Part shown: one piece after another, positions 1 to 49,632 of the stretch
Numbering within the stretch: position 1 is the stretch's first letter
Layout of the letters: each line of letters opens with the position of its first letter
Assembly: GCA_903821875.1 (NCBI GenBank)
Contig: CAIJMU010000188.1
Coordinates: 1-49,632 of the forward strand
Source of the DNA: an uncultured Spirochaetota bacterium
Lineage (GTDB): Bacteria > Spirochaetota > Spirochaetia > Treponematales > Rectinemataceae
Length of the DNA stretch: 49,632 nucleotides
Direction of reading: 5' to 3'
Notes under the pieces: generated by a model
What the model saw: only the letters and a program-made list of their open reading frames with translations
Databases searched by the model: none
What the model was told of the DNA's origin: nothing
Translations under genes and position numbers: made by a program

Positions 1-1876
1 GGATCTCGTAGACCATGCCCTCGCGATCGGTGAATTCCTTGAAGTCGTAGGTCTTGGCAAGGTCGGCGCGGATGCGGAACAGGGTCGGGTAGGAGAACAC
101 GATCTGCATGAAGGCCCCGGCCGGCACTGTTGCGGCAACCTTCTGGAAGTCCTGCTTGCCGATCTCGTAGGGAGGGATGACAAAGCGCGCGCCCTCGTCG
201 GCGACAAAGGCCGCTGCCCAGGAGTTGAAGGTGTAGAGCCAGGGGCCGGCCACCACGGTGAGATCCTCTCCCCTGGGGCCGGTCTTCCCGCGCAGCATGC
301 CGAGGTGGGCGACGTTGTTGGCAACGAAGAGGGTCTGGCCGCGTCCGACCCAGTAGGCGAGGGCCTCCTCGAGCCAGGGGGAATCGCCTTCGGGGAAGTA
401 GGGATCCAGCCAGAGCACCAGGGAGTCGCGCTTGAAGGGCAGCTCCTTCTCGTGCTTTCGCATGAGCTCCGCGTTCTTGCGGTCAAAGAAGATCATGGCC
501 TTGGTCGGCCGCTCGGACAAAAGGACGTGGAGGTCGCCGACCCTTCCAACCAATGCGTACAATCCCTCGGGAAGGGCCTTCAACGCCTCCCTCGACGGCT
601 TCGGGAAGGCGGGGAGCCTGGCCGAGTCGTGGCTCGGGAACTTGTGGTAGCGGCCGAGCTCCTTGGGCAGGACGGGCTTCCATCGCTTGCCCATCGAGCG
701 GGTCTGCACGAGATAGACCTCGTCGTTGACGCGGAAGTCACCCTCGAGACGGAGGTAGAGCCCCTTCGGGTTCTCCTTCACATCCTTGACCTTGAGGGTG
801 AGCCGGCCCGAGTCGTCCGCACGGTGCACACGGATGGAGTCGCCCTCGGCTACCCCAGCGACACCCACGCCGGCTGGCTTGCCGTCATCGGCATCCTTGG
901 GGGCTATGAGGGCCCACTGCCCGTCCTCGAAGGCCCGCACTTCGCGGACACGCCCCAGCTTGATACCCGTGCCTCCGGACTGCTCCGGCTTGATGAAACC
1001 CTCAGCGAAACTGCCGCCGATGTTGAAGCTGGTCTTTGACCGGGCGAAATCGGACTTTAAAAGGGACTGGGCCCTGGCAAGGGCACGGTCCGGATCGAGG
1101 CGCCAGTTGTCGAGCATGTAGCGATAGGCGGCCACGACAGCCCCCACGTATTCCTGGCTCTTGAGCCGTCCCTCGATCTTGAGGGAGGAAACGCCTGCTT
1201 CCACCAGTTCGGGGATGCGGGCGACGAGCTGGAGGTCGGCGGGCGAGAAGTAGTAACCGGAATCATCGTCGTTCGAGTACAGCCGCCTACAGGCCTGGGC
1301 GCAGAGCCCGCGGTTGGCGCTCTTCCCGCCGAGGTAACTCGAGAAGAGGCAGAGTCCCGAGGCGGAGACGCAGAGGGCGCCGTGCACGAAGGTCTCGACC
1401 TCGAGGTTGGTGCCCTGGGTAACCGAGCGGATCTCGTCGAGGGAAAGCTCGCGCGGCAGGACTACCCGCTTGAAACCCTGCCGCGAGAGGAAATTGGCTC
1501 CCTTGGCGGAACCGACGTTCATCTGGGTCGAGGCGTGGAGCCGGAGCTTCGGGAAGTTGTCGCGGGCGAGCTTGACCGTGCCAAGGTCCTGGACGATCAT
1601 CCCGTCCGGCCCCACGCGGTCGATATACTGGAGCAACTGGTACAATCTATCGGCCTCGCGGTCGGTGAAGACCGTGTTGACCGTCACATAGATCTTCTTC
1701 GAAGCCTTGTGGACCACCTCGGTGGCGGCCTCGAACTGGTTGAAGGCGAAATTCGAGGAGCGGATCCTGGCATTGAAGGTCTTGAGCCCGAGATAGACGG
1801 CGTCGGCCCCTTCGCCGAGGGCCGCGGAAAGCGCCTCGGGGTTACCGGCTGGCGCGAGGAGTTCTGCGGTTGACAT
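1..1876 (-). CDS. U32 peptidase-family protein, RlhA-like (3' end outside window)
   Basis: The first 625 residues are visible; the C-terminus lies beyond the window start. The N-terminal half carries the U32 hallmarks: LLAPAGNPE at the start, HASTQMN near residue 114, and four cysteines (about C169, C176, C192, C196) in FVHGALCV...NRGLCAQACR. In related proteins (RlhA, TrhP, UbiU/V) these cysteines hold an iron-sulfur cluster. The long C-terminal part fits the DUF3656-containing RlhA/YdcP branch (about 650 residues) better than the shorter TrhP branch. RlhA hydroxylates a 23S rRNA cytidine; that role is inferred here. The start ATG is followed directly by the conserved ELLAPAG. It is divergent from the TRAP operon, with about 175 bases between the starts. 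Confidence 0.88.
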   Translation of the reverse strand, partial: MSTAELLAPAGNPEALSAALGEGADAVYLGLKTFNARIRSSNFAFNQFEAATEVVHKASKKIYVTVNTVFTDREADRLYQLLQYIDRVGPDGMIVQDLGTVKLARDNFPKLRLHASTQMNVGSAKGANFLSRQGFKRVVLPRELSLDEIRSVTQGTNLEVETFVHGALCVSASGLCLFSSYLGGKSANRGLCAQACRRLYSNDDDSGYYFSPADLQLVARIPELVEAGVSSLKIEGRLKSQEYVGAVVAAYRYMLDNWRLDPDRALARAQSLLKSDFARSKTSFNIGGSFAEGFIKPEQSGGTGIKLGRVREVRAFEDGQWALIAPKDADDGKPAGVGVAGVAEGDSIRVHRADDSGRLTLKVKDVKENPKGLYLRLEGDFRVNDEVYLVQTRSMGKRWKPVLPKELGRYHKFPSHDSARLPAFPKPSREALKALPEGLYALVGRVGDLHVLLSERPTKAMIFFDRKNAELMRKHEKELPFKRDSLVLWLDPYFPEGDSPWLEEALAYWVGRGQTLFVANNVAHLGMLRGKTGPRGEDLTVVAGPWLYTFNSWAAAFVADEGARFVIPPYEIGKQDFQKVAATVPAGAFMQIVFSYPTLFRIRADLAKTYDFKEFTDREGMVYEI

Positions 1877-1964
1877 CTCGACACTGTAGCGATCTGGCGC
1901 CTCCGTGCCCAGTATGGCTGACCCAGGGGCAGGCCCGCTGACATCGCGGCAGTGGCTAATGCGG

Positions 1965-1993
1965 TTGCATCGGGCGAAATTCGGGCATACACT
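1965..1993 (+). promoter_or_regulatory. candidate sigma-70 promoter of the TRAP operon
   Basis: TTGCAT (1965-1970) and TACACT (1988-1993) are separated by 17 bases, about 60 bases before the start of the TRAP binding-protein gene. Placement and spacing are good, but the match is by eye only. Confidence 0.4.
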
Positions 1994-2008
1994 GGCTTTC
2001 CGTGAAAA

Positions 2009-2027
2009 CAGGGACAGTGGGTCCCTG
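2009..2027 (+). promoter_or_regulatory. stem-loop in the leader of the TRAP operon
   Basis: A perfect 7-base inverted repeat, CAGGGAC / GTCCCTG, with a 5-base loop lies between the candidate promoter and the ribosome binding site (AAGGAGG at about 2039-2045). It could be an operator or a leader RNA hairpin. There is no direct evidence of function. Confidence 0.35.
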
Positions 2028-2051
2028 GGCAAAAATCCAAGGAGGATTCTC

Positions 2052-2987
2052 ATGAAGAAGTTGTACGCGTTTGCAACCATCCTGCTCATCGCCGCAGGAC
2101 TCGGCTTCGGGCAGCAGAAATTCATCACCGTCGCCTCCGGCGGCACCGCAGGGACCTATTATCCCATCGCGGGAGCCATGGCCGAGATCTGGAACAAGAA
2201 CATCCCCAATGTCAACGTCAACGTGACCGCAACCACAGCCTCTGCCTCGAATGTCGCCATGCTCAAGAACGGCGAAGTCGACATCATCTTCGTGCAGAAC
2301 GACCATGCCTTCGACGCCTACAATGACCTCGAACCCTTTGTCGGCAAGGGCTTCAAGGACATCCGCCCCATCGCCTGCCTCTACGACGAGGTCGTCCAGC
2401 TCGTGGCCCTCGCCGATTCCGGCATCAAGACCGTCGCTGGCCTCAAGGGCAAGCGCGTCTCCGTCGGAGCCGCCGGCTCCGGTGTCGAACTCAATGCCCG
2501 CCAGATCCTTTCCGCCGCAGGCCTGACCTACAACGACATCAAGGTCCAGTACCTGTCCTTCGCCGAATCGGCCAGCAACCTCAAGGACGGCAACATCGAC
2601 GCAGCCTTCAACACGGCGGGCATTCCGACCGGCGCCATCCAGGACCTCGCGGTCTCCAAGAAGATCTCGATCATCGCCATAGACGGGGCCCTCGCCAAGG
2701 CGCTTTCGGCGAAGTTCCCCTTCTACACGCCGATGAAGATCCCGGCCAACACCTACCAGGGCCAGGCCAGCGATGTCACCTCGGTCTCGGTAAAGGCCCT
2801 CCTCGCTGTCTCGGCCCAGATGGATCCCACCCTGGTCTACGATCTCCTCAAGGTCATGTATGCCAACACCGAAAGACTTGCCGCATCGCACAAGCGCGGC
2901 GGCGACATCAAGCTCTCCACCGGAGCCCTGGGCATTTCCATTCCCCTCCATCCAGGTGCCGAGAAGTTCTACAAGGAGAACAAGTAG
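2052..2987 (+). CDS. TAXI-family TRAP transporter solute-binding protein
   Basis: 311 residues. It binds the substrate in the periplasm and delivers it to the TRAP permease encoded two genes downstream. A signal peptide is clear (MKK, hydrophobic stretch, cleavage near GFGQQ). The mature protein begins with KFITVASGGTAGTYYPIAG, the typical opening of the TAXI/TTT family, which often binds glutamate or other carboxylates. The substrate cannot be read from the sequence. The open frame extends upstream, but this ATG is preceded by AAGGAGG at ideal distance and starts the signal peptide. It is the first gene of a three-gene operon. Confidence 0.93.
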   Translation: MKKLYAFATILLIAAGLGFGQQKFITVASGGTAGTYYPIAGAMAEIWNKNIPNVNVNVTATTASASNVAMLKNGEVDIIFVQNDHAFDAYNDLEPFVGKGFKDIRPIACLYDEVVQLVALADSGIKTVAGLKGKRVSVGAAGSGVELNARQILSAAGLTYNDIKVQYLSFAESASNLKDGNIDAAFNTAGIPTGAIQDLAVSKKISIIAIDGALAKALSAKFPFYTPMKIPANTYQGQASDVTSVSVKALLAVSAQMDPTLVYDLLKVMYANTERLAASHKRGGDIKLSTGALGISIPLHPGAEKFYKENK

Positions 2988-2997
2988 CTGGCCTCCA

Positions 2998-3552
2998 ATG
3001 GATGCCTCCCCTTCCAGGGACGGGTTGCCGGAGGTTCCGGCGCCTGTCCCCTCCCGTGGAAAGGGGAGGCAGCCTCGCAAGCACTTCATCCTGGCGGCCC
3101 TCGGCGCCACCCTTGTCGCTTTCGTGGCCTTCGCAGGCCTGTCCACCCGGATTCCTGCGCTCCGGATTTCCGACGGGAAGGGCGCGACCCTGGCGGTCCT
3201 GGCCCTTCCCGAAGGGAAATTCATTCATCATTACACCCATTCGATCCACCTGAGCGCCGTCGACGAGTACTTCAGGGTCGAGGATGGACAGCTCAGGCTC
3301 TACGAACTCCGTTATGATACCAATTCTGTCGGAATGCCCTCGGATACGGAGCTGGGCTTCCGGATAGAAGACAAGCGTTTCGTCCTTGCCATGGACCGGC
3401 GCTTCGGAAAAATCCCGATACGCGTCGCCGACCTTCCGGGCCACGGCGTCATCATCGGGGGAGCCTTCCACCCCTTCGCGGCCCTGATGAGGCCAGAGGG
3501 GCAGCTGGTCCTATCGGGGACGGAGGTCCTCGCAGCACGTTTCTGGAGGTGA
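2998..3552 (+). CDS. DUF1850 domain protein of TRAP-TAXI operon
   Basis: 184 residues, starting 10 bases after the binding-protein stop. A basic and proline-rich N-terminus is followed by one membrane segment (about residues 29-47). The C-terminal 135 residues are exposed and include FIHHYTHSIHLSAVDEYF and GMPSDTELGF, typical of DUF1850. DUF1850 proteins are regularly encoded between TAXI binding proteins and fused TRAP permeases. Their biochemical role is unknown; an accessory part of the transporter is the usual guess. The ATG at 2998 was chosen because it lies just after the preceding stop. Confidence 0.8.
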   Translation: MDASPSRDGLPEVPAPVPSRGKGRQPRKHFILAALGATLVAFVAFAGLSTRIPALRISDGKGATLAVLALPEGKFIHHYTHSIHLSAVDEYFRVEDGQLRLYELRYDTNSVGMPSDTELGFRIEDKRFVLAMDRRFGKIPIRVADLPGHGVIIGGAFHPFAALMRPEGQLVLSGTEVLAARFWR

Positions 3553-3556
3553 TCGC

Positions 3557-5638
3557 ATGAGCGATTCGACGACAGTGGTGTTGGCCGACGCGCCGGTCAA
3601 CGCCGATGAGATCATGAAGAAGTTCGACAAGGAGTCGGACCACAGGAACCTGACCGGATTCCTCGGGAAGGTCATTGCGGCCCTCGCCATCGCCTTCTCG
3701 ATCTTCCAGATCTACACGGCGATCTTCGGCGTGCTGGACGCGATGATCCAGCGGACGATCCACCTCTCCTTCGCCTTTGCCCTCATCTACCTCCTCTACC
3801 CCTCGAGCAAGAAATGGCGACGCGACAGGATCAACCCCATCGACGCGGTACTGGCGGTCTTCGGAGCCGCCGCCCCCCTGTACATCACGACATTGTGGAC
3901 GAAGGTGCTCTCGCAGCGGGCGGGCTCGGGGACAGACCTCGACATCGTCATCGGCTTCATCGGGATACTCCTCGTGCTCGAGGCGGCACGGCGGGTCGTA
4001 GGACTCCCTATCGTCATAGTTGCCCTGTGTTTCGTGGCCTACGCCTTCCTCGGCCCCTACCTGCCAGGAAAGTTCGCGCACCGCGGCGTCTCGGTGAAAA
4101 GCATCGTCGAGCACCTCTACTACACAACCGAGGGAGTCTTCGGCACGCCGATCGGGGTGTCGAGCACCTTCATATTCCTTTTCATACTCTTCGGCGCCTT
4201 CCTGGAGAAGACCGGCCTCGGCCAGTTCTTCATAGATATATCCAATTCGATCGCGGGATGGGCCTCGGGCGGACCCGCCAAGGTAGCCGTCATCGCCAGT
4301 GCCCTCGAAGGCACGGTGTCCGGCTCCTCGGTCGGCAACGTGGTCGGCTCCGGCTCCTTCACCATACCCATGATGAAGAAGCTGGGCTACAAACCGGAGT
4401 TCGCCGCAGCCGTGGAGGCGACAGCCTCGACCGGCGGGCAGATCATGCCACCCATCATGGGAGCAGCCGCCTTCCTCATGGCTGAATTCACGAACATTCC
4501 CTATGGGCGCATCGCCCTGGCGGCGGTCATCCCCGCCCTCCTGTACTTCTTCGCCGTCTTTACCCAGGTCCACTTCGAGGCCAAGAAGCTCGGCCTCAAG
4601 GGCATGAAGCGCTCCGAGATCCCCAGGGCCCGGGACCTCCTCTTGAAGCGCGGCTACCTGGTCATACCACTTGTGACGATCATCTGGCTCCTGACCGAGG
4701 GTGCCACGCCCATGAAAGCCGCGATGTGGGCCATCATCATCTCCATCGTCATCGCCTCCCTGGTATCCATCTTCCTGGTCTCCCGGAAACAGGCGCCTAC
4801 CTTCACCTTCGGCGACTTCGTGGAAGGCCTCGAGAAGGGCGCCCGGGGCGCACTCGGGGTCATAGCGGCCTGTGCCTGCGCGGGCATCATCATCGGCGTG
4901 GTCACCAAGACGGGCCTCGGCCTGAAACTCGGGGAGATCCTCGTCGGCGGCGCCGGCGGGGTGGCTGATCTGGCCAAGGGCTTCGGGCTCGCCGCGGCCT
5001 CCATCGACGGGATCAAGCTTTTTGTAACACTGATATTCGCAATGCTGACTTCATTGATCCTGGGCATGGGCGTCCCGACCACGGCCAACTACGTCATCAC
5101 CTCGACGATCGCCGCACCCGCCATCATCATGATCCTCAACGACATGGCCAAGATCGGCAGCTTCCCCTTCGCGGCCGGTTCGGCGGCCGTCCTCTTGTCG
5201 GCCAACATGTTCGTCTTCTACTTCGGTGTGCTGGCGGACATCACGCCCCCTGTGGCCCTCGCGGCCTTCGCGGGGGCGGCCATCGCCAAGTCGGACCCCA
5301 TGAAAACCGGTGTCCAGGCGACGAAACTGGCGATCGCAGCCTTCATAATTCCCTATATCTTTGTGTTCAACCCCGAGATGCTCCTCTTCGGTGTCCGGGA
5401 GCGTCCGGCCGAAGCCGTCTGGATGGTTATTTCAGCGATCATAGGCATCACAGCAATCGCAGTGGGCGTCGAGGGCTGGTTCATCACACGTGCACGCTGG
5501 TACGAGCGGATCATGGCGATCGTCGGAGGCATTCTCCTCCTGATCCCCGGACTGGCCACCGACATCGCAGGAGCGATAATCCTGGCCGTCTTCGTGGCGA
5601 TGCAGCTCATCGAGAGAAAGGTGCTCAAGGCCTTGTAG
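3557..5638 (+). CDS. TRAP transporter fused permease (DctQ-DctM type, TAXI family)
   Basis: 693 residues, almost entirely membrane segments. The first part (to about residue 190) resembles the small DctQ-like membrane domain. The rest is the large DctM-like domain, with the family motifs VSGSSVGNVVGSG and ASTGGQIMPPIMGAAAFLMA and, later, LILGMGVPTTANYV. The protein imports the bound solute using the ion gradient. It starts 4 bases after the DUF1850 stop, behind a near-perfect ribosome binding site (GGAGGTGA). It completes the TRAP operon. Confidence 0.95.
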   Translation: MSDSTTVVLADAPVNADEIMKKFDKESDHRNLTGFLGKVIAALAIAFSIFQIYTAIFGVLDAMIQRTIHLSFAFALIYLLYPSSKKWRRDRINPIDAVLAVFGAAAPLYITTLWTKVLSQRAGSGTDLDIVIGFIGILLVLEAARRVVGLPIVIVALCFVAYAFLGPYLPGKFAHRGVSVKSIVEHLYYTTEGVFGTPIGVSSTFIFLFILFGAFLEKTGLGQFFIDISNSIAGWASGGPAKVAVIASALEGTVSGSSVGNVVGSGSFTIPMMKKLGYKPEFAAAVEATASTGGQIMPPIMGAAAFLMAEFTNIPYGRIALAAVIPALLYFFAVFTQVHFEAKKLGLKGMKRSEIPRARDLLLKRGYLVIPLVTIIWLLTEGATPMKAAMWAIIISIVIASLVSIFLVSRKQAPTFTFGDFVEGLEKGARGALGVIAACACAGIIIGVVTKTGLGLKLGEILVGGAGGVADLAKGFGLAAASIDGIKLFVTLIFAMLTSLILGMGVPTTANYVITSTIAAPAIIMILNDMAKIGSFPFAAGSAAVLLSANMFVFYFGVLADITPPVALAAFAGAAIAKSDPMKTGVQATKLAIAAFIIPYIFVFNPEMLLFGVRERPAEAVWMVISAIIGITAIAVGVEGWFITRARWYERIMAIVGGILLLIPGLATDIAGAIILAVFVAMQLIERKVLKAL

Positions 5639-5653
5639 GCCAGCTCCGGGATA

Positions 5654-5690
5654 CCCTCCACCGAAGCGCGGGCTCGCGCAGGTGGAAGGG
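5654..5690 (+). terminator. possible hairpin terminator between convergent genes
   Basis: An imperfect hairpin (CCCTCCACC ... GGTGGAAGGG) lies between the end of the TRAP permease gene and the end of pepT on the other strand. There is no U-run, so intrinsic termination is uncertain. Confidence 0.3.
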
Positions 5691-5716
5691 ACGGCGGCAG
5701 GACTGCAGGTCTTTCC

Positions 5717-6976
5717 CTACTCCGCCCAGAGCCTTGCTAGCTCGAGGAGGGTGTCGACGGCGAGGACCATCTCGCTCGCGCTGGCCCACTCGAGGCGGCT
5801 GTGGAAGTTGTGCATGCCGGCAAACACATTGGGTGTGGGGATACCCATTTCGGTAAGGCGTGCGCCGTCGGTGCCGCCCCGGATCGGCCGGGAAAAGGGC
5901 TCGGCGCCTGCGAGGCTTGCAGCCTTGAGGATTCGCGCGAGGACTTCGGGACTCTCGTCGAGCTTTTTCCTCATGTTGAGGTACTGCTTTTTTCTCGTAG
6001 TCTCGACCCTGCCACCGGGGAACTGGGCCTCGACGGCGCGGGCGAGGCTATCCAGCACCTCAAGGCGTCTCTTCATGCCCTCGTCGTCGAAGTCGCGGAC
6101 CAGGACCTCGATGCGGGCCTTCTCGACTTCACCCGAGATCGAATGGGCGTTGTAATAGCCAAACCAGCCGTCGGTGGCCTCAGGGCTTTCGCTCCGGGGG
6201 ATCATCGACACGAAGGATGCCGCCATGGCGGTAGCGTTGGCAAACTTGCCGCGCGCGTAGCCGGGGTGGATGGACTTGCCGGTGATCTCGACCCTCACTT
6301 CGTAGGCATTGAAGCATTCGAATTCGATCTCTCCGCCCCTGCCCGCGTCGAGGGTATAACAGGCCACCGATTTGAGCGACTTTACCGGAAAGAGGTTCAT
6401 GCCGTTCCCGGTTTCCTCGTCGGGGGTAAAGATGACCTCAAGGGGGCCGTGCAGCAGCTCGGGGTGGGACAGGAGCCAGGCTACCGCCGTCATGGTGACT
6501 GCAATCCCAGCCTTGTCATCGGCTCCCAGTAGGGTGTTCCCGTCGGTGGTTATGAGGGTGTCTCCCACATAGTCGGCCAGCTCCTCGAATTCAAGGGGGT
6601 CGATCGAAAGGCCATTGGCGAGGGTGATGGCCTTGCCGTCGTAGTTTTCCACGACGGACGGCTTCACCTCGGCACCCGGGACATCGCTGGCTGTATCCAG
6701 ATGGGCCATCAGCCCGATGGAGGGCCTGCCCTCCAGGCCGGGGCTCGCGGGCAGCCGGGCAATGAGGTAGCAGTGCTCGTCGAGGCTGACATCGGCGATG
6801 CCGAGGGCCTTGAGCTCATCGACCAGCAATCGGGCGAGATTCCACTGGCTTGGGGTCGAGGGTATGGTCTCGACGTGGCGGTCACTCGTCGTCTCGATCC
6901 TCGCATACCTCTCGAGGCGCTCGATGACCGCAGCGCTGTGAGGTCGCGCGAGTATGGTGGAAGGGGCAGATTTCAT
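5717..6976 (-). CDS. pepT: peptidase T (tripeptide aminopeptidase)
   Basis: 419 residues, close to the roughly 410 of the family. A cytosolic M20 zinc peptidase that removes the N-terminal residue of tripeptides. Metal-binding and catalytic motifs are visible: MAHLDTASD (H92, D94), LGADDKAG (D153), FTPDEETG (E187/E188) and a late MHNFHSRLEW. The open frame runs further upstream across the trxA start. The internal start giving MKSAPSTILARP was chosen because homology begins there and it leaves room for the divergent trxA promoter. Its 3' end faces that of the TRAP operon. Confidence 0.92.
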   Translation of the reverse strand: MKSAPSTILARPHSAAVIERLERYARIETTSDRHVETIPSTPSQWNLARLLVDELKALGIADVSLDEHCYLIARLPASPGLEGRPSIGLMAHLDTASDVPGAEVKPSVVENYDGKAITLANGLSIDPLEFEELADYVGDTLITTDGNTLLGADDKAGIAVTMTAVAWLLSHPELLHGPLEVIFTPDEETGNGMNLFPVKSLKSVACYTLDAGRGGEIEFECFNAYEVRVEITGKSIHPGYARGKFANATAMAASFVSMIPRSESPEATDGWFGYYNAHSISGEVEKARIEVLVRDFDDEGMKRRLEVLDSLARAVEAQFPGGRVETTRKKQYLNMRKKLDESPEVLARILKAASLAGAEPFSRPIRGGTDGARLTEMGIPTPNVFAGMHNFHSRLEWASASEMVLAVDTLLELARLWAE

Positions 6977-7022
6977 GGCCTGGAGGATATCCCGAAGCCC
7001 TGATTCGGGCAATCGGGAACGC

Positions 7023-7051
7023 TTGCCAATAGAGCCCCGAATCCGTAGTAT
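7023..7051 (+). promoter_or_regulatory. candidate sigma-70 promoter of trxA
   Basis: TTGCCA (7023-7028) and TAGTAT (7046-7051), spacing 17, lie 29 bases before the trxA start in the divergent pepT-trxA interval. Confidence 0.45.
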
Positions 7052-7079
7052 TGGATCACTCAAGCAAGAGGAGTATTCA

Positions 7080-7403
7080 ATGAGCGCCGCCCTCGCCATA
7101 ACAGCAGCTAACTTCGAGTCGGAGGTCGTCAATTCTTCCATACCCGTCCTCGTCGATTTCTGGGCTGAGTGGTGTGTCCCCTGCAAGATGATCGCCCCCG
7201 TAGTGTCCGACCTGGCCAAGACTTACGAGGGAAGGGTAAAGGTAGCCTCCGTGGACGTGGATGCCGAAAACGAGCTGGCATCCCGCTTCGACATAGTGTC
7301 CATCCCGACCCTCATACTCTTCAAGGATGGCCAGGCCCTTCGCAAGAAGCTCGGAGCCGTCCCGAAGCACGAGATAGAAGGCCTTTTCCGCGATCTCATC
7401 TGA
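7080..7403 (+). CDS. trxA: thioredoxin with WCVPC active site
   Basis: 107 residues, the usual thioredoxin length. A cytosolic dithiol reductant. The redox centre is C32-V-P-C35 in FWAEWCVPCKMIAP, and the conserved cis-proline region reads SIPTLILFKDG. Valine replaces the usual glycine of WCGPC, which is likely to shift the redox potential. The start is set by an AGAGGAG ribosome binding site and by alignment to thioredoxins. It is transcribed alone, divergent from pepT and convergent with the lipoprotein gene. Confidence 0.93.
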   Translation: MSAALAITAANFESEVVNSSIPVLVDFWAEWCVPCKMIAPVVSDLAKTYEGRVKVASVDVDAENELASRFDIVSIPTLILFKDGQALRKKLGAVPKHEIEGLFRDLI

Positions 7404-7419
7404 GTCCCGGGGGGCGAGT

Positions 7420-8445
7420 TCATCTGAACCCGGGGGTTTGGCCCCCGGTCGCCGACAGCGTCCATTCGGTTCCGCCCGGCTCACTGCCTGGCTCCTTGCC
7501 AAAGCCTGCGCGGACGATGGAACGTGATGACGAAGGCTTCCACCTGAAGGCATCCTCCCAGGCTGGCGCCGCCACCGTAGCCCAGAGGCCGAAATCCACG
7601 AGCCCCTGCACGAGGCCCTCGATCCGTCCCTCCCCGACAGGCCCCTCCTTGGCGCTGTCAGCGTAAAACAGGCCGTCCATCGGCTTGCCCCCCGGGGACT
7701 CGCTGAGCACGAGCACTCCTGTTGCGTCGGGCAGCGGTCCAGCCTTGGACCAGAAATCCCTCGCTGCCGAGGCATCGATGCCCCCGGAGCCTTCCAGGTC
7801 TGTGCCGGCCTCGTCGCGTTCCGCCGCGCTTCCCTCGGGCGAGCAGTGCAGTACGATGAGTTCCCCTGCAGAAACCTCGGCTCCCGGGAAGGTCCAGGTC
7901 ACGGTCTTGGTCGAACTCGAGGCAGAGAACTCAAGGCCCCCAAGATTGCCTGCCGCCAGAACCTCGAACTCCACGAAATCACGATGCGGGTTTTTCTGCG
8001 AACTGTTCTTCGCGGTCAGGACCTCGGCAATGCGGAGCCTCGCGGGGTGGGCGTTGAAGCCGGCAAAGGACAGGAGAAAGCGCGAGCCGTTTCCTCCCCC
8101 ATCCACGACCTCGCCCAGTAGCTTGTAGTCCTTGCCTGCTACCTGGTCTGCCCCCAGTTCGAGCTTAAGGTCACCTCCCTCGGCTGTGGCTGTCGGCGCT
8201 TCACCGCTCTCGCCCGGCTCGATCTCAAAGCTGCCCTCCACAGGCCGCACTTCCTCGTCAAAGCGCAGCACAAAGGAGCGGAGCCCCGTGGGCCCGGCCT
8301 CGACGAGGCTGGGAGGCTTGAGGTCGAAGGCGGGCGGGGTGGTCGGGATCGGCGCAGGAAGGCAGGCCGCAAAGAGAGCCAGGGGCGCGAGAAGGGCAGG
8401 AGCACGCCGGGGAAACTGCCTGGTATCGAAAAGCGGATGGGGCAT
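7420..8445 (-). CDS. putative lipoprotein with lamin-tail-like domain
   Basis: 341 residues. The N-terminus is a lipoprotein signal (hydrophobic stretch ending in the lipobox LFAAC), so it should be membrane-anchored outside the cytoplasm. Residues about 30-110 look like a bacterial Ig-like/SbsA-type beta domain. The segment beginning LRIAEVLTAKN, with DFVEFEVLAAGNLGG and AGELIVLHC, resembles the lamin-tail (LTD) fold of secreted bacterial proteins. No catalytic motif is seen. The start was chosen because AGGAGG sits 6 bases upstream and the signal peptide begins there. A GC-rich inverted repeat (CCGGGGG/CCCCCGG, 7430-7448) covers its last codons. Function unknown. Confidence 0.75.
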   Translation of the reverse strand: MPHPLFDTRQFPRRAPALLAPLALFAACLPAPIPTTPPAFDLKPPSLVEAGPTGLRSFVLRFDEEVRPVEGSFEIEPGESGEAPTATAEGGDLKLELGADQVAGKDYKLLGEVVDGGGNGSRFLLSFAGFNAHPARLRIAEVLTAKNSSQKNPHRDFVEFEVLAAGNLGGLEFSASSSTKTVTWTFPGAEVSAGELIVLHCSPEGSAAERDEAGTDLEGSGGIDASAARDFWSKAGPLPDATGVLVLSESPGGKPMDGLFYADSAKEGPVGEGRIEGLVQGLVDFGLWATVAAPAWEDAFRWKPSSSRSIVRAGFGKEPGSEPGGTEWTLSATGGQTPGFR

Positions 8446-8565
8446 TGGAACCTCCTGGCTCAAGTACGCCCACAGGACCGCTCCCTGATTGCGTCCTGCA
8501 CCGATTTCTACGCAGATTCCATGTCCAGCCTTTTCCAAGAGGCGCTGGAAGCGTACAGTGTCCCA

Positions 8566-9012
8566 ATGCGCATATTGATCGCCAACGACCATGGAGCCGT
8601 AGAACGGAGCCGCGAAGTACTGGCCTGGCTAAGGACCCAGGGCCACGAGGTCCGCGACCTTGGCGTCGCTACCGAAACACGCGTCGACTACCCTGACAAG
8701 GCTCTCGAAGCTACGACAGAGTTCCTGAAGGGAGGATGGGACCTCGGCATCCTCCTCTGCGGCACAGGCATCGGCATTTCCATCGCCGCCAACAAGGTTC
8801 GAGGAATACGCTGTGCCCTGGTCCATGACAAGTTCACGGCCGAGATGGCGCGGGCACACAACAACGCCAATTTCATCGCCCTCGGTGGCCGCACCGAGCT
8901 CCCCTGCCCACTTGGTGACATCCTCGCGACCTTCCTGGACACTGCCTTCGAAGGAGGACGCCATTCGGAGCGTCTGGCCAAGATCGCAGCCATGGAGCCT
9001 CCCGCCAGCTGA
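8566..9012 (+). CDS. rpiB: ribose 5-phosphate isomerase B
   Basis: 148 residues, the normal RpiB length. It interconverts ribose 5-phosphate and ribulose 5-phosphate in the cytosol. Visible motifs are LCGTGIGISIAANKVRGIRC, with the catalytic cysteine of the CGTG loop, and AHNNANFIALGGR. The usual N-terminal SDHAG reads NDHGA here, a small deviation that keeps the Asp and His. The open frame extends upstream, but MRILIANDHG is the family start. It is followed 5 bases later by the hybrid kinase gene. Confidence 0.92.
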   Translation: MRILIANDHGAVERSREVLAWLRTQGHEVRDLGVATETRVDYPDKALEATTEFLKGGWDLGILLCGTGIGISIAANKVRGIRCALVHDKFTAEMARAHNNANFIALGGRTELPCPLGDILATFLDTAFEGGRHSERLAKIAAMEPPAS

Positions 9013-9016
9013 ATCC

Positions 9017-11947
9017 ATGAACCGAAACATGGCCACGGCAGAGGATCGGAAAAGCCGCGATCCCTCCTCCTCAGGACAATTTTCCCGAATGCGGCGAAGA
9101 AGCATAGCGCTCCTCGTCCTTGTGTTCATCGTCGCCTCGATCGCGAGCATGGGCTTTCTCCATCCCTACATCTACGCCACCTTCATCAAGCTTGAGCGCA
9201 ACGAATCCGCAAAACGGTGGAAGCAGGCGGAGAGGACCCTCGCGAGGAACGTCAGCAGCCTCGAAACCTTCGCACGCGACTGGGCAACCTGGGATGACAT
9301 GTACAGCTTCGTGGAGGCACCCTCCCCCGCCTTCATCGCGAGCAGTCTGGCCGACACGAGTTTCAACAACTACCGCCTCGCCTTCCTGGCCGTCTTCGAT
9401 ACATCCAGGAAGCTTGTGTGGGGCCAGGGCTGGGATCCGGAACTCAAGACAGGAACGCCCTTTGAGAAATTCCTTCCCGGTTTTGAAGGCCAATTCTCCT
9501 ACCTCTTCAATATGAATAAAAAGAAAGGCGGGTTTTCCGACATCGTTCCTACCGCCCATGGCCTCCTCATGGTTGCCACCCTGTCGATATTGCGCTCCGA
9601 TGGGCAGGGCCCGGCAATTGGCTACCTCGTGATGGCGAGATCCATTGACAGGGTCGTCGTTTCGGAACTCGCCGAGCACTTCGGCTTCGAGGCGACGATA
9701 GCAGGCAGCTTCGACCCCAAGCTGGATCCCCTCTGGCCCAAAATCCGCACTAGCCTGGTCACCAATTCCGGGCCCTATGTCGACGCTCCGGCCGTGGGGG
9801 AACAGCTCTCGGTCTATGGGCCAATCCGCAACTCCTTGGGAATCACGGTCTGCTACCTCAAGATCACGATGAACCGCCCCATACTGGATGTGGGACGCAA
9901 GGCCCTCCTCCTGTCGATCCTTTCGACCGTCTTCGGCAGCCTGGCCCTCTTCGCCACCATGCTCCTCGCCTTTGGCATCCTCGGCAGGGCGCAGCGCGAG
10001 CTCGAGGACAGCGAACGGCGTTTCCGGGCCCTCGCCGAAAGTACAGACGATCCCATCCTCCGCATGGATGCCGCTTCGCGTTACCAGTATGCCAACCCTG
10101 CAGCAATGCGGCTTTTCGGAATCTCCGACATGGCTTCGCTCGGGAAGCCCCTGACCCAAGCGGGCTTGCCCCAAGGTCTGGTTACCGCCCTCGAGCCCTA
10201 CATTCAAACTGCCATCTCGGGTGGCCTGACCCGCCACATCGAGCAGCAGACAGTCCCTGGAACGTGGTACGACTGGATCCTCGCCCCCGAGCGCGGATCC
10301 GGAGGCAACCTTCGGGGCCTGATCCTCTCCGGACACGACATCAGCGACATCGTTCGAGCCGGCCTCGAACTCAGGGAGGCCAAGGAGCTCTCCGACGAGG
10401 CCAGCTCCATGAAATCGCGCTTTGTCTCCAACGTGTCCCACGAGATACGGACGCCTCTCAACGGCATCATCGGCTTCGCCGAACTCGTCCTGTCAGCCTC
10501 CTCCCTCCCTGAGGCCAGGCAGCGGGCACAGGTCATCCTCGACGAATCCGGCATCCTCCTCCAGCTCATCAACGACCTCCTCGATTGCGCCAAGATAGAA
10601 AGCGGGAAGCTCGAACTCGACCCGGCGCCGACGGATCTCCGGAGCCTGGTCGAGGAACTCAGGAGGGGCTCGCTCATCAAGGCCTCGGAGAAGGGCATCG
10701 AGGTCCGTGTGGTCGTCGCAGAACAGGTTCCTCCCCTCGTAGTCGCCGACGGACTCAGGCTCAGGCAAATCCTCCAGAACCTTGTCACCAATGCTGTCAA
10801 GTTCACCGACAGGGGCCACGTTACCGTCCGCATCGCCTATGTCGAGGGTGACCAGAGGACCGTGCGCCTGATGTTCGCTGTCGAGGACACCGGCATCGGC
10901 ATACCCAAGGAAAAACAGCGACACATCTTCGAGAGCTTTACCCAGGCCGATGCGAGTACCACGCGGAAATACGGGGGCACGGGACTCGGCACGACCATCG
11001 CCCGCGACCTTACCCAATTGATGGGAGGGAAGCTTGAACTCCAGTCCACAGCGGGGGAAGGCAGCCAGTTCTGGCTCATCCTGAGCCTTGACAGGGCGGA
11101 GGCTGCGCCCCTGCCAGCCCAGGAATCCGACATCACGAGCCCGAAACCGCGTCTGCCCCTCTCCATCCGGGGGCTCATCCTCGTAGCCGAGGACTATCCC
11201 ATCAACCAGGAAATCATCCGCACCCAGCTGGAAAATGACGGTCACAGCGTCGAGCTTGCAGAGAACGGACTCGAAGCGGTGAAAGCCGCTGAACGAAGGC
11301 GCTTCGACCTCATCTTCATGGACATCCACATGCCAGAACTCGATGGCTTCGACGCGACACGCCGTATCCGTTCGACAGACAATCCCAACAAGGGGACTCC
11401 CATCATCGCCCTCACCGCAAGCGCGGAGCGCCTCACCCGCGAAGAGTGCCTCTGTGCCGGCATGGACGAGGTACTTACCAAGCCCATCCGCTCAGGCCCC
11501 CTTCTCGCTGCCCTCCAGGATTGGCTGGGCAAGGCCAGGAGGATCCCCAGAACCCCTTCATCCGGAGCGCAGCGGGTGGATGAGGCCATTCCCGGAACAA
11601 TGGACGCTGAACTGCTGCAGGTATATGATCCAGAAGTCGCGCTCGAGCAGTTCGGCGGCAACCGCCAGCTCCTCGAGCAGTCCCTGGGCCACCTGGCCAC
11701 GAGGCTGTCCGTACAGCTCGCCGCGATGGGTTCCATGATACGTGAAGGCCGGACCGCAGAACTCCGCGCCGAGGCGCACAAAATCAAGGGCGGTGCAGCC
11801 TCTGTGACTGCGATGAGGGTTTCAGAGGCGTCAGGAGCCCTCGAGGCGGCAGCCAAGGGTGGCGAAGGGGATCTGGGGATCCTCCTGGCTGCCCTCGAAG
11901 TCGAGGTCGAAGGATTCCGCAGGCGAGTGGCCGGCGGGAAGGAGTGA
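9017..11947 (+). CDS. hybrid sensor histidine kinase CHASE4-PAS-HisKA-HATPase-REC-HPt
   Basis: 976 residues. Membrane segments lie at about 28-47 and 296-320 and flank a periplasmic CHASE4-like sensor (FARDWATWDDMYSFV). These are followed by a PAS domain (about 330-450), a HisKA dimerisation domain with H475 in SNVSHEIRTPLNG, and an HATPase domain (N592; GTGLGTTIARDL). Next come a receiver domain with D769 in FMDIHMPELDG and a C-terminal HPt domain with H921 in AHKIKGGAASV. The protein therefore contains a full His-Asp-His phosphorelay. The signal is unknown. The start at 9017 sits just behind rpiB; a second ATG four codons later is also possible. The response regulator gene follows 3 bases downstream and is the likely final acceptor. 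Confidence 0.94.
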   Translation: MNRNMATAEDRKSRDPSSSGQFSRMRRRSIALLVLVFIVASIASMGFLHPYIYATFIKLERNESAKRWKQAERTLARNVSSLETFARDWATWDDMYSFVEAPSPAFIASSLADTSFNNYRLAFLAVFDTSRKLVWGQGWDPELKTGTPFEKFLPGFEGQFSYLFNMNKKKGGFSDIVPTAHGLLMVATLSILRSDGQGPAIGYLVMARSIDRVVVSELAEHFGFEATIAGSFDPKLDPLWPKIRTSLVTNSGPYVDAPAVGEQLSVYGPIRNSLGITVCYLKITMNRPILDVGRKALLLSILSTVFGSLALFATMLLAFGILGRAQRELEDSERRFRALAESTDDPILRMDAASRYQYANPAAMRLFGISDMASLGKPLTQAGLPQGLVTALEPYIQTAISGGLTRHIEQQTVPGTWYDWILAPERGSGGNLRGLILSGHDISDIVRAGLELREAKELSDEASSMKSRFVSNVSHEIRTPLNGIIGFAELVLSASSLPEARQRAQVILDESGILLQLINDLLDCAKIESGKLELDPAPTDLRSLVEELRRGSLIKASEKGIEVRVVVAEQVPPLVVADGLRLRQILQNLVTNAVKFTDRGHVTVRIAYVEGDQRTVRLMFAVEDTGIGIPKEKQRHIFESFTQADASTTRKYGGTGLGTTIARDLTQLMGGKLELQSTAGEGSQFWLILSLDRAEAAPLPAQESDITSPKPRLPLSIRGLILVAEDYPINQEIIRTQLENDGHSVELAENGLEAVKAAERRRFDLIFMDIHMPELDGFDATRRIRSTDNPNKGTPIIALTASAERLTREECLCAGMDEVLTKPIRSGPLLAALQDWLGKARRIPRTPSSGAQRVDEAIPGTMDAELLQVYDPEVALEQFGGNRQLLEQSLGHLATRLSVQLAAMGSMIREGRTAELRAEAHKIKGGAASVTAMRVSEASGALEAAAKGGEGDLGILLAALEVEVEGFRRRVAGGKE

Positions 11948-11950
11948 AGC

Positions 11951-12349
11951 ATGAGGATCCTCATCGTCGATGACGACTATGTAAGCCGTTCACATTTGAA
12001 GGGGCTCCTTTCCAGGTATGGTGACTGCGACACCGCTCCTACAGGCAGCATCGCGATGGAGCTCTTCGAGATCGCGCACAAGGAAGGCATGCCCTATAGC
12101 CTCATTTCCCTCGACGTCGACATGCCGGGGCTCGACGGCCATGGCGTCCTCTTGCGTGTCCGCGAATTCGAGGAGGGCATCGGACTTCCAAAGCATGGCA
12201 CGGACATCGTCAAGGTCCTCATGGTGTCGGCTCTCAAGGATCCCGACACCATCATGGACAGTTTCCGCGAGGGCTGCGAAGGCTTCCTTCCCAAGCCCGT
12301 AACGGCGGCCAGGCTCGCCGATGCCTTCGTCCGCTTCGAGCTCGCCTGA
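11951..12349 (+). CDS. single-domain response regulator
   Basis: 132 residues, a stand-alone CheY-like receiver with acidic residues at 7-9, the phospho-acceptor D55 (SLDVDMPGLDG) and the conserved lysine K115 (FLPKPVT). There is no output domain, so it acts through protein contacts. Coupling to the hybrid kinase encoded 3 bases upstream, whose HPt domain could phosphorylate it, is inferred from the operon. Its 3' end faces alr with only 25 bases between. Confidence 0.92.
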   Translation: MRILIVDDDYVSRSHLKGLLSRYGDCDTAPTGSIAMELFEIAHKEGMPYSLISLDVDMPGLDGHGVLLRVREFEEGIGLPKHGTDIVKVLMVSALKDPDTIMDSFREGCEGFLPKPVTAARLADAFVRFELA

Positions 12350-12374
12350 GTTCCCCCGGCAAGCCCGAACGCCT

Positions 12375-13517
12375 TCAGTCGCCGCCCTCGTAGATCCGGC
12401 CCACGCGGGCGTTGATCTGGCAGGTCACCTCGTAGGTGATGGTGCCCAGGACCCTCGCCCATTCCTCACAATTGATCTCTTCCCCTCCCGAGCGGCCCAT
12501 CAGTGTCACCTCGTCACCCACGCGCGCAGCGGAGTCCGGGCCGAGGTCGAACATGCTCTGGTCCATGCACACGCGGCCGACGATGGGACAGCTCCTCCCT
12601 GCCACCAGGACGCGGCCCCTGTTGGAGAAGAGCCGGTTGAAGCCGTCTGCATAGCCGGCGGGCATGGTGGCGATGAGGGTGTCGCGTTGTGCCGTCCAGG
12701 TCCGCCCGTAGCCGATGGCTGTGCCCGCAGCCAGGGGCTTGATGAAGGAAATCCGCGTCTTCAGGCTCATGCCCGGCAGGAGGGGAATGGAACGTGGCGT
12801 GCCCTCATCGGGATAGTGGCCGTAAACCATGATGCCGGGGCGCACCAGGTCGAGCCAGGCTGCCTCGTGGCCAAGCACCGCCCCTGAGTTGGCGGCGTGG
12901 ACCAGGTCGAGCTTGCGCCCGATCGCTGCGTTCACCGACTCCACGACAGCCTTGAAACGGGCGAGCTGCCCCTGCGTGTAGGCAGGGTCCCGCTGATCAC
13001 TCACCGGGAAATGGGTAAAGATTCCCTCGAGGCGGAGCGCCGGGCACTCGCGCTCGACCAGGCTGGCAAGAGCCGGGGCAGAGCCAGGGCTTGCCCCTAC
13101 CCTCCCCATGCCCGTATCGACCTTGAGGTGGACCGGCGCCTGTCCCGTCCAGGCATTCCCGGTGAGGGCACGAGCTACCCTTTGCAGGGATCGAGCACCG
13201 GCCTCGTTACAGACACAGAGGGTCAGGCGCTTGAGGAGTGCCGCCTCTATTTCTTCCTCGAAGAGGGGACTGAGCTTGAGGATGGGCTGCCCGATGCCCG
13301 CCTCGCGGAGCTCGATGCCCTCGGGAACTGTGGCTACGCCGAACCAGTCTGCCCCTGCACGGAGCGCTGTCCTTGCGACTTCGACAGCGCCATGGCCGTA
13401 GCCATTGGCCTTTACTGCCACGAGAAGGCGGCGTCCTGGACCGATGGCCTTCCGGATTCCTTCGATATTGCTACGGATATTGCCGAGATGCACGATGGCA
13501 TGGGTCTGGTAGAGCAT
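12375..13517 (-). CDS. alr: alanine racemase
   Basis: 380 residues. A PLP enzyme that makes D-alanine for peptidoglycan. The PLP lysine is K36 in VAVKANGYGHG, the family's signature. The second catalytic base, a tyrosine, is in TAIGYGRTW, followed by PAGYADGFNR and GRVCMDQSMFD. The frame is open upstream, but the start giving MLYQTHAIVHL has GAGGAG about 9 bases before it and matches the family N-terminus. Confidence 0.95.
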   Translation of the reverse strand: MLYQTHAIVHLGNIRSNIEGIRKAIGPGRRLLVAVKANGYGHGAVEVARTALRAGADWFGVATVPEGIELREAGIGQPILKLSPLFEEEIEAALLKRLTLCVCNEAGARSLQRVARALTGNAWTGQAPVHLKVDTGMGRVGASPGSAPALASLVERECPALRLEGIFTHFPVSDQRDPAYTQGQLARFKAVVESVNAAIGRKLDLVHAANSGAVLGHEAAWLDLVRPGIMVYGHYPDEGTPRSIPLLPGMSLKTRISFIKPLAAGTAIGYGRTWTAQRDTLIATMPAGYADGFNRLFSNRGRVLVAGRSCPIVGRVCMDQSMFDLGPDSAARVGDEVTLMGRSGGEEINCEEWARVLGTITYEVTCQINARVGRIYEGGD

Positions 13518-13639
13518 TGGCGCGACTCCTCGACGGCTGCGTCTTCCCAAGGATAGCCTCTTTTCCAGGCTGCATCGAGGGTGGGTGGCCCCGGAAGGCC
13601 ACTACCGGGCTCCTTCATTCTCCCACACGCGCTCCCACG

Positions 13640-13669
13640 CTGACAGCCCTTCCGTGACAAGGGTAGAAT
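13640..13669 (+). promoter_or_regulatory. candidate promoter of the nucleotidyltransferase gene
   Basis: CTGACA (13640-13645) and TAGAAT (13664-13669), 18 bases apart, lie in the divergent interval upstream of the GTG start at 13704. Confidence 0.4.
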
Positions 13670-13703
13670 AGGCCGTCTAACTCCTCTGGGACAGGCGGCA
13701 TTC

Positions 13704-14720
13704 GTGCGATCAACGCTTTTAGTCCTTGCCGCTGGCATGGGCTCCCGTTTTGGCGGCATCAAGCAGCTCGAGCCTGTCGGCCCGGGGGGAGAAACCCTCC
13801 TTGAGTATTCAGTCTACGACGCGCTTCGGGCAGGTTTCAGCGACCTCGTCTTCCTGATCCGAAGAAGCATGGAAGCCGACATACGGGAGAGGGTGTTCAA
13901 CCGCCTCCCAACCTGGGTCCAGCCCAGCCTCGCCTTCCAGGAAGTGGAGGATCTCCTGGACGCTGCCTCGCTTGAACAGGCGGGTCTTCTTTCCGGCACG
14001 GTCCGTGCCGACAGCCTTCCGCCGAGGAGCAAACCCTGGGGCACGGGCCACGCCCTCCTCTGTGCGGCTCCCCTCCTGGACACTCCCTTCGCGATCATCA
14101 ACGCCGACGACTGGTACGGAAGGGAGGCCCTCGCCGCCGTGCAGAGTTTCCTTGAGACAGCAGAGCCAGGGGGCATGGACCACTGCATGGCGGGCTACCG
14201 CCTCTCCCTTACTACAAGCGGCAATGGCCAGGTAGCGCGCGGACTCTGCGAAACCGATTCCGAAGGCAGGCTCCTCACCGTCCGGGAACATACGGGCATC
14301 GAGCGGAGGGGGGAACGTTGCGTTTCGATCCAGCCTGACGGAAGCGAGACCGAAGTGCCCTCCGATACCCTTGTGTCCATGAACCTCTGGGGTTTTACTC
14401 CCGCGATCCTCGGATTCGCCCGGCCCCTCCTTGCGTCCTTCCTGGCCAGAAACGCTGCTTCAGCCACAGCCGAGTTCTACCTGCCCTCGATCGTCAGTTC
14501 GATGATCGAGGGGAGGCAGGGCAGCGTGCGGGTACTTCCCAGTTCCGAGGAGTGGATGGGCATGACCTGGCGCGCGGACGTGGAGACCCTGAGATCCCGG
14601 ATCGCCCAACTCGTGGCTAGCGGCGCCTACCCTTCGCCACTGTGGCCCGCTCCCGCGAGGAGCCAACCTGTCCTAGCCCAAGCCAGAGCCTGGGCCGGGC
14701 AAGGCAAGGCGTCGGGCTAG
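13704..14720 (+). CDS. sugar-phosphate nucleotidyltransferase family protein
   Basis: 338 residues. The N-terminus LLVLAAGMGSRFGGIKQL is the nucleotide-binding signature of the NTP-transferase fold. IINADDWYG is the metal-binding motif that follows about 100 residues later. Such proteins transfer a nucleotidyl group to a sugar phosphate, but the exact sugar and nucleotide are not evident. It starts with GTG behind a weak ribosome binding site. It is divergent from alr and convergent with the polyferredoxin gene (16 bases apart). Known function is limited to the fold family. Confidence 0.8.
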   Translation: MRSTLLVLAAGMGSRFGGIKQLEPVGPGGETLLEYSVYDALRAGFSDLVFLIRRSMEADIRERVFNRLPTWVQPSLAFQEVEDLLDAASLEQAGLLSGTVRADSLPPRSKPWGTGHALLCAAPLLDTPFAIINADDWYGREALAAVQSFLETAEPGGMDHCMAGYRLSLTTSGNGQVARGLCETDSEGRLLTVREHTGIERRGERCVSIQPDGSETEVPSDTLVSMNLWGFTPAILGFARPLLASFLARNAASATAEFYLPSIVSSMIEGRQGSVRVLPSSEEWMGMTWRADVETLRSRIAQLVASGAYPSPLWPAPARSQPVLAQARAWAGQGKASG

Positions 14721-14736
14721 ACCCTGGGCCAGGCGC

Positions 14737-16125
14737 TCACATGCGCATCGCCATTGGAATCGAGAAGAGATAGACATTGGCGGCGGCGAAGAGGAGCATG
14801 AGGACGGCCAGGGGAAGGAAGGTGGCAATCTTCCTTGCGGGAAGCCCGGCGCTGCTTTTCGCCAGGCGCCAGGCGGTATAGATCGAAGCCAGGGCACCAA
14901 GGACCACAAGACCGTACTGGAGAACCTGGATGGTTCCTGCGTCCACCAGTGAGGTCGGGCCTTCGATGCCCTTCCCAAAGAGAGAGAGGCCGGTGAACCA
15001 GACCGCCTTTCCCTCCGCCAGAAGGTGGAAGAGGTTGTGCGCAATATGGCCGGCCATGTCCAGGGGAATGATCGCATAGCCGAAGCGGGCGAAGTTCTCG
15101 AGGACCGCCTTGCCGTTGGCCCGAGCGGCCAGGGCGCTCGCGCCGAAGAGGAGTCCGACGGGGATCGCCATGAGGACGAGGAAGGCGATGGAAAAGGCCA
15201 GGGGATACCAGGAGATGCCGAGGGCCGACTCGAACCAGGCGAGGATGCTTTCCCAGATGTTAAGCATGGTGATGTTCTGCACGAAGACGATCCCCATGAT
15301 CACGCTGGCCAGGAAGGCTACCGGAAGCTGGGGGTTCCTCACGAACCAGAGCTCCTGGCTCGGGAGCCGTGTCGTGATGCGGATCGAGCCGTTGGGACAG
15401 TTCTTGACGCAATTGCCACACAGGTTGCAGTCGGCGTTCGACTCCATGGTCTTCGGAAAGACAAACATGGGGCAGCCTGGGACCTCTCCTCCCTTGTAGC
15501 AGTTCTGGGTCGTGCAGGTCGCGCAGATGCCGGGAGTGGCTGAAAGCCCGATGATGCCGCCCCGGGTGTAGTTGCCGGAAAGTCCCCCAAGGAAGCAGAG
15601 GTAGCGGCACCAGGTTCTCCGCTCGAAGAAGGCCCCGGAGACGACCACCCCGAGGGTGATGAGGAGGAGGAGAATGCCTGAATTAAGCGGATTCTCCACG
15701 ACGCCCCAGAGGTGGTCCGACCAGGTGATGAGCATGAAGATCGCGTCGATGATCCAGATCCCATACCTTTTGAGGAAGCGAGGCACTGGCCTGTTGTTGC
15801 CGACAAAGGCCTGCACGAGGTCGTTGATCGTCCCAAATGGACAGATCGCGCACCAGATGCGCCCTAAGAGGAGAAACATGATCGGGAGGATCGGCCACCA
15901 GAGCACCCAGGTGAGGGCTGTGCCGAAATTGTCGTGCGCCTTGAGGGGTCCCATCACAAGTTCCCAGGTGATGAAGGCGAAGATGACCAGGGTCGGCCAG
16001 GCGATGACGCCTGGGTACCAGCGGCTTTTCACGAGCCGCCTGAAGGCCGGAATATCGAGGAGGTTGAAGGCCGGGCCCTGGAGCGGGCGCGCCGCAGGTT
16101 TTTTCCGGATTGCTGGATCGCTCAT
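14737..16125 (-). CDS. membrane polyferredoxin (NapH/CcoG-like 4Fe-4S protein)
   Basis: 462 residues with several membrane helices. The cysteine motifs are WCAICPFG (C92, C95), RTWCRYLC (C173, C177), CATCTTQNC with a later GC (C201, C204, C209, C218) and a canonical ferredoxin set CNLCGNCVKNCP (C233, C236, C239, C243). GRIWCAICPFG is characteristic of the NapH/NosR/CcoG/RdxA group, which passes electrons across or along the membrane. The C-terminal 200 residues form further helices. Its start overlaps the stop of the FixH-like gene by 4 bases (ATGA), so the two are co-translated. The electron partner is unknown. Confidence 0.88.
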   Translation of the reverse strand: MSDPAIRKKPAARPLQGPAFNLLDIPAFRRLVKSRWYPGVIAWPTLVIFAFITWELVMGPLKAHDNFGTALTWVLWWPILPIMFLLLGRIWCAICPFGTINDLVQAFVGNNRPVPRFLKRYGIWIIDAIFMLITWSDHLWGVVENPLNSGILLLLITLGVVVSGAFFERRTWCRYLCFLGGLSGNYTRGGIIGLSATPGICATCTTQNCYKGGEVPGCPMFVFPKTMESNADCNLCGNCVKNCPNGSIRITTRLPSQELWFVRNPQLPVAFLASVIMGIVFVQNITMLNIWESILAWFESALGISWYPLAFSIAFLVLMAIPVGLLFGASALAARANGKAVLENFARFGYAIIPLDMAGHIAHNLFHLLAEGKAVWFTGLSLFGKGIEGPTSLVDAGTIQVLQYGLVVLGALASIYTAWRLAKSSAGLPARKIATFLPLAVLMLLFAAANVYLFSIPMAMRM

Positions 16126-16724
16126 GCTTCAGCTCCTTTCGCGATAGTCCCCTGCCTCGAGCGAAGCGCGGCAGCAGCAACGATGGTCACGACCATGAGG
16201 AAGCCAAAGACAGCGAGGATGATCCAGTTGGAAGCAAGCTCCGTAACCTCAAAGCTGAAACTGGCTTTTTCCACCGGGCCTCCCGGGGCGAAAACAAATT
16301 CCAGGTTCGCTGTCCAGTCACCAGTTGAATCGAAGTTCGCGCTACCCAGGTAGCTGCCGGGACTGGCAGGATCGGCTGCCAACAGGGTCGGCTTTGGTTT
16401 TTCTCCCATGTCCATGGACATCGACTGATCCTGGACCATTTCGACGGACATCAGAATTCTGGCGCCAGGCACAGGCATGCCCATGGAGTCGTGGAGGGTC
16501 AAAAGGACCCTGTTGTCCCCCATGAGTGCTGCCCCTTCGCCTAACTCGAGTTCAGCAGTGTTGGCGCCGACTGCCTTGGTCATGGCCGTATCCTTCCCAT
16601 TGGCGACAAGCACGGAGGGGAAGCCAAGGAGCAGCGTCAGGGCCAGGGCTCCAGCCCAGAGTGGCAGCGCAGCCCTGCGCGAGGCTGCGCGCAAGGCTGC
16701 CGGAATCGAAGGTGCACTGGGCAT
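16122..16724 (-). CDS. FixH/YtkA-like exported protein with Met-rich segment
   Basis: 200 residues. An N-terminal membrane/signal segment (around LWAGALALTLLLGFPSVLVA) leads to an extracytoplasmic beta domain of the FixH/YtkA type (VLLTLHDSMGMPVPGARILM). A C-terminal helix follows (WIILAVFGFLMVVTIVAAA). The loop DQSMSMDMGEK is methionine-rich, as in copper-handling proteins. Two ATGs are possible. The one at 16724 was chosen because AGGAG sits 6 bases before it, whereas it abuts the other. With the polyferredoxin it may serve metal handling or respiratory complex assembly. That role is inferred. Confidence 0.7.
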   Translation of the reverse strand: MPSAPSIPAALRAASRRAALPLWAGALALTLLLGFPSVLVANGKDTAMTKAVGANTAELELGEGAALMGDNRVLLTLHDSMGMPVPGARILMSVEMVQDQSMSMDMGEKPKPTLLAADPASPGSYLGSANFDSTGDWTANLEFVFAPGGPVEKASFSFEVTELASNWIILAVFGFLMVVTIVAAAALRSRQGTIAKGAEA

Positions 16725-17101
16725 GGACATCTCCTTTGCGTGACAGCCTCCCACTCTAGGATGGTTTCATGAACGCCACGTGAACGCCAGGCGATCATGG
16801 TGTGGATCTCGAGCTGCAGAGGCCCAGGGGCGACGCGATCCGGGTCCCTTTGCATGCTCCTATTTACGAATATCTCTTGCGGAATTGCAGAAAATGCGCC
16901 AATAATCCCGCCTTCCAGACTGCTCTAAAGCCATCGTGGTTTGTCTGCTGCGGCTGCATGGACATGGTCCCAGGACGGCTGGTTGGACTGAAAGATACTA
17001 CTATCTGTATCCATTCTGGCCAGGAGGCGGCGGCGCTTCTTTCATCGGTGTATGCAACGAGGGACAAGCGGCGACATTGCCGGGCTGGAAAGAGGCGCAA
17101 C
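16725..17101. other. intergenic interval, no gene seen
   Basis: 377 bases between the divergent FixH-like and REC-PAS genes. The frame of the REC-PAS gene is open through most of it, but the translation has no recognisable features and the homology starts at 17102. The right half is more AT-rich than its surroundings. No convincing promoter or RNA was found. Confidence 0.5.
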
Positions 17102-17860
17102 ATGCAAGGTTCTAACCCATCCACTCTCCTCCTCGTCGAGGACGACGCGATACTGGCCATAACGGGAAAACGGCTCCTTGAAAAATATGGCTACAGGGTA
17201 GTTTCGGCACGAGACGGGGAAGCCGCAGTCCAGATGGCGCTCGTCGATATGTCCATCGACCTGATCCTCATGGACATCAACCTGGGAAGCGGGATTGACG
17301 GCACCCAGGCGGCAGAAGAAATCCTGAACACCCGCGATATCCCGATCCTGTTTCTCTCCAGTCACACGGAGCAGGATATCGTAGCGAAAACCGAGAAAAT
17401 CAGCTCCTATGGCTATGTCGTCAAGAACTCGTCGATCACCGTACTCGACGCTTCGATCAAGATGGCGCTCAAGCTGTATCATGCACATTGGCGAGTCTCC
17501 ATGAATCAGCTTCGCAGGGAGAGCATTCTGACGGAGTTCAATGAGGTCATGGCGCTGCTGGATGCTGACTTTGCCATCAAGTACGCAAGCCCGAACGTGG
17601 AGAGGCTTTTCGGAATGCAGTCCAATCAACTTCTCGGAACGGCGATCACCGAAGGCATCCACCCCGACGATGTCTCGAGCGTTACCGCACTCCTGCAATC
17701 GGCACTGCTGAAGCCAGGACAGCGATTGGTGATCGACTGCCGATACCGCAGTATTAGTAACGAATATCGGGAAATTGACCTTCATGTCAACAATCTGCTT
17801 CTGGATACGAATGTCGGTTCTGTGCTCGTCAGCTACCATGCAGCCAGAAAGGCCTGCTAG
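17102..17860 (+). CDS. response regulator with REC and PAS domains, no kinase
   Basis: 252 residues. The receiver domain has acidic residues in LVEDDA, phospho-acceptor D58 (LMDINLG) and K108 (YGYVVKNSS). A linker helix (TVLDASIKMALKL) and a PAS domain (about 135-250) follow. This receiver type, with SHTEQDIVAKTEKI, usually heads longer spirochaete proteins ending in a histidine kinase. Here the protein stops straight after the PAS domain, so it may be a truncated derivative. The start has a GAGG ribosome binding site. The recQ start lies 57 bases downstream. Confidence 0.8.
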   Translation: MQGSNPSTLLLVEDDAILAITGKRLLEKYGYRVVSARDGEAAVQMALVDMSIDLILMDINLGSGIDGTQAAEEILNTRDIPILFLSSHTEQDIVAKTEKISSYGYVVKNSSITVLDASIKMALKLYHAHWRVSMNQLRRESILTEFNEVMALLDADFAIKYASPNVERLFGMQSNQLLGTAITEGIHPDDVSSVTALLQSALLKPGQRLVIDCRYRSISNEYREIDLHVNNLLLDTNVGSVLVSYHAARKAC

Positions 17861-17917
17861 GTTCCGACATCGAAGGTGACGCAAGAAGACATCCCTCCCT
17901 GGCCTAAGGAAGCAGCA

Positions 17918-19858
17918 ATGCAAAGAGCGCGTGAACTCCTTCGCAGGAAATTCGGGTTTGACGATTTCCGCCCCGGTCAGGCCCAGGTCATCGGCCACCT
18001 CCTTGCAGGAAGCTCAGCCGCCGCAGTCTTTCCCACCGGCAGCGGCAAGTCCCTCTGCTACCAGCTGCCCGCCCTCATGCTACCCGGCGTCACGATCGTG
18101 ATCTCCCCCCTCATCGCCCTCATGAAGGACCAGATCGATCGCCTCGACACGCTTGGAATAGCGGCCGCTCGCATGGACTCGACCCTCGACGCGGGCCAGG
18201 CAGCCGGGGTCATGCGCGACCTGCGGGAGGGCAGCCTCAAGCTCCTCTACGTGGCACCGGAGCGCTTCAACAATGAACGCTTCCGCGAGGCGATGAAGCG
18301 CACGAGGATCTCCCTCTTTGCCGTGGACGAAGCGCACTGCATCTCGGAATGGGGCCACAACTTCAGGCCCGACTACCTGAAGCTCGCCCTTCTGGCGAAG
18401 GAGTACTCGGTCGAACGGGTGCTGGCCCTCACCGCCACTGCGACACCTCAGGTACTCGTCGATATCTGCAAGGGCTTTGGCATCGAGGCAGGCTGCGCGG
18501 TGCGGACAGGCTTCCATCGTCCCAACCTCGAGCTTCTTGCGACGGCAGTGGAGGGGAAGTCACGCGACGCCATCCTCCTGTCACGGCTCAGGGACCGTGA
18601 GGCAGGCCCGACCATCGTCTACGTCACCCTCCAGCGGACAGCCGAGGAGGTGGCGGCCAGGCTCTCGCGCTCTGGCTTCGAAGCCCGCGCCTACCACGCC
18701 GGCATGGAAACCTCTGAAAGAAGCAGCGTCCAGGACTGGTTCTTCGCCTCTCGTAAAGCCATCGTAGTTGCGACAATCGCCTTCGGCATGGGAATCGACA
18801 AATCCGACATCCGCGCTGTCTACCACTACAACCTCCCCAAGAGCCTCGAGAACTACTCGCAGGAGATCGGCCGCTCTGGCCGGGACGGGCTCCCCTCGAC
18901 CTGCGAGGCCTTCGTCTGCCCGGATGATCTCAATACCCTCGAGAATTTCATCTACGGCGACAGCCCGAGCCTGGCCTCGATCCGTGCCCTCCTCGGTGAG
19001 GTCTTCGCTGTTGGCGGAGAGCTGGAACTTTCGCTCTACGACTGCTCCCACCGCCATGACATCCGGCAGCTCGTGCTCCGCACCCTCCTGGCCTACCTCG
19101 AACTTGAAGGCTTAATCCGCGAGGGCACACCCTTCTATTCCGAGTACCGCTTCAAGGCCCTGGTGCCAATCGAGGGCATCGCAGCGCGCTTTGAAGGCGA
19201 AAGGCGCGACTTCGTAGCGAAGATCCTGGACGCGTCGAAAAGGGCAAAGACCTGGTATTCCCTTGACCTCGACGAGACAGCCGATGCCCTCGATTCACCC
19301 CGCGAGCGCATCGTGCGGGCCTTGGACTACCTCGCCGAAAAGCTCTGGATCGAACTCGAGGCTGCGGGAGTCTGCAACCGCTTTGCCCTGCTGGAAAAGC
19401 CAGGCGATCTCGATGCCCTGGCAGCCGATCTATACAAACGGACCGAGCGCCGGGAGGAGCGGGAACTGTCGCGCATAACGCAGGTCCTCGGCCTCTTCCA
19501 GCACGAGGGCTGCCTCGCGGAAAAACTCGGCTCCCACTTCGGCGAGGAGCTGCCTGAACCCTGCGGTCACTGCTCATGGTGCCGCAGGAAAAAGGCGCTT
19601 GCTCTGCCCCCCCGCGCCAAGCCAATCGTGGATGAGAGCCGCTGGGACGAAGTGGAAGCCCTCCGCGTCGAAAAGCAGGAGCTCCTCGGTTCTCCGCGCG
19701 CCCTCGCGCGCTTCCTCTGCGGCCTCTCTACTCCCAGGACCTCCCGGGCCCGCTTGAGTTCCCACCCACTCTATGGTGCCTTCTCAGAGGTTCCCTTCAT
19801 GTCGGTGCTCGAGCGCGCCCTGGCCTCTGGCACGAATGCTGAGCGTGGAGGATTGTAA
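17918..19858 (+). CDS. recQ: ATP-dependent DNA helicase RecQ
   Basis: 646 residues. Helicase motifs: Walker A FPTGSGKS (K44), DEAH box at about 137-140 followed by CISEWGHNFRPDY, and late motifs IAFGMGIDKSDIRAV and YSQEIGRSGRDG. A zinc-binding cysteine set (CGHCSWC) and the winged-helix RQC region follow. A recognisable HRDC domain is not evident. It unwinds DNA during recombination and repair. ATG 17918 was chosen because AAGGA lies 7 bases upstream. An in-frame GTG at 17876 would add 14 residues and cannot be excluded. Confidence 0.93.
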   Translation: MQRARELLRRKFGFDDFRPGQAQVIGHLLAGSSAAAVFPTGSGKSLCYQLPALMLPGVTIVISPLIALMKDQIDRLDTLGIAAARMDSTLDAGQAAGVMRDLREGSLKLLYVAPERFNNERFREAMKRTRISLFAVDEAHCISEWGHNFRPDYLKLALLAKEYSVERVLALTATATPQVLVDICKGFGIEAGCAVRTGFHRPNLELLATAVEGKSRDAILLSRLRDREAGPTIVYVTLQRTAEEVAARLSRSGFEARAYHAGMETSERSSVQDWFFASRKAIVVATIAFGMGIDKSDIRAVYHYNLPKSLENYSQEIGRSGRDGLPSTCEAFVCPDDLNTLENFIYGDSPSLASIRALLGEVFAVGGELELSLYDCSHRHDIRQLVLRTLLAYLELEGLIREGTPFYSEYRFKALVPIEGIAARFEGERRDFVAKILDASKRAKTWYSLDLDETADALDSPRERIVRALDYLAEKLWIELEAAGVCNRFALLEKPGDLDALAADLYKRTERREERELSRITQVLGLFQHEGCLAEKLGSHFGEELPEPCGHCSWCRRKKALALPPRAKPIVDESRWDEVEALRVEKQELLGSPRALARFLCGLSTPRTSRARLSSHPLYGAFSEVPFMSVLERALASGTNAERGGL

Positions 19859-19903
19859 TAGTGTTCACGAGAGCCTGAGCTCCCTCCGCTCGATCACTCC
19901 CCC

Positions 19904-20668
19904 TCATTCATGAGTAGCGAGTCTATTGAGCAGGGCCCGGCGTTCCCGCCAGTCCGGCAGCCAGTGGTCCATTATTGACTTGAAAGCTGGTCCATGGGAG
20001 CTATCCATGAAATGGGCGAGTTCGTGCACGAGAACATATTCGAGGCACTCGGGAGGCTTGGCAGCGAGCTGTGCGTTGATGCGGATGTCTCTCTTGACCG
20101 TGTCGCAGGTGCCCCAGCGGCTCTTCATGGTGCGGACCGAGATACCCCCGGCCTTGAGCCCCATGCGGCTCTCCCATGTTTCGAGAAGGGGCGGCAGCGC
20201 GCCACGCACGAGGCCCCGCTGCCAGGCCTCCAGGAGGGCCTTGCGATGCGCCTGGTCGGATCCGGGGCGGACCGCCAGTCGAAGCGTTTCACCCTCCACC
20301 TCGATCCGATTCCCTGTCAGGCGTTCCTCGACGAGCAAGGAGAGGGGCTTTCCCCACAGGCAACAGCGCTCCCCGTTGATGAACTCGCGTTCTGCCGCGC
20401 TCGGCTGCGCAAGGATCTCCGCACGCTTCCTGCGGATCCAGGCGCGCTTGGAAAAGACAAAGGCCTCGATCTCCGCCATGGGGACATGTCGCGACGCTGT
20501 GACGCGAAGCTCAGCACCGGGAGACCTTACGCTGAGGTTGATGTTCCGTACCCGCGTTCGGATGAGCTCGATGTCGAGACCCTCGACACTGAGCTTCCGC
20601 GCCTTGGCCTTTACGGCCTCCGTCTCCATGCCGGGCAGTCCAAGCCGTCCCTCGATCCACCGTGGCAT
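19904..20668 (-). CDS. YgjP-like (SprT-type) zinc metallopeptidase domain protein
   Basis: 254 residues. The zinc motif VHELAHFMDSSHGPAF (HExxH plus a later histidine) lies near residue 215. KSRWGTCD is the other family signature, and the N-terminal beta-rich part (INLSVRSPGAELRVTAS) is also typical of YgjP/DUF45 proteins. Substrates of this group are poorly known; cytosolic protein or DNA-protein-crosslink proteolysis has been suggested for relatives. The 3' end faces recQ. It lies 17 bases downstream of the small gene at 20686-21024, probably as one transcript. The exact start is uncertain; a second in-frame ATG lies at 20629. Confidence 0.85.
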   Translation of the reverse strand: MPRWIEGRLGLPGMETEAVKAKARKLSVEGLDIELIRTRVRNINLSVRSPGAELRVTASRHVPMAEIEAFVFSKRAWIRRKRAEILAQPSAAEREFINGERCCLWGKPLSLLVEERLTGNRIEVEGETLRLAVRPGSDQAHRKALLEAWQRGLVRGALPPLLETWESRMGLKAGGISVRTMKSRWGTCDTVKRDIRINAQLAAKPPECLEYVLVHELAHFMDSSHGPAFKSIMDHWLPDWRERRALLNRLATHE

Positions 20669-20685
20669 CGTCTCGAGCCCGGGAA

Positions 20686-21024
20686 TCAGCCGACGATGCC
20701 CAGCCAGAGATTGATCGTAGCGAGGTCGAGTCCGAGGGACTTCGCAATCAGCGCCACGTTCTGCCCCTGGCTGTAGAGAAGCTTGGCCTGGGCACTCGAG
20801 GAAATCTCGACCGTGACGGCATAGGCCCTTTCGCTCGCAGGCTGTGCCGGTGCTTGTTCTTGAGCCTGTGCCTGGGGCCTTGCCTGTGTCTGTGGCACTG
20901 CCTGGGACACTGCCTGAGTCTCCACATTGGTCGGAACCTTGCGCTCTGCCACCTTGCTGGCCTGCTGCGCATGAAGCAGCTCCGTAGCTGCCATCCCGTT
21001 CACTGGAGCGATGGATTCGATCAT
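20686..21024 (-). CDS. small protein with Gln/Ala/Pro linker and conserved helical C-terminus
   Basis: 112 residues, no function recognised. The middle (about 35-70) is a low-complexity Gln/Ala/Pro linker (repeats of QAQ, PQA). The C-terminal 40 residues form a compact helical unit (SSSAQAKLLYSQGQNVALIA, then SLGLDLATINLWLGI) that resembles a helix-turn-helix or short repeat seen in otherwise unannotated bacterial proteins. The start at 21024 has GGAGG 8 bases upstream; an earlier ATG lacks one. It is probably co-transcribed with the metallopeptidase gene. Confidence 0.65.
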   Translation of the reverse strand: MIESIAPVNGMAATELLHAQQASKVAERKVPTNVETQAVSQAVPQTQARPQAQAQEQAPAQPASERAYAVTVEISSSAQAKLLYSQGQNVALIAKSLGLDLATINLWLGIVG

Positions 21025-21151
21025 GGTTTGCGCCTCCGCATGTTCCAAGTATCGTCTAAAAACCCGGTTTTGCCAGTACTAATCAGGCGCATCCTCATCC
21101 TGAGTCGTTCATAGGCCTTTGACTTGCCCAAATTTGGTTCGGCCAGCATGA

Positions 21152-21478
21152 TCACTCAAGCTCCAGTTCTTTCTTCCTGGCTTGCAGCAGCTTCAGTTTT
21201 TTGCTCAGCACTGCTATCTCTTTCTTGATCTTGCGCAATTCCTCCTGCTTTTTGTTGGTCATCAAATTGCCTTTCCCCAGTTTTTTGATGATGTATGCTT
21301 CAAGCTGACTTCTCAGGATGCGGTAATACGGATTACCCCAAATTTCGCCTTGACGATACTCCAGATCGCCGGATTTCATGCCTTTAAAAAGAAAGTCGCG
21401 GGTAACTCCGTATTCTTTCTGGGCGGTAGCTTCGCTCAGTGACGCCCCCTTGCGGTTCCATTCACCATATTCAGCCAT
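21152..21478 (-). CDS. small HTH-like and coiled-coil protein, unknown function
   Basis: 108 residues. The N-terminal half (GASLSEATAQKEYGVTRDFL, then RQGEIWGNPYYRILRSQLEAYI) looks like a MerR/excisionase-type winged helix. The C-terminal 40 residues (KKQEELRKIKKEIAVLSKKL onward) form a coiled coil. It could be a small DNA-binding regulator; no function is known to me. Of two ATGs six bases apart, 21478 is chosen because AGGAG lies 6 bases before it. It is more AT-rich than the core genes and lies at the left edge of the accessory region. Confidence 0.6.
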   Translation of the reverse strand: MAEYGEWNRKGASLSEATAQKEYGVTRDFLFKGMKSGDLEYRQGEIWGNPYYRILRSQLEAYIIKKLGKGNLMTNKKQEELRKIKKEIAVLSKKLKLLQARKKELELE

Positions 21479-21490
21479 GGCCATCTCCTT

Positions 21491-21921
21491 TCATTCGTTC
21501 TGACTGCTGACAGTATTCTTCCCAGCCTCAGCTTCCCAGCAATTCCTTTGCGCTTGTCGTCCAATCAAGGGTCCCCCTCCGGCCAGACCCTGCGTAACGA
21601 GTTCGGGATCGAGGTTCCAGGATTTGATGGCATTGGCCGCCCCCTGCTGATGATCGCTGCTCCAGGCGGAGTGGCACATTGCTAGCCCAGATATTTCCAG
21701 GGCCCGTGGGATATCCCCTTCGGCCTTCGTCAGTTCGGCGAAGGCCGAGACTGCGCGGAGGGCTGGTGGGAGGCTTCCCATCCTTAAGGCCAAGGCCAGC
21801 CCCTCTTTCAAGCTCGCCCCTGCGCCCTGAAGCCCCCCCCCTGTATCTGGCCGTCGGCGAGATTGACCAGAATCAAGGCCACCATGGGAAGTGAGCCAAG
21901 CTCACGGCAAGGAGGAGGGGC
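21491..21921 (-). pseudogene. C-terminal remnant of a TPR-type regulator, frameshifted
   Basis: The translation contains SLKEGLALALRMGSLPPALR and AEGDIPRALEISGLAMCHSA. This is the pattern of the last TPR repeats of large AfsR/BTAD or AAA-TPR regulators. Upstream, in another frame, RELGSLPMVALILVNLADGQ continues the same repeat pattern. The two frames meet at a run of nine G (21833-21841); one more G would join them. A stop at about 21922 ends the upstream part. It is only a scrap and not expected to be functional. Confidence 0.6.
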
Positions 21922-21976
21922 TCATGTCAAGGCGCAGGACCGGCAGCTCACGATGGCCCAGGAATCGGACTCTACA

Positions 21977-22483
21977 TTACAGCCTATACAATACTGTGCC
22001 TTCGATAAGAAGGAAGGGAGCTAATGAGAATTCTCCATTTCGGACTCTGTAAGCGAATCCATATCCCGTATCCATGCACAAGGAAAAGCGACCCAATCCA
22101 ATGTCGCCACCTACACCGAAAAAGGGCGCAACATTGTTGAAATAGAAGGGTATCATGTTGCCATCAGTAAAAATGCCTGACCACACATAGGTCCTAAGTG
22201 GCCATTTGTACTCTACATTTCTCCATAGCCGGAAGAGAATTTCAGTGCCTCCCCAGAAGCTGCCTGACTTGTAATAATCAAGGTATAAGCCACCCGCCAT
22301 AAGTCGGAATCCGATGGGGTCAATCCACTGCTGGCAGGTGAGTCCAAATGGCATCATCATTCCAGCGGAGATTCCAACGCTCGAGCAGAAATCTCTTTGG
22401 GGAGACATTTCATCTGCAGAGGTAGATGCAGGAACCACAAGGGAAATTGAGAGTACGAGAAGGAGAACGATTATCTTTCTCAT
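21977..22483 (-). CDS. exported beta-rich protein, possible outer-membrane protein
   Basis: 168 residues with a clear signal peptide (MRKIIVLLLVLSISLVVPAS, cleaved near TSADEM). The mature part is rich in aromatic and glycine residues in alternating strands (GGLYLDYYKSGSFWGGTEIL, YFNNVAPFFGVGGDIGLG). It ends in an aromatic-rich tail (VLYRL), consistent with a small beta-barrel. Composition is more AT-rich than the core genes, suggesting a different origin. Upstream open frame was discarded because the signal peptide defines the start; the ribosome binding site is weak. Function unknown. Confidence 0.65.
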   Translation of the reverse strand: MRKIIVLLLVLSISLVVPASTSADEMSPQRDFCSSVGISAGMMMPFGLTCQQWIDPIGFRLMAGGLYLDYYKSGSFWGGTEILFRLWRNVEYKWPLRTYVWSGIFTDGNMIPFYFNNVAPFFGVGGDIGLGRFSLCMDTGYGFAYRVRNGEFSLAPFLLIEGTVLYRL

Positions 22484-22512
22484 GGGACCACCGCCAAAAG
22501 CGTAATTGAGAA

Positions 22513-22543
22513 TTCCTGATGAGTCAAAGCACTTCATCAGGAA
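22513..22543. promoter_or_regulatory. 10-bp perfect inverted repeat in the divergent interval
   Basis: TTCCTGATGA (22513-22522) and TCATCAGGAA (22534-22543) with an 11-base loop lie 30 bases upstream of the exported-protein start. It could be an RNA leader hairpin or operator. Confidence 0.4.
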
Positions 22544-22634
22544 AGAATTTCCAGAGATATCCCCGAAGGACTTAAGGAGCGGAGCCTGTCTGGTCCTGAT
22601 CAACTCTTCGAGGCAGCGATTTTTCCAAACTGAC

Positions 22635-22664
22635 TTGACGCAAAACATATATCCTAAATAATTG
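22635..22664 (+). promoter_or_regulatory. candidate promoter of lipoprotein gene
   Basis: TTGACG (22635-22640) and TAATTG (22659-22664), 18 bases apart, in a locally AT-rich stretch just before the ATG at 22673. The distance would leave almost no leader, so either the promoter or the start may be off. Confidence 0.3.
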
Positions 22665-22672
22665 ATTTTGAG

Positions 22673-23986
22673 ATGAGAAGATCCCGAAGGCAACCTGAAT
22701 TGGCCAGCTATCTGGGGATTCCCGGCATGGCCTTCGCAGTATCCCTCCTGACTTCAGGCTGCTTCCTCCCGATCTTCCCCCCGACCTACTCGCAGGAGAC
22801 GGTCGCGTCATCGTTCTCGGTGCTGGTCACGAGACTGGATCCGCTGACCGGGGCGGCCTCCCCCACGGAGTCTATCGGCGTCGTTACTCCGGAATCGGCT
22901 GGCGAGTACATCGGTTTTAATTTCGCGGATTTGGTGAACTCGGAACAAGGCTCCCTCGGGCTCCTGTCCTTCAATGCCATCGTCCCCGATGCCGCCAGCG
23001 GAGCGGGCATTTACGAGTACGGGACCAAGGTCCACGGGGCGGTTGTCCTGTCCCTCGCCGACTCCGATCGCATGATCGACGCTCCACCAGCCATCCTGCC
23101 GCCATCAGCCGGGGGAATGGCCCGGTTGATCGGCGGGGGTCTCCTGGTGGCGCTCTGCCGGGACGGCTCGGCCTTCGAGATCGGCCCTGGCGGCTCCTTA
23201 GTGCAAGCCGCCGTCGGCAGCCACGTCATTCATGACGGCTATAGCCTGGCCTTCCCCTCCGCGGGGGAATGGGGGCTCGTCGAGGTGATGTACGAAGGCT
23301 TTCCTGGATTCCTTCACGTTCACGGGCCGGGCGCCAGCGTGAGCCTCGACGGATACCCGAATGCGCTCGGAATGCCGACCTACGAAGGAGGGGGGAGCTT
23401 CCTCGCCTCCTTCAGGATCGAAACGGTCGACTCGGTCACCGGGTCGAGAAGCGGCGCGATCTCGGTGCGGCGCATCGATGGAACCACGGCCACTGTCACC
23501 GAGCTCGGACGCTTCCCCGAGCCCCCTCCTCCTCCCTCGGAGCCTGACTTCAGGTCCTATACGCTGTCGGAGACCCTGCCAGACGGCGTGGTCCTTTCCC
23601 TCGTCTCGGGATACACGGGACACATCGTCCGCCTCGGCCTCGACGGCGCGGAGATCTGCCGTGTCCCCGGCTCGGCGTTCGAGGGTATCGAGTGGCCCGG
23701 CCCCACTGCGGGCTCGGGCATCGCCTTTGCATTCCCGGTCGTACCCAGCGAGCTGAGCTGGGACATCACCCAGGACTCCTATGCGACCTCGGTGGAGATG
23801 GTGAACGAGAGTGACCTTTCGCTACGGTGGCAAAAGTACCTGGAGCCCAGCGCGGCGCGCCTTGTGGGACTCCTGCGCCTCCCCACTGCCGTTGTCGCCC
23901 TGCAGTTGCTCCCCGAGGGCGTGAGGACGGTCACGATCAAGCATCCACCTTATTTTACATTTAGCTTTGCTGCCCGCGGTCGATAG
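22673..23986 (+). CDS. putative lipoprotein, unknown function
   Basis: 437 residues. A basic N-terminus (MRRSRRQ) and hydrophobic stretch end in the lipobox LLTSGC, so the mature protein is likely lipid-anchored. The rest appears to be all-beta with repeated blocks (GLLSFNAIVPDAASGAGIYE, GRSGAISV-like strands, DGVVLSLVSGYTGHIVRLG) and a proline run (PEPPPPPSEPD) near residue 285 that separates two halves. No enzyme motif is visible. GC-rich and apparently intact despite lying among broken genes. Confidence 0.65.
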   Translation: MRRSRRQPELASYLGIPGMAFAVSLLTSGCFLPIFPPTYSQETVASSFSVLVTRLDPLTGAASPTESIGVVTPESAGEYIGFNFADLVNSEQGSLGLLSFNAIVPDAASGAGIYEYGTKVHGAVVLSLADSDRMIDAPPAILPPSAGGMARLIGGGLLVALCRDGSAFEIGPGGSLVQAAVGSHVIHDGYSLAFPSAGEWGLVEVMYEGFPGFLHVHGPGASVSLDGYPNALGMPTYEGGGSFLASFRIETVDSVTGSRSGAISVRRIDGTTATVTELGRFPEPPPPPSEPDFRSYTLSETLPDGVVLSLVSGYTGHIVRLGLDGAEICRVPGSAFEGIEWPGPTAGSGIAFAFPVVPSELSWDITQDSYATSVEMVNESDLSLRWQKYLEPSAARLVGLLRLPTAVVALQLLPEGVRTVTIKHPPYFTFSFAARGR

Positions 23987-24091
23987 GACAGGATGGTGTG
24001 GATTGAGCATCACGATGGGATGCGGGATCTCGCACAATAAGCGGATATGTCCTTCCTGCACCTCCCTTGATCTCTGCGGGCCCAGAATCAA

Positions 24092-24369
24092 CTAGGCCTC
24101 CAATGGCTCCTTGAACTTCGTGGTCAGAAGTGCCTGAAATCCAGCGTAATGCTTTATGAACTTGCTCACGGCCTCCGAATTGTATGAGACCTTCGTTCCC
24201 CGCACCGGTGTCTCCGTGATGATGAAGAACGAATCATAGAAGTCCTGGTGCTCGGTTATGAGATTTCCGGATTCGAGTTCTTCCTTGCAGGCCAGCAGCG
24301 TATGGTTGAAGCGGTTGACGGATTCTGAGCGGATCAGATCGTTATAGTACAGGTGAAGGTAGCAGCGCC
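24092..24369 (-). pseudogene. IS1634-type transposase remnant
   Basis: Reading the minus strand gives an open stretch ending in a TAG at 24092-24094. It contains YLHLYYND, ACKEELESGNLITEHQDFY, FFIITETPVRGTKVSY and HYAGFQALLT. This matches the middle part of IS1634/IS4-type DDE transposases (the segment with ITETP.RG and the following FALLT region). Both the N-terminal catalytic half and the C-terminus are missing, and no terminal repeats were found, so this is a relic. Confidence 0.65.
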
Positions 24370-24642
24370 GTCACTCTTCGCCCCAGGGATAGATCTGCGA
24401 GTCCACATTGCGCACTTCCCCTCCGATCGAAATCAAATGAGACTGAATTGGACCCTTACTGCTAATATTATCGATGAGCTCATCTTCCCACAACACCTGA
24501 ACTATCATACCTGCTTCCCACCGATAAAGACAATTGCGTCTGTCAGCCAAAGGCAGACACAATTATACCTTTGCATCCACCGAATGAGCGTGGAGGCTGA
24601 CTGTCCCCCATTAACCGGACACCCCAAACGGGAAGCATTTCC
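24370..24642. other. AT-rich interval, no gene seen
   Basis: About 270 bases between the transposase relic and the next gene. Short open frames exist on both strands, but none resembles a known protein or has a good start. It may be decayed insertion-element sequence. Confidence 0.4.
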
Positions 24643-25206
24643 TTACTTGAGCTTGAGCTTCTTCACCTGTGATGCGTTGAGTTTCTTGGCCACCTCTGGA
24701 TTGGTCTTCCAGTCGGCGTCGGTGGGTTCCGCCCAGCTGAGTCCGGACCAGGCGGTCGGCTTGAGCGTCTCATCCCAGTCGGTGCAGCGCTGGATGATAT
24801 CCGTGGCGTAGAGGACGTAGTGATCAGGCTCCTGTTTGATGACGATCTGAGCCTTCATCGAGCGATAGGCCGGCGTCTTGTCAGGATTCCGCAAAAGGGT
24901 CCAGTCCTTGTCCTGCACGAAGACTCCGGCACAGGTCACCTCGTCCTCCGAGGCGTCTGATTCCTCGATCTCCGCATTGTAGGAATCAATACAAGCCTGG
25001 TTGAACTTGGGGTTTCCGAGGCGATCCTGTGGCAAGAACTTGTCGTCAATAGGCTTCAACATGTCATAGACTTCGTAGATGAACTTGGGCGCGAAATCCA
25101 TGAAGCTCGAGGCGTCCGTATCGTCCTGGGCCGCCACCATACCGAAGGAAGCGGCCACCGCCACGAGGGCCAAGGCCGTCACCCTCATTCCATCATACTT
25201 TCCCAT
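24643..25206 (-). CDS. small secreted protein, unknown function
   Basis: 187 residues. The N-terminus is a signal peptide (MGKYDGMRVTALALVAVAAS, cleavage near MVAAQDD). The mature protein is acidic and includes FAPKFIYEVYDMLKPIDDKF, a cysteine pair region (CIDSYN ... VTCAGVFVQ) and a lysine-rich end (KLNASQVKKLKLK). No family is recognised. The start has GGAGG 5 bases before it, and the signal peptide begins there although the frame is open further upstream. It appears intact and is flanked on both sides by broken mobile genes. Confidence 0.65.
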   Translation of the reverse strand: MGKYDGMRVTALALVAVAASFGMVAAQDDTDASSFMDFAPKFIYEVYDMLKPIDDKFLPQDRLGNPKFNQACIDSYNAEIEESDASEDEVTCAGVFVQDKDWTLLRNPDKTPAYRSMKAQIVIKQEPDHYVLYATDIIQRCTDWDETLKPTAWSGLSWAEPTDADWKTNPEVAKKLNASQVKKLKLK

Positions 25207-25527
25207 GGTTCCCTCCATTCGATCGTTGGCTTGTCTCCGGGCTTGGCACCTCGACGCATGACGATCTTCGTCCGGCATCATCCCGCCGCGGAATCTTTCG
25301 CTAGGAGAAGCTCTTTCAGCTTCGTGCACAGCACTGTGAAAATCAACTCGGCGCGGAACCACGTCATGCATCTGAATCACATCCATGGACCAATAGGAAA
25401 AGTTATAGCCCCCGCCAACCCCGAAGCCTCGTCGAAGGCTCCTGGGCAGTCCATCGCGACCGAAAATTCGCTCGAAATCAACCGCACGCTCCGTTTTCCT
25501 CGACCTCGCATTCCATCAACTTGCAGA
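25207..25527. other. interval without a recognisable gene
   Basis: Open stretches here translate to nothing recognisable. The end of the recombinase relic may extend into it in a shifted frame, but no conserved C-terminal recombinase motif could be identified. Confidence 0.35.
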
Positions 25528-26468
25528 CTACTCCCTGGTGTCCTGGCTGGTAAATTCGCTTTCGTTGGCATGGTTGACGAACCTGAGCCGCGCCTGCCGG
25601 GTGCCGATCTTTGGCATCTCTCCTTGCTTGACAGGCAGGTCCCTGACGCCAATTTTCCCGAGCTGGGCGTAGAAAGTCACCTCAACCGTCTTCATGTGCA
25701 AGGGAACTCCAGGCTTTTCGGACCAGAATACATAGTCCTGACCATGGGGGTTTCGCTTTGCCAGAGCTACACGCGGAGTCTTTACCGCATCGGGCAGGAA
25801 GAGAACTCGGGTATGGCCGTTTTTGCTGTCTTGAGTCCTTCTTTTTTTCAATAGGAGCCGCTCACCACAAGCCGGTCCTCGCGAAGGGCATCCCGCTGAA
25901 GGCCGAGAACCTCTCCCAATCGCAGGCCGCAAGCCAGAGAAAGCCCCGATGCTACCAGTACGCGCTCACCCTCCCAGGGCGTGGTGAATAGATCCTTTAG
26001 CTCCTGACTCGTGTGGATGCCCTTTACTACCCGGTCCTTCTGAAGTTTCGCGACTTTCTGGCTGGGGTTGTCTTTGATGAGCCCAAGTCGCTGGGTCTCC
26101 GCGAGGGGCTTGCTGATGGCGCAAAGTATGGCGTTGCAGGATGTTTTGCTCAGGCCGGTGCTTTCTTTGATGTCGAGGATGAATGTCTAAATCGCAGACG
26201 AGGTCACCTTGGAGAGCGACAAGGTACCCGCCCCACAATGCTCGAGAAAGCGTTTAATATAGGAACTATTGGTTCCAACATACTCGCGACCGATCGATTT
26301 TCCCCTGAGTTTCAGTCCCCTGATATAATCGGATCGGCCCCAGTCCCAGAATTTGGCGCAGTAATCCGAGAACCGAGTCTCGCAAGCCTTTAAAAAGGGC
26401 TTTCGGGCCACGATAAAACTCCAGACAAAATCTGGCATTTTATCTGACAGTGCCCAAACAGCTCCCAA
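25528..26468 (-). pseudogene. tyrosine recombinase/integrase, broken by stops and frameshift
   Basis: Three collinear pieces are readable. The first (26468-26187) has the core-binding region (FWDWGRSDYIRGLKLRG, YVGTNSSYIKRFLEHC) and ends at a TAG. The same frame continues (TFILDIKESTGLSKTSCNAI ... GLSLACGLRLGEVLGLQ, the box I arginine region) to a TGA at 25848-25850. After a frame change in an A-rich tract the sequence resumes as HTRVLFLPDAVKTPRVALA and DYVFWSEKPGVPLHMKTVEV. The catalytic HxxR...Y region is not recognisable. The protein cannot be functional. It is the best evidence that the area was once a mobile element. Confidence 0.8.
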
Positions 26469-26474
26469 TCGTCC

Positions 26475-26534
26475 CCAAAAAGCAAGAACCGTAAGTCCTC
26501 ATTGCTGTAGTACTTACGGTTCTTGTCTTTTTGG
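26475..26534. terminator. long inverted repeat with flanking T-runs, likely bidirectional terminator
   Basis: CAAGAACCGTAAGT (26483-26496) and ACTTACGGTTCTTG (26512-26525) are a perfect 14-base inverted repeat with a 15-base loop. The arms extend outward through CCAAAAAG / CTTTTTGG with one bulged T, giving a T-run after the stem on either strand. That is the form of an intrinsic bidirectional terminator. Its position just upstream of the recombinase relic also allows an element end or recombinase site. Confidence 0.6.
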
Positions 26535-26673
26535 AGAATACAATGTTATCGGGAAAACGTTAGGGGAAAACGAATCGAGACAGTGTAGCCGAATGGAAGG
26601 GAAGTGGCGTTTTCAGGGTTCCCAATTCACAGAGCGGGGAGGGGTTTGTTAACCAAAGGAAAGGGGGCGGGGT

Positions 26674-26896
26674 TCAGGGGCGGTAGACTTCGCGGCGGTG
26701 GCCGATCTTCACGACGGCAACCACTAGCCGGGCGTCCTCTATACAGGCGGCGACGCGCTCAGTCTCCAACTCGGTACTTCCAAAGGTCGCCCAAGCGGTT
26801 GCCCTACAAGGCTTCTCCGATACTTCGCGGGTCGTCAAGCGCGGCGAGCCGGGAATGAATGAAGGTAAGGACGCGGGCGCGCGTGGCGCGGTCCAT
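26674..26896 (-). pseudogene. RelE/ParE-type toxin remnant
   Basis: The stretch reads MDRATRARVLTFIHSRLAAL, DDPRSIGEAL, a TAG stop, then GNRLGDLWKYRVGD. After a frameshift it continues ACIEDARLVVAVVKIGHRRE and VYRP followed by a stop. This is the RelE toxin fold from its second helix to its end. The first 20 or so residues are missing, and the sequence is joined directly to the antitoxin frame. With a stop and a frameshift it should be inactive. Confidence 0.75.
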
Positions 26897-27092
26897 GCCC
26901 TTCAAGCGAGTAGGTCCGGGCGCGGCCGGAGTCAATTTCGGCAAGTCTGGATTCAGCTTCGGCGATGTCCTCGGCATCTTCAAGGTATTCTACCACGGCG
27001 CGGCGGGCGTATTCGGCGGCGGTCTGCCCCTTTTCCTTGGCGCGCTGGTCTAGGATCGTTTCGAGTTCCGGGGAAAGACTGATTGCCAGCAT
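26835..27092 (-). pseudogene. RelB/CopG-like antitoxin with foreign C-terminus
   Basis: 85 codons. The first 60 (MLAISLSPELETILDQRAKE, EYARRAVVEYLEDAEDIAEA, SGRARTYSLE) match RelB-type ribbon-helix-helix antitoxins. The start has AGGAGG about 8 bases upstream. After TYSLEG the reading frame runs out of frame through the toxin sequence, giving a nonsense tail. The normal antitoxin end and the start of the toxin gene appear to have been lost in one deletion. The DNA-binding domain could still be expressed. Confidence 0.7.
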
Positions 27093-27501
27093 CGGGCGGC
27101 CTCCTGTTTCCATAAGGGTAGCGCCAGGCAGGCAAAGGGACAAGCTGCGACAGGGGCGAGGAGGGCGGAATATCCCCCGCGCTGAATGCCGGATAGCCCG
27201 CGCCAGGTGGCGGCCTCGTTGCTAGCGTCGGCTTCTATGGAGGGCGGGCGGGTTCCGAGGCTCCGGCAGGCGCATGAAGCGGCGCGACCGCGTCCCTTTG
27301 CGCCTCCGGCTGTCTGGATTCATCCGGGGCGGCGGCGATGCGTTGGCGGCCTTCCTTGCAGGTCGTGCTAACTGTCTGCCTCTGGCCCTGATTTTCATTT
27401 CTCTAAAACCGGTGAGTGCTAGGAAATTTCCGTAACAGCAACACGTAACAGTTGGCCGTCACAGTGACTTTTCTCCACCTGTTTGTTTTTCTAATTCCTT
27501 G
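27093..27501. other. interval between the antitoxin and tRNA-Ala, no gene seen
   Basis: About 400 bases, GC-rich to about 27400 and then AT-rich. A short minus-strand frame (about 27230-27395; MKIRARGRQLARPARKAANA) has no recognisable homology or good start. No RNA other than the tRNA at the right edge was recognised. Confidence 0.4.
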
Positions 27502-27574
27502 TGGAGAATACCGGATTCGAACCGGTGACCTATTGATTGCGAACCAATCGCTCTACCAACTGAGCTAATTCCCC
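27502..27574 (-). tRNA. tRNA-Ala (anticodon CGC)
   Basis: 73 bases fold as a tRNA. The acceptor pairs GGGGAAT with ATTCTCC, the D-arm is GCTCAGTTGGTAGAGC, and the anticodon stem is ATTGG/TCAAT with loop TTCGCAA. The T-arm is ACCGG TTCGAAT CCGGT. The anticodon CGC reads GCG, and the G3-U70 wobble pair, the alanine identity element, is present. CCA is not encoded. The 3' end faces the degraded recombinase about 1 kb away. Confidence 0.95.
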
Positions 27575-27611
27575 GTAAGGGTCTCAGTTTTAGCAAGAAT
27601 GCGGTGGCTGA

Positions 27612-28190
27612 TCAAGGGGTGGGCGGGAGTTTCGACCTGTTCTCGAGGAGCATGTTGCAAAACAGGGCGCCTTGCTCGATGGCGTCGTCGAGGGCACGAT
27701 GGGTATGGGGCAGCGGATCCTTCCAGCGGGAGGGGAGGCGGTGCTTGCCGTTCTGGCGATAGTCGCCTCCGAGCATGGCCATGGCGTAGCTCCGCATGTC
27801 GATGCCGTTGTGCTTGAAGGGCATGGTTCCGGTGAAGCGGAACAGGTACCAGTACACAAAGGTAAAATCAAAGCCGAGGGGCCAGGCAACAAAGACCGGC
27901 GAACCCGGAAGGGCCTTGATCCAGGCGGAGTATTCCGCCATCACGGTCTCGGGCGGACGGGGCTCGCGGCGGGCATCGGCCCAGGCCTCGGGGTGCTTGG
28001 ACCACCAGGTCATGGTTTCTGGTCGGCCTTCCGCCCCGGGGAGGGTCTCGAGGACGGCCTCGTAGGTAGCCACCAATTGCTTGCTTCCATCAGATACGAC
28101 GAAAGCTGCCGAACCCAGGCTCAGCATGGAATGGGGTCCGGGGATGGGTCCGTCGGTCTCGACATCGGTGCTCACGTAGATCTCTGTCAT
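27612..28190 (-). CDS. DnaQ-like 3'-5' exonuclease domain protein
   Basis: 192 residues. [12 protein letters not shown] supplies the first acidic pair of the DEDD exonuclease fold. [16 protein letters not shown] is the second motif with its aspartate, and [11 protein letters not shown] is the third (H and D). It likely degrades DNA or RNA from the 3' end; the specific substrate is unknown. The start has GAGGAG 5 bases upstream. It appears intact, next to the tRNA. Confidence 0.82.
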
Positions 28191-28324
28191 CGCTTCTCCT
28201 CGGGCTGTACCGGGCCTTTCGTACCAGGCCGCGAAGGATACCATGTTTTTTACGATTGCAAGAACACCAATCGCGCGCACACTGCTTGGAGGCCGCTCCG
28301 GGATGCCCGGGGTAGGCAGACGCG

Positions 28325-29250
28325 ATGGCGCGAAGGGTCGAGCTGCTGGAAGCCACGGCTCTCGACGTAGATGACAGGCTCCTTGCCTCTGCCTTCCAGG
28401 GCATCGTCAACCGTACTGCCAAAGACTGCGCCACGGCAGCCCTCCTTTTCATCGATTATGGGACTTATGACGATCCTTCCTCGAACGCAACGACCTCGAC
28501 AACCTATACTGGTACCAGGGACGACAGGGCTTGGAGCTTGAAAGGCCCACAGGGCTCGAGGAGGCCGTCACTCTGCACAGGGACCTCCTTTCGGGCTTCG
28601 TGGTCACCGACCCGGAGCTCCCCGACAGCATCAACGCAGCCTTGGTCCTTGCGGGCCTGGAAGGGCTCCTCGTGGTCGCCCCGGGCCGCGAATCCTGGGC
28701 CAGGGAGATCGGCTTCGAGCGGCGGCATGACCTCCGCGGCCGCTTCCGGAGCCGCGTCGGACTCTACCTCTGGGCCTTCGCCGAACTGTGCCCCCGTTGT
28801 GCAGAAGCTTCCGCAGCCTCCAACGAGCCAGCCTGGAACCGCCCCGAATCAGTGGACCTCATCGTGAAGGACCGTCTCTTCGCCTTCGCTCTCGCCTCCT
28901 TCGAAGGGGGGGGGCTCCGCGACCTCGGGAAGTCCATCCTCCTTTTCCTCGCGGCTGGCCCCTGGGGTATTCGCAATTGTGTCTTTCCCCTCCGCCTCGA
29001 CGCTCCCCTGCGCGCCTTGGCGCTGCGCCTCCTGTCCATCGGCGCACCCCAGACGCTCCTCCCCACCTTCATGGCTTCGAACTTTTCCTTTCACTCGGGC
29101 CTTCCCGCGAAGGCAGCACTGTCACAGGCACATATCGACCCTTCGACCGTGCAACTCGAGCGCGACAAGGTCTATCTCACCTTCACCCTCTCCGATGGCG
29201 ACCAGTGTGCCCTCATGAACACGGCGGAGCTGGGCGGACTTCCTGCGTAG
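28325..29250 (+). pseudogene. GxGYxYP-domain protein, frameshifted and truncated
   Basis: The first frame reads [18 protein letters not shown] ... LLFIDYGTYDD, then a one-base shift near 28472 moves the reading to FLERNDLDNLYWYQGRQGLE. The second part continues through GFVVTDPELPDSINAALVLA and LEGLLVVAPG and ends with ASNFSFHSGLP ... VYLTFTLSDGDQCALM. This follows the N-terminal and central parts of GxGYxYP-type proteins, which are usually secreted and linked to carbohydrate metabolism. A signal peptide and the C-terminal part are absent. A sequencing error could explain the shift but not the truncation. Confidence 0.65.
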
Positions 29251-29349
29251 CCTCGCCGCCGCCCGCCTGGCCATGACAGCAGCCGTGGCCGGAACCGATC
29301 CATCGGCCGGACCAGCCCTACGAAAGGACTAATTGTGAATTGAGCAGCC

Positions 29350-30206
29350 ATGAGTGAAAAGGTTCCAGGAAGGGTCAAGCTGATGTACGGTGTGGGCGAC
29401 TTGGGCGCAGCGATGCTTACAGCCATCACCCAGTTTTTCCTCATGTTCTATTATACCGATGTGGCGCTCATCAATCCTGCCATCGTCGGTGCAGCCCTCA
29501 TGGCTGGAAAGCTTACCTGGGACGCGGTCAACGATCCCTTCTTCGGCTGGCTGTCGGACCGAACCAAAACGCGGTGGGGGAGACGCAGGCCCTGGCTCCT
29601 GAACTCTCGAGGGACTACGACGAACGGACTTCCATCACCACCCTTCGGGAGGTATTCACCGTAATCGGCTGCATCCTCGGAGCGGCGACAACCACGATGG
29701 TGGCCATCCTCGTCACCGCCTTCAGTGTCCGCGAAAAGGCCAGGGATATCGAGAGCGCGAAGATCCCCGCCTTCAAGGCCGTAATCGCGACCTTCAGGAA
29801 CAAGCCCTCCATGTGGCTGATGGGATGCTTCCGTCTCACGAGCCTTTCCTTCACCCTCCTGACATTGCTCCTGCCCTATTACCTCACCTACCAGCTCGAA
29901 ATGACCAAGGAATAGCCCCTGGTCATGTTCGTCATGCTTAGTACGATCGGCCTCTTCCTCTACCCCATGAAGATGCTCACCGACAGGATAGGCAAGGGAC
30001 CCTCCTTCGCTGTCGGGCTTGGCATAGCGGCCATCGCCTGCGTCGGGACCTTTTTCCTGCCCCACCACCCCACGCCTCTGATCTACCTGATAGGCGTGCT
30101 CGCCGGCATGGGCTTTTCAGCGCAGTATGTCTGCCCCTGGTCCATGCTTCCCGACGTCATCGAATACGACGAGCTGCTGACCGGCCAGCGACAGGAAGGC
30201 TTGTAA
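29350..30206 (+). pseudogene. GPH/MelB-type sugar transporter, three fragments
   Basis: Fragment 1 (from 29350) has the N-terminus of a glycoside-pentoside-hexuronide symporter (YGVGDLGAAMLTAITQFFLM ... DRTKTRWGRRRPWLL). The reading then shifts near 29590 directly to APELSRDYDERTSI, so about 50-60 residues are deleted. The second frame is interrupted by a TAG at 29913-29915 and continues (LVMFVMLSTIGLFLYPMKML ... YVCPWSMLPDVIEYDELLTG) to a stop at 30206, well short of the normal C-terminus. With a deletion, a stop and a truncation it is surely inactive. Confidence 0.85.
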
Positions 30207-30219
30207 TTCCTTCAGGCGA

Positions 30220-31779
30220 TCAGCTGTACAATTCCATGCCTAGCGCCATGCTTCCTTCCCGGATGAGCTGGGCGAGGCTTTGGGTGTCGGGACTCGAGGG
30301 ACGGTCATGGTCGAGGAAGGCGACACGTTCCCGGATGGCCTTGTAGACCCGCGAGGTTCCCGCACCGAGGCGCGCGGGGCCATCGAAGCGTAGATCCACT
30401 GCCTGCGCTGCCGTCATCAACTCGATAGCCAGGACATTCGTTACGTTGTCGAGGATCTCAAGGCAGTGCCTGGCGGCATTGGCTCCCATGCTGACGTGGT
30501 CCTCCTGGTTGGCGCAGCTCGGGATGGAGTCCACACTGTCGGGATGCGCGAGGGTCTTGTTGTCGGAAACCAGGGCCGCAGCAGTGTACTGCACCATCAT
30601 GAGGCCGCCGTCGAGACCGTTGTTGGTGACAAGCATCGCGGGTAGGCCGTTGCTGAGTTCGGGAGTAAGCATTCGGAACACCCGCCGCTCCGCGATATCC
30701 GCAACCTCAGCCATGGCAATGCCAAGGAAGTCCAGCCAGAGCGCGGGTCCCTGGCCATGGAAGTTGCCTCCTGAAACCGCGCGCAGGTCCTGACCGTCCC
30801 CTGTGGGAAAGATGAGGGGATTGTCGGTGGCCGCGTTGAGGGCTCCGGCAAAGCGCTGGCGGACAAAGGCCACTGCGTCCAGGATCGGCCCGAGAACCTG
30901 GGGAGTGCAGCGCAGGCTATAGGCGTCCTGCAGCCTTGCAGGGTCGGAGTCCAGGAGCCGGCTGCCCTTGCAGAGCGAGAGGATCGCAGAAGCTACCCTG
31001 AGGTTCCCCGGCTGGTTGCTGATCTCGTGGAGACTGGGATCGAGGGCTGCGGTGAGTCCGGTGAGGGCTTCGAAGCTGAGGGAGGCTCCCATCTGGGCGT
31101 GACACAGGAGGTTCTCCGCATCGTGGACGGCCAGGGCTCCACAGGCGGCCATGAAGTCGATCCCGTTCGAGAGGGCAAGGCCTTCCTTGGCTTCAAGCGT
31201 TATGCGCTCGATCCCGGCCCGCTTCATCGCGACGGCGCCTTCGAGGAGTTCGCCCTTGTACCAGGCCTGGCCCGAATAGCCGCCGTCGCCTTCGCCCTGG
31301 TCGCGGGAGAGGACTGCAGCGATGTGCGAAAGGGGGGCCAGGTCTCCCGAGGCTCCAAGTGAGCCCTTCTCCGGTACGACAGGCGTGATACCTGCGTTGA
31401 GCATATCTATGAGGGTCTGGGCCACGAGGGGTCTGACCCCCGAATTTCCCTTCGCCAGCATGTTGGCCCGGATAGTCATGAGACCCCGTACTATGTCCTC
31501 ACCCAGGGGCTTGCCGACTCCGCAGACACAAAGAAGGATCAGGTTGCGCGAAAGCTGCCGTGCCTCGGCTGCGCTGATCACCTTGTTGGCCAGGGAACCG
31601 AAGCCTGTATTGACGCCGTAGATGACCCTTCCCCTGCCCTCGATGGCCGAGACGACCCACTCGTGGCTGGCCTGCATGCGCGCCTTGACCCTGGTTCCCA
31701 GGTCGGCCACCTTCTCGTGCCGCCTGGCAACGGCGACCAGGGCCTCGATCGTCAGTGTGTCACCCGTGAGCTCGATCAT
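30220..31779 (-). CDS. hutH: histidine ammonia-lyase
   Basis: 519 residues, normal length. It removes ammonia from histidine to give urocanate, the first step of the pathway. The Ala-Ser-Gly triplet that forms the MIO electrophile is at 143-145 (GSLGASGDLAPLSH), and the catalytic tyrosine is in VIYGVNTGFG (Y54). It is the last gene of the minus-strand hut operon. Its start overlaps the hutI stop by 4 bases (ATGA), which means translational coupling. Confidence 0.97.
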   Translation of the reverse strand: MIELTGDTLTIEALVAVARRHEKVADLGTRVKARMQASHEWVVSAIEGRGRVIYGVNTGFGSLANKVISAAEARQLSRNLILLCVCGVGKPLGEDIVRGLMTIRANMLAKGNSGVRPLVAQTLIDMLNAGITPVVPEKGSLGASGDLAPLSHIAAVLSRDQGEGDGGYSGQAWYKGELLEGAVAMKRAGIERITLEAKEGLALSNGIDFMAACGALAVHDAENLLCHAQMGASLSFEALTGLTAALDPSLHEISNQPGNLRVASAILSLCKGSRLLDSDPARLQDAYSLRCTPQVLGPILDAVAFVRQRFAGALNAATDNPLIFPTGDGQDLRAVSGGNFHGQGPALWLDFLGIAMAEVADIAERRVFRMLTPELSNGLPAMLVTNNGLDGGLMMVQYTAAALVSDNKTLAHPDSVDSIPSCANQEDHVSMGANAARHCLEILDNVTNVLAIELMTAAQAVDLRFDGPARLGAGTSRVYKAIRERVAFLDHDRPSSPDTQSLAQLIREGSMALGMELYS

Positions 31780-33023
31780 TGTCGCACCTCCCTGAAATCA
31801 TGTACCCGTCCCCGCTTGACTACCAGGGCCACCGCGTTGTTCCCCAGGCGATAGACGATATCCTCATAGCATGGAATATCCCAGAGCTGGAGGTCGGCGA
31901 GCATCCCTGGCGCGAGAGTGCCCCGGTCCTCGAGGGCAAGGGCCCGGGCTGCCCCTGAGGTGGAAGCAAGGAGCGCCTCCTCGGGAGAGAACCCGGAAAC
32001 CCTGCAGGCCAGCTGCATGACCGTCTGCATCGACTCCATCCAGCAGGCCGGGCAGAAATCGGTGGCCAGCGCCAACGTCATGCCTTCCTCGATCATGGCT
32101 CGGGCGTCGTATGGATGGGGATGCCTGACGGCGAAGTCGAGGCCCGGCATGAGGACGCCTACCGTCCCCGCCTTCGCGTAGGCGGCCATTTCGGCCCGAC
32201 TGGTGTAGTTGAGATGATCGGCCGAAACAGCCGGGAGTTCCGCCGCTACCTTCGAGCCTCCGACATTGGCGTAGGCATCGACATGGATCTTGGCTTTCAA
32301 GCCATGACGCAGGCCCGCCTCGAGAATCCTGCGTGATTCTTCGGCCGTGTAGTATCCTTCGTCGCAGTAGACGTCGCAAAATGAGGCGAGGCTCCCTGCC
32401 GCTGCCTGCGGGATCATCTCCGTGATAATGCTGTCGATATATTCGCTCCGCCCCTGGTCCAGCGGGAAGTCGTGGGCTCCGAGGAGGGTGCTGACAATAT
32501 CCACGGGCTGGGAACCATCGAGGTCGCGGTTCACCTCGAGAAGCTCCATCTCCTTCTGCGCCGAAAGCCCGTAACCACTCTTGCTCTCCAGCGTCGTCGT
32601 TCCAGCGCGGAACATCCGCGTGAGGATTTCCCGGGCATTGAATGCCAGTTCGCCCCTCGATACCGCCCGCGTCATGCTGACCGTTGCCTGGATACCCGTC
32701 GGAATGCCCATGGCCTTGACTTCTGCCGCAGTGCGCGTCATGCGGGCCGCGTACTCGGCCGCCCGCGAGCCGCCAAAGACGAGGTGTGTGTGGCAGTCCA
32801 CAAAGCCCGGTGCCAGTATGCCCCCTCGGAGCTCCAGTACCCGTGCCCCGGATAGGTCCCAATTGCACTCGAGTTCTGCCCGGCTCGCGATGGCGGCGAT
32901 GCACTCGCCTGCGATGGCCACCGCAGCGCCAGCTTTCCGGCCGAGTGCGTTTCCGGCTCCAGGAACGCAGGTCAGGACTTCCCCTGCGCCCGATATCAGG
33001 AGGTCGATCCGTGGCTTGGGCAT
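31776..33023 (-). CDS. hutI: imidazolonepropionase
   Basis: 415 residues. It hydrolyses imidazolone propionate to formiminoglutamate, the third step. It is an amidohydrolase-fold metalloenzyme: the metal-binding HxH is at 78-80 in FVDCHTHLVFGG, with further conserved residues in KIHVDAYAN and ADHLNYTS. It follows hutU by 7 bases and overlaps hutH. Confidence 0.96.
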   Translation of the reverse strand: MPKPRIDLLISGAGEVLTCVPGAGNALGRKAGAAVAIAGECIAAIASRAELECNWDLSGARVLELRGGILAPGFVDCHTHLVFGGSRAAEYAARMTRTAAEVKAMGIPTGIQATVSMTRAVSRGELAFNAREILTRMFRAGTTTLESKSGYGLSAQKEMELLEVNRDLDGSQPVDIVSTLLGAHDFPLDQGRSEYIDSIITEMIPQAAAGSLASFCDVYCDEGYYTAEESRRILEAGLRHGLKAKIHVDAYANVGGSKVAAELPAVSADHLNYTSRAEMAAYAKAGTVGVLMPGLDFAVRHPHPYDARAMIEEGMTLALATDFCPACWMESMQTVMQLACRVSGFSPEEALLASTSGAARALALEDRGTLAPGMLADLQLWDIPCYEDIVYRLGNNAVALVVKRGRVHDFREVRQ

Positions 33024-33030
33024 GGATCCC

Positions 33031-34785
33031 TCAGTCTTTCGTGTGCTTGCCGAGGCGGTCCTGCTTTCCCGTTTCGGGGCCGAAGGTCGCGGTGGGCGAC
33101 CACCAGAGCGGGATCTTGATGCTGTCGGTGGTAAGCGGACCCCTGCCCTCGCAGACTTCGCGCGAGCTTTCGTAGCCTGCCTGGGCGTGGCGCACGACGC
33201 CGATGCCCGAGTCGGTTGCCATGCAGACGTCGAGGCGGATGTCCGCTTCCTCGCTGCCGTCGGCGATCATGGTGACCCCTGTATGGACGGCCTCGCCCAT
33301 TGAGTAGTTGGCCTGGATGGCGACGAGGTCGGCCATGGCGGCAGTGTTCAGCAGTGCGTTGAGATAGGGCCAGTCGGAGATGAGGTCGCCGCCATCCTTC
33401 ATGTTCTCGGACTCGAAGGTGGGATTGACGATGGAGCCCGAGTCGAGGTTGTCGCGGGAAAATCCTACAGGACCAGCAAGTTCCCCTGATTTGATCAACT
33501 GGTTTATCTTGAGGGCCAGGGCCCGGCGCTCGCCGAAGCCGAGGTAGCAGACCCGGGCGGGCAGGCCCTCTATCGGAAGGGTCTTCCGTGCAAGCTCGAT
33601 CCATTTGACGGTGAGGCTGTCCTGGGGAAACATGTCCAGGACAAGTTGGTCGATCGTAGCCAGGTCACTGGCCTCTCCGGAGAGGCAGGTCCAGCGGAAG
33701 GGGCCCCGACCGAGCATGAAAAGTGGCCGGATGTAGGCTGCCACAAAGCCCGGGATGGTCATGGCTTCCTTTTCGGGCATGCCCGCGTCGCGGCACTCCT
33801 TCCTGATGCTTGTGCCGTACTCGAAGGCCACGACACCACGGCGCGAAAACTCGTTCATGGCAGAGAGCTGGCGCTTCATCGAACTGCGGGCTACCTCGAG
33901 GTACTCCCTGCGGTCGCTCTCGCGGAGCACAGCTGCTGACTCTATCGTATAACCTGCAGGAATGTAGGAGAAGGGGTCGTGGCAGGGGCACATCTCCGAG
34001 ACGATGTCCGGCTTCCAGCCGAGCTCGAGGGCCCTGGGAAAAAGCTCTGCCGCATTGCCCAGGACGCCGATGCCGAGGGATTTCTTCGCATCCTTGGCCT
34101 CATCGGCCATCCTGATGGCCGTCTCGAGGTCGGGAGCCTGCACATCGAGAAATTTACGTTCAATTGAACGCTTGATTATCCTGTCGTCCGCGTCGACGAT
34201 GACGCAGACACCGCCATGCATGGTCATGGCGCGCGGCTGGTTGCGCCCCATGCCGCCGAGACCGGCGGCGAAGTAGATGCGACCGACCAGGGAGCCGCCG
34301 AAGTGCCTGTCAGCCACTGCGCCAAGGGTCTCGAAGGTCCCCTGGATGACGCCCTGGGTGCCGATGTATTCCCAGGGGCCGGCGGTGTACTGGGCGAACA
34401 TCGTGAGGTTCCTGTCCTGGAGGTCGTAAAAGGTCTCCCAGGTAGCCTTCATGATATTGGTGTTGGCCATGACGACGCGGGGGGCCAGGCGGTGGGTCCT
34501 GAATATGGCTACAGGCATGCCCGACTGGACAACGAGGGTCTCGTTGTTTTCGAGCTCCTTGAGGGATTTCACGATGGCGTGGTAGCTCTCCCAGTTCCGG
34601 GCGCACTTGCCGATGCCGCCGTAGATCACCAGGCGCTCAGGCGCCTCGGCGACCTCCATGTTGTTCTCGAGCATGCGGAGAATCGACTCCTGTTTCCAGC
34701 CCTTGCAGCGGAGGGTCTTTCCCCGCTGCGCCTTCACCGAATAGAGGATCTCTGGCTTTCCTGCTGACATTGCTGTAGGCTCCAT
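33031..34785 (-). CDS. hutU: urocanate hydratase
   Basis: 584 residues. The NAD-dependent second step, urocanate to imidazolone propionate. The dinucleotide-binding signature is GLGGMGRNQP (about 175-184), and the catalytic cysteine region is RVCYLGFGER (C413). The C-terminal SRDNLDSGSI corresponds to the usual HLDSGSV segment. It is somewhat longer than the well-studied Pseudomonas enzyme, as in other anaerobes. ATG 34785 was chosen because AAGGAG lies 7 bases upstream; a second ATG 15 bases later is possible. Confidence 0.95.
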   Translation of the reverse strand: MEPTAMSAGKPEILYSVKAQRGKTLRCKGWKQESILRMLENNMEVAEAPERLVIYGGIGKCARNWESYHAIVKSLKELENNETLVVQSGMPVAIFRTHRLAPRVVMANTNIMKATWETFYDLQDRNLTMFAQYTAGPWEYIGTQGVIQGTFETLGAVADRHFGGSLVGRIYFAAGLGGMGRNQPRAMTMHGGVCVIVDADDRIIKRSIERKFLDVQAPDLETAIRMADEAKDAKKSLGIGVLGNAAELFPRALELGWKPDIVSEMCPCHDPFSYIPAGYTIESAAVLRESDRREYLEVARSSMKRQLSAMNEFSRRGVVAFEYGTSIRKECRDAGMPEKEAMTIPGFVAAYIRPLFMLGRGPFRWTCLSGEASDLATIDQLVLDMFPQDSLTVKWIELARKTLPIEGLPARVCYLGFGERRALALKINQLIKSGELAGPVGFSRDNLDSGSIVNPTFESENMKDGGDLISDWPYLNALLNTAAMADLVAIQANYSMGEAVHTGVTMIADGSEEADIRLDVCMATDSGIGVVRHAQAGYESSREVCEGRGPLTTDSIKIPLWWSPTATFGPETGKQDRLGKHTKD

Positions 34786-34811
34786 CCTGTTCTCCTTTGT
34801 TCCAATTGCGC

Positions 34812-35705
34812 TCAATCGATGAGCGCGTTCTCGATGATCTGATCCATCTTGAAGTCGTGTGCCTGGAGGTAGAACTTGACGAGTTCCTCGAGGGCACCCA
34901 GGGGAACCGGACCGACGAGTTCGGTGCCAGCCACCGCCACCCCGTAGCGACCCGCCTCCGAACGCACGGTCTCAAGGACGCGGTGGAGGGGCGTTCCACG
35001 GTAATCGACGAGGTTCATGGACACCTGCACCATGCCCTTGTCCTCAAGCGCCAGTCCCATGGCGCGCACGTGGCGGTAGCCTCCGTTGATGTGGCGTACG
35101 GCGCGGGCGATGCGTTCGGCGATGGAAAGGTCAGTGCTATGAAGATTCACGTTGAGGGCCACGAGGGGAAAGCGCACGCCGGTCACGAGGACCCCAGCCC
35201 TGGCATTGAAGGCGAAGGGACCCTCGTCGGGCTTCCAGGCCGGATCGAGCATCTTGGCCTCGAGGGCCTCGTACTGGCCCTTCCTGATGTCTGGCAGCTT
35301 GGCCCTCTCGGGCCGGGTCGCAGCCTCCTCGTAATAGTAGACCGGTACGCCAAGGCTTCCGATGTAGCGGCCGAAATCCCGGGCGAGCTCCACGGCTTCC
35401 TTGATCTCCATGCCGCGCACGGGGATAAAGGGCACGACGTCGACAGCGCCCTGGCGGGGATGGGAACCCCTGTGCCGGCCCATGTCGATGCGCTCCAGTG
35501 CCGCCTTCGCCATGTTTTTTGTGGCCAGAAGGACTGCGGCTGGCTCACCGAGGTAGGTGAAGACCGAGCGGTTGTGGTCGGCATCGGAGGAGACATCCAG
35601 GATGCGGATGCCCTCGACCTTCTGTATCTCGGCAAGCACTTCGCCGACGAGCCCGAGGTCGACGCCCTCGCTGATGTTGGGTTCGCAGAGTACTACCTTC
35701 TTCAT
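34812..35705 (-). CDS. ftcD: glutamate formimidoyltransferase
   Basis: 297 residues, matching the single-domain formiminotransferase (the N-terminal half of mammalian FTCD). It transfers the formimino group of formiminoglutamate to tetrahydrofolate and releases glutamate. Motifs: CEPNISEG at the start and GRHRGSHPRQGAVDVVPFIP around residue 80. The cyclodeaminase half is a separate gene immediately upstream in the operon. The hut route here therefore ends in glutamate and a folate one-carbon unit and not in formamide. Confidence 0.95.
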   Translation of the reverse strand: MKKVVLCEPNISEGVDLGLVGEVLAEIQKVEGIRILDVSSDADHNRSVFTYLGEPAAVLLATKNMAKAALERIDMGRHRGSHPRQGAVDVVPFIPVRGMEIKEAVELARDFGRYIGSLGVPVYYYEEAATRPERAKLPDIRKGQYEALEAKMLDPAWKPDEGPFAFNARAGVLVTGVRFPLVALNVNLHSTDLSIAERIARAVRHINGGYRHVRAMGLALEDKGMVQVSMNLVDYRGTPLHRVLETVRSEAGRYGVAVAGTELVGPVPLGALEELVKFYLQAHDFKMDQIIENALID

Positions 35706-35742
35706 GGATCATGTACCTCCAATTGTGTCAAACAGCGGGGGC

Positions 35743-36369
35743 TCAGGCCAGAATGCCGGGCAGAGCCGCGAGGGCTTCGCATCGCGAGCGACAGACAGTT
35801 GCCCGCAGGGCGATCGAGGCGGCGACACCCTCGTCCTTGAGCGAAGGCAGGTTGATGCTGACATTGTCGAGGCAGCCCAGGAGCCCGGCACGCGCAAGGT
35901 AGAGGCCCGAGCTGTAGTCGGAATAGACACTCGGGTTGACCCAGTCCTTGAGTTCGACTCCAAGTTCGAGGAGGGCCAGGCAGGCCTCCGCGTTTTCGAG
36001 GGGTTTGCCCGTCGCCCGGACCCAGGCAGCCTGCACTGCCAGCTGACGCTTCGCTTTTTCCGCCTCGCTGGCCTTGGGCAGCCTGTAGCTGTCGCGGACA
36101 GCCTGGAAGGCCTCGGTGTCTTCCCGGGCCCCCGCGCGGAGGCGCTGGGACAGGGCTATGGCACGCAGGGCCATGCCTTCAAAGGCAGCGTCATCCAGTT
36201 CGCCTGGCGGGGTACCTGCTGCGCTGCCGCCATTTTTCCGTATGCTCGGCCTGGAAAGCCTAGCCACCAGGGCGAGAAGGGCTCCCGCCATGGCGCCCGC
36301 TATGGCAGAAGCTGAACCACCCCCAGCAGAGCTATCGTCCGGATCGAGAACCTTCAGGTATGTTTCCAT
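35743..36369 (-). CDS. fchA: formimidotetrahydrofolate cyclodeaminase
   Basis: 208 residues. It converts 5-formimino-tetrahydrofolate to 5,10-methenyl-tetrahydrofolate plus ammonia. The glycine-rich N-terminus SSAGGGSASAIAGAMAGALL is the family's signature (PGGGS...AAL...). It is the first gene of the minus-strand hut operon; the start has GAGGTGAGC just before it. A palindromic operator candidate lies 15-34 bases upstream of the start, shared with the divergent regulator gene. Confidence 0.93.
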   Translation of the reverse strand: METYLKVLDPDDSSAGGGSASAIAGAMAGALLALVARLSRPSIRKNGGSAAGTPPGELDDAAFEGMALRAIALSQRLRAGAREDTEAFQAVRDSYRLPKASEAEKAKRQLAVQAAWVRATGKPLENAEACLALLELGVELKDWVNPSVYSDYSSGLYLARAGLLGCLDNVSINLPSLKDEGVAASIALRATVCRSRCEALAALPGILA

Positions 36370-36383
36370 GCTCACCTCGTATC

Positions 36384-36403
36384 TCGTATAGACGTATATA
36401 CGA
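36384..36403. promoter_or_regulatory. candidate HutC/GntR operator palindrome
   Basis: TCGTATA (36384-36390) and TATACGA (36397-36403) form a perfect inverted repeat with a 6-base spacer. The nested 10-base palindrome CGTATATACG is at 36393-36402. It resembles the TGTA/TACA-type sites bound by HutC regulators and sits between fchA and the divergent GntR gene. Binding is inferred. Confidence 0.55.
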
Positions 36404-36464
36404 GTACCATGGCACACTGGAGTCGTCAAGTGCTAGACGCACACTGAATCAAGGAGGGCTCTCC

Positions 36465-37226
36465 ATGGACACTCCATCGCCAAGGATCACCTCGGGGGCC
36501 ATACCCAAGTACCGCCAGCTCCTCATCATCCTCAGGAACCAGATCCTGGCCGGCCAGATAGCCCCTGGAGAGCGCATCCCCTCAGAGGAAGACCTTATCG
36601 GAAGCTATGGATTGAGCCGGGGCACAGTCCGCAACGCGATAGCCCAGCTCGAGGCTGAGAAGCTCATCGAGACCGAGCATGGCATCGGTTCCTTTGTCCG
36701 GGCCCTCCATCCCAGGGCCATACCCTTCCGCTTCCTGTCTGCATCGGAACAGGCGAGGACTACGGACCGGGAAGGACAGGAAAGCCCGGAAGGGGAATCC
36801 AGCTGCGAGACCCTCAAACAGGAGATCATTTCCGCGCCTTTGCAAATAGCCGAGCGCCTGCGATTGCTGCCGGGTTCGGCTGTCCTCCACCTCGCTCGCC
36901 GGAGGCGGGTCGGCGGCCTTCCTGTCTCGTATTCAGAGCGCTATCTCGAGGAGAGGCTCCTCCCGAGCCTGGCTACCGCAAACCTCGCTGGCATCGGCTC
37001 CATCCATGAACTCCTGGTCAGGAACTCCGACTACCCCCTGCTCAGGGCCGAGGTCGAGATAGAAGCCCATCTCCTCAACGAAGAGGAAGCCCTCCTCCTC
37101 GAAACCGCTCCGGGAGAGCCGGCCTTTGTCGTCCACAGGATTACCTACACGGCGCCGAACAAGCCGGCTGTCTGGTACTACGGACTATTCAAGAACCGGT
37201 ATGAATTGGGGGTGGGGATTCCGTGA
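36465..37226 (+). CDS. GntR/HutC-family regulator of the hut operon
   Basis: 253 residues. The N-terminal winged helix (PKYRQLLIILRNQILAGQIA, RIPSEEDLIGSYGLSRGTVR) is the GntR DNA-binding domain. Residues about 95-250 form a UTRA ligand-binding domain (LPVSYSERYLEERLLP). By position, divergent from the histidine-degradation genes, it is probably their repressor, responding to urocanate or a downstream metabolite as HutC does. The start has AAGGAGG. Its 3' end overlaps the end of the convergent phosphodiesterase gene by 38 bases. Confidence 0.9.
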   Translation: MDTPSPRITSGAIPKYRQLLIILRNQILAGQIAPGERIPSEEDLIGSYGLSRGTVRNAIAQLEAEKLIETEHGIGSFVRALHPRAIPFRFLSASEQARTTDREGQESPEGESSCETLKQEIISAPLQIAERLRLLPGSAVLHLARRRRVGGLPVSYSERYLEERLLPSLATANLAGIGSIHELLVRNSDYPLLRAEVEIEAHLLNEEEALLLETAPGEPAFVVHRITYTAPNKPAVWYYGLFKNRYELGVGIP

Positions 37227-38049
37227 CAGGGGCTTTCCGCAACACGCGGAACAGGCGGTCGGGAAAGTCAGTAAAGATACCGCTGACTCCCCACTCGAGG
37301 AGGCGCTCCATGTCCGCTTCCTCATTGACGGTCCACACAAAGACATCCCGACCAGAGGCGCGGACGGCTTGCACTGCGGCTTCGGTCAGGGTCTCGAGGT
37401 CGGGGTTGTATGAAGAGGCGCCACTCTGATCCAGGAGGGCCACTGGATCGGGTGAGGCCCCTTCGACGAGGGCGCCAGTCCGAAGTCGTGGGGCAGCGCG
37501 CTTGGCTCTGACGATGTACTCATGGTTGAATGAGGAGACAAGGACGCTGTCGATCATATCGAGTTCCCTGATGAGTTCGACCACCCGCTCGGCAAGCCAG
37601 GAATGACAGGCTCTTCCACTCGCATCCTTGATTTCGACATTGACACCAATGCCAGCGGCCGTAGTGAATTCGAGGCAGGCGCGGAGGCTGGGGATGCGCT
37701 CTCCTGCAAAGCCTGCCAGATCGGAGGGGCTCACGCGGCCGGCCTTGATCTGGCCGAAGGGGTCCGTGGCGGCGTACCATGAGCCGGCGTCGAGGCTCTG
37801 AAGCTCGGCGAGGGTGAAGTCGTAGACCGACCAGGGGCTTCGAGCGGGAAAGCGCGCTGCGGCGTCGCTTGTCCGTGCGAGGCTGTCATCGTGGATGACG
37901 ACGAGTTCACCGTCGGAGCTTGCGGCGACATCGAGTTCCCACCAGCGCGCGCCGATGGCAAGGGCAGCCCGAGCGGCGGCGAGCGTGTTCTCGGGGGCGA
38001 TCGCGCGGAAGCCACGGTGGGCGAGGACGATGACTGGTGGTTTTTCCAT
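37189..38049 (-). CDS. glycerophosphodiester phosphodiesterase
   Basis: 286 residues. GDPD fold: LAHRGFRAIAPENTLAA at the N-terminus, WWELDVAASSDGELVVIHDD, VNVEIKDASG and VFVWTVNEEADMERLLEWGV at the end. It hydrolyses deacylated phospholipids to glycerol 3-phosphate and an alcohol. There is no signal peptide, so it is probably cytosolic. The start MEKPPVIVLAHRG is taken from the family pattern; the frame is open further upstream. The tail overlaps the hut regulator gene's end. Confidence 0.92.
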   Translation of the reverse strand: MEKPPVIVLAHRGFRAIAPENTLAAARAALAIGARWWELDVAASSDGELVVIHDDSLARTSDAAARFPARSPWSVYDFTLAELQSLDAGSWYAATDPFGQIKAGRVSPSDLAGFAGERIPSLRACLEFTTAAGIGVNVEIKDASGRACHSWLAERVVELIRELDMIDSVLVSSFNHEYIVRAKRAAPRLRTGALVEGASPDPVALLDQSGASSYNPDLETLTEAAVQAVRASGRDVFVWTVNEEADMERLLEWGVSGIFTDFPDRLFRVLRKAPVTESPPPIHTGS

Positions 38050-38098
38050 GCCTAAGCTCCGGAGGGAAATGCGTGCGGTGGATCGACCCTGAAGGGCG

Positions 38099-39775
38099 AT
38101 GCCATCAAAGGGGAAGGAAGTGCCTGTGGTCAAGGACCTCATCGGGGACGGAGAGGCGGGACTTGCCCGCAGCTGGTCGGGGCGGGATGCCTTTATCTAT
38201 GCCTTCTTTTCAGTCAACCTCGTCACCCTCGGCCTCTACATAATCAGCCAGGCCTGGTACTTCACGGGTGGCCTCATCCCCGCCATCCTTGCAGGCGCTG
38301 TCCTTGTGCTCACTGAGATCGTCGTCTACGCGGGCTTTATCACCGTGATGCCGAAGGCTGGCGGGGACTATGTCTGGCAGAGCCGCGTCCTGGGCAAGGC
38401 GGTGGGCTTTGTGCTCGCGATGACGGGCTGGTGCTTTATCCTCTGGCTCTGGACCCCCCTGTACGCCGACATGCTCAGGCAGATCGTCCTTGTGCCCCTG
38501 GCAGCTGTCCTCGGTTTCAAGTCCCTGGCCATAGCCGTCGCTACGAGCAACCTTGTCTGGTTTGGCGCCTGCGTGGTCACCTGCCTCTTCATCTTTGTGG
38601 TCATCGCCCTCGGCATGGAAAGCTATGCGAAGGTGCAGCGCTTCTGTTTCTGGACTGGCAATGTCTCTCTCCTCATCGTCCTGGCCATCCTCCTCGTCCC
38701 CACTGGCGCCTCCTTCGCCACGCGCTTCGATGCAGGGGCCCTCTCCCTCTTTGGCATCCGCGACGCCACGGCGACCATCGATGCCGCAGGCAGGGCAGCC
38801 AGCGCCGCAGGCAAAGCAGCAGGCACGACGACGGGGCTCTGGGGAGGCAACCTCTCCCAGGTACTCCTCCTCCTTCCCTTCCTCGCTTTCTGGAACCTCT
38901 GGCCCAACTGCGGCGCAAGTCTTTCCGGAGAGGTGCGGGGTGCCCACGATTTCCGGAGGAACCTCCTCGTGATGTCGGCTGCCCTTTTTGCTGCGACGGT
39001 CCTCGCCATCATTGTGCTACTTGCGATCGAAGGCTCGATGGGCTTTGATTTCTATATGCGGGCCAACGCCGCCTATTGGCAGGGCCGCCTCCATCCGACG
39101 GAACTCGCACCCGTCCTGCCCTTCTGGCCCTATCCCGTCCTCCTGGCCCTCCTCGCCGTCGACTCACCCATCCTCCGGGTCATCGTCGTACTTGGTATGT
39201 CCTCATGGTTTTTCGGCTGGGCTGGCACGATCTATCTGTCGAGCACGCGCATACTTTTTTCAGCAGCCCTCGACCGCCTCCTGCCCGGCAACGTCGCCGA
39301 ACTGAGCGCCCGCTCCCGTTCGCCGGTCAAGGCCCTCCTCTACATGGTCGTGCCAGGCCTGATCGTCTCGGCCCTCTACGTCTGGAATGTCTTCGGCTTC
39401 GCGGGGCTCACCCTCATGTCTACCCTCGTCATAGCCGTAACCTACCTCGGGACGGGCCTGGCCGCTGTCCTCCTGCCCTTTGTCCAAAGGGAGCTCTATG
39501 ACTCCTCGCCCCTTGCCGCCTTCAGGATAGGACCAATTCCCCTGATTTCCGCCTTCGGCCTGGCCTTCATGTCCTTCATCGGATTCCTGCTTTACGAGTG
39601 GATGATCGATCCAGCCGACCTCTACGGCATCAGCCTCCGCAACTCCACCTCGGTCGTCTTCATGGCGGTCGTCTACGGTGTCGCAATCGCCCTCTATCTC
39701 CTGCTTCGCGCACGAAGCCGCCGGGTGGGAGCGAAGGAAGCAGAAGACCTCTTCGAGGAAGCTCCACAGGAATGA
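38099..39775 (+). CDS. APC-family amino acid permease
   Basis: 558 residues with about 12 membrane segments. The first (AFIYAFFSVNLVTLGLYIIS) and the following GGDYVWQSRVLG segment match the amino acid-polyamine-organocation family. The substrate is not readable. Proximity to the histidine cluster makes an amino acid plausible, but it is separated by an unrelated gene on the other strand. The ATG at 38099 is used, yet a GGAAGGA followed by in-frame GTGs (38120, 38126) suggests a start a few codons later. The C-terminus is acidic and charged. Confidence 0.87.
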   Translation: MPSKGKEVPVVKDLIGDGEAGLARSWSGRDAFIYAFFSVNLVTLGLYIISQAWYFTGGLIPAILAGAVLVLTEIVVYAGFITVMPKAGGDYVWQSRVLGKAVGFVLAMTGWCFILWLWTPLYADMLRQIVLVPLAAVLGFKSLAIAVATSNLVWFGACVVTCLFIFVVIALGMESYAKVQRFCFWTGNVSLLIVLAILLVPTGASFATRFDAGALSLFGIRDATATIDAAGRAASAAGKAAGTTTGLWGGNLSQVLLLLPFLAFWNLWPNCGASLSGEVRGAHDFRRNLLVMSAALFAATVLAIIVLLAIEGSMGFDFYMRANAAYWQGRLHPTELAPVLPFWPYPVLLALLAVDSPILRVIVVLGMSSWFFGWAGTIYLSSTRILFSAALDRLLPGNVAELSARSRSPVKALLYMVVPGLIVSALYVWNVFGFAGLTLMSTLVIAVTYLGTGLAAVLLPFVQRELYDSSPLAAFRIGPIPLISAFGLAFMSFIGFLLYEWMIDPADLYGISLRNSTSVVFMAVVYGVAIALYLLLRARSRRVGAKEAEDLFEEAPQE

Positions 39776-39799
39776 AAAGGCCCTCCCGACGCCCGAGGG
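39775..39799 (-). terminator. probable terminator of the ABC operon
   Basis: On the minus strand CCCTC and GAGGG form a short stem with a 9-base loop, followed shortly by TTTT. It lies 30 bases past the ATPase stop. It overlaps the end of the convergent permease gene. Confidence 0.4.
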
Positions 39800-39829
39800 A
39801 GAGCCATGGAACAACAGGTGCGACTTCGC

Positions 39830-40963
39830 CTAACTTGCTGCTGCTTCCTCTTCGACGGCCAAAGCGGTCGGGGAGGCATCAGGCTTCGTGAGGATGACTG
39901 CCTCGGGAGGGATGCCGAGTCTCACGCGTTCGCCCAGGCCAGGGAAGCCCCGGCGGGGGTCGTTGAAGGCGTCGACCGAGAGTTCGTGCCTACCTACCGC
40001 CACCATCAGACGCACGATGGAACCCAGGAGCTTGATGTTGACAAGCTCGCCTTCGAGGAAGTTAGGCGCGCCACTGGCGCACACGCCACTGGCACCGGTG
40101 ACAGCGCCATCGAGTGAAAGGGCCTCGGGCCGGAGGCTCAAGCACAGTTCCTCGCCTGCCCTCCCCTCGAGCTTCCTGCCCGCCGAGATGGTCTGCCCCT
40201 CGACCATGATCGAGCCGGTCTCCGGGTCGACGAGCTTCGCAGTTAGGACGTTGAGGGTACCGATGAAACTGGCCACATAGGCTGTCGCAGGTCGGTTGTA
40301 GATCTCGAAGGGGGCGCCGATCTGCTCGATGAGGCCGTCCCGCATCACTGCCACCCGGTCGGAGATGGACAGCGCCTCTTCCTGGTCGTGCGTGACGTAG
40401 ATCGTCGTGATGCCGAGCCGCCGCTGGATCTTCCTGATCTCGTCGCGGAGCTTGACGCGGATCTTCGCGTCGAGGGCCGAAAGGGGCTCGTCCAGGAGGA
40501 GGGCGCGGGGCGCGATGGCGAGGGCACGGGCGAGGGCGACACGCTGCTGCTGCCCACCGGAGAGCTGGTGCGGATAACGTTGGGCGAACTCGCCCATGTT
40601 GATCAGGTCCAGCATCTCATCGACGCGCGATGCCACCTCGCTTCCTTTTTTCCCCGCGATGTCGAGGCCGAAGGCGATGTTCTTGCCAACTGTCATGTTC
40701 GGGAAGAGGGCGTAGTTCTGGAAAACCATGCCGAGGTTCCGCTTGTTGGGCGGCACCGCCGAGAGCTCCTCTCCGTCGATCCGGATGGTCCCGGAGCTCT
40801 GGGTCTCGAAACCCGCAATCATGCGCAGTGTCGTCGTCTTGCCGCAGCCCGAGCCACCGAGAAGTGAGACGAACTCACCCTTCTCGACGTCGAGCGAGAG
40901 CCCCTTCACGACAGTGTTCTTCCCGAAGCTCTTCACTATCTCCCGTAGTTCAAGGAATGCCAT
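39830..40963 (-). CDS. ABC transporter ATP-binding protein (PotA/FbpC type)
   Basis: 377 residues. All nucleotide-binding motifs are present: Walker A GGSGCGKTTT, Q-loop QNYALFPNMTV, signature LSGGQQQRVALARAL, Walker B LLLDEPLSALD and H-loop VTHDQEEAL. A C-terminal TOBE-type region follows. It powers the importer formed with the two permeases upstream. The family (MOI/POPT-type) covers iron, polyamine, phosphonate and related substrates. It is the last gene of the minus-strand operon. Confidence 0.95.
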   Translation of the reverse strand: MAFLELREIVKSFGKNTVVKGLSLDVEKGEFVSLLGGSGCGKTTTLRMIAGFETQSSGTIRIDGEELSAVPPNKRNLGMVFQNYALFPNMTVGKNIAFGLDIAGKKGSEVASRVDEMLDLINMGEFAQRYPHQLSGGQQQRVALARALAIAPRALLLDEPLSALDAKIRVKLRDEIRKIQRRLGITTIYVTHDQEEALSISDRVAVMRDGLIEQIGAPFEIYNRPATAYVASFIGTLNVLTAKLVDPETGSIMVEGQTISAGRKLEGRAGEELCLSLRPEALSLDGAVTGASGVCASGAPNFLEGELVNIKLLGSIVRLMVAVGRHELSVDAFNDPRRGFPGLGERVRLGIPPEAVILTKPDASPTALAVEEEAAAS

Positions 40964-40985
40964 GCGTATTCTCCTGCATTCTGTT

Positions 40986-41774
40986 TCAGTGGCCGCCGGC
41001 GCCGATGCCGGAACCCTTGTCTTTGGCCGATCGGGTCAGGAGCTGGATGAGGCCGATGGCTCCCCAGGTTAGGCCGAAGCTCATGATCGCGAGGGCCGCC
41101 GGCTCGTAGGCGCGGTTCCTTCCCATGAGGGCCATGTAGGGACCGAAGGCCGGCCAGGCAAGGAGGACTGCGAGGGTAAGTTCACCTATGACAATGGCCA
41201 GGGTAAGGAAGGTCGCCGAGAGCAAGGCTGTCCTCAGGTTCGGCAGCACTACACGGAAGAGGAGGCTGCCCCAGCCCGCTCCGAGGCTCTGTGCGGCCTC
41301 TGAAAGTCCGCGCAGGTCCATCGAGCGAAGCCCCGAATCCACCGAGCGGTAGATGTAGGGGAAGGAGATGACCACATAGGCCGCAACAAGGATGGCAGGC
41401 GTCGAGACAAGGGCCAGGGGTGGCCTGGAGTAGGTCCTGATGAGGCCGAAGGCGAGGATGATGGGCGGAACCGCGAAGGGCATAAGTGTAAGCACGTCAA
41501 AAAGGGCCTTGGCCTTGGGCACCTTGAGCTGGATCCAGATCGCCGTGGGCACAATGAGGATGAGCCCGACGAGGACAGTGAGCAGGGCCATCTCGAGGGA
41601 AAAGCCGAAGGTCTTGAGGAAGGTCGGGTCCTTGAAGACGTTCTGGTAGGCGACAAAGGACAGGACGCCTTTTTTCCCGCGCAGGGAAAAGAGGAAGGTC
41701 GCAAAGAGGGGAAGGAAGAAATAGATCATCCCGACGGAAAACCAGAGCCAGGAAAGCCAGGTCCTTCGCTTCAT
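40986..41774 (-). CDS. ABC transporter permease (second)
   Basis: 262 residues, six predicted membrane helices, with the cytoplasmic coupling (EAA) loop EAAQSLGAGWGSLLFRVVLP. The start MKRRTWLSWLWF overlaps the stop of the first permease by 4 bases (ATGA). A long upstream open frame in the same phase is an antisense artefact. Confidence 0.93.
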   Translation of the reverse strand: MKRRTWLSWLWFSVGMIYFFLPLFATFLFSLRGKKGVLSFVAYQNVFKDPTFLKTFGFSLEMALLTVLVGLILIVPTAIWIQLKVPKAKALFDVLTLMPFAVPPIILAFGLIRTYSRPPLALVSTPAILVAAYVVISFPYIYRSVDSGLRSMDLRGLSEAAQSLGAGWGSLLFRVVLPNLRTALLSATFLTLAIVIGELTLAVLLAWPAFGPYMALMGRNRAYEPAALAIMSFGLTWGAIGLIQLLTRSAKDKGSGIGAGGH

Positions 41775-42736
41775 TTGACCCACCTCGAACTTATTTTCTG
41801 AAGCCAGGAATAGAAGAGGATGCTGACCGTCATCACTATGACCATGCCGAAGGCCAGCGCGTAGCCGAGCTGCGGATCGTGGAGGACATTGCCCCTGATC
41901 TGGGCGCCGATCAGGATCGGCACGATGTTTATGAGGCCGCCGGTGAGGGCGTAGGCCGTCGCGTAGGCACCGAAGGCATTGCCGAAGAGAAGTATGAGGG
42001 CCGCGAGGATGGAGGGGAGGAGGACAGGGATGCCGACGCGAGTCCAGTACTGGAGGCTCGAGGCGCCCAGGCTTTCGCTGGCCTCCCTCCATTCCTTCTT
42101 CATGCCCTCGAGGGCAGGTTCAATTATGAGGATCATGAGGGGAATCTGGAAGTAGGTGTAGGTCAGGGTGAGGCCCCAGAAGCTGTAGAGGTTGAAGCCC
42201 GTGTTGTAGAGCTCGAAACCGAAGAGGGTCCGGAGAAGGACCGTGAGAAATCCCATTCGGCCGAGGGTGGCGATGAAGGCGAAGGCCAGGGGCACGCCTG
42301 CGAAATTGGAGGCTACGCCTGAGAAGGTCGACATGAAGGTCTTCAGGGACTTCGGAAGGCCTCCTATCGAGATCGCATAGGCGATGAGGAGGCCCAGGAT
42401 TCCTCCGAGGAGGGCGGTCGTCGCGCTTACCTTCATGGTGACGAGGTAGGAGTCGAGGATGCTTGGCTTGAAGAGGTTGGCCAGGTTGTCGAGGGTGAAG
42501 GACCCCGCCTCGTTCTGGAAGGAACCGATCACGATCGAGCTCGCGGGGAGGATCATGAAGAGAAGGGCGAAGAGAAGGAAGGGCAGCAATCCGAGCCAGG
42601 CCCAGGACAGCTTCCTTCCCGGAGCGACAACGCGCGGCCCCGGTCCGTCGGCGAGCCTTCGCCGTGCGTCCGGGGCCGGCGGCAAGGATATGCCGGGCAT
42701 ATCCTTGCCTACGCTCCGCTCGATGCGAGCGGCCAT
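41771..42736 (-). CDS. ABC transporter permease (first)
   Basis: 321 residues with six membrane helices after an unusual N-terminal tail of about 40 polar residues. The coupling loop is REASESLGASSLQYWTRVGI. The tail (SVGKDMPGISLPPAPDARRR) is encoded by a perfect 29-base palindrome and GC-rich sequence, so the true start may lie further in. The ATG at 42736 has only a weak ribosome binding site. It follows the binding-protein gene by 9 bases. Confidence 0.88.
   Translation of the reverse strand: MAARIERSVGKDMPGISLPPAPDARRRLADGPGPRVVAPGRKLSWAWLGLLPFLLFALLFMILPASSIVIGSFQNEAGSFTLDNLANLFKPSILDSYLVTMKVSATTALLGGILGLLIAYAISIGGLPKSLKTFMSTFSGVASNFAGVPLAFAFIATLGRMGFLTVLLRTLFGFELYNTGFNLYSFWGLTLTYTYFQIPLMILIIEPALEGMKKEWREASESLGASSLQYWTRVGIPVLLPSILAALILLFGNAFGAYATAYALTGGLINIVPILIGAQIRGNVLHDPQLGYALAFGMVIVMTVSILFYSWLQKISSRWVK
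42681..42709. repeat. perfect 29-base palindrome at the SBP-permease boundary
   Basis: GGCAAGGATATGCC, one G, then GGCATATCCTTGCC: 14 paired bases. It is 37 bases after the binding-protein stop. In mRNA it would form a very stable hairpin, the type that protects or separates the more abundant binding-protein message from the permease message. Confidence 0.7.
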
Positions 42737-42745
42737 GATCGTCGC

Positions 42746-43834
42746 CTACTTCTTCTGGATGTTGGCGCCGACTATCTTGTCCCAGCCCTCTGCGATCGCC
42801 TTGGACGCGGCGGTCTGCTCAGCGAGCGAGGGGAACACGGCCTTAGCGTAGGCTGCGGAGGGCGGGAGCTTGGCCTCGACATCCGCGGGAATGACCTTGC
42901 GCTTGGCCATGTCATTGAAGCGGACCGGGTGCCCGTAACCCTTGAGCCAGATGATCTGGCCTTCGTCGGAATAGATGTACTCCATCCAGAGCTTGGCAGC
43001 GTTCGGGTGAGGAGCGTAGGCGCTGATTGCCTGGATGTAGACGCCGGCGACAACGCCGGTCGAGGGAATGACGACTTCGATGTTGGGGTTGCCGGCAAGG
43101 GTGTCCTTGTTGGCGAGGGCATTGTAGTCCCACTCGATCGTGATCGGGGTCTCGCCTGATGCGAGGGTACCAGACACCGCGATGAGTGGCACGAGATTGC
43201 CGACCTTGTTCATCTTGGCAAAGAACTCGAGGCCCTTGCTGACGTCTGAGGGGTTCTTGGCTCCATTGGCCAGGGAGGCAGCTACAACGGTCATGTAGGC
43301 CTGGGCGGAGATGCGGGGATCGCCGGCAAGGGCAAACTGGCCCTTGTACTCGGGCTTAAGGAGGTCGGCCCAGGTCCTCGGGACATTCTTGATGATATCG
43401 GTGTTGACTTCGAAGGCGAGGGCGCCGTAGTAGTCGCCGTACCAATAGCCATCCTTGTCCTTGACGGAGTCAGGAATGCTGGCCCAGGTGGAGACCTTGT
43501 AGGGGGCGAGGAGGCCGGCAGCCTTGGCCTCGGGTCCGAACTTGAGGCCGACATCGATGACGTCAGGAGCCTGGGGACCGGTGTTGCCCTTGTTGGCCTT
43601 GATCGCCTCGATCTCCTCGGCGGAGGAGCCGTCGGGATTGAGCTCGTTGACCGTGATGCCGTATTTTGCCGAGAATTTCTCGATCATCTCGCCGTAGTTG
43701 ACCCAATTATGGGGGAGGGCGATGACAGTCAGCTGCCCTTCTTTCTGGGCGGCGGTGATAAGGGCGCTGGACTGGCCAAAGGCGCCGATCGCAACAAGGG
43801 CGACGAGGGCTACGAATACGGTTGCTCTTTTCAT
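42746..43834 (-). CDS. ABC transporter solute-binding protein
   Basis: 362 residues. A signal peptide (MKRATVFVALVALVAIGAFG) has no lipobox, so the protein should be free in the periplasm. The mature part reads KEGQLTVIALPHNWVNYGEM and WADLLKPEYKGQFALAGDP, typical of the iron/polyamine/2-aminoethylphosphonate-type binding proteins (family 1). The ligand is unknown. It is the first gene of the four-gene operon and is divergent from the molybdenum-hydroxylase operon. GGAGG precedes the start. Confidence 0.92.
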   Translation of the reverse strand: MKRATVFVALVALVAIGAFGQSSALITAAQKEGQLTVIALPHNWVNYGEMIEKFSAKYGITVNELNPDGSSAEEIEAIKANKGNTGPQAPDVIDVGLKFGPEAKAAGLLAPYKVSTWASIPDSVKDKDGYWYGDYYGALAFEVNTDIIKNVPRTWADLLKPEYKGQFALAGDPRISAQAYMTVVAASLANGAKNPSDVSKGLEFFAKMNKVGNLVPLIAVSGTLASGETPITIEWDYNALANKDTLAGNPNIEVVIPSTGVVAGVYIQAISAYAPHPNAAKLWMEYIYSDEGQIIWLKGYGHPVRFNDMAKRKVIPADVEAKLPPSAAYAKAVFPSLAEQTAASKAIAEGWDKIVGANIQKK

Positions 43835-44134
43835 GGGGCCTCCTGGAAATATATGCCCGGCCTTGCCGGGGCGTAGATGGAGTATAAGGCTTCCCCGCCC
43901 CGCAGGCGAGAGGATTTGGAAAAAATCCCCGTTACAAATCGGTGAGAAACCTGCATTGTTACTATAGATATTCGCCTAACCTGCAAATTGACAGCAGCCG
44001 ATTGCTGGCCTATCCTACACCATCATTCCGTAAATCCTTCGATTGTTCCATTCACTCGCCCGCAGGCCATACTGGATGCGAAGCGACCCAGGTGGTGCAA
44101 TGCCGGAGGCCGAATGCTATCGGGAAGGAATACC
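43835..44134. promoter_or_regulatory. divergent regulatory interval between ABC and hydroxylase operons
   Basis: 300 bases without a gene. A strong plus-strand promoter candidate TTGACA (43988-43993), 17 bases, TATCCT (44011-44016) faces the hydroxylase operon. On the minus strand TATACT (43881-43886) could be the -10 of the ABC operon. A small hairpin CCCGGC/GCCGGG (43856-43870) lies in the leader of the binding-protein gene. No operator for a known regulator was recognised. Confidence 0.5.
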
Positions 44135-44704
44135 ATGCCTGACAAGAAAGACGATGTCGCCACTGCCATCCCCGGGCTGCCCGACAGGGCTCCTGCCCAG
44201 CCCAGCGGAATCCGCATCAAGGTCAATGGAACGTGGCGCGACTTCAGGCTCGAGGGTGACCTCAACGCCGCCACGACCCTGGCCTACGTCCTAAGGGAAA
44301 AACTGGGCTTCACGGGCCTCAAGGTTTCCTGCGACGAGGGCGCCTGCGGCGCCTGCACGGTCATCATGGACGGCAAGGCCATTCTTTCGTGCATGGTCCT
44401 GGCTGTAGAGGCGGAGGGGCACGAGATCCTGACAGTCGAAGGGCTGCCCAAGGACGATCCCGTCGTCGAGGCCTTTGCAGAGCAATCGGAGCCTGGCTAC
44501 GGTACAGCCCTGCAGTGCGGCTACTGCACCCCCGGTTTTGTCATGACGTCGCGCGCCCTCCTCAACGCGAACCCGACGCCCACCCTCGAAGAGGTCAAGG
44601 ACGCCCTGGCGGGAAACATCTGCCGCTGCGGCTGCTATGCCGGTATTGCCCAGGCAGTCCTGCGCGCCTCAGAAAAAATCGCCGCGCGAAGGAGGGCCTC
44701 ATGA
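44135..44704 (+). CDS. molybdenum hydroxylase [2Fe-2S] subunit
   Basis: 189 residues. It carries two [2Fe-2S] clusters that pass electrons between the molybdenum and FAD subunits. The plant-type cluster uses C66, C71, C74 and C86 (SCDEGACGACTV...SC); the second uses C128, C131, C163 and C165 (QCGYCTPG ... NICRCGCYAG), with an extra C167. The N-terminal 25 residues are an added tail. GGAAGGA precedes the start. Its stop overlaps the next start by 4 bases (ATGA). Confidence 0.95.
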   Translation: MPDKKDDVATAIPGLPDRAPAQPSGIRIKVNGTWRDFRLEGDLNAATTLAYVLREKLGFTGLKVSCDEGACGACTVIMDGKAILSCMVLAVEAEGHEILTVEGLPKDDPVVEAFAEQSEPGYGTALQCGYCTPGFVMTSRALLNANPTPTLEEVKDALAGNICRCGCYAGIAQAVLRASEKIAARRRAS

Positions 44705-47064
44705 TAGAGAGATACAAGCCCCGAGTTCCGCGCAAATTCGTCGGCGGCTATCGGCCCAAGATCGACGGAGCGGAAAAGGCGAGCGGAAGGGCCCAGTACG
44801 CCGATGACATGACGCTCAAGTCGCGATTCCCCGACCTCCTCTACGCCAAGATCCTCCGCAGCCCCTACCCCAGCGCGCGCATCGTGAAATTCGACACAAC
44901 TAAAGCAAAGGCCCTGTCCGGTGTAGCTGCTGTCATGACCTATCAGGACGAGGAGTTCTCCTCCCTGAAGCTCACCAACGCGGGCTGGACAGACTGTGTG
45001 GACACCGTCACCTGGGACCGCATGATGTTCCCCTTCCGCGACCGACGCGTGCTGGGCGAGTACGCAAGCTGGGTCGGCGACGAGATGGGCATTGCCGTTG
45101 CGGCCGAGACCGAGGAGATAGCCGACGAGGCCCTGCGGCTGATCGACATCGAGTGGGAGACGCGGCCCTTTGTGCTCGATCCGATCGTCGCAATGCAAAA
45201 GGATGCGCCCCTGGTCCATCCGGACCTCAACACGAGCAACATCCTCCCCCCCGACCCGACAGGTGGCCCGGACATCTTCGAGGATCGCGGCAACGTCGAC
45301 GAGGATTTTGCGAAGGCCGAGGTCATCGTCGAAGGCACATCGACCTTCCACAACGCGAACCAGGGCGCCATGGACGCCTGGTGCTGCGTCATGCACTGGA
45401 AGGACGAGCAGCTTACCGCCTGGTCCAATTCCTATGCCGCCGACCAGCTCAGGATGCACCTCGGCGAGATGCTCGGCCTCCCCCTCCACAAGATCCGCGC
45501 CATCGCCTCGTACATAGGCGGCCAGTTCGGCCGTGGCGACACCGGCGACCAGCCCTTCTTCCTGGTGTCCAGCCTCCTGTCGATGAAGACAGGCAGGCCG
45601 GTGAAATACAGGATGACGCGTCACCAGAGCTTCCTCAACACCCGTCAGCCTGCCATCTATAGCTTCAAGGCAGGGGCAAAACGGGACGGGACCATCACCT
45701 CCCTGTACACCAAGGCTATCGGCAATGTCGGAGCCTACGCCGACCTGTCCATGTTCGCCCTCAAGTTCGTGCCCAAGGAACTCTCGGAGGTCTTCATGGC
45801 CCACATCCCCAACCTGCGGATGGAAGCCTACGGCGTGTACGCGAACAACATCCCCGGCTGCATGATGCGCGGCGTGGGAAACTCCCAATTCAACCTTGTT
45901 TTTGCCCACTTCATGGATGCGATGTCCGAGAAGCTGGGCATGGATCCCATGGATTTCTGCATTAGGAATTTCGCCCACGAATGGGAAAAGCTTCCGAGCG
46001 AAAGCCTCGTCGAGGTCCTGAAAATCGGTGCCGCGCGCCTGGGCTGGAAGGAAAAGCGGCACGTGCCGGGCAAGGGAGAGGTCTACGACGGAGTCAAGAA
46101 GCGGGGCGTCGGTTTCTCCTGCCATCCTTCCTGGCACGCTGAGTGGCAGGAAAAACGCCGGGGCAAGGTCCAGGTCAACCTGACCCTCAACCCGGATTGC
46201 ACGGTCCTGCTCAACGCAGCCACCATCGAGGTCGGCGGCGGATCCAACACCTGCAATGTCCTCGGATGCGCCGAAGCCCTGGGCTTCCTTGGTATTGGTA
46301 TCGATGACATCTTCTGGAGTCCCATAGTGGACACCAAGGACGGCATCAAGGACTGCGTGCAGACTGACAGTGCCGTTTCCTTCCTCCAGTCCGAGGTCAT
46401 GGTCGACTCGGCCAAGGAATTGAAAGAAAGGCTCAGGGAAGTCGCCGCCGAGATACTGAAGCTCGCGCCCTCGGAAATCGACTTCGAGGATGGCAGGGTA
46501 AGGATTGCATCCAAGCCTGAGTTCACCATGACGGTGAAGGAACTCCTCCGGAAAGGCGACAACGCGCCCATCACAGTCGCCAAGAGCCGCTCTCCTGACG
46601 TCAAGCTCACCGGCGTCCCCTTCTTCGCGAACTTTGCCGAGGTGGAAGTCGACACGAGCACAGGCAAGGTCGAGGTACTGAAGCTGGTTGTCGTCAACGA
46701 CTGCGGCACGGTGATGTACGCCTCAGGGGCCGAGGGACAGCAGATAGGCGGCCAGTGCATGGGAATGGGTGAGGCCCTGACCGAAGAACTCATCTACGAC
46801 CAGGCCACGGGTAAACCCCTCAACTTCAACTGGGTGGACTACACCATCCCGACGATGGCGGACATGCCCGAGATCGATCCGGTCCTCCTCGAAGTCTGGC
46901 GCGGCACAGGGGAATACGGCGCCTGCGGCATCGGCGAGGGCACAGTGTCCTGCACGCCGGGAGCCATCTCCAACGCCATCTACAACGCCATAGGGGTCAG
47001 GCTCAACCACATTCCGATCAAGCCGGAAAAGGTCCTGGAAGCCCTGGAAAAGGTCCGGGGGTAA
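44701..47064 (+). CDS. molybdenum hydroxylase large (molybdopterin) subunit
   Basis: 787 residues, the size of 4-hydroxybenzoyl-CoA reductase HcrA and related xanthine dehydrogenase-family subunits. It binds the molybdenum cofactor and the substrate. Motifs: GGQFGRGD (273-280, usually GGxFGxK), MMRGVGNSQFNLVFAHFMDA, and GACGIGEGTVS near 740-750, where the glutamate aligned with the catalytic base of the family is present. The substrate cannot be read; GIGEG differs from the common GVGEP. No maturation factor (XdhC-like) is seen in the window. Confidence 0.92.
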   Translation: MIERYKPRVPRKFVGGYRPKIDGAEKASGRAQYADDMTLKSRFPDLLYAKILRSPYPSARIVKFDTTKAKALSGVAAVMTYQDEEFSSLKLTNAGWTDCVDTVTWDRMMFPFRDRRVLGEYASWVGDEMGIAVAAETEEIADEALRLIDIEWETRPFVLDPIVAMQKDAPLVHPDLNTSNILPPDPTGGPDIFEDRGNVDEDFAKAEVIVEGTSTFHNANQGAMDAWCCVMHWKDEQLTAWSNSYAADQLRMHLGEMLGLPLHKIRAIASYIGGQFGRGDTGDQPFFLVSSLLSMKTGRPVKYRMTRHQSFLNTRQPAIYSFKAGAKRDGTITSLYTKAIGNVGAYADLSMFALKFVPKELSEVFMAHIPNLRMEAYGVYANNIPGCMMRGVGNSQFNLVFAHFMDAMSEKLGMDPMDFCIRNFAHEWEKLPSESLVEVLKIGAARLGWKEKRHVPGKGEVYDGVKKRGVGFSCHPSWHAEWQEKRRGKVQVNLTLNPDCTVLLNAATIEVGGGSNTCNVLGCAEALGFLGIGIDDIFWSPIVDTKDGIKDCVQTDSAVSFLQSEVMVDSAKELKERLREVAAEILKLAPSEIDFEDGRVRIASKPEFTMTVKELLRKGDNAPITVAKSRSPDVKLTGVPFFANFAEVEVDTSTGKVEVLKLVVVNDCGTVMYASGAEGQQIGGQCMGMGEALTEELIYDQATGKPLNFNWVDYTIPTMADMPEIDPVLLEVWRGTGEYGACGIGEGTVSCTPGAISNAIYNAIGVRLNHIPIKPEKVLEALEKVRG

Positions 47065-47068
47065 GGCA

Positions 47069-49462
47069 ATGGGAATGCGCAAATTCAGCCACGTGTCTGC
47101 AAAGTCCGTCGATGACGCCGTTGCCTTGAAAGGCCAATTCCGCAGGCGCGCGGTGGTCGTGGCAGGAGGCACCGATATCCTGGGGATCCTGAAGGACGAG
47201 GTCCACCCGGTATATCCCCACGTCCTCATAGATATGAAGACCATCGAGGGTCTCGGCTACATCCGCGAGGAAGGTGGCAGCCTGAGGATCGGCGCACTGG
47301 CGACCCTGGCCGAAATAGCCACGAACGAAACGGTGCGAAGGGAATATCCTCTGCTCGCCGAAGCGGCGCACGCGGTGGCCTCGCCCCAGCTCAGGAACAT
47401 GGGTACAATTGGCGGCAATATCTGCCAGGAACCCCGGTGCTGGTACTACCGGAACCTCGAGAACGGCTTCCACTGCCTCCGGAAGGGTGGAGACAAGTGC
47501 CCCGCCCTCACAGGAGAGAATCGCTTCCATTCGATCTTCGGTTCGATGCGGGTGGGGCGGGCGGGCTGCTCCTCGGGTTGTCCCGACAACATCGACATAC
47601 CACGGTACATGGAAAGGATGAGGGCCGGGGACATCGCGGAGGCAGGGCGGATCATCCTCGAGAACAATCCGATGCCGGCTGTCACCGGACGCGTCTGTCC
47701 GCATTTCTGCGAGCAGGCCTGCAACCGCAGCGAAGAGGACAGCGCGGTTTCCATCCGTGCCGTCGAACGCCGTATTGGCGACTATATCCTCGAAAATCCC
47801 AGCGCCTACTCCAAACCGCCGGCAAAGGAAAACGGAAAGCGGGTCGCTGTCGTCGGCGGAGGGCCTGCAGGCCTGTCCTGTGCGCATTACCTGCGCCTGC
47901 AAGGCTTCGCCGTAACCATCTACGACAAGCAGCCACAGTTAGGCGGCATGCTCCGCTATGGCATCCCCGATTTCCGGCTTTCCCAGGGAGTGCTGGACAA
48001 GGAGATCGACTTTCTCCTTTCCCAGGGGATCACGGCGAAGACAGGCGTGCAACTCGGCCGGGACTTTACCCTCGACAGCCTGAAAAGCGAGGGCTTCGAC
48101 GCGGTATTCCTGGGTCTAGGTTCCTGGCTCGCAAAAGGCCTGGGGGTCGAGAACGACAGGCACGAGAGGATCATTTCCGGAATCGCCTATCTTGAGGGCG
48201 TAAAGTGGAACGGGCCACCCGCCTTAAGCGGTACGGTCGCCATTGTCGGCGGAGGCAATACCGCGATCGACGCCGCCAGGACAGCCCTCCGCTGCGGCGC
48301 CAAAAAGGTTGTCCTCCTCTATCGCCGGACCCGCGATGAGATGCCTGCGGAGGAAGAGGAGATCGAGGATGCGATCAGGGAAGGGGTCGAGCTGCAATTC
48401 CTTGTTTCCCCGAAAAAGATCGCCCTCGATGGCAAGGACCTTGTAGGCCTCGAGTGCTGCGCGATGCGGCTCGGCGAGAGCGATGCCTCGGGACGCCCGC
48501 GCCCTGTCGAAATCAAGGGCAGCGAGTTCCTCTTCGAGGCGGACTGGGTAATCTCGGCGATTGGCCAGGACCAGAACCTCCTGGGCCTCGACAACAAAAC
48601 ATATGGAACCATCACGCTCACCAAGGGGAACGGCATCGATGCCGATCCTGAAACCATGCAGACCAGTGTGGCTGGCGTCTTCGCTGGCGGGGATGTCACA
48701 ACCGGGCCGGCTACCGTGGTCGAGGCCCTTGCCGCGGGCAGAAAGAGCGCCCAGAGCATCGAGCGCTATCTATCTGGCGGAAAGGTCCCGGCGGCGGAAA
48801 AACCCGGCACAGTGGAAAAGCTCAGGCCGATCAATTCAGGCTCGCTGGGGAAATCAGATCGCGCACGCGTCCTGGAAGTCGAAGCCTGCGACCGCTGCAT
48901 GGACAGGGAAGACTACCTCACGCTGGAGGACGGAAGGGCAATTACGGAAGCCCATCGCTGCCTCGATTGTAGCTGTGTAGCAGTCAACGCTTCGGACATT
49001 GCGCCTGCCCTCGTGGCACTGGGAGCGACTATCACGACCAGCCGGCGTAGCGTCGCCGCAGAGGATTTTTTCACGGTCGCTCTTATGGGCACCACGGTCC
49101 TCGCCGTCGACGAACTCGTTACCGAAATCTCCATTCCTGCTCCCAAGCCAGGCATCCGTTTCAGCTTCCAGAAGTTCAGGGTGCGCAATTCCATCGACTT
49201 CCCCATCGTCAGCGTCGCCTCGGCGCTCCGCTTCGAGGGGGGGAAGATCAAGGAGGCGCGGGTCGTGTTTGGCGCAGTCGCACCAATCCCCCTTCGCGCC
49301 GTGAACGTCGAAGAATTCCTGGTCGGCAAGGCGGCGAGCGAAGAGACAGCGGAACTGGCCGGCGCTGTAGCAGCCAAGGAGGTATTCCCCCTGGAAAGGA
49401 ATCGCTACAAGGTACAGATCCTGAGGGCGCTGATCAGGAAGGCCCTGTTAGCCTGTTCCTGA
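47069..49462 (+). CDS. FAD subunit with inserted GltD/NfnB-like NAD(P)H-FAD-[4Fe-4S] module
   Basis: 797 residues, against about 290-330 for the normal FAD subunit. Residues 1-158 are the first half of the FAD-binding domain (VVVAGGTDILG; RNMGTIGGNICQEPRCWYYR). Residues about 159-635 are a GltD/NfnB-like oxidoreductase. It has cysteines C167, C171, C210, C214 and C218 (CSSGCPDNIDIP; VCPHFCEQACNR), an FAD site (VAVVGGGPAGLS), an NAD(P) site (VAIVGGGNTAIDAARTALRC), GVFAGGDVTTGPATVVEAL, and C607, C610, C631 and C634. Residue 636 resumes the FAD subunit (CVAVNASDIAPALVALGA) and the C-terminal domain (to 797). The reading frame is uninterrupted. The start is 4 bases after the large-subunit stop. 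The module should feed or drain electrons via NAD(P)H; direction is unknown. Confidence 0.92.
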   Translation: MGMRKFSHVSAKSVDDAVALKGQFRRRAVVVAGGTDILGILKDEVHPVYPHVLIDMKTIEGLGYIREEGGSLRIGALATLAEIATNETVRREYPLLAEAAHAVASPQLRNMGTIGGNICQEPRCWYYRNLENGFHCLRKGGDKCPALTGENRFHSIFGSMRVGRAGCSSGCPDNIDIPRYMERMRAGDIAEAGRIILENNPMPAVTGRVCPHFCEQACNRSEEDSAVSIRAVERRIGDYILENPSAYSKPPAKENGKRVAVVGGGPAGLSCAHYLRLQGFAVTIYDKQPQLGGMLRYGIPDFRLSQGVLDKEIDFLLSQGITAKTGVQLGRDFTLDSLKSEGFDAVFLGLGSWLAKGLGVENDRHERIISGIAYLEGVKWNGPPALSGTVAIVGGGNTAIDAARTALRCGAKKVVLLYRRTRDEMPAEEEEIEDAIREGVELQFLVSPKKIALDGKDLVGLECCAMRLGESDASGRPRPVEIKGSEFLFEADWVISAIGQDQNLLGLDNKTYGTITLTKGNGIDADPETMQTSVAGVFAGGDVTTGPATVVEALAAGRKSAQSIERYLSGGKVPAAEKPGTVEKLRPINSGSLGKSDRARVLEVEACDRCMDREDYLTLEDGRAITEAHRCLDCSCVAVNASDIAPALVALGATITTSRRSVAAEDFFTVALMGTTVLAVDELVTEISIPAPKPGIRFSFQKFRVRNSIDFPIVSVASALRFEGGKIKEARVVFGAVAPIPLRAVNVEEFLVGKAASEETAELAGAVAAKEVFPLERNRYKVQILRALIRKALLACS

Positions 49463-49486
49463 GCCGATGCAGCGATGCCTGGGGAT

Positions 49487-49632
49487 TCAGCGTGATCTAC
49501 GCTCCCTGTGGAGCAGGATTCCGGATGAATCATAGAACTCTACATCCAGCAGGCTCCGGCTGATCACGATGTAGGCGAAGCCGAAGGAACGCGCCTGGAA
49601 GAGTGAGGGGTTCGAGCCCGACAGCGGGTAGA
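49487..49632 (-). CDS. C-terminal fragment of a minus-strand gene (5' part outside window)
   Basis: 48 codons are visible, ending in a TGA at 49487-49489. The translation (YPLSGSNPSLFQARSFGFAY, IVISRSLLDVEFYDSSGILL) is beta-rich and would fit the tail of a metallophosphoesterase-type protein, but this is too short for assignment. Convergent with the FAD-subunit gene. Confidence 0.5.
   Translation of the reverse strand, partial: YPLSGSNPSLFQARSFGFAYIVISRSLLDVEFYDSSGILLHRERRSR

Follow-up and report, generated by a model that had tools for sequence, protein, structure and literature searches.

A GltD/NfnB-like flavoenzyme module nested in the FAD subunit of a xanthine-oxidase-family molybdenum enzyme

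In 4-hydroxybenzoyl-CoA reductase (HcrABC; chain 1rm6_B), the aldehyde oxidase PaoABC (5g5g_B) and the Methylobacillus aldehyde oxidase (5y6q_B), the FAD subunit carries a [4Fe-4S] cluster in an extra cysteine loop. A different redox module, the GltD-like domain, occurs in StnC, where its FAD passes electrons from NADPH into a line of [4Fe-4S] clusters and is non-bifurcating (PMC10482914). Fusions of redox modules at the ends of proteins are common; here we describe a gene in which a whole flavoenzyme sits inside the cluster loop of another. A search of the open-access literature found no description of this nesting; an apparent co-mention of the domains (PMC6637259) turned out to concern two separate E. 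coli proteins.

The nested gene and its operon

The window, that is, the whole stretch of 49,632 nucleotides from an uncultured Spirochaetota bacterium that was analysed, contains at 47069-49462 (+) a frame of 797 codons plus stop, open throughout with no internal stops. Pfam searches, solved chains, the genome scan and an AlphaFold model jointly identify the product as a nested FAD subunit. Four Pfam domains were detected in the protein, all above the curated cut-offs: FAD_binding_5 (PF00941) at residues 5-120, Fer4_20 (PF14691) at 164-243, Pyr_redox_2 (PF07992) at 258-557 and CO_deh_flav_C (PF03450) at 701-794. The first and the last of these belong to the two parts of the FAD subunit. The N-terminal part (residues 1-162; 47069-47554, +), recognized by PF00941 and invariant residues, contains the flavin motifs AGGTD and TIGGN as well as C119, C124, C136 and C144, and the C-terminal part (637-797; 48977-49459, +) is defined by PF03450, the flank alignment and the model. 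Both flanks match the solved chains 5y6q_B, 1rm6_B and 5g5g_B, and, when joined (1-162 plus 635-797), align with them over most or all of the joined length.

Between the flanks lies the inserted module (residues 163-636; 47555-48976, +), which combines Fer4_20 and Pyr_redox_2 with two Rossmann glycine motifs and the predicted ligands of two [4Fe-4S] clusters, namely, seven invariant cysteines and E233, and matches solved NfnABC, StnC, NfnB and GltD chains across 164-637. It ends with the junction motif RCLDCSC (residues 630-636; 48956-48976, +), which is invariant in 77/77 family members and the cysteines of which were assigned with the help of a motif relocation test and an empty-site comparison (see below). 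The insert's own C-terminal RCxxCxC motif stops exactly at C636, so that, judged by sequence, this cysteine is common to both modules. The preliminary description, made from the window alone, had reported an FAD subunit split between C144 and C636 by about 475 residues of a complete module; the split, the cysteine numbering and the completeness of the module hold, and only the size of the insert is corrected, to about 474 residues.

An AlphaFold model of the intact protein, built from a 63-sequence alignment and, like all such models, lacking cofactors, reached a pLDDT of 90 and a pTM of 0.87. It matched 5y6q_B with Z 37.7 over model residues 3..797, 1rm6_B with Z 35.6 and 5g5g_B with Z 34.9, whereas the best matches of the inserted part were the NfnABC/StnC chains 9bov_A (Z 48.6 over 158..680) and 8oh5_C (Z 47.0). 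Confidence was low around the loop cysteines (pLDDT 62-74 in blocks 121-150). In the model, both folds are completed within one chain, and the domain matches, the joined-flank alignment and the match to 5y6q_B agree that the PF00941 and PF03450 halves complete a single FAD subunit of the xanthine oxidase family, as had been proposed. By fold and ligands, the protein is an HCR/PaoB-type FAD subunit and a GltD/NfnB module at once; the 474 residues inserted after the third loop cysteine and before the fourth set it apart from the uninterrupted HCR/PaoB type.

The nested gene is the last of three in the operon, following those for the Fe-S and molybdenum subunits. The small 2x[2Fe-2S] subunit (44135-44704, +; PF01799, PF00111), for which ATG 44135 was chosen as the start codon, retains all eight cluster cysteines. 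The molybdenum cofactor-binding subunit (44701-47064, +; 787 aa; PF01315, PF02738, PF20256), to which the closest solved chain is 1rm6_A, retains the catalytic glutamate, E746. Upstream, a divergent ABC importer (39830-43834, -), recognized by domain matches and consisting of an ATPase, two permeases and a solute-binding protein of the 2-aminoethylphosphonate/polyamine type, is a possible importer of the substrate, linked to the operon by position alone. Farther away, histidine-utilisation genes (30220-35705, -) encode an aromatic amino acid lyase, an amidohydrolase, urocanase and formiminotransferase, and beside them lies a GntR/UTRA regulator (36360-37226, +); no sign of a link between the histidine-utilisation genes and the molybdenum operon was seen.

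The gene order is conserved. At every locus of the first scan with enough upstream sequence, the molybdenum gene is directly upstream of the nested gene, and the Fe-S gene usually precedes it. TRAP and ABC transporters and amidohydrolases recur among the neighbours, but no shared pathway was found among the recurrent neighbour families, and the neighbourhood was dropped as a clue to the substrate.

Distribution and origin of the nested family

The genome scan returned 80 independent loci, nearly all matching over the full length of the query. Among the encoded proteins, 77 could be aligned, and the same 12 cysteines are invariant in every one of them (77/77). Because these are sequences from independent genomes that share the invariant cysteines, chance and the artefactual joining of two genes in sequencing or assembly are excluded as explanations of the nested gene. 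The hosts span about a dozen phyla, including Spirochaetota, Thermodesulfobacteriota, Myxococcota, Bdellovibrionota, Elusimicrobiota, Chloroflexota, Actinomycetota, Bacillota and Verrucomicrobiota; most of the loci come from metagenome-assembled genomes, and taxon labels are those deposited. Its carriers include Lachnospiraceae of the gut as well as lineages from groundwater and sediment. The prevalence of the family in the sampled genomes is about 2%, with nested genes in 5 of 198 Spirochaetota genomes, 5 of 299 genomes from the family of a Lachnospiraceae locus and 4 of 150 genomes in the Elusimicrobiota set. A plasmid search yielded GltD-type matches only and no nested gene. At two loci (L084:6003-8279 and L087:6003-8318), the nested gene is broken into two frames, possibly through an assembly frameshift or gene decay.

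The partners of the nested protein vary. In a Thermoleophilia genome (L076:3264-8442), the molybdenum subunit is fused in frame ahead of the nested protein, giving a chain of 1726 aa. This is the only true fusion of the kind; three other candidates (L083, L067 and L030) were discarded because their long frames come from reading out of frame ahead of the actual gene. At three loci (L189-L191), the nested protein is paired with molybdenum subunits that are just 26-27% identical to that of the window and 41-43% identical among themselves. At the most unusual locus (L192:4338-9367; contig G547:C22), the nested gene follows two others. One encodes a small Fe-S protein in which the plant-type [2Fe-2S] cysteines are kept but the second set is lost; the other encodes an FrdA-like flavoprotein of 632 aa. 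No MoCoBD_2 match was found in this genome, the completeness of which is not stated, and L192 is an apparent, provisional case of molybdenum-free reuse of the nested module. Tentatively, one might see in the nested protein a portable unit for NAD(P)H input, passed between the main molybdenum family, the molybdenum family of L189-L191 and the fumarate reductase-like flavoprotein of L192.

Uninterrupted relatives, 40-52% identical to the joined flanks, have the four loop cysteines and nothing between the third and the fourth. One such loop reads CQKPRCWYYRGEFHCLRKGG..C......H.IFG...C[YF]IVHPSD, whereas the nested loop reads CQEPRCWYYR...HCLRKGG..C....H.IFG...[insert]...RCxxCxCVAVNASD. The insert therefore separates loop cysteines three and four, and the latter is kept as C636. 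In alignments with solved chains and uninterrupted relatives, C124, C136, C144 and C636 correspond to the four loop cysteines, in agreement with the preliminary description, and sequence and predicted fold are both consistent with its proposal that the four share one site. The nested and uninterrupted forms coexist in two genomes (G201 and G283). Of the three uninterrupted relatives closest to the flanks, two (L132 and L133) have separate NuoE/NuoF-like genes near the FAD gene, and the remaining one (L134) lies on a short contig. This suggests that a stand-alone NADH module can feed the corresponding loop in uninterrupted relatives. The NuoF-like and NuoE/HoxU-like genes at L132:11785-13914 and L133:12050-14391 lie near un-nested HCR-type molybdenum enzymes.

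A flank tree of 107 rows unites the nested sequences (87/97; 90% of bootstrap trees), and a tree of the inserts with ten GltD relatives likewise keeps the nested inserts together (support 0.894). Pairwise tree distances are correlated between flank and insert (r 0.63), flank and molybdenum subunit (r 0.83) and insert and molybdenum subunit (r 0.54), each with p 0.001 in permutations. Because the nested forms group in both trees, the simplest reading of these phylogenies, given the moderate support in the flank tree, would be a single insertion event followed by joint inheritance and transfer.

Cluster ligands and the proposed electron path

One of the 12 invariant cysteines, C119, is probably not a ligand, because it is absent from the solved relatives 5y6q_B and 5g5g_B and is replaced by Phe in the diverged L192 protein, in which the other eleven cysteines and E233 are kept. 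Without C119, exactly 4 + 3 + 4 cysteine ligands plus the glutamate remain; E233, along with R303, is invariant in the 63-row alignment. The eleven cysteines and E233 fit three [4Fe-4S] clusters, the assignment being deduced from alignments. The loop cluster would be held by C124, C136, C144 and C636, the proximal cluster by C171, C210, C214 and E233, and the distal cluster by C167, C218, C631 and C634. The split between proximal and distal ligands was derived from the alignment to StnC. It also follows the ligands of dihydropyrimidine dehydrogenase.

The division of the junction motif between two clusters is suggested by non-nested proteins. Among 40 non-nested GltD-type relatives scored with a simple pattern, EAxRCLxC is N-terminal in 19, C-terminal in 19 and present at both ends in just 2. 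Such relatives may or may not have the third cysteine of RCxxCxC, which is invariant among the nested proteins. This pattern would assign C631 and C634 to the distal cluster and leave C636 for the loop cluster. C634 and C636, two residues apart, would then hold neighbouring clusters, and their proximity would fuse two electron-transfer chains into one wire through a CxC motif. The proximal cluster may differ in its properties from that of StnC, because position 233 is mostly Lys rather than Glu in the closest relatives of the insert that have the C-terminal motif. In StnC, the equivalent of E233 is K170, whereas NfnB has a Glu ligand there (PMC10482914), as does the window protein.

The operon encodes a three-subunit molybdenum hydroxylase or reductase of the xanthine oxidase family in which the complete GltD/NfnB-like insert most likely serves as an NAD(P)H port through the [4Fe-4S] loop. 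NAD(P)H would reduce the FAD of the insert, from which electrons would pass via the proximal, distal and loop [4Fe-4S] clusters to the FAD of the host subunit and on, through the two [2Fe-2S] clusters of the small subunit, to molybdenum, or in reverse. We infer both this path and the use of NAD(P)H; the empty-site comparison and the domain content uphold the earlier proposal that the insert lies in the cluster loop and supplies the enzyme with an NAD(P)H module of its own. The insert would replace the ferredoxin or the separate NADH dehydrogenase partner of uninterrupted relatives; the FAD of the host subunit might, in addition, react with a partner of its own. The motif at the nucleotide site (residues 418-420; window 48320-48328) varies, reading YRR in 15/77 members, with YRRT in the clade of the window, and CLE in most (56/77). 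Nucleotide preference probably differs between the two, with YRR(T) being NADPH-like and CLE NADH-like.

The preliminary description had also raised the possibility that the insert, as an NfnB-type module, bifurcates electrons and is coupled to ferredoxin. On this reading, oxidation of NAD(P)H would drive the reduction of both ferredoxin and the hydroxylase. The idea found no support and is very unlikely. The fold and the FAD-site arginine R303 do match NfnB, as does E233, which corresponds to its Glu ligand, but R303 also matches R239 of StnC, the FAD of which is reported to be non-bifurcating (PMC10482914). Furthermore, NfnA, which carries FAD and [2Fe-2S] and forms the high-potential branch, is not among the recurrent neighbour families, as judged from adjacent genes, and the two clusters of the insert form a single line into the host subunit, the only evident exit for electrons. 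A plain NAD(P)H port is favoured because StnC is non-bifurcating and no NfnA-type neighbour recurs.

The direction of flow is less clear-cut. The same wire could run backwards, such that the substrate is oxidized and the insert hands electrons to NAD(P)+; this variant of the port, not exclusive with it, is a distinct possibility, if short of probable. Most enzymes of the xanthine oxidase family are oxidative, PaoB (5g5g), with the same loop cysteines, belongs to an oxidase, and some of the host lineages include aerobes. Conversely, the closest solved molybdenum subunit is that of the reductive 4-hydroxybenzoyl-CoA reductase, and three extra clusters exceed the needs of an NAD+-reducing hydroxylase, although neither point is decisive. 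The conserved E746 of the molybdenum subunit is common to both reaction directions.

Domain insertions can be structural, and in HCR the electron donor is ferredoxin (PMC12771579); conceivably, the covalent joining could serve assembly or stability only, with the electrons of the molybdenum centre still entering or leaving through ferredoxin at the loop cluster. We consider this highly improbable because a purely structural insert would lose its ligands and motifs, whereas the proposed ligands and the FAD and nucleotide motifs of the insert are all kept in very diverged members. Most likely, then, the nested protein is a built-in wire from the molybdenum enzyme to the NAD(P)H pool of the cell. 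The nesting points to a way in which molybdenum reductases, otherwise reliant on ferredoxin, could tap NAD(P)H. Close uninterrupted relatives, some of them in the same genome, are available for comparison and make the family well suited to clean tests of electron transfer across a built-in splice.

Comparison with known systems

The XdhD-YgfM-YgfK cluster of E. coli, involved in uric acid degradation, encodes a GltD-like flavoenzyme alongside a molybdenum hydroxylase and its FAD subunit. We do not regard YgfK as an earlier example of such a module serving XdhD: published work shows that it is a separate enzyme, which reduces 2,8-dioxopurine, and it is not nested in YgfM (PMC12507026). The urolithin C dehydroxylase Ucdh of Enterocloster, likewise a three-subunit reductase of the xanthine oxidase family, uses NADH, and its FAD subunit is described only as having FAD (PMC12771579).

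HcrABC (PDB 1rm6) shares with the window's enzyme the three-subunit layout, the four-cysteine loop in the FAD subunit and the closest solved molybdenum chain, but its FAD subunit is uninterrupted and is fed by ferredoxin. Against the HCR equivalogs of NCBIfam, the window proteins score far below the cut-offs (162 vs 404.55 for TIGR03195, 368.3 vs 994.55 for TIGR03194 and 137.3 vs 257.8 for TIGR03193). PaoABC (5g5g) and the Methylobacillus enzyme (5y6q) have the same four loop cysteines and align with the joined flanks over nearly their whole length; these are aldehyde oxidases without the insert.

The best structural match to the insert is the large subunit of StnC/NfnABC (8oh5, 9bov, 9n5u), which shares the GltD-like domain, the C-terminal RCLxCxC, FAD and two [4Fe-4S] clusters. 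There, however, the GltD-like domain is flanked by a NuoG-like and an FdhF-like domain and supplies a bifurcating module that is separate from it, whereas the N-terminal [2Fe-2S]/NuoG domains and the FdhF-like C-terminus are absent from the domain set of the 797-aa protein. NfnB, GltD and the N-terminal module of dihydropyrimidine dehydrogenase share with the insert Fer4_20, Pyr_redox_2 and the proximal and distal ligands, but have RCxxC at the N-terminal end and either stand alone or are fused to other partners.
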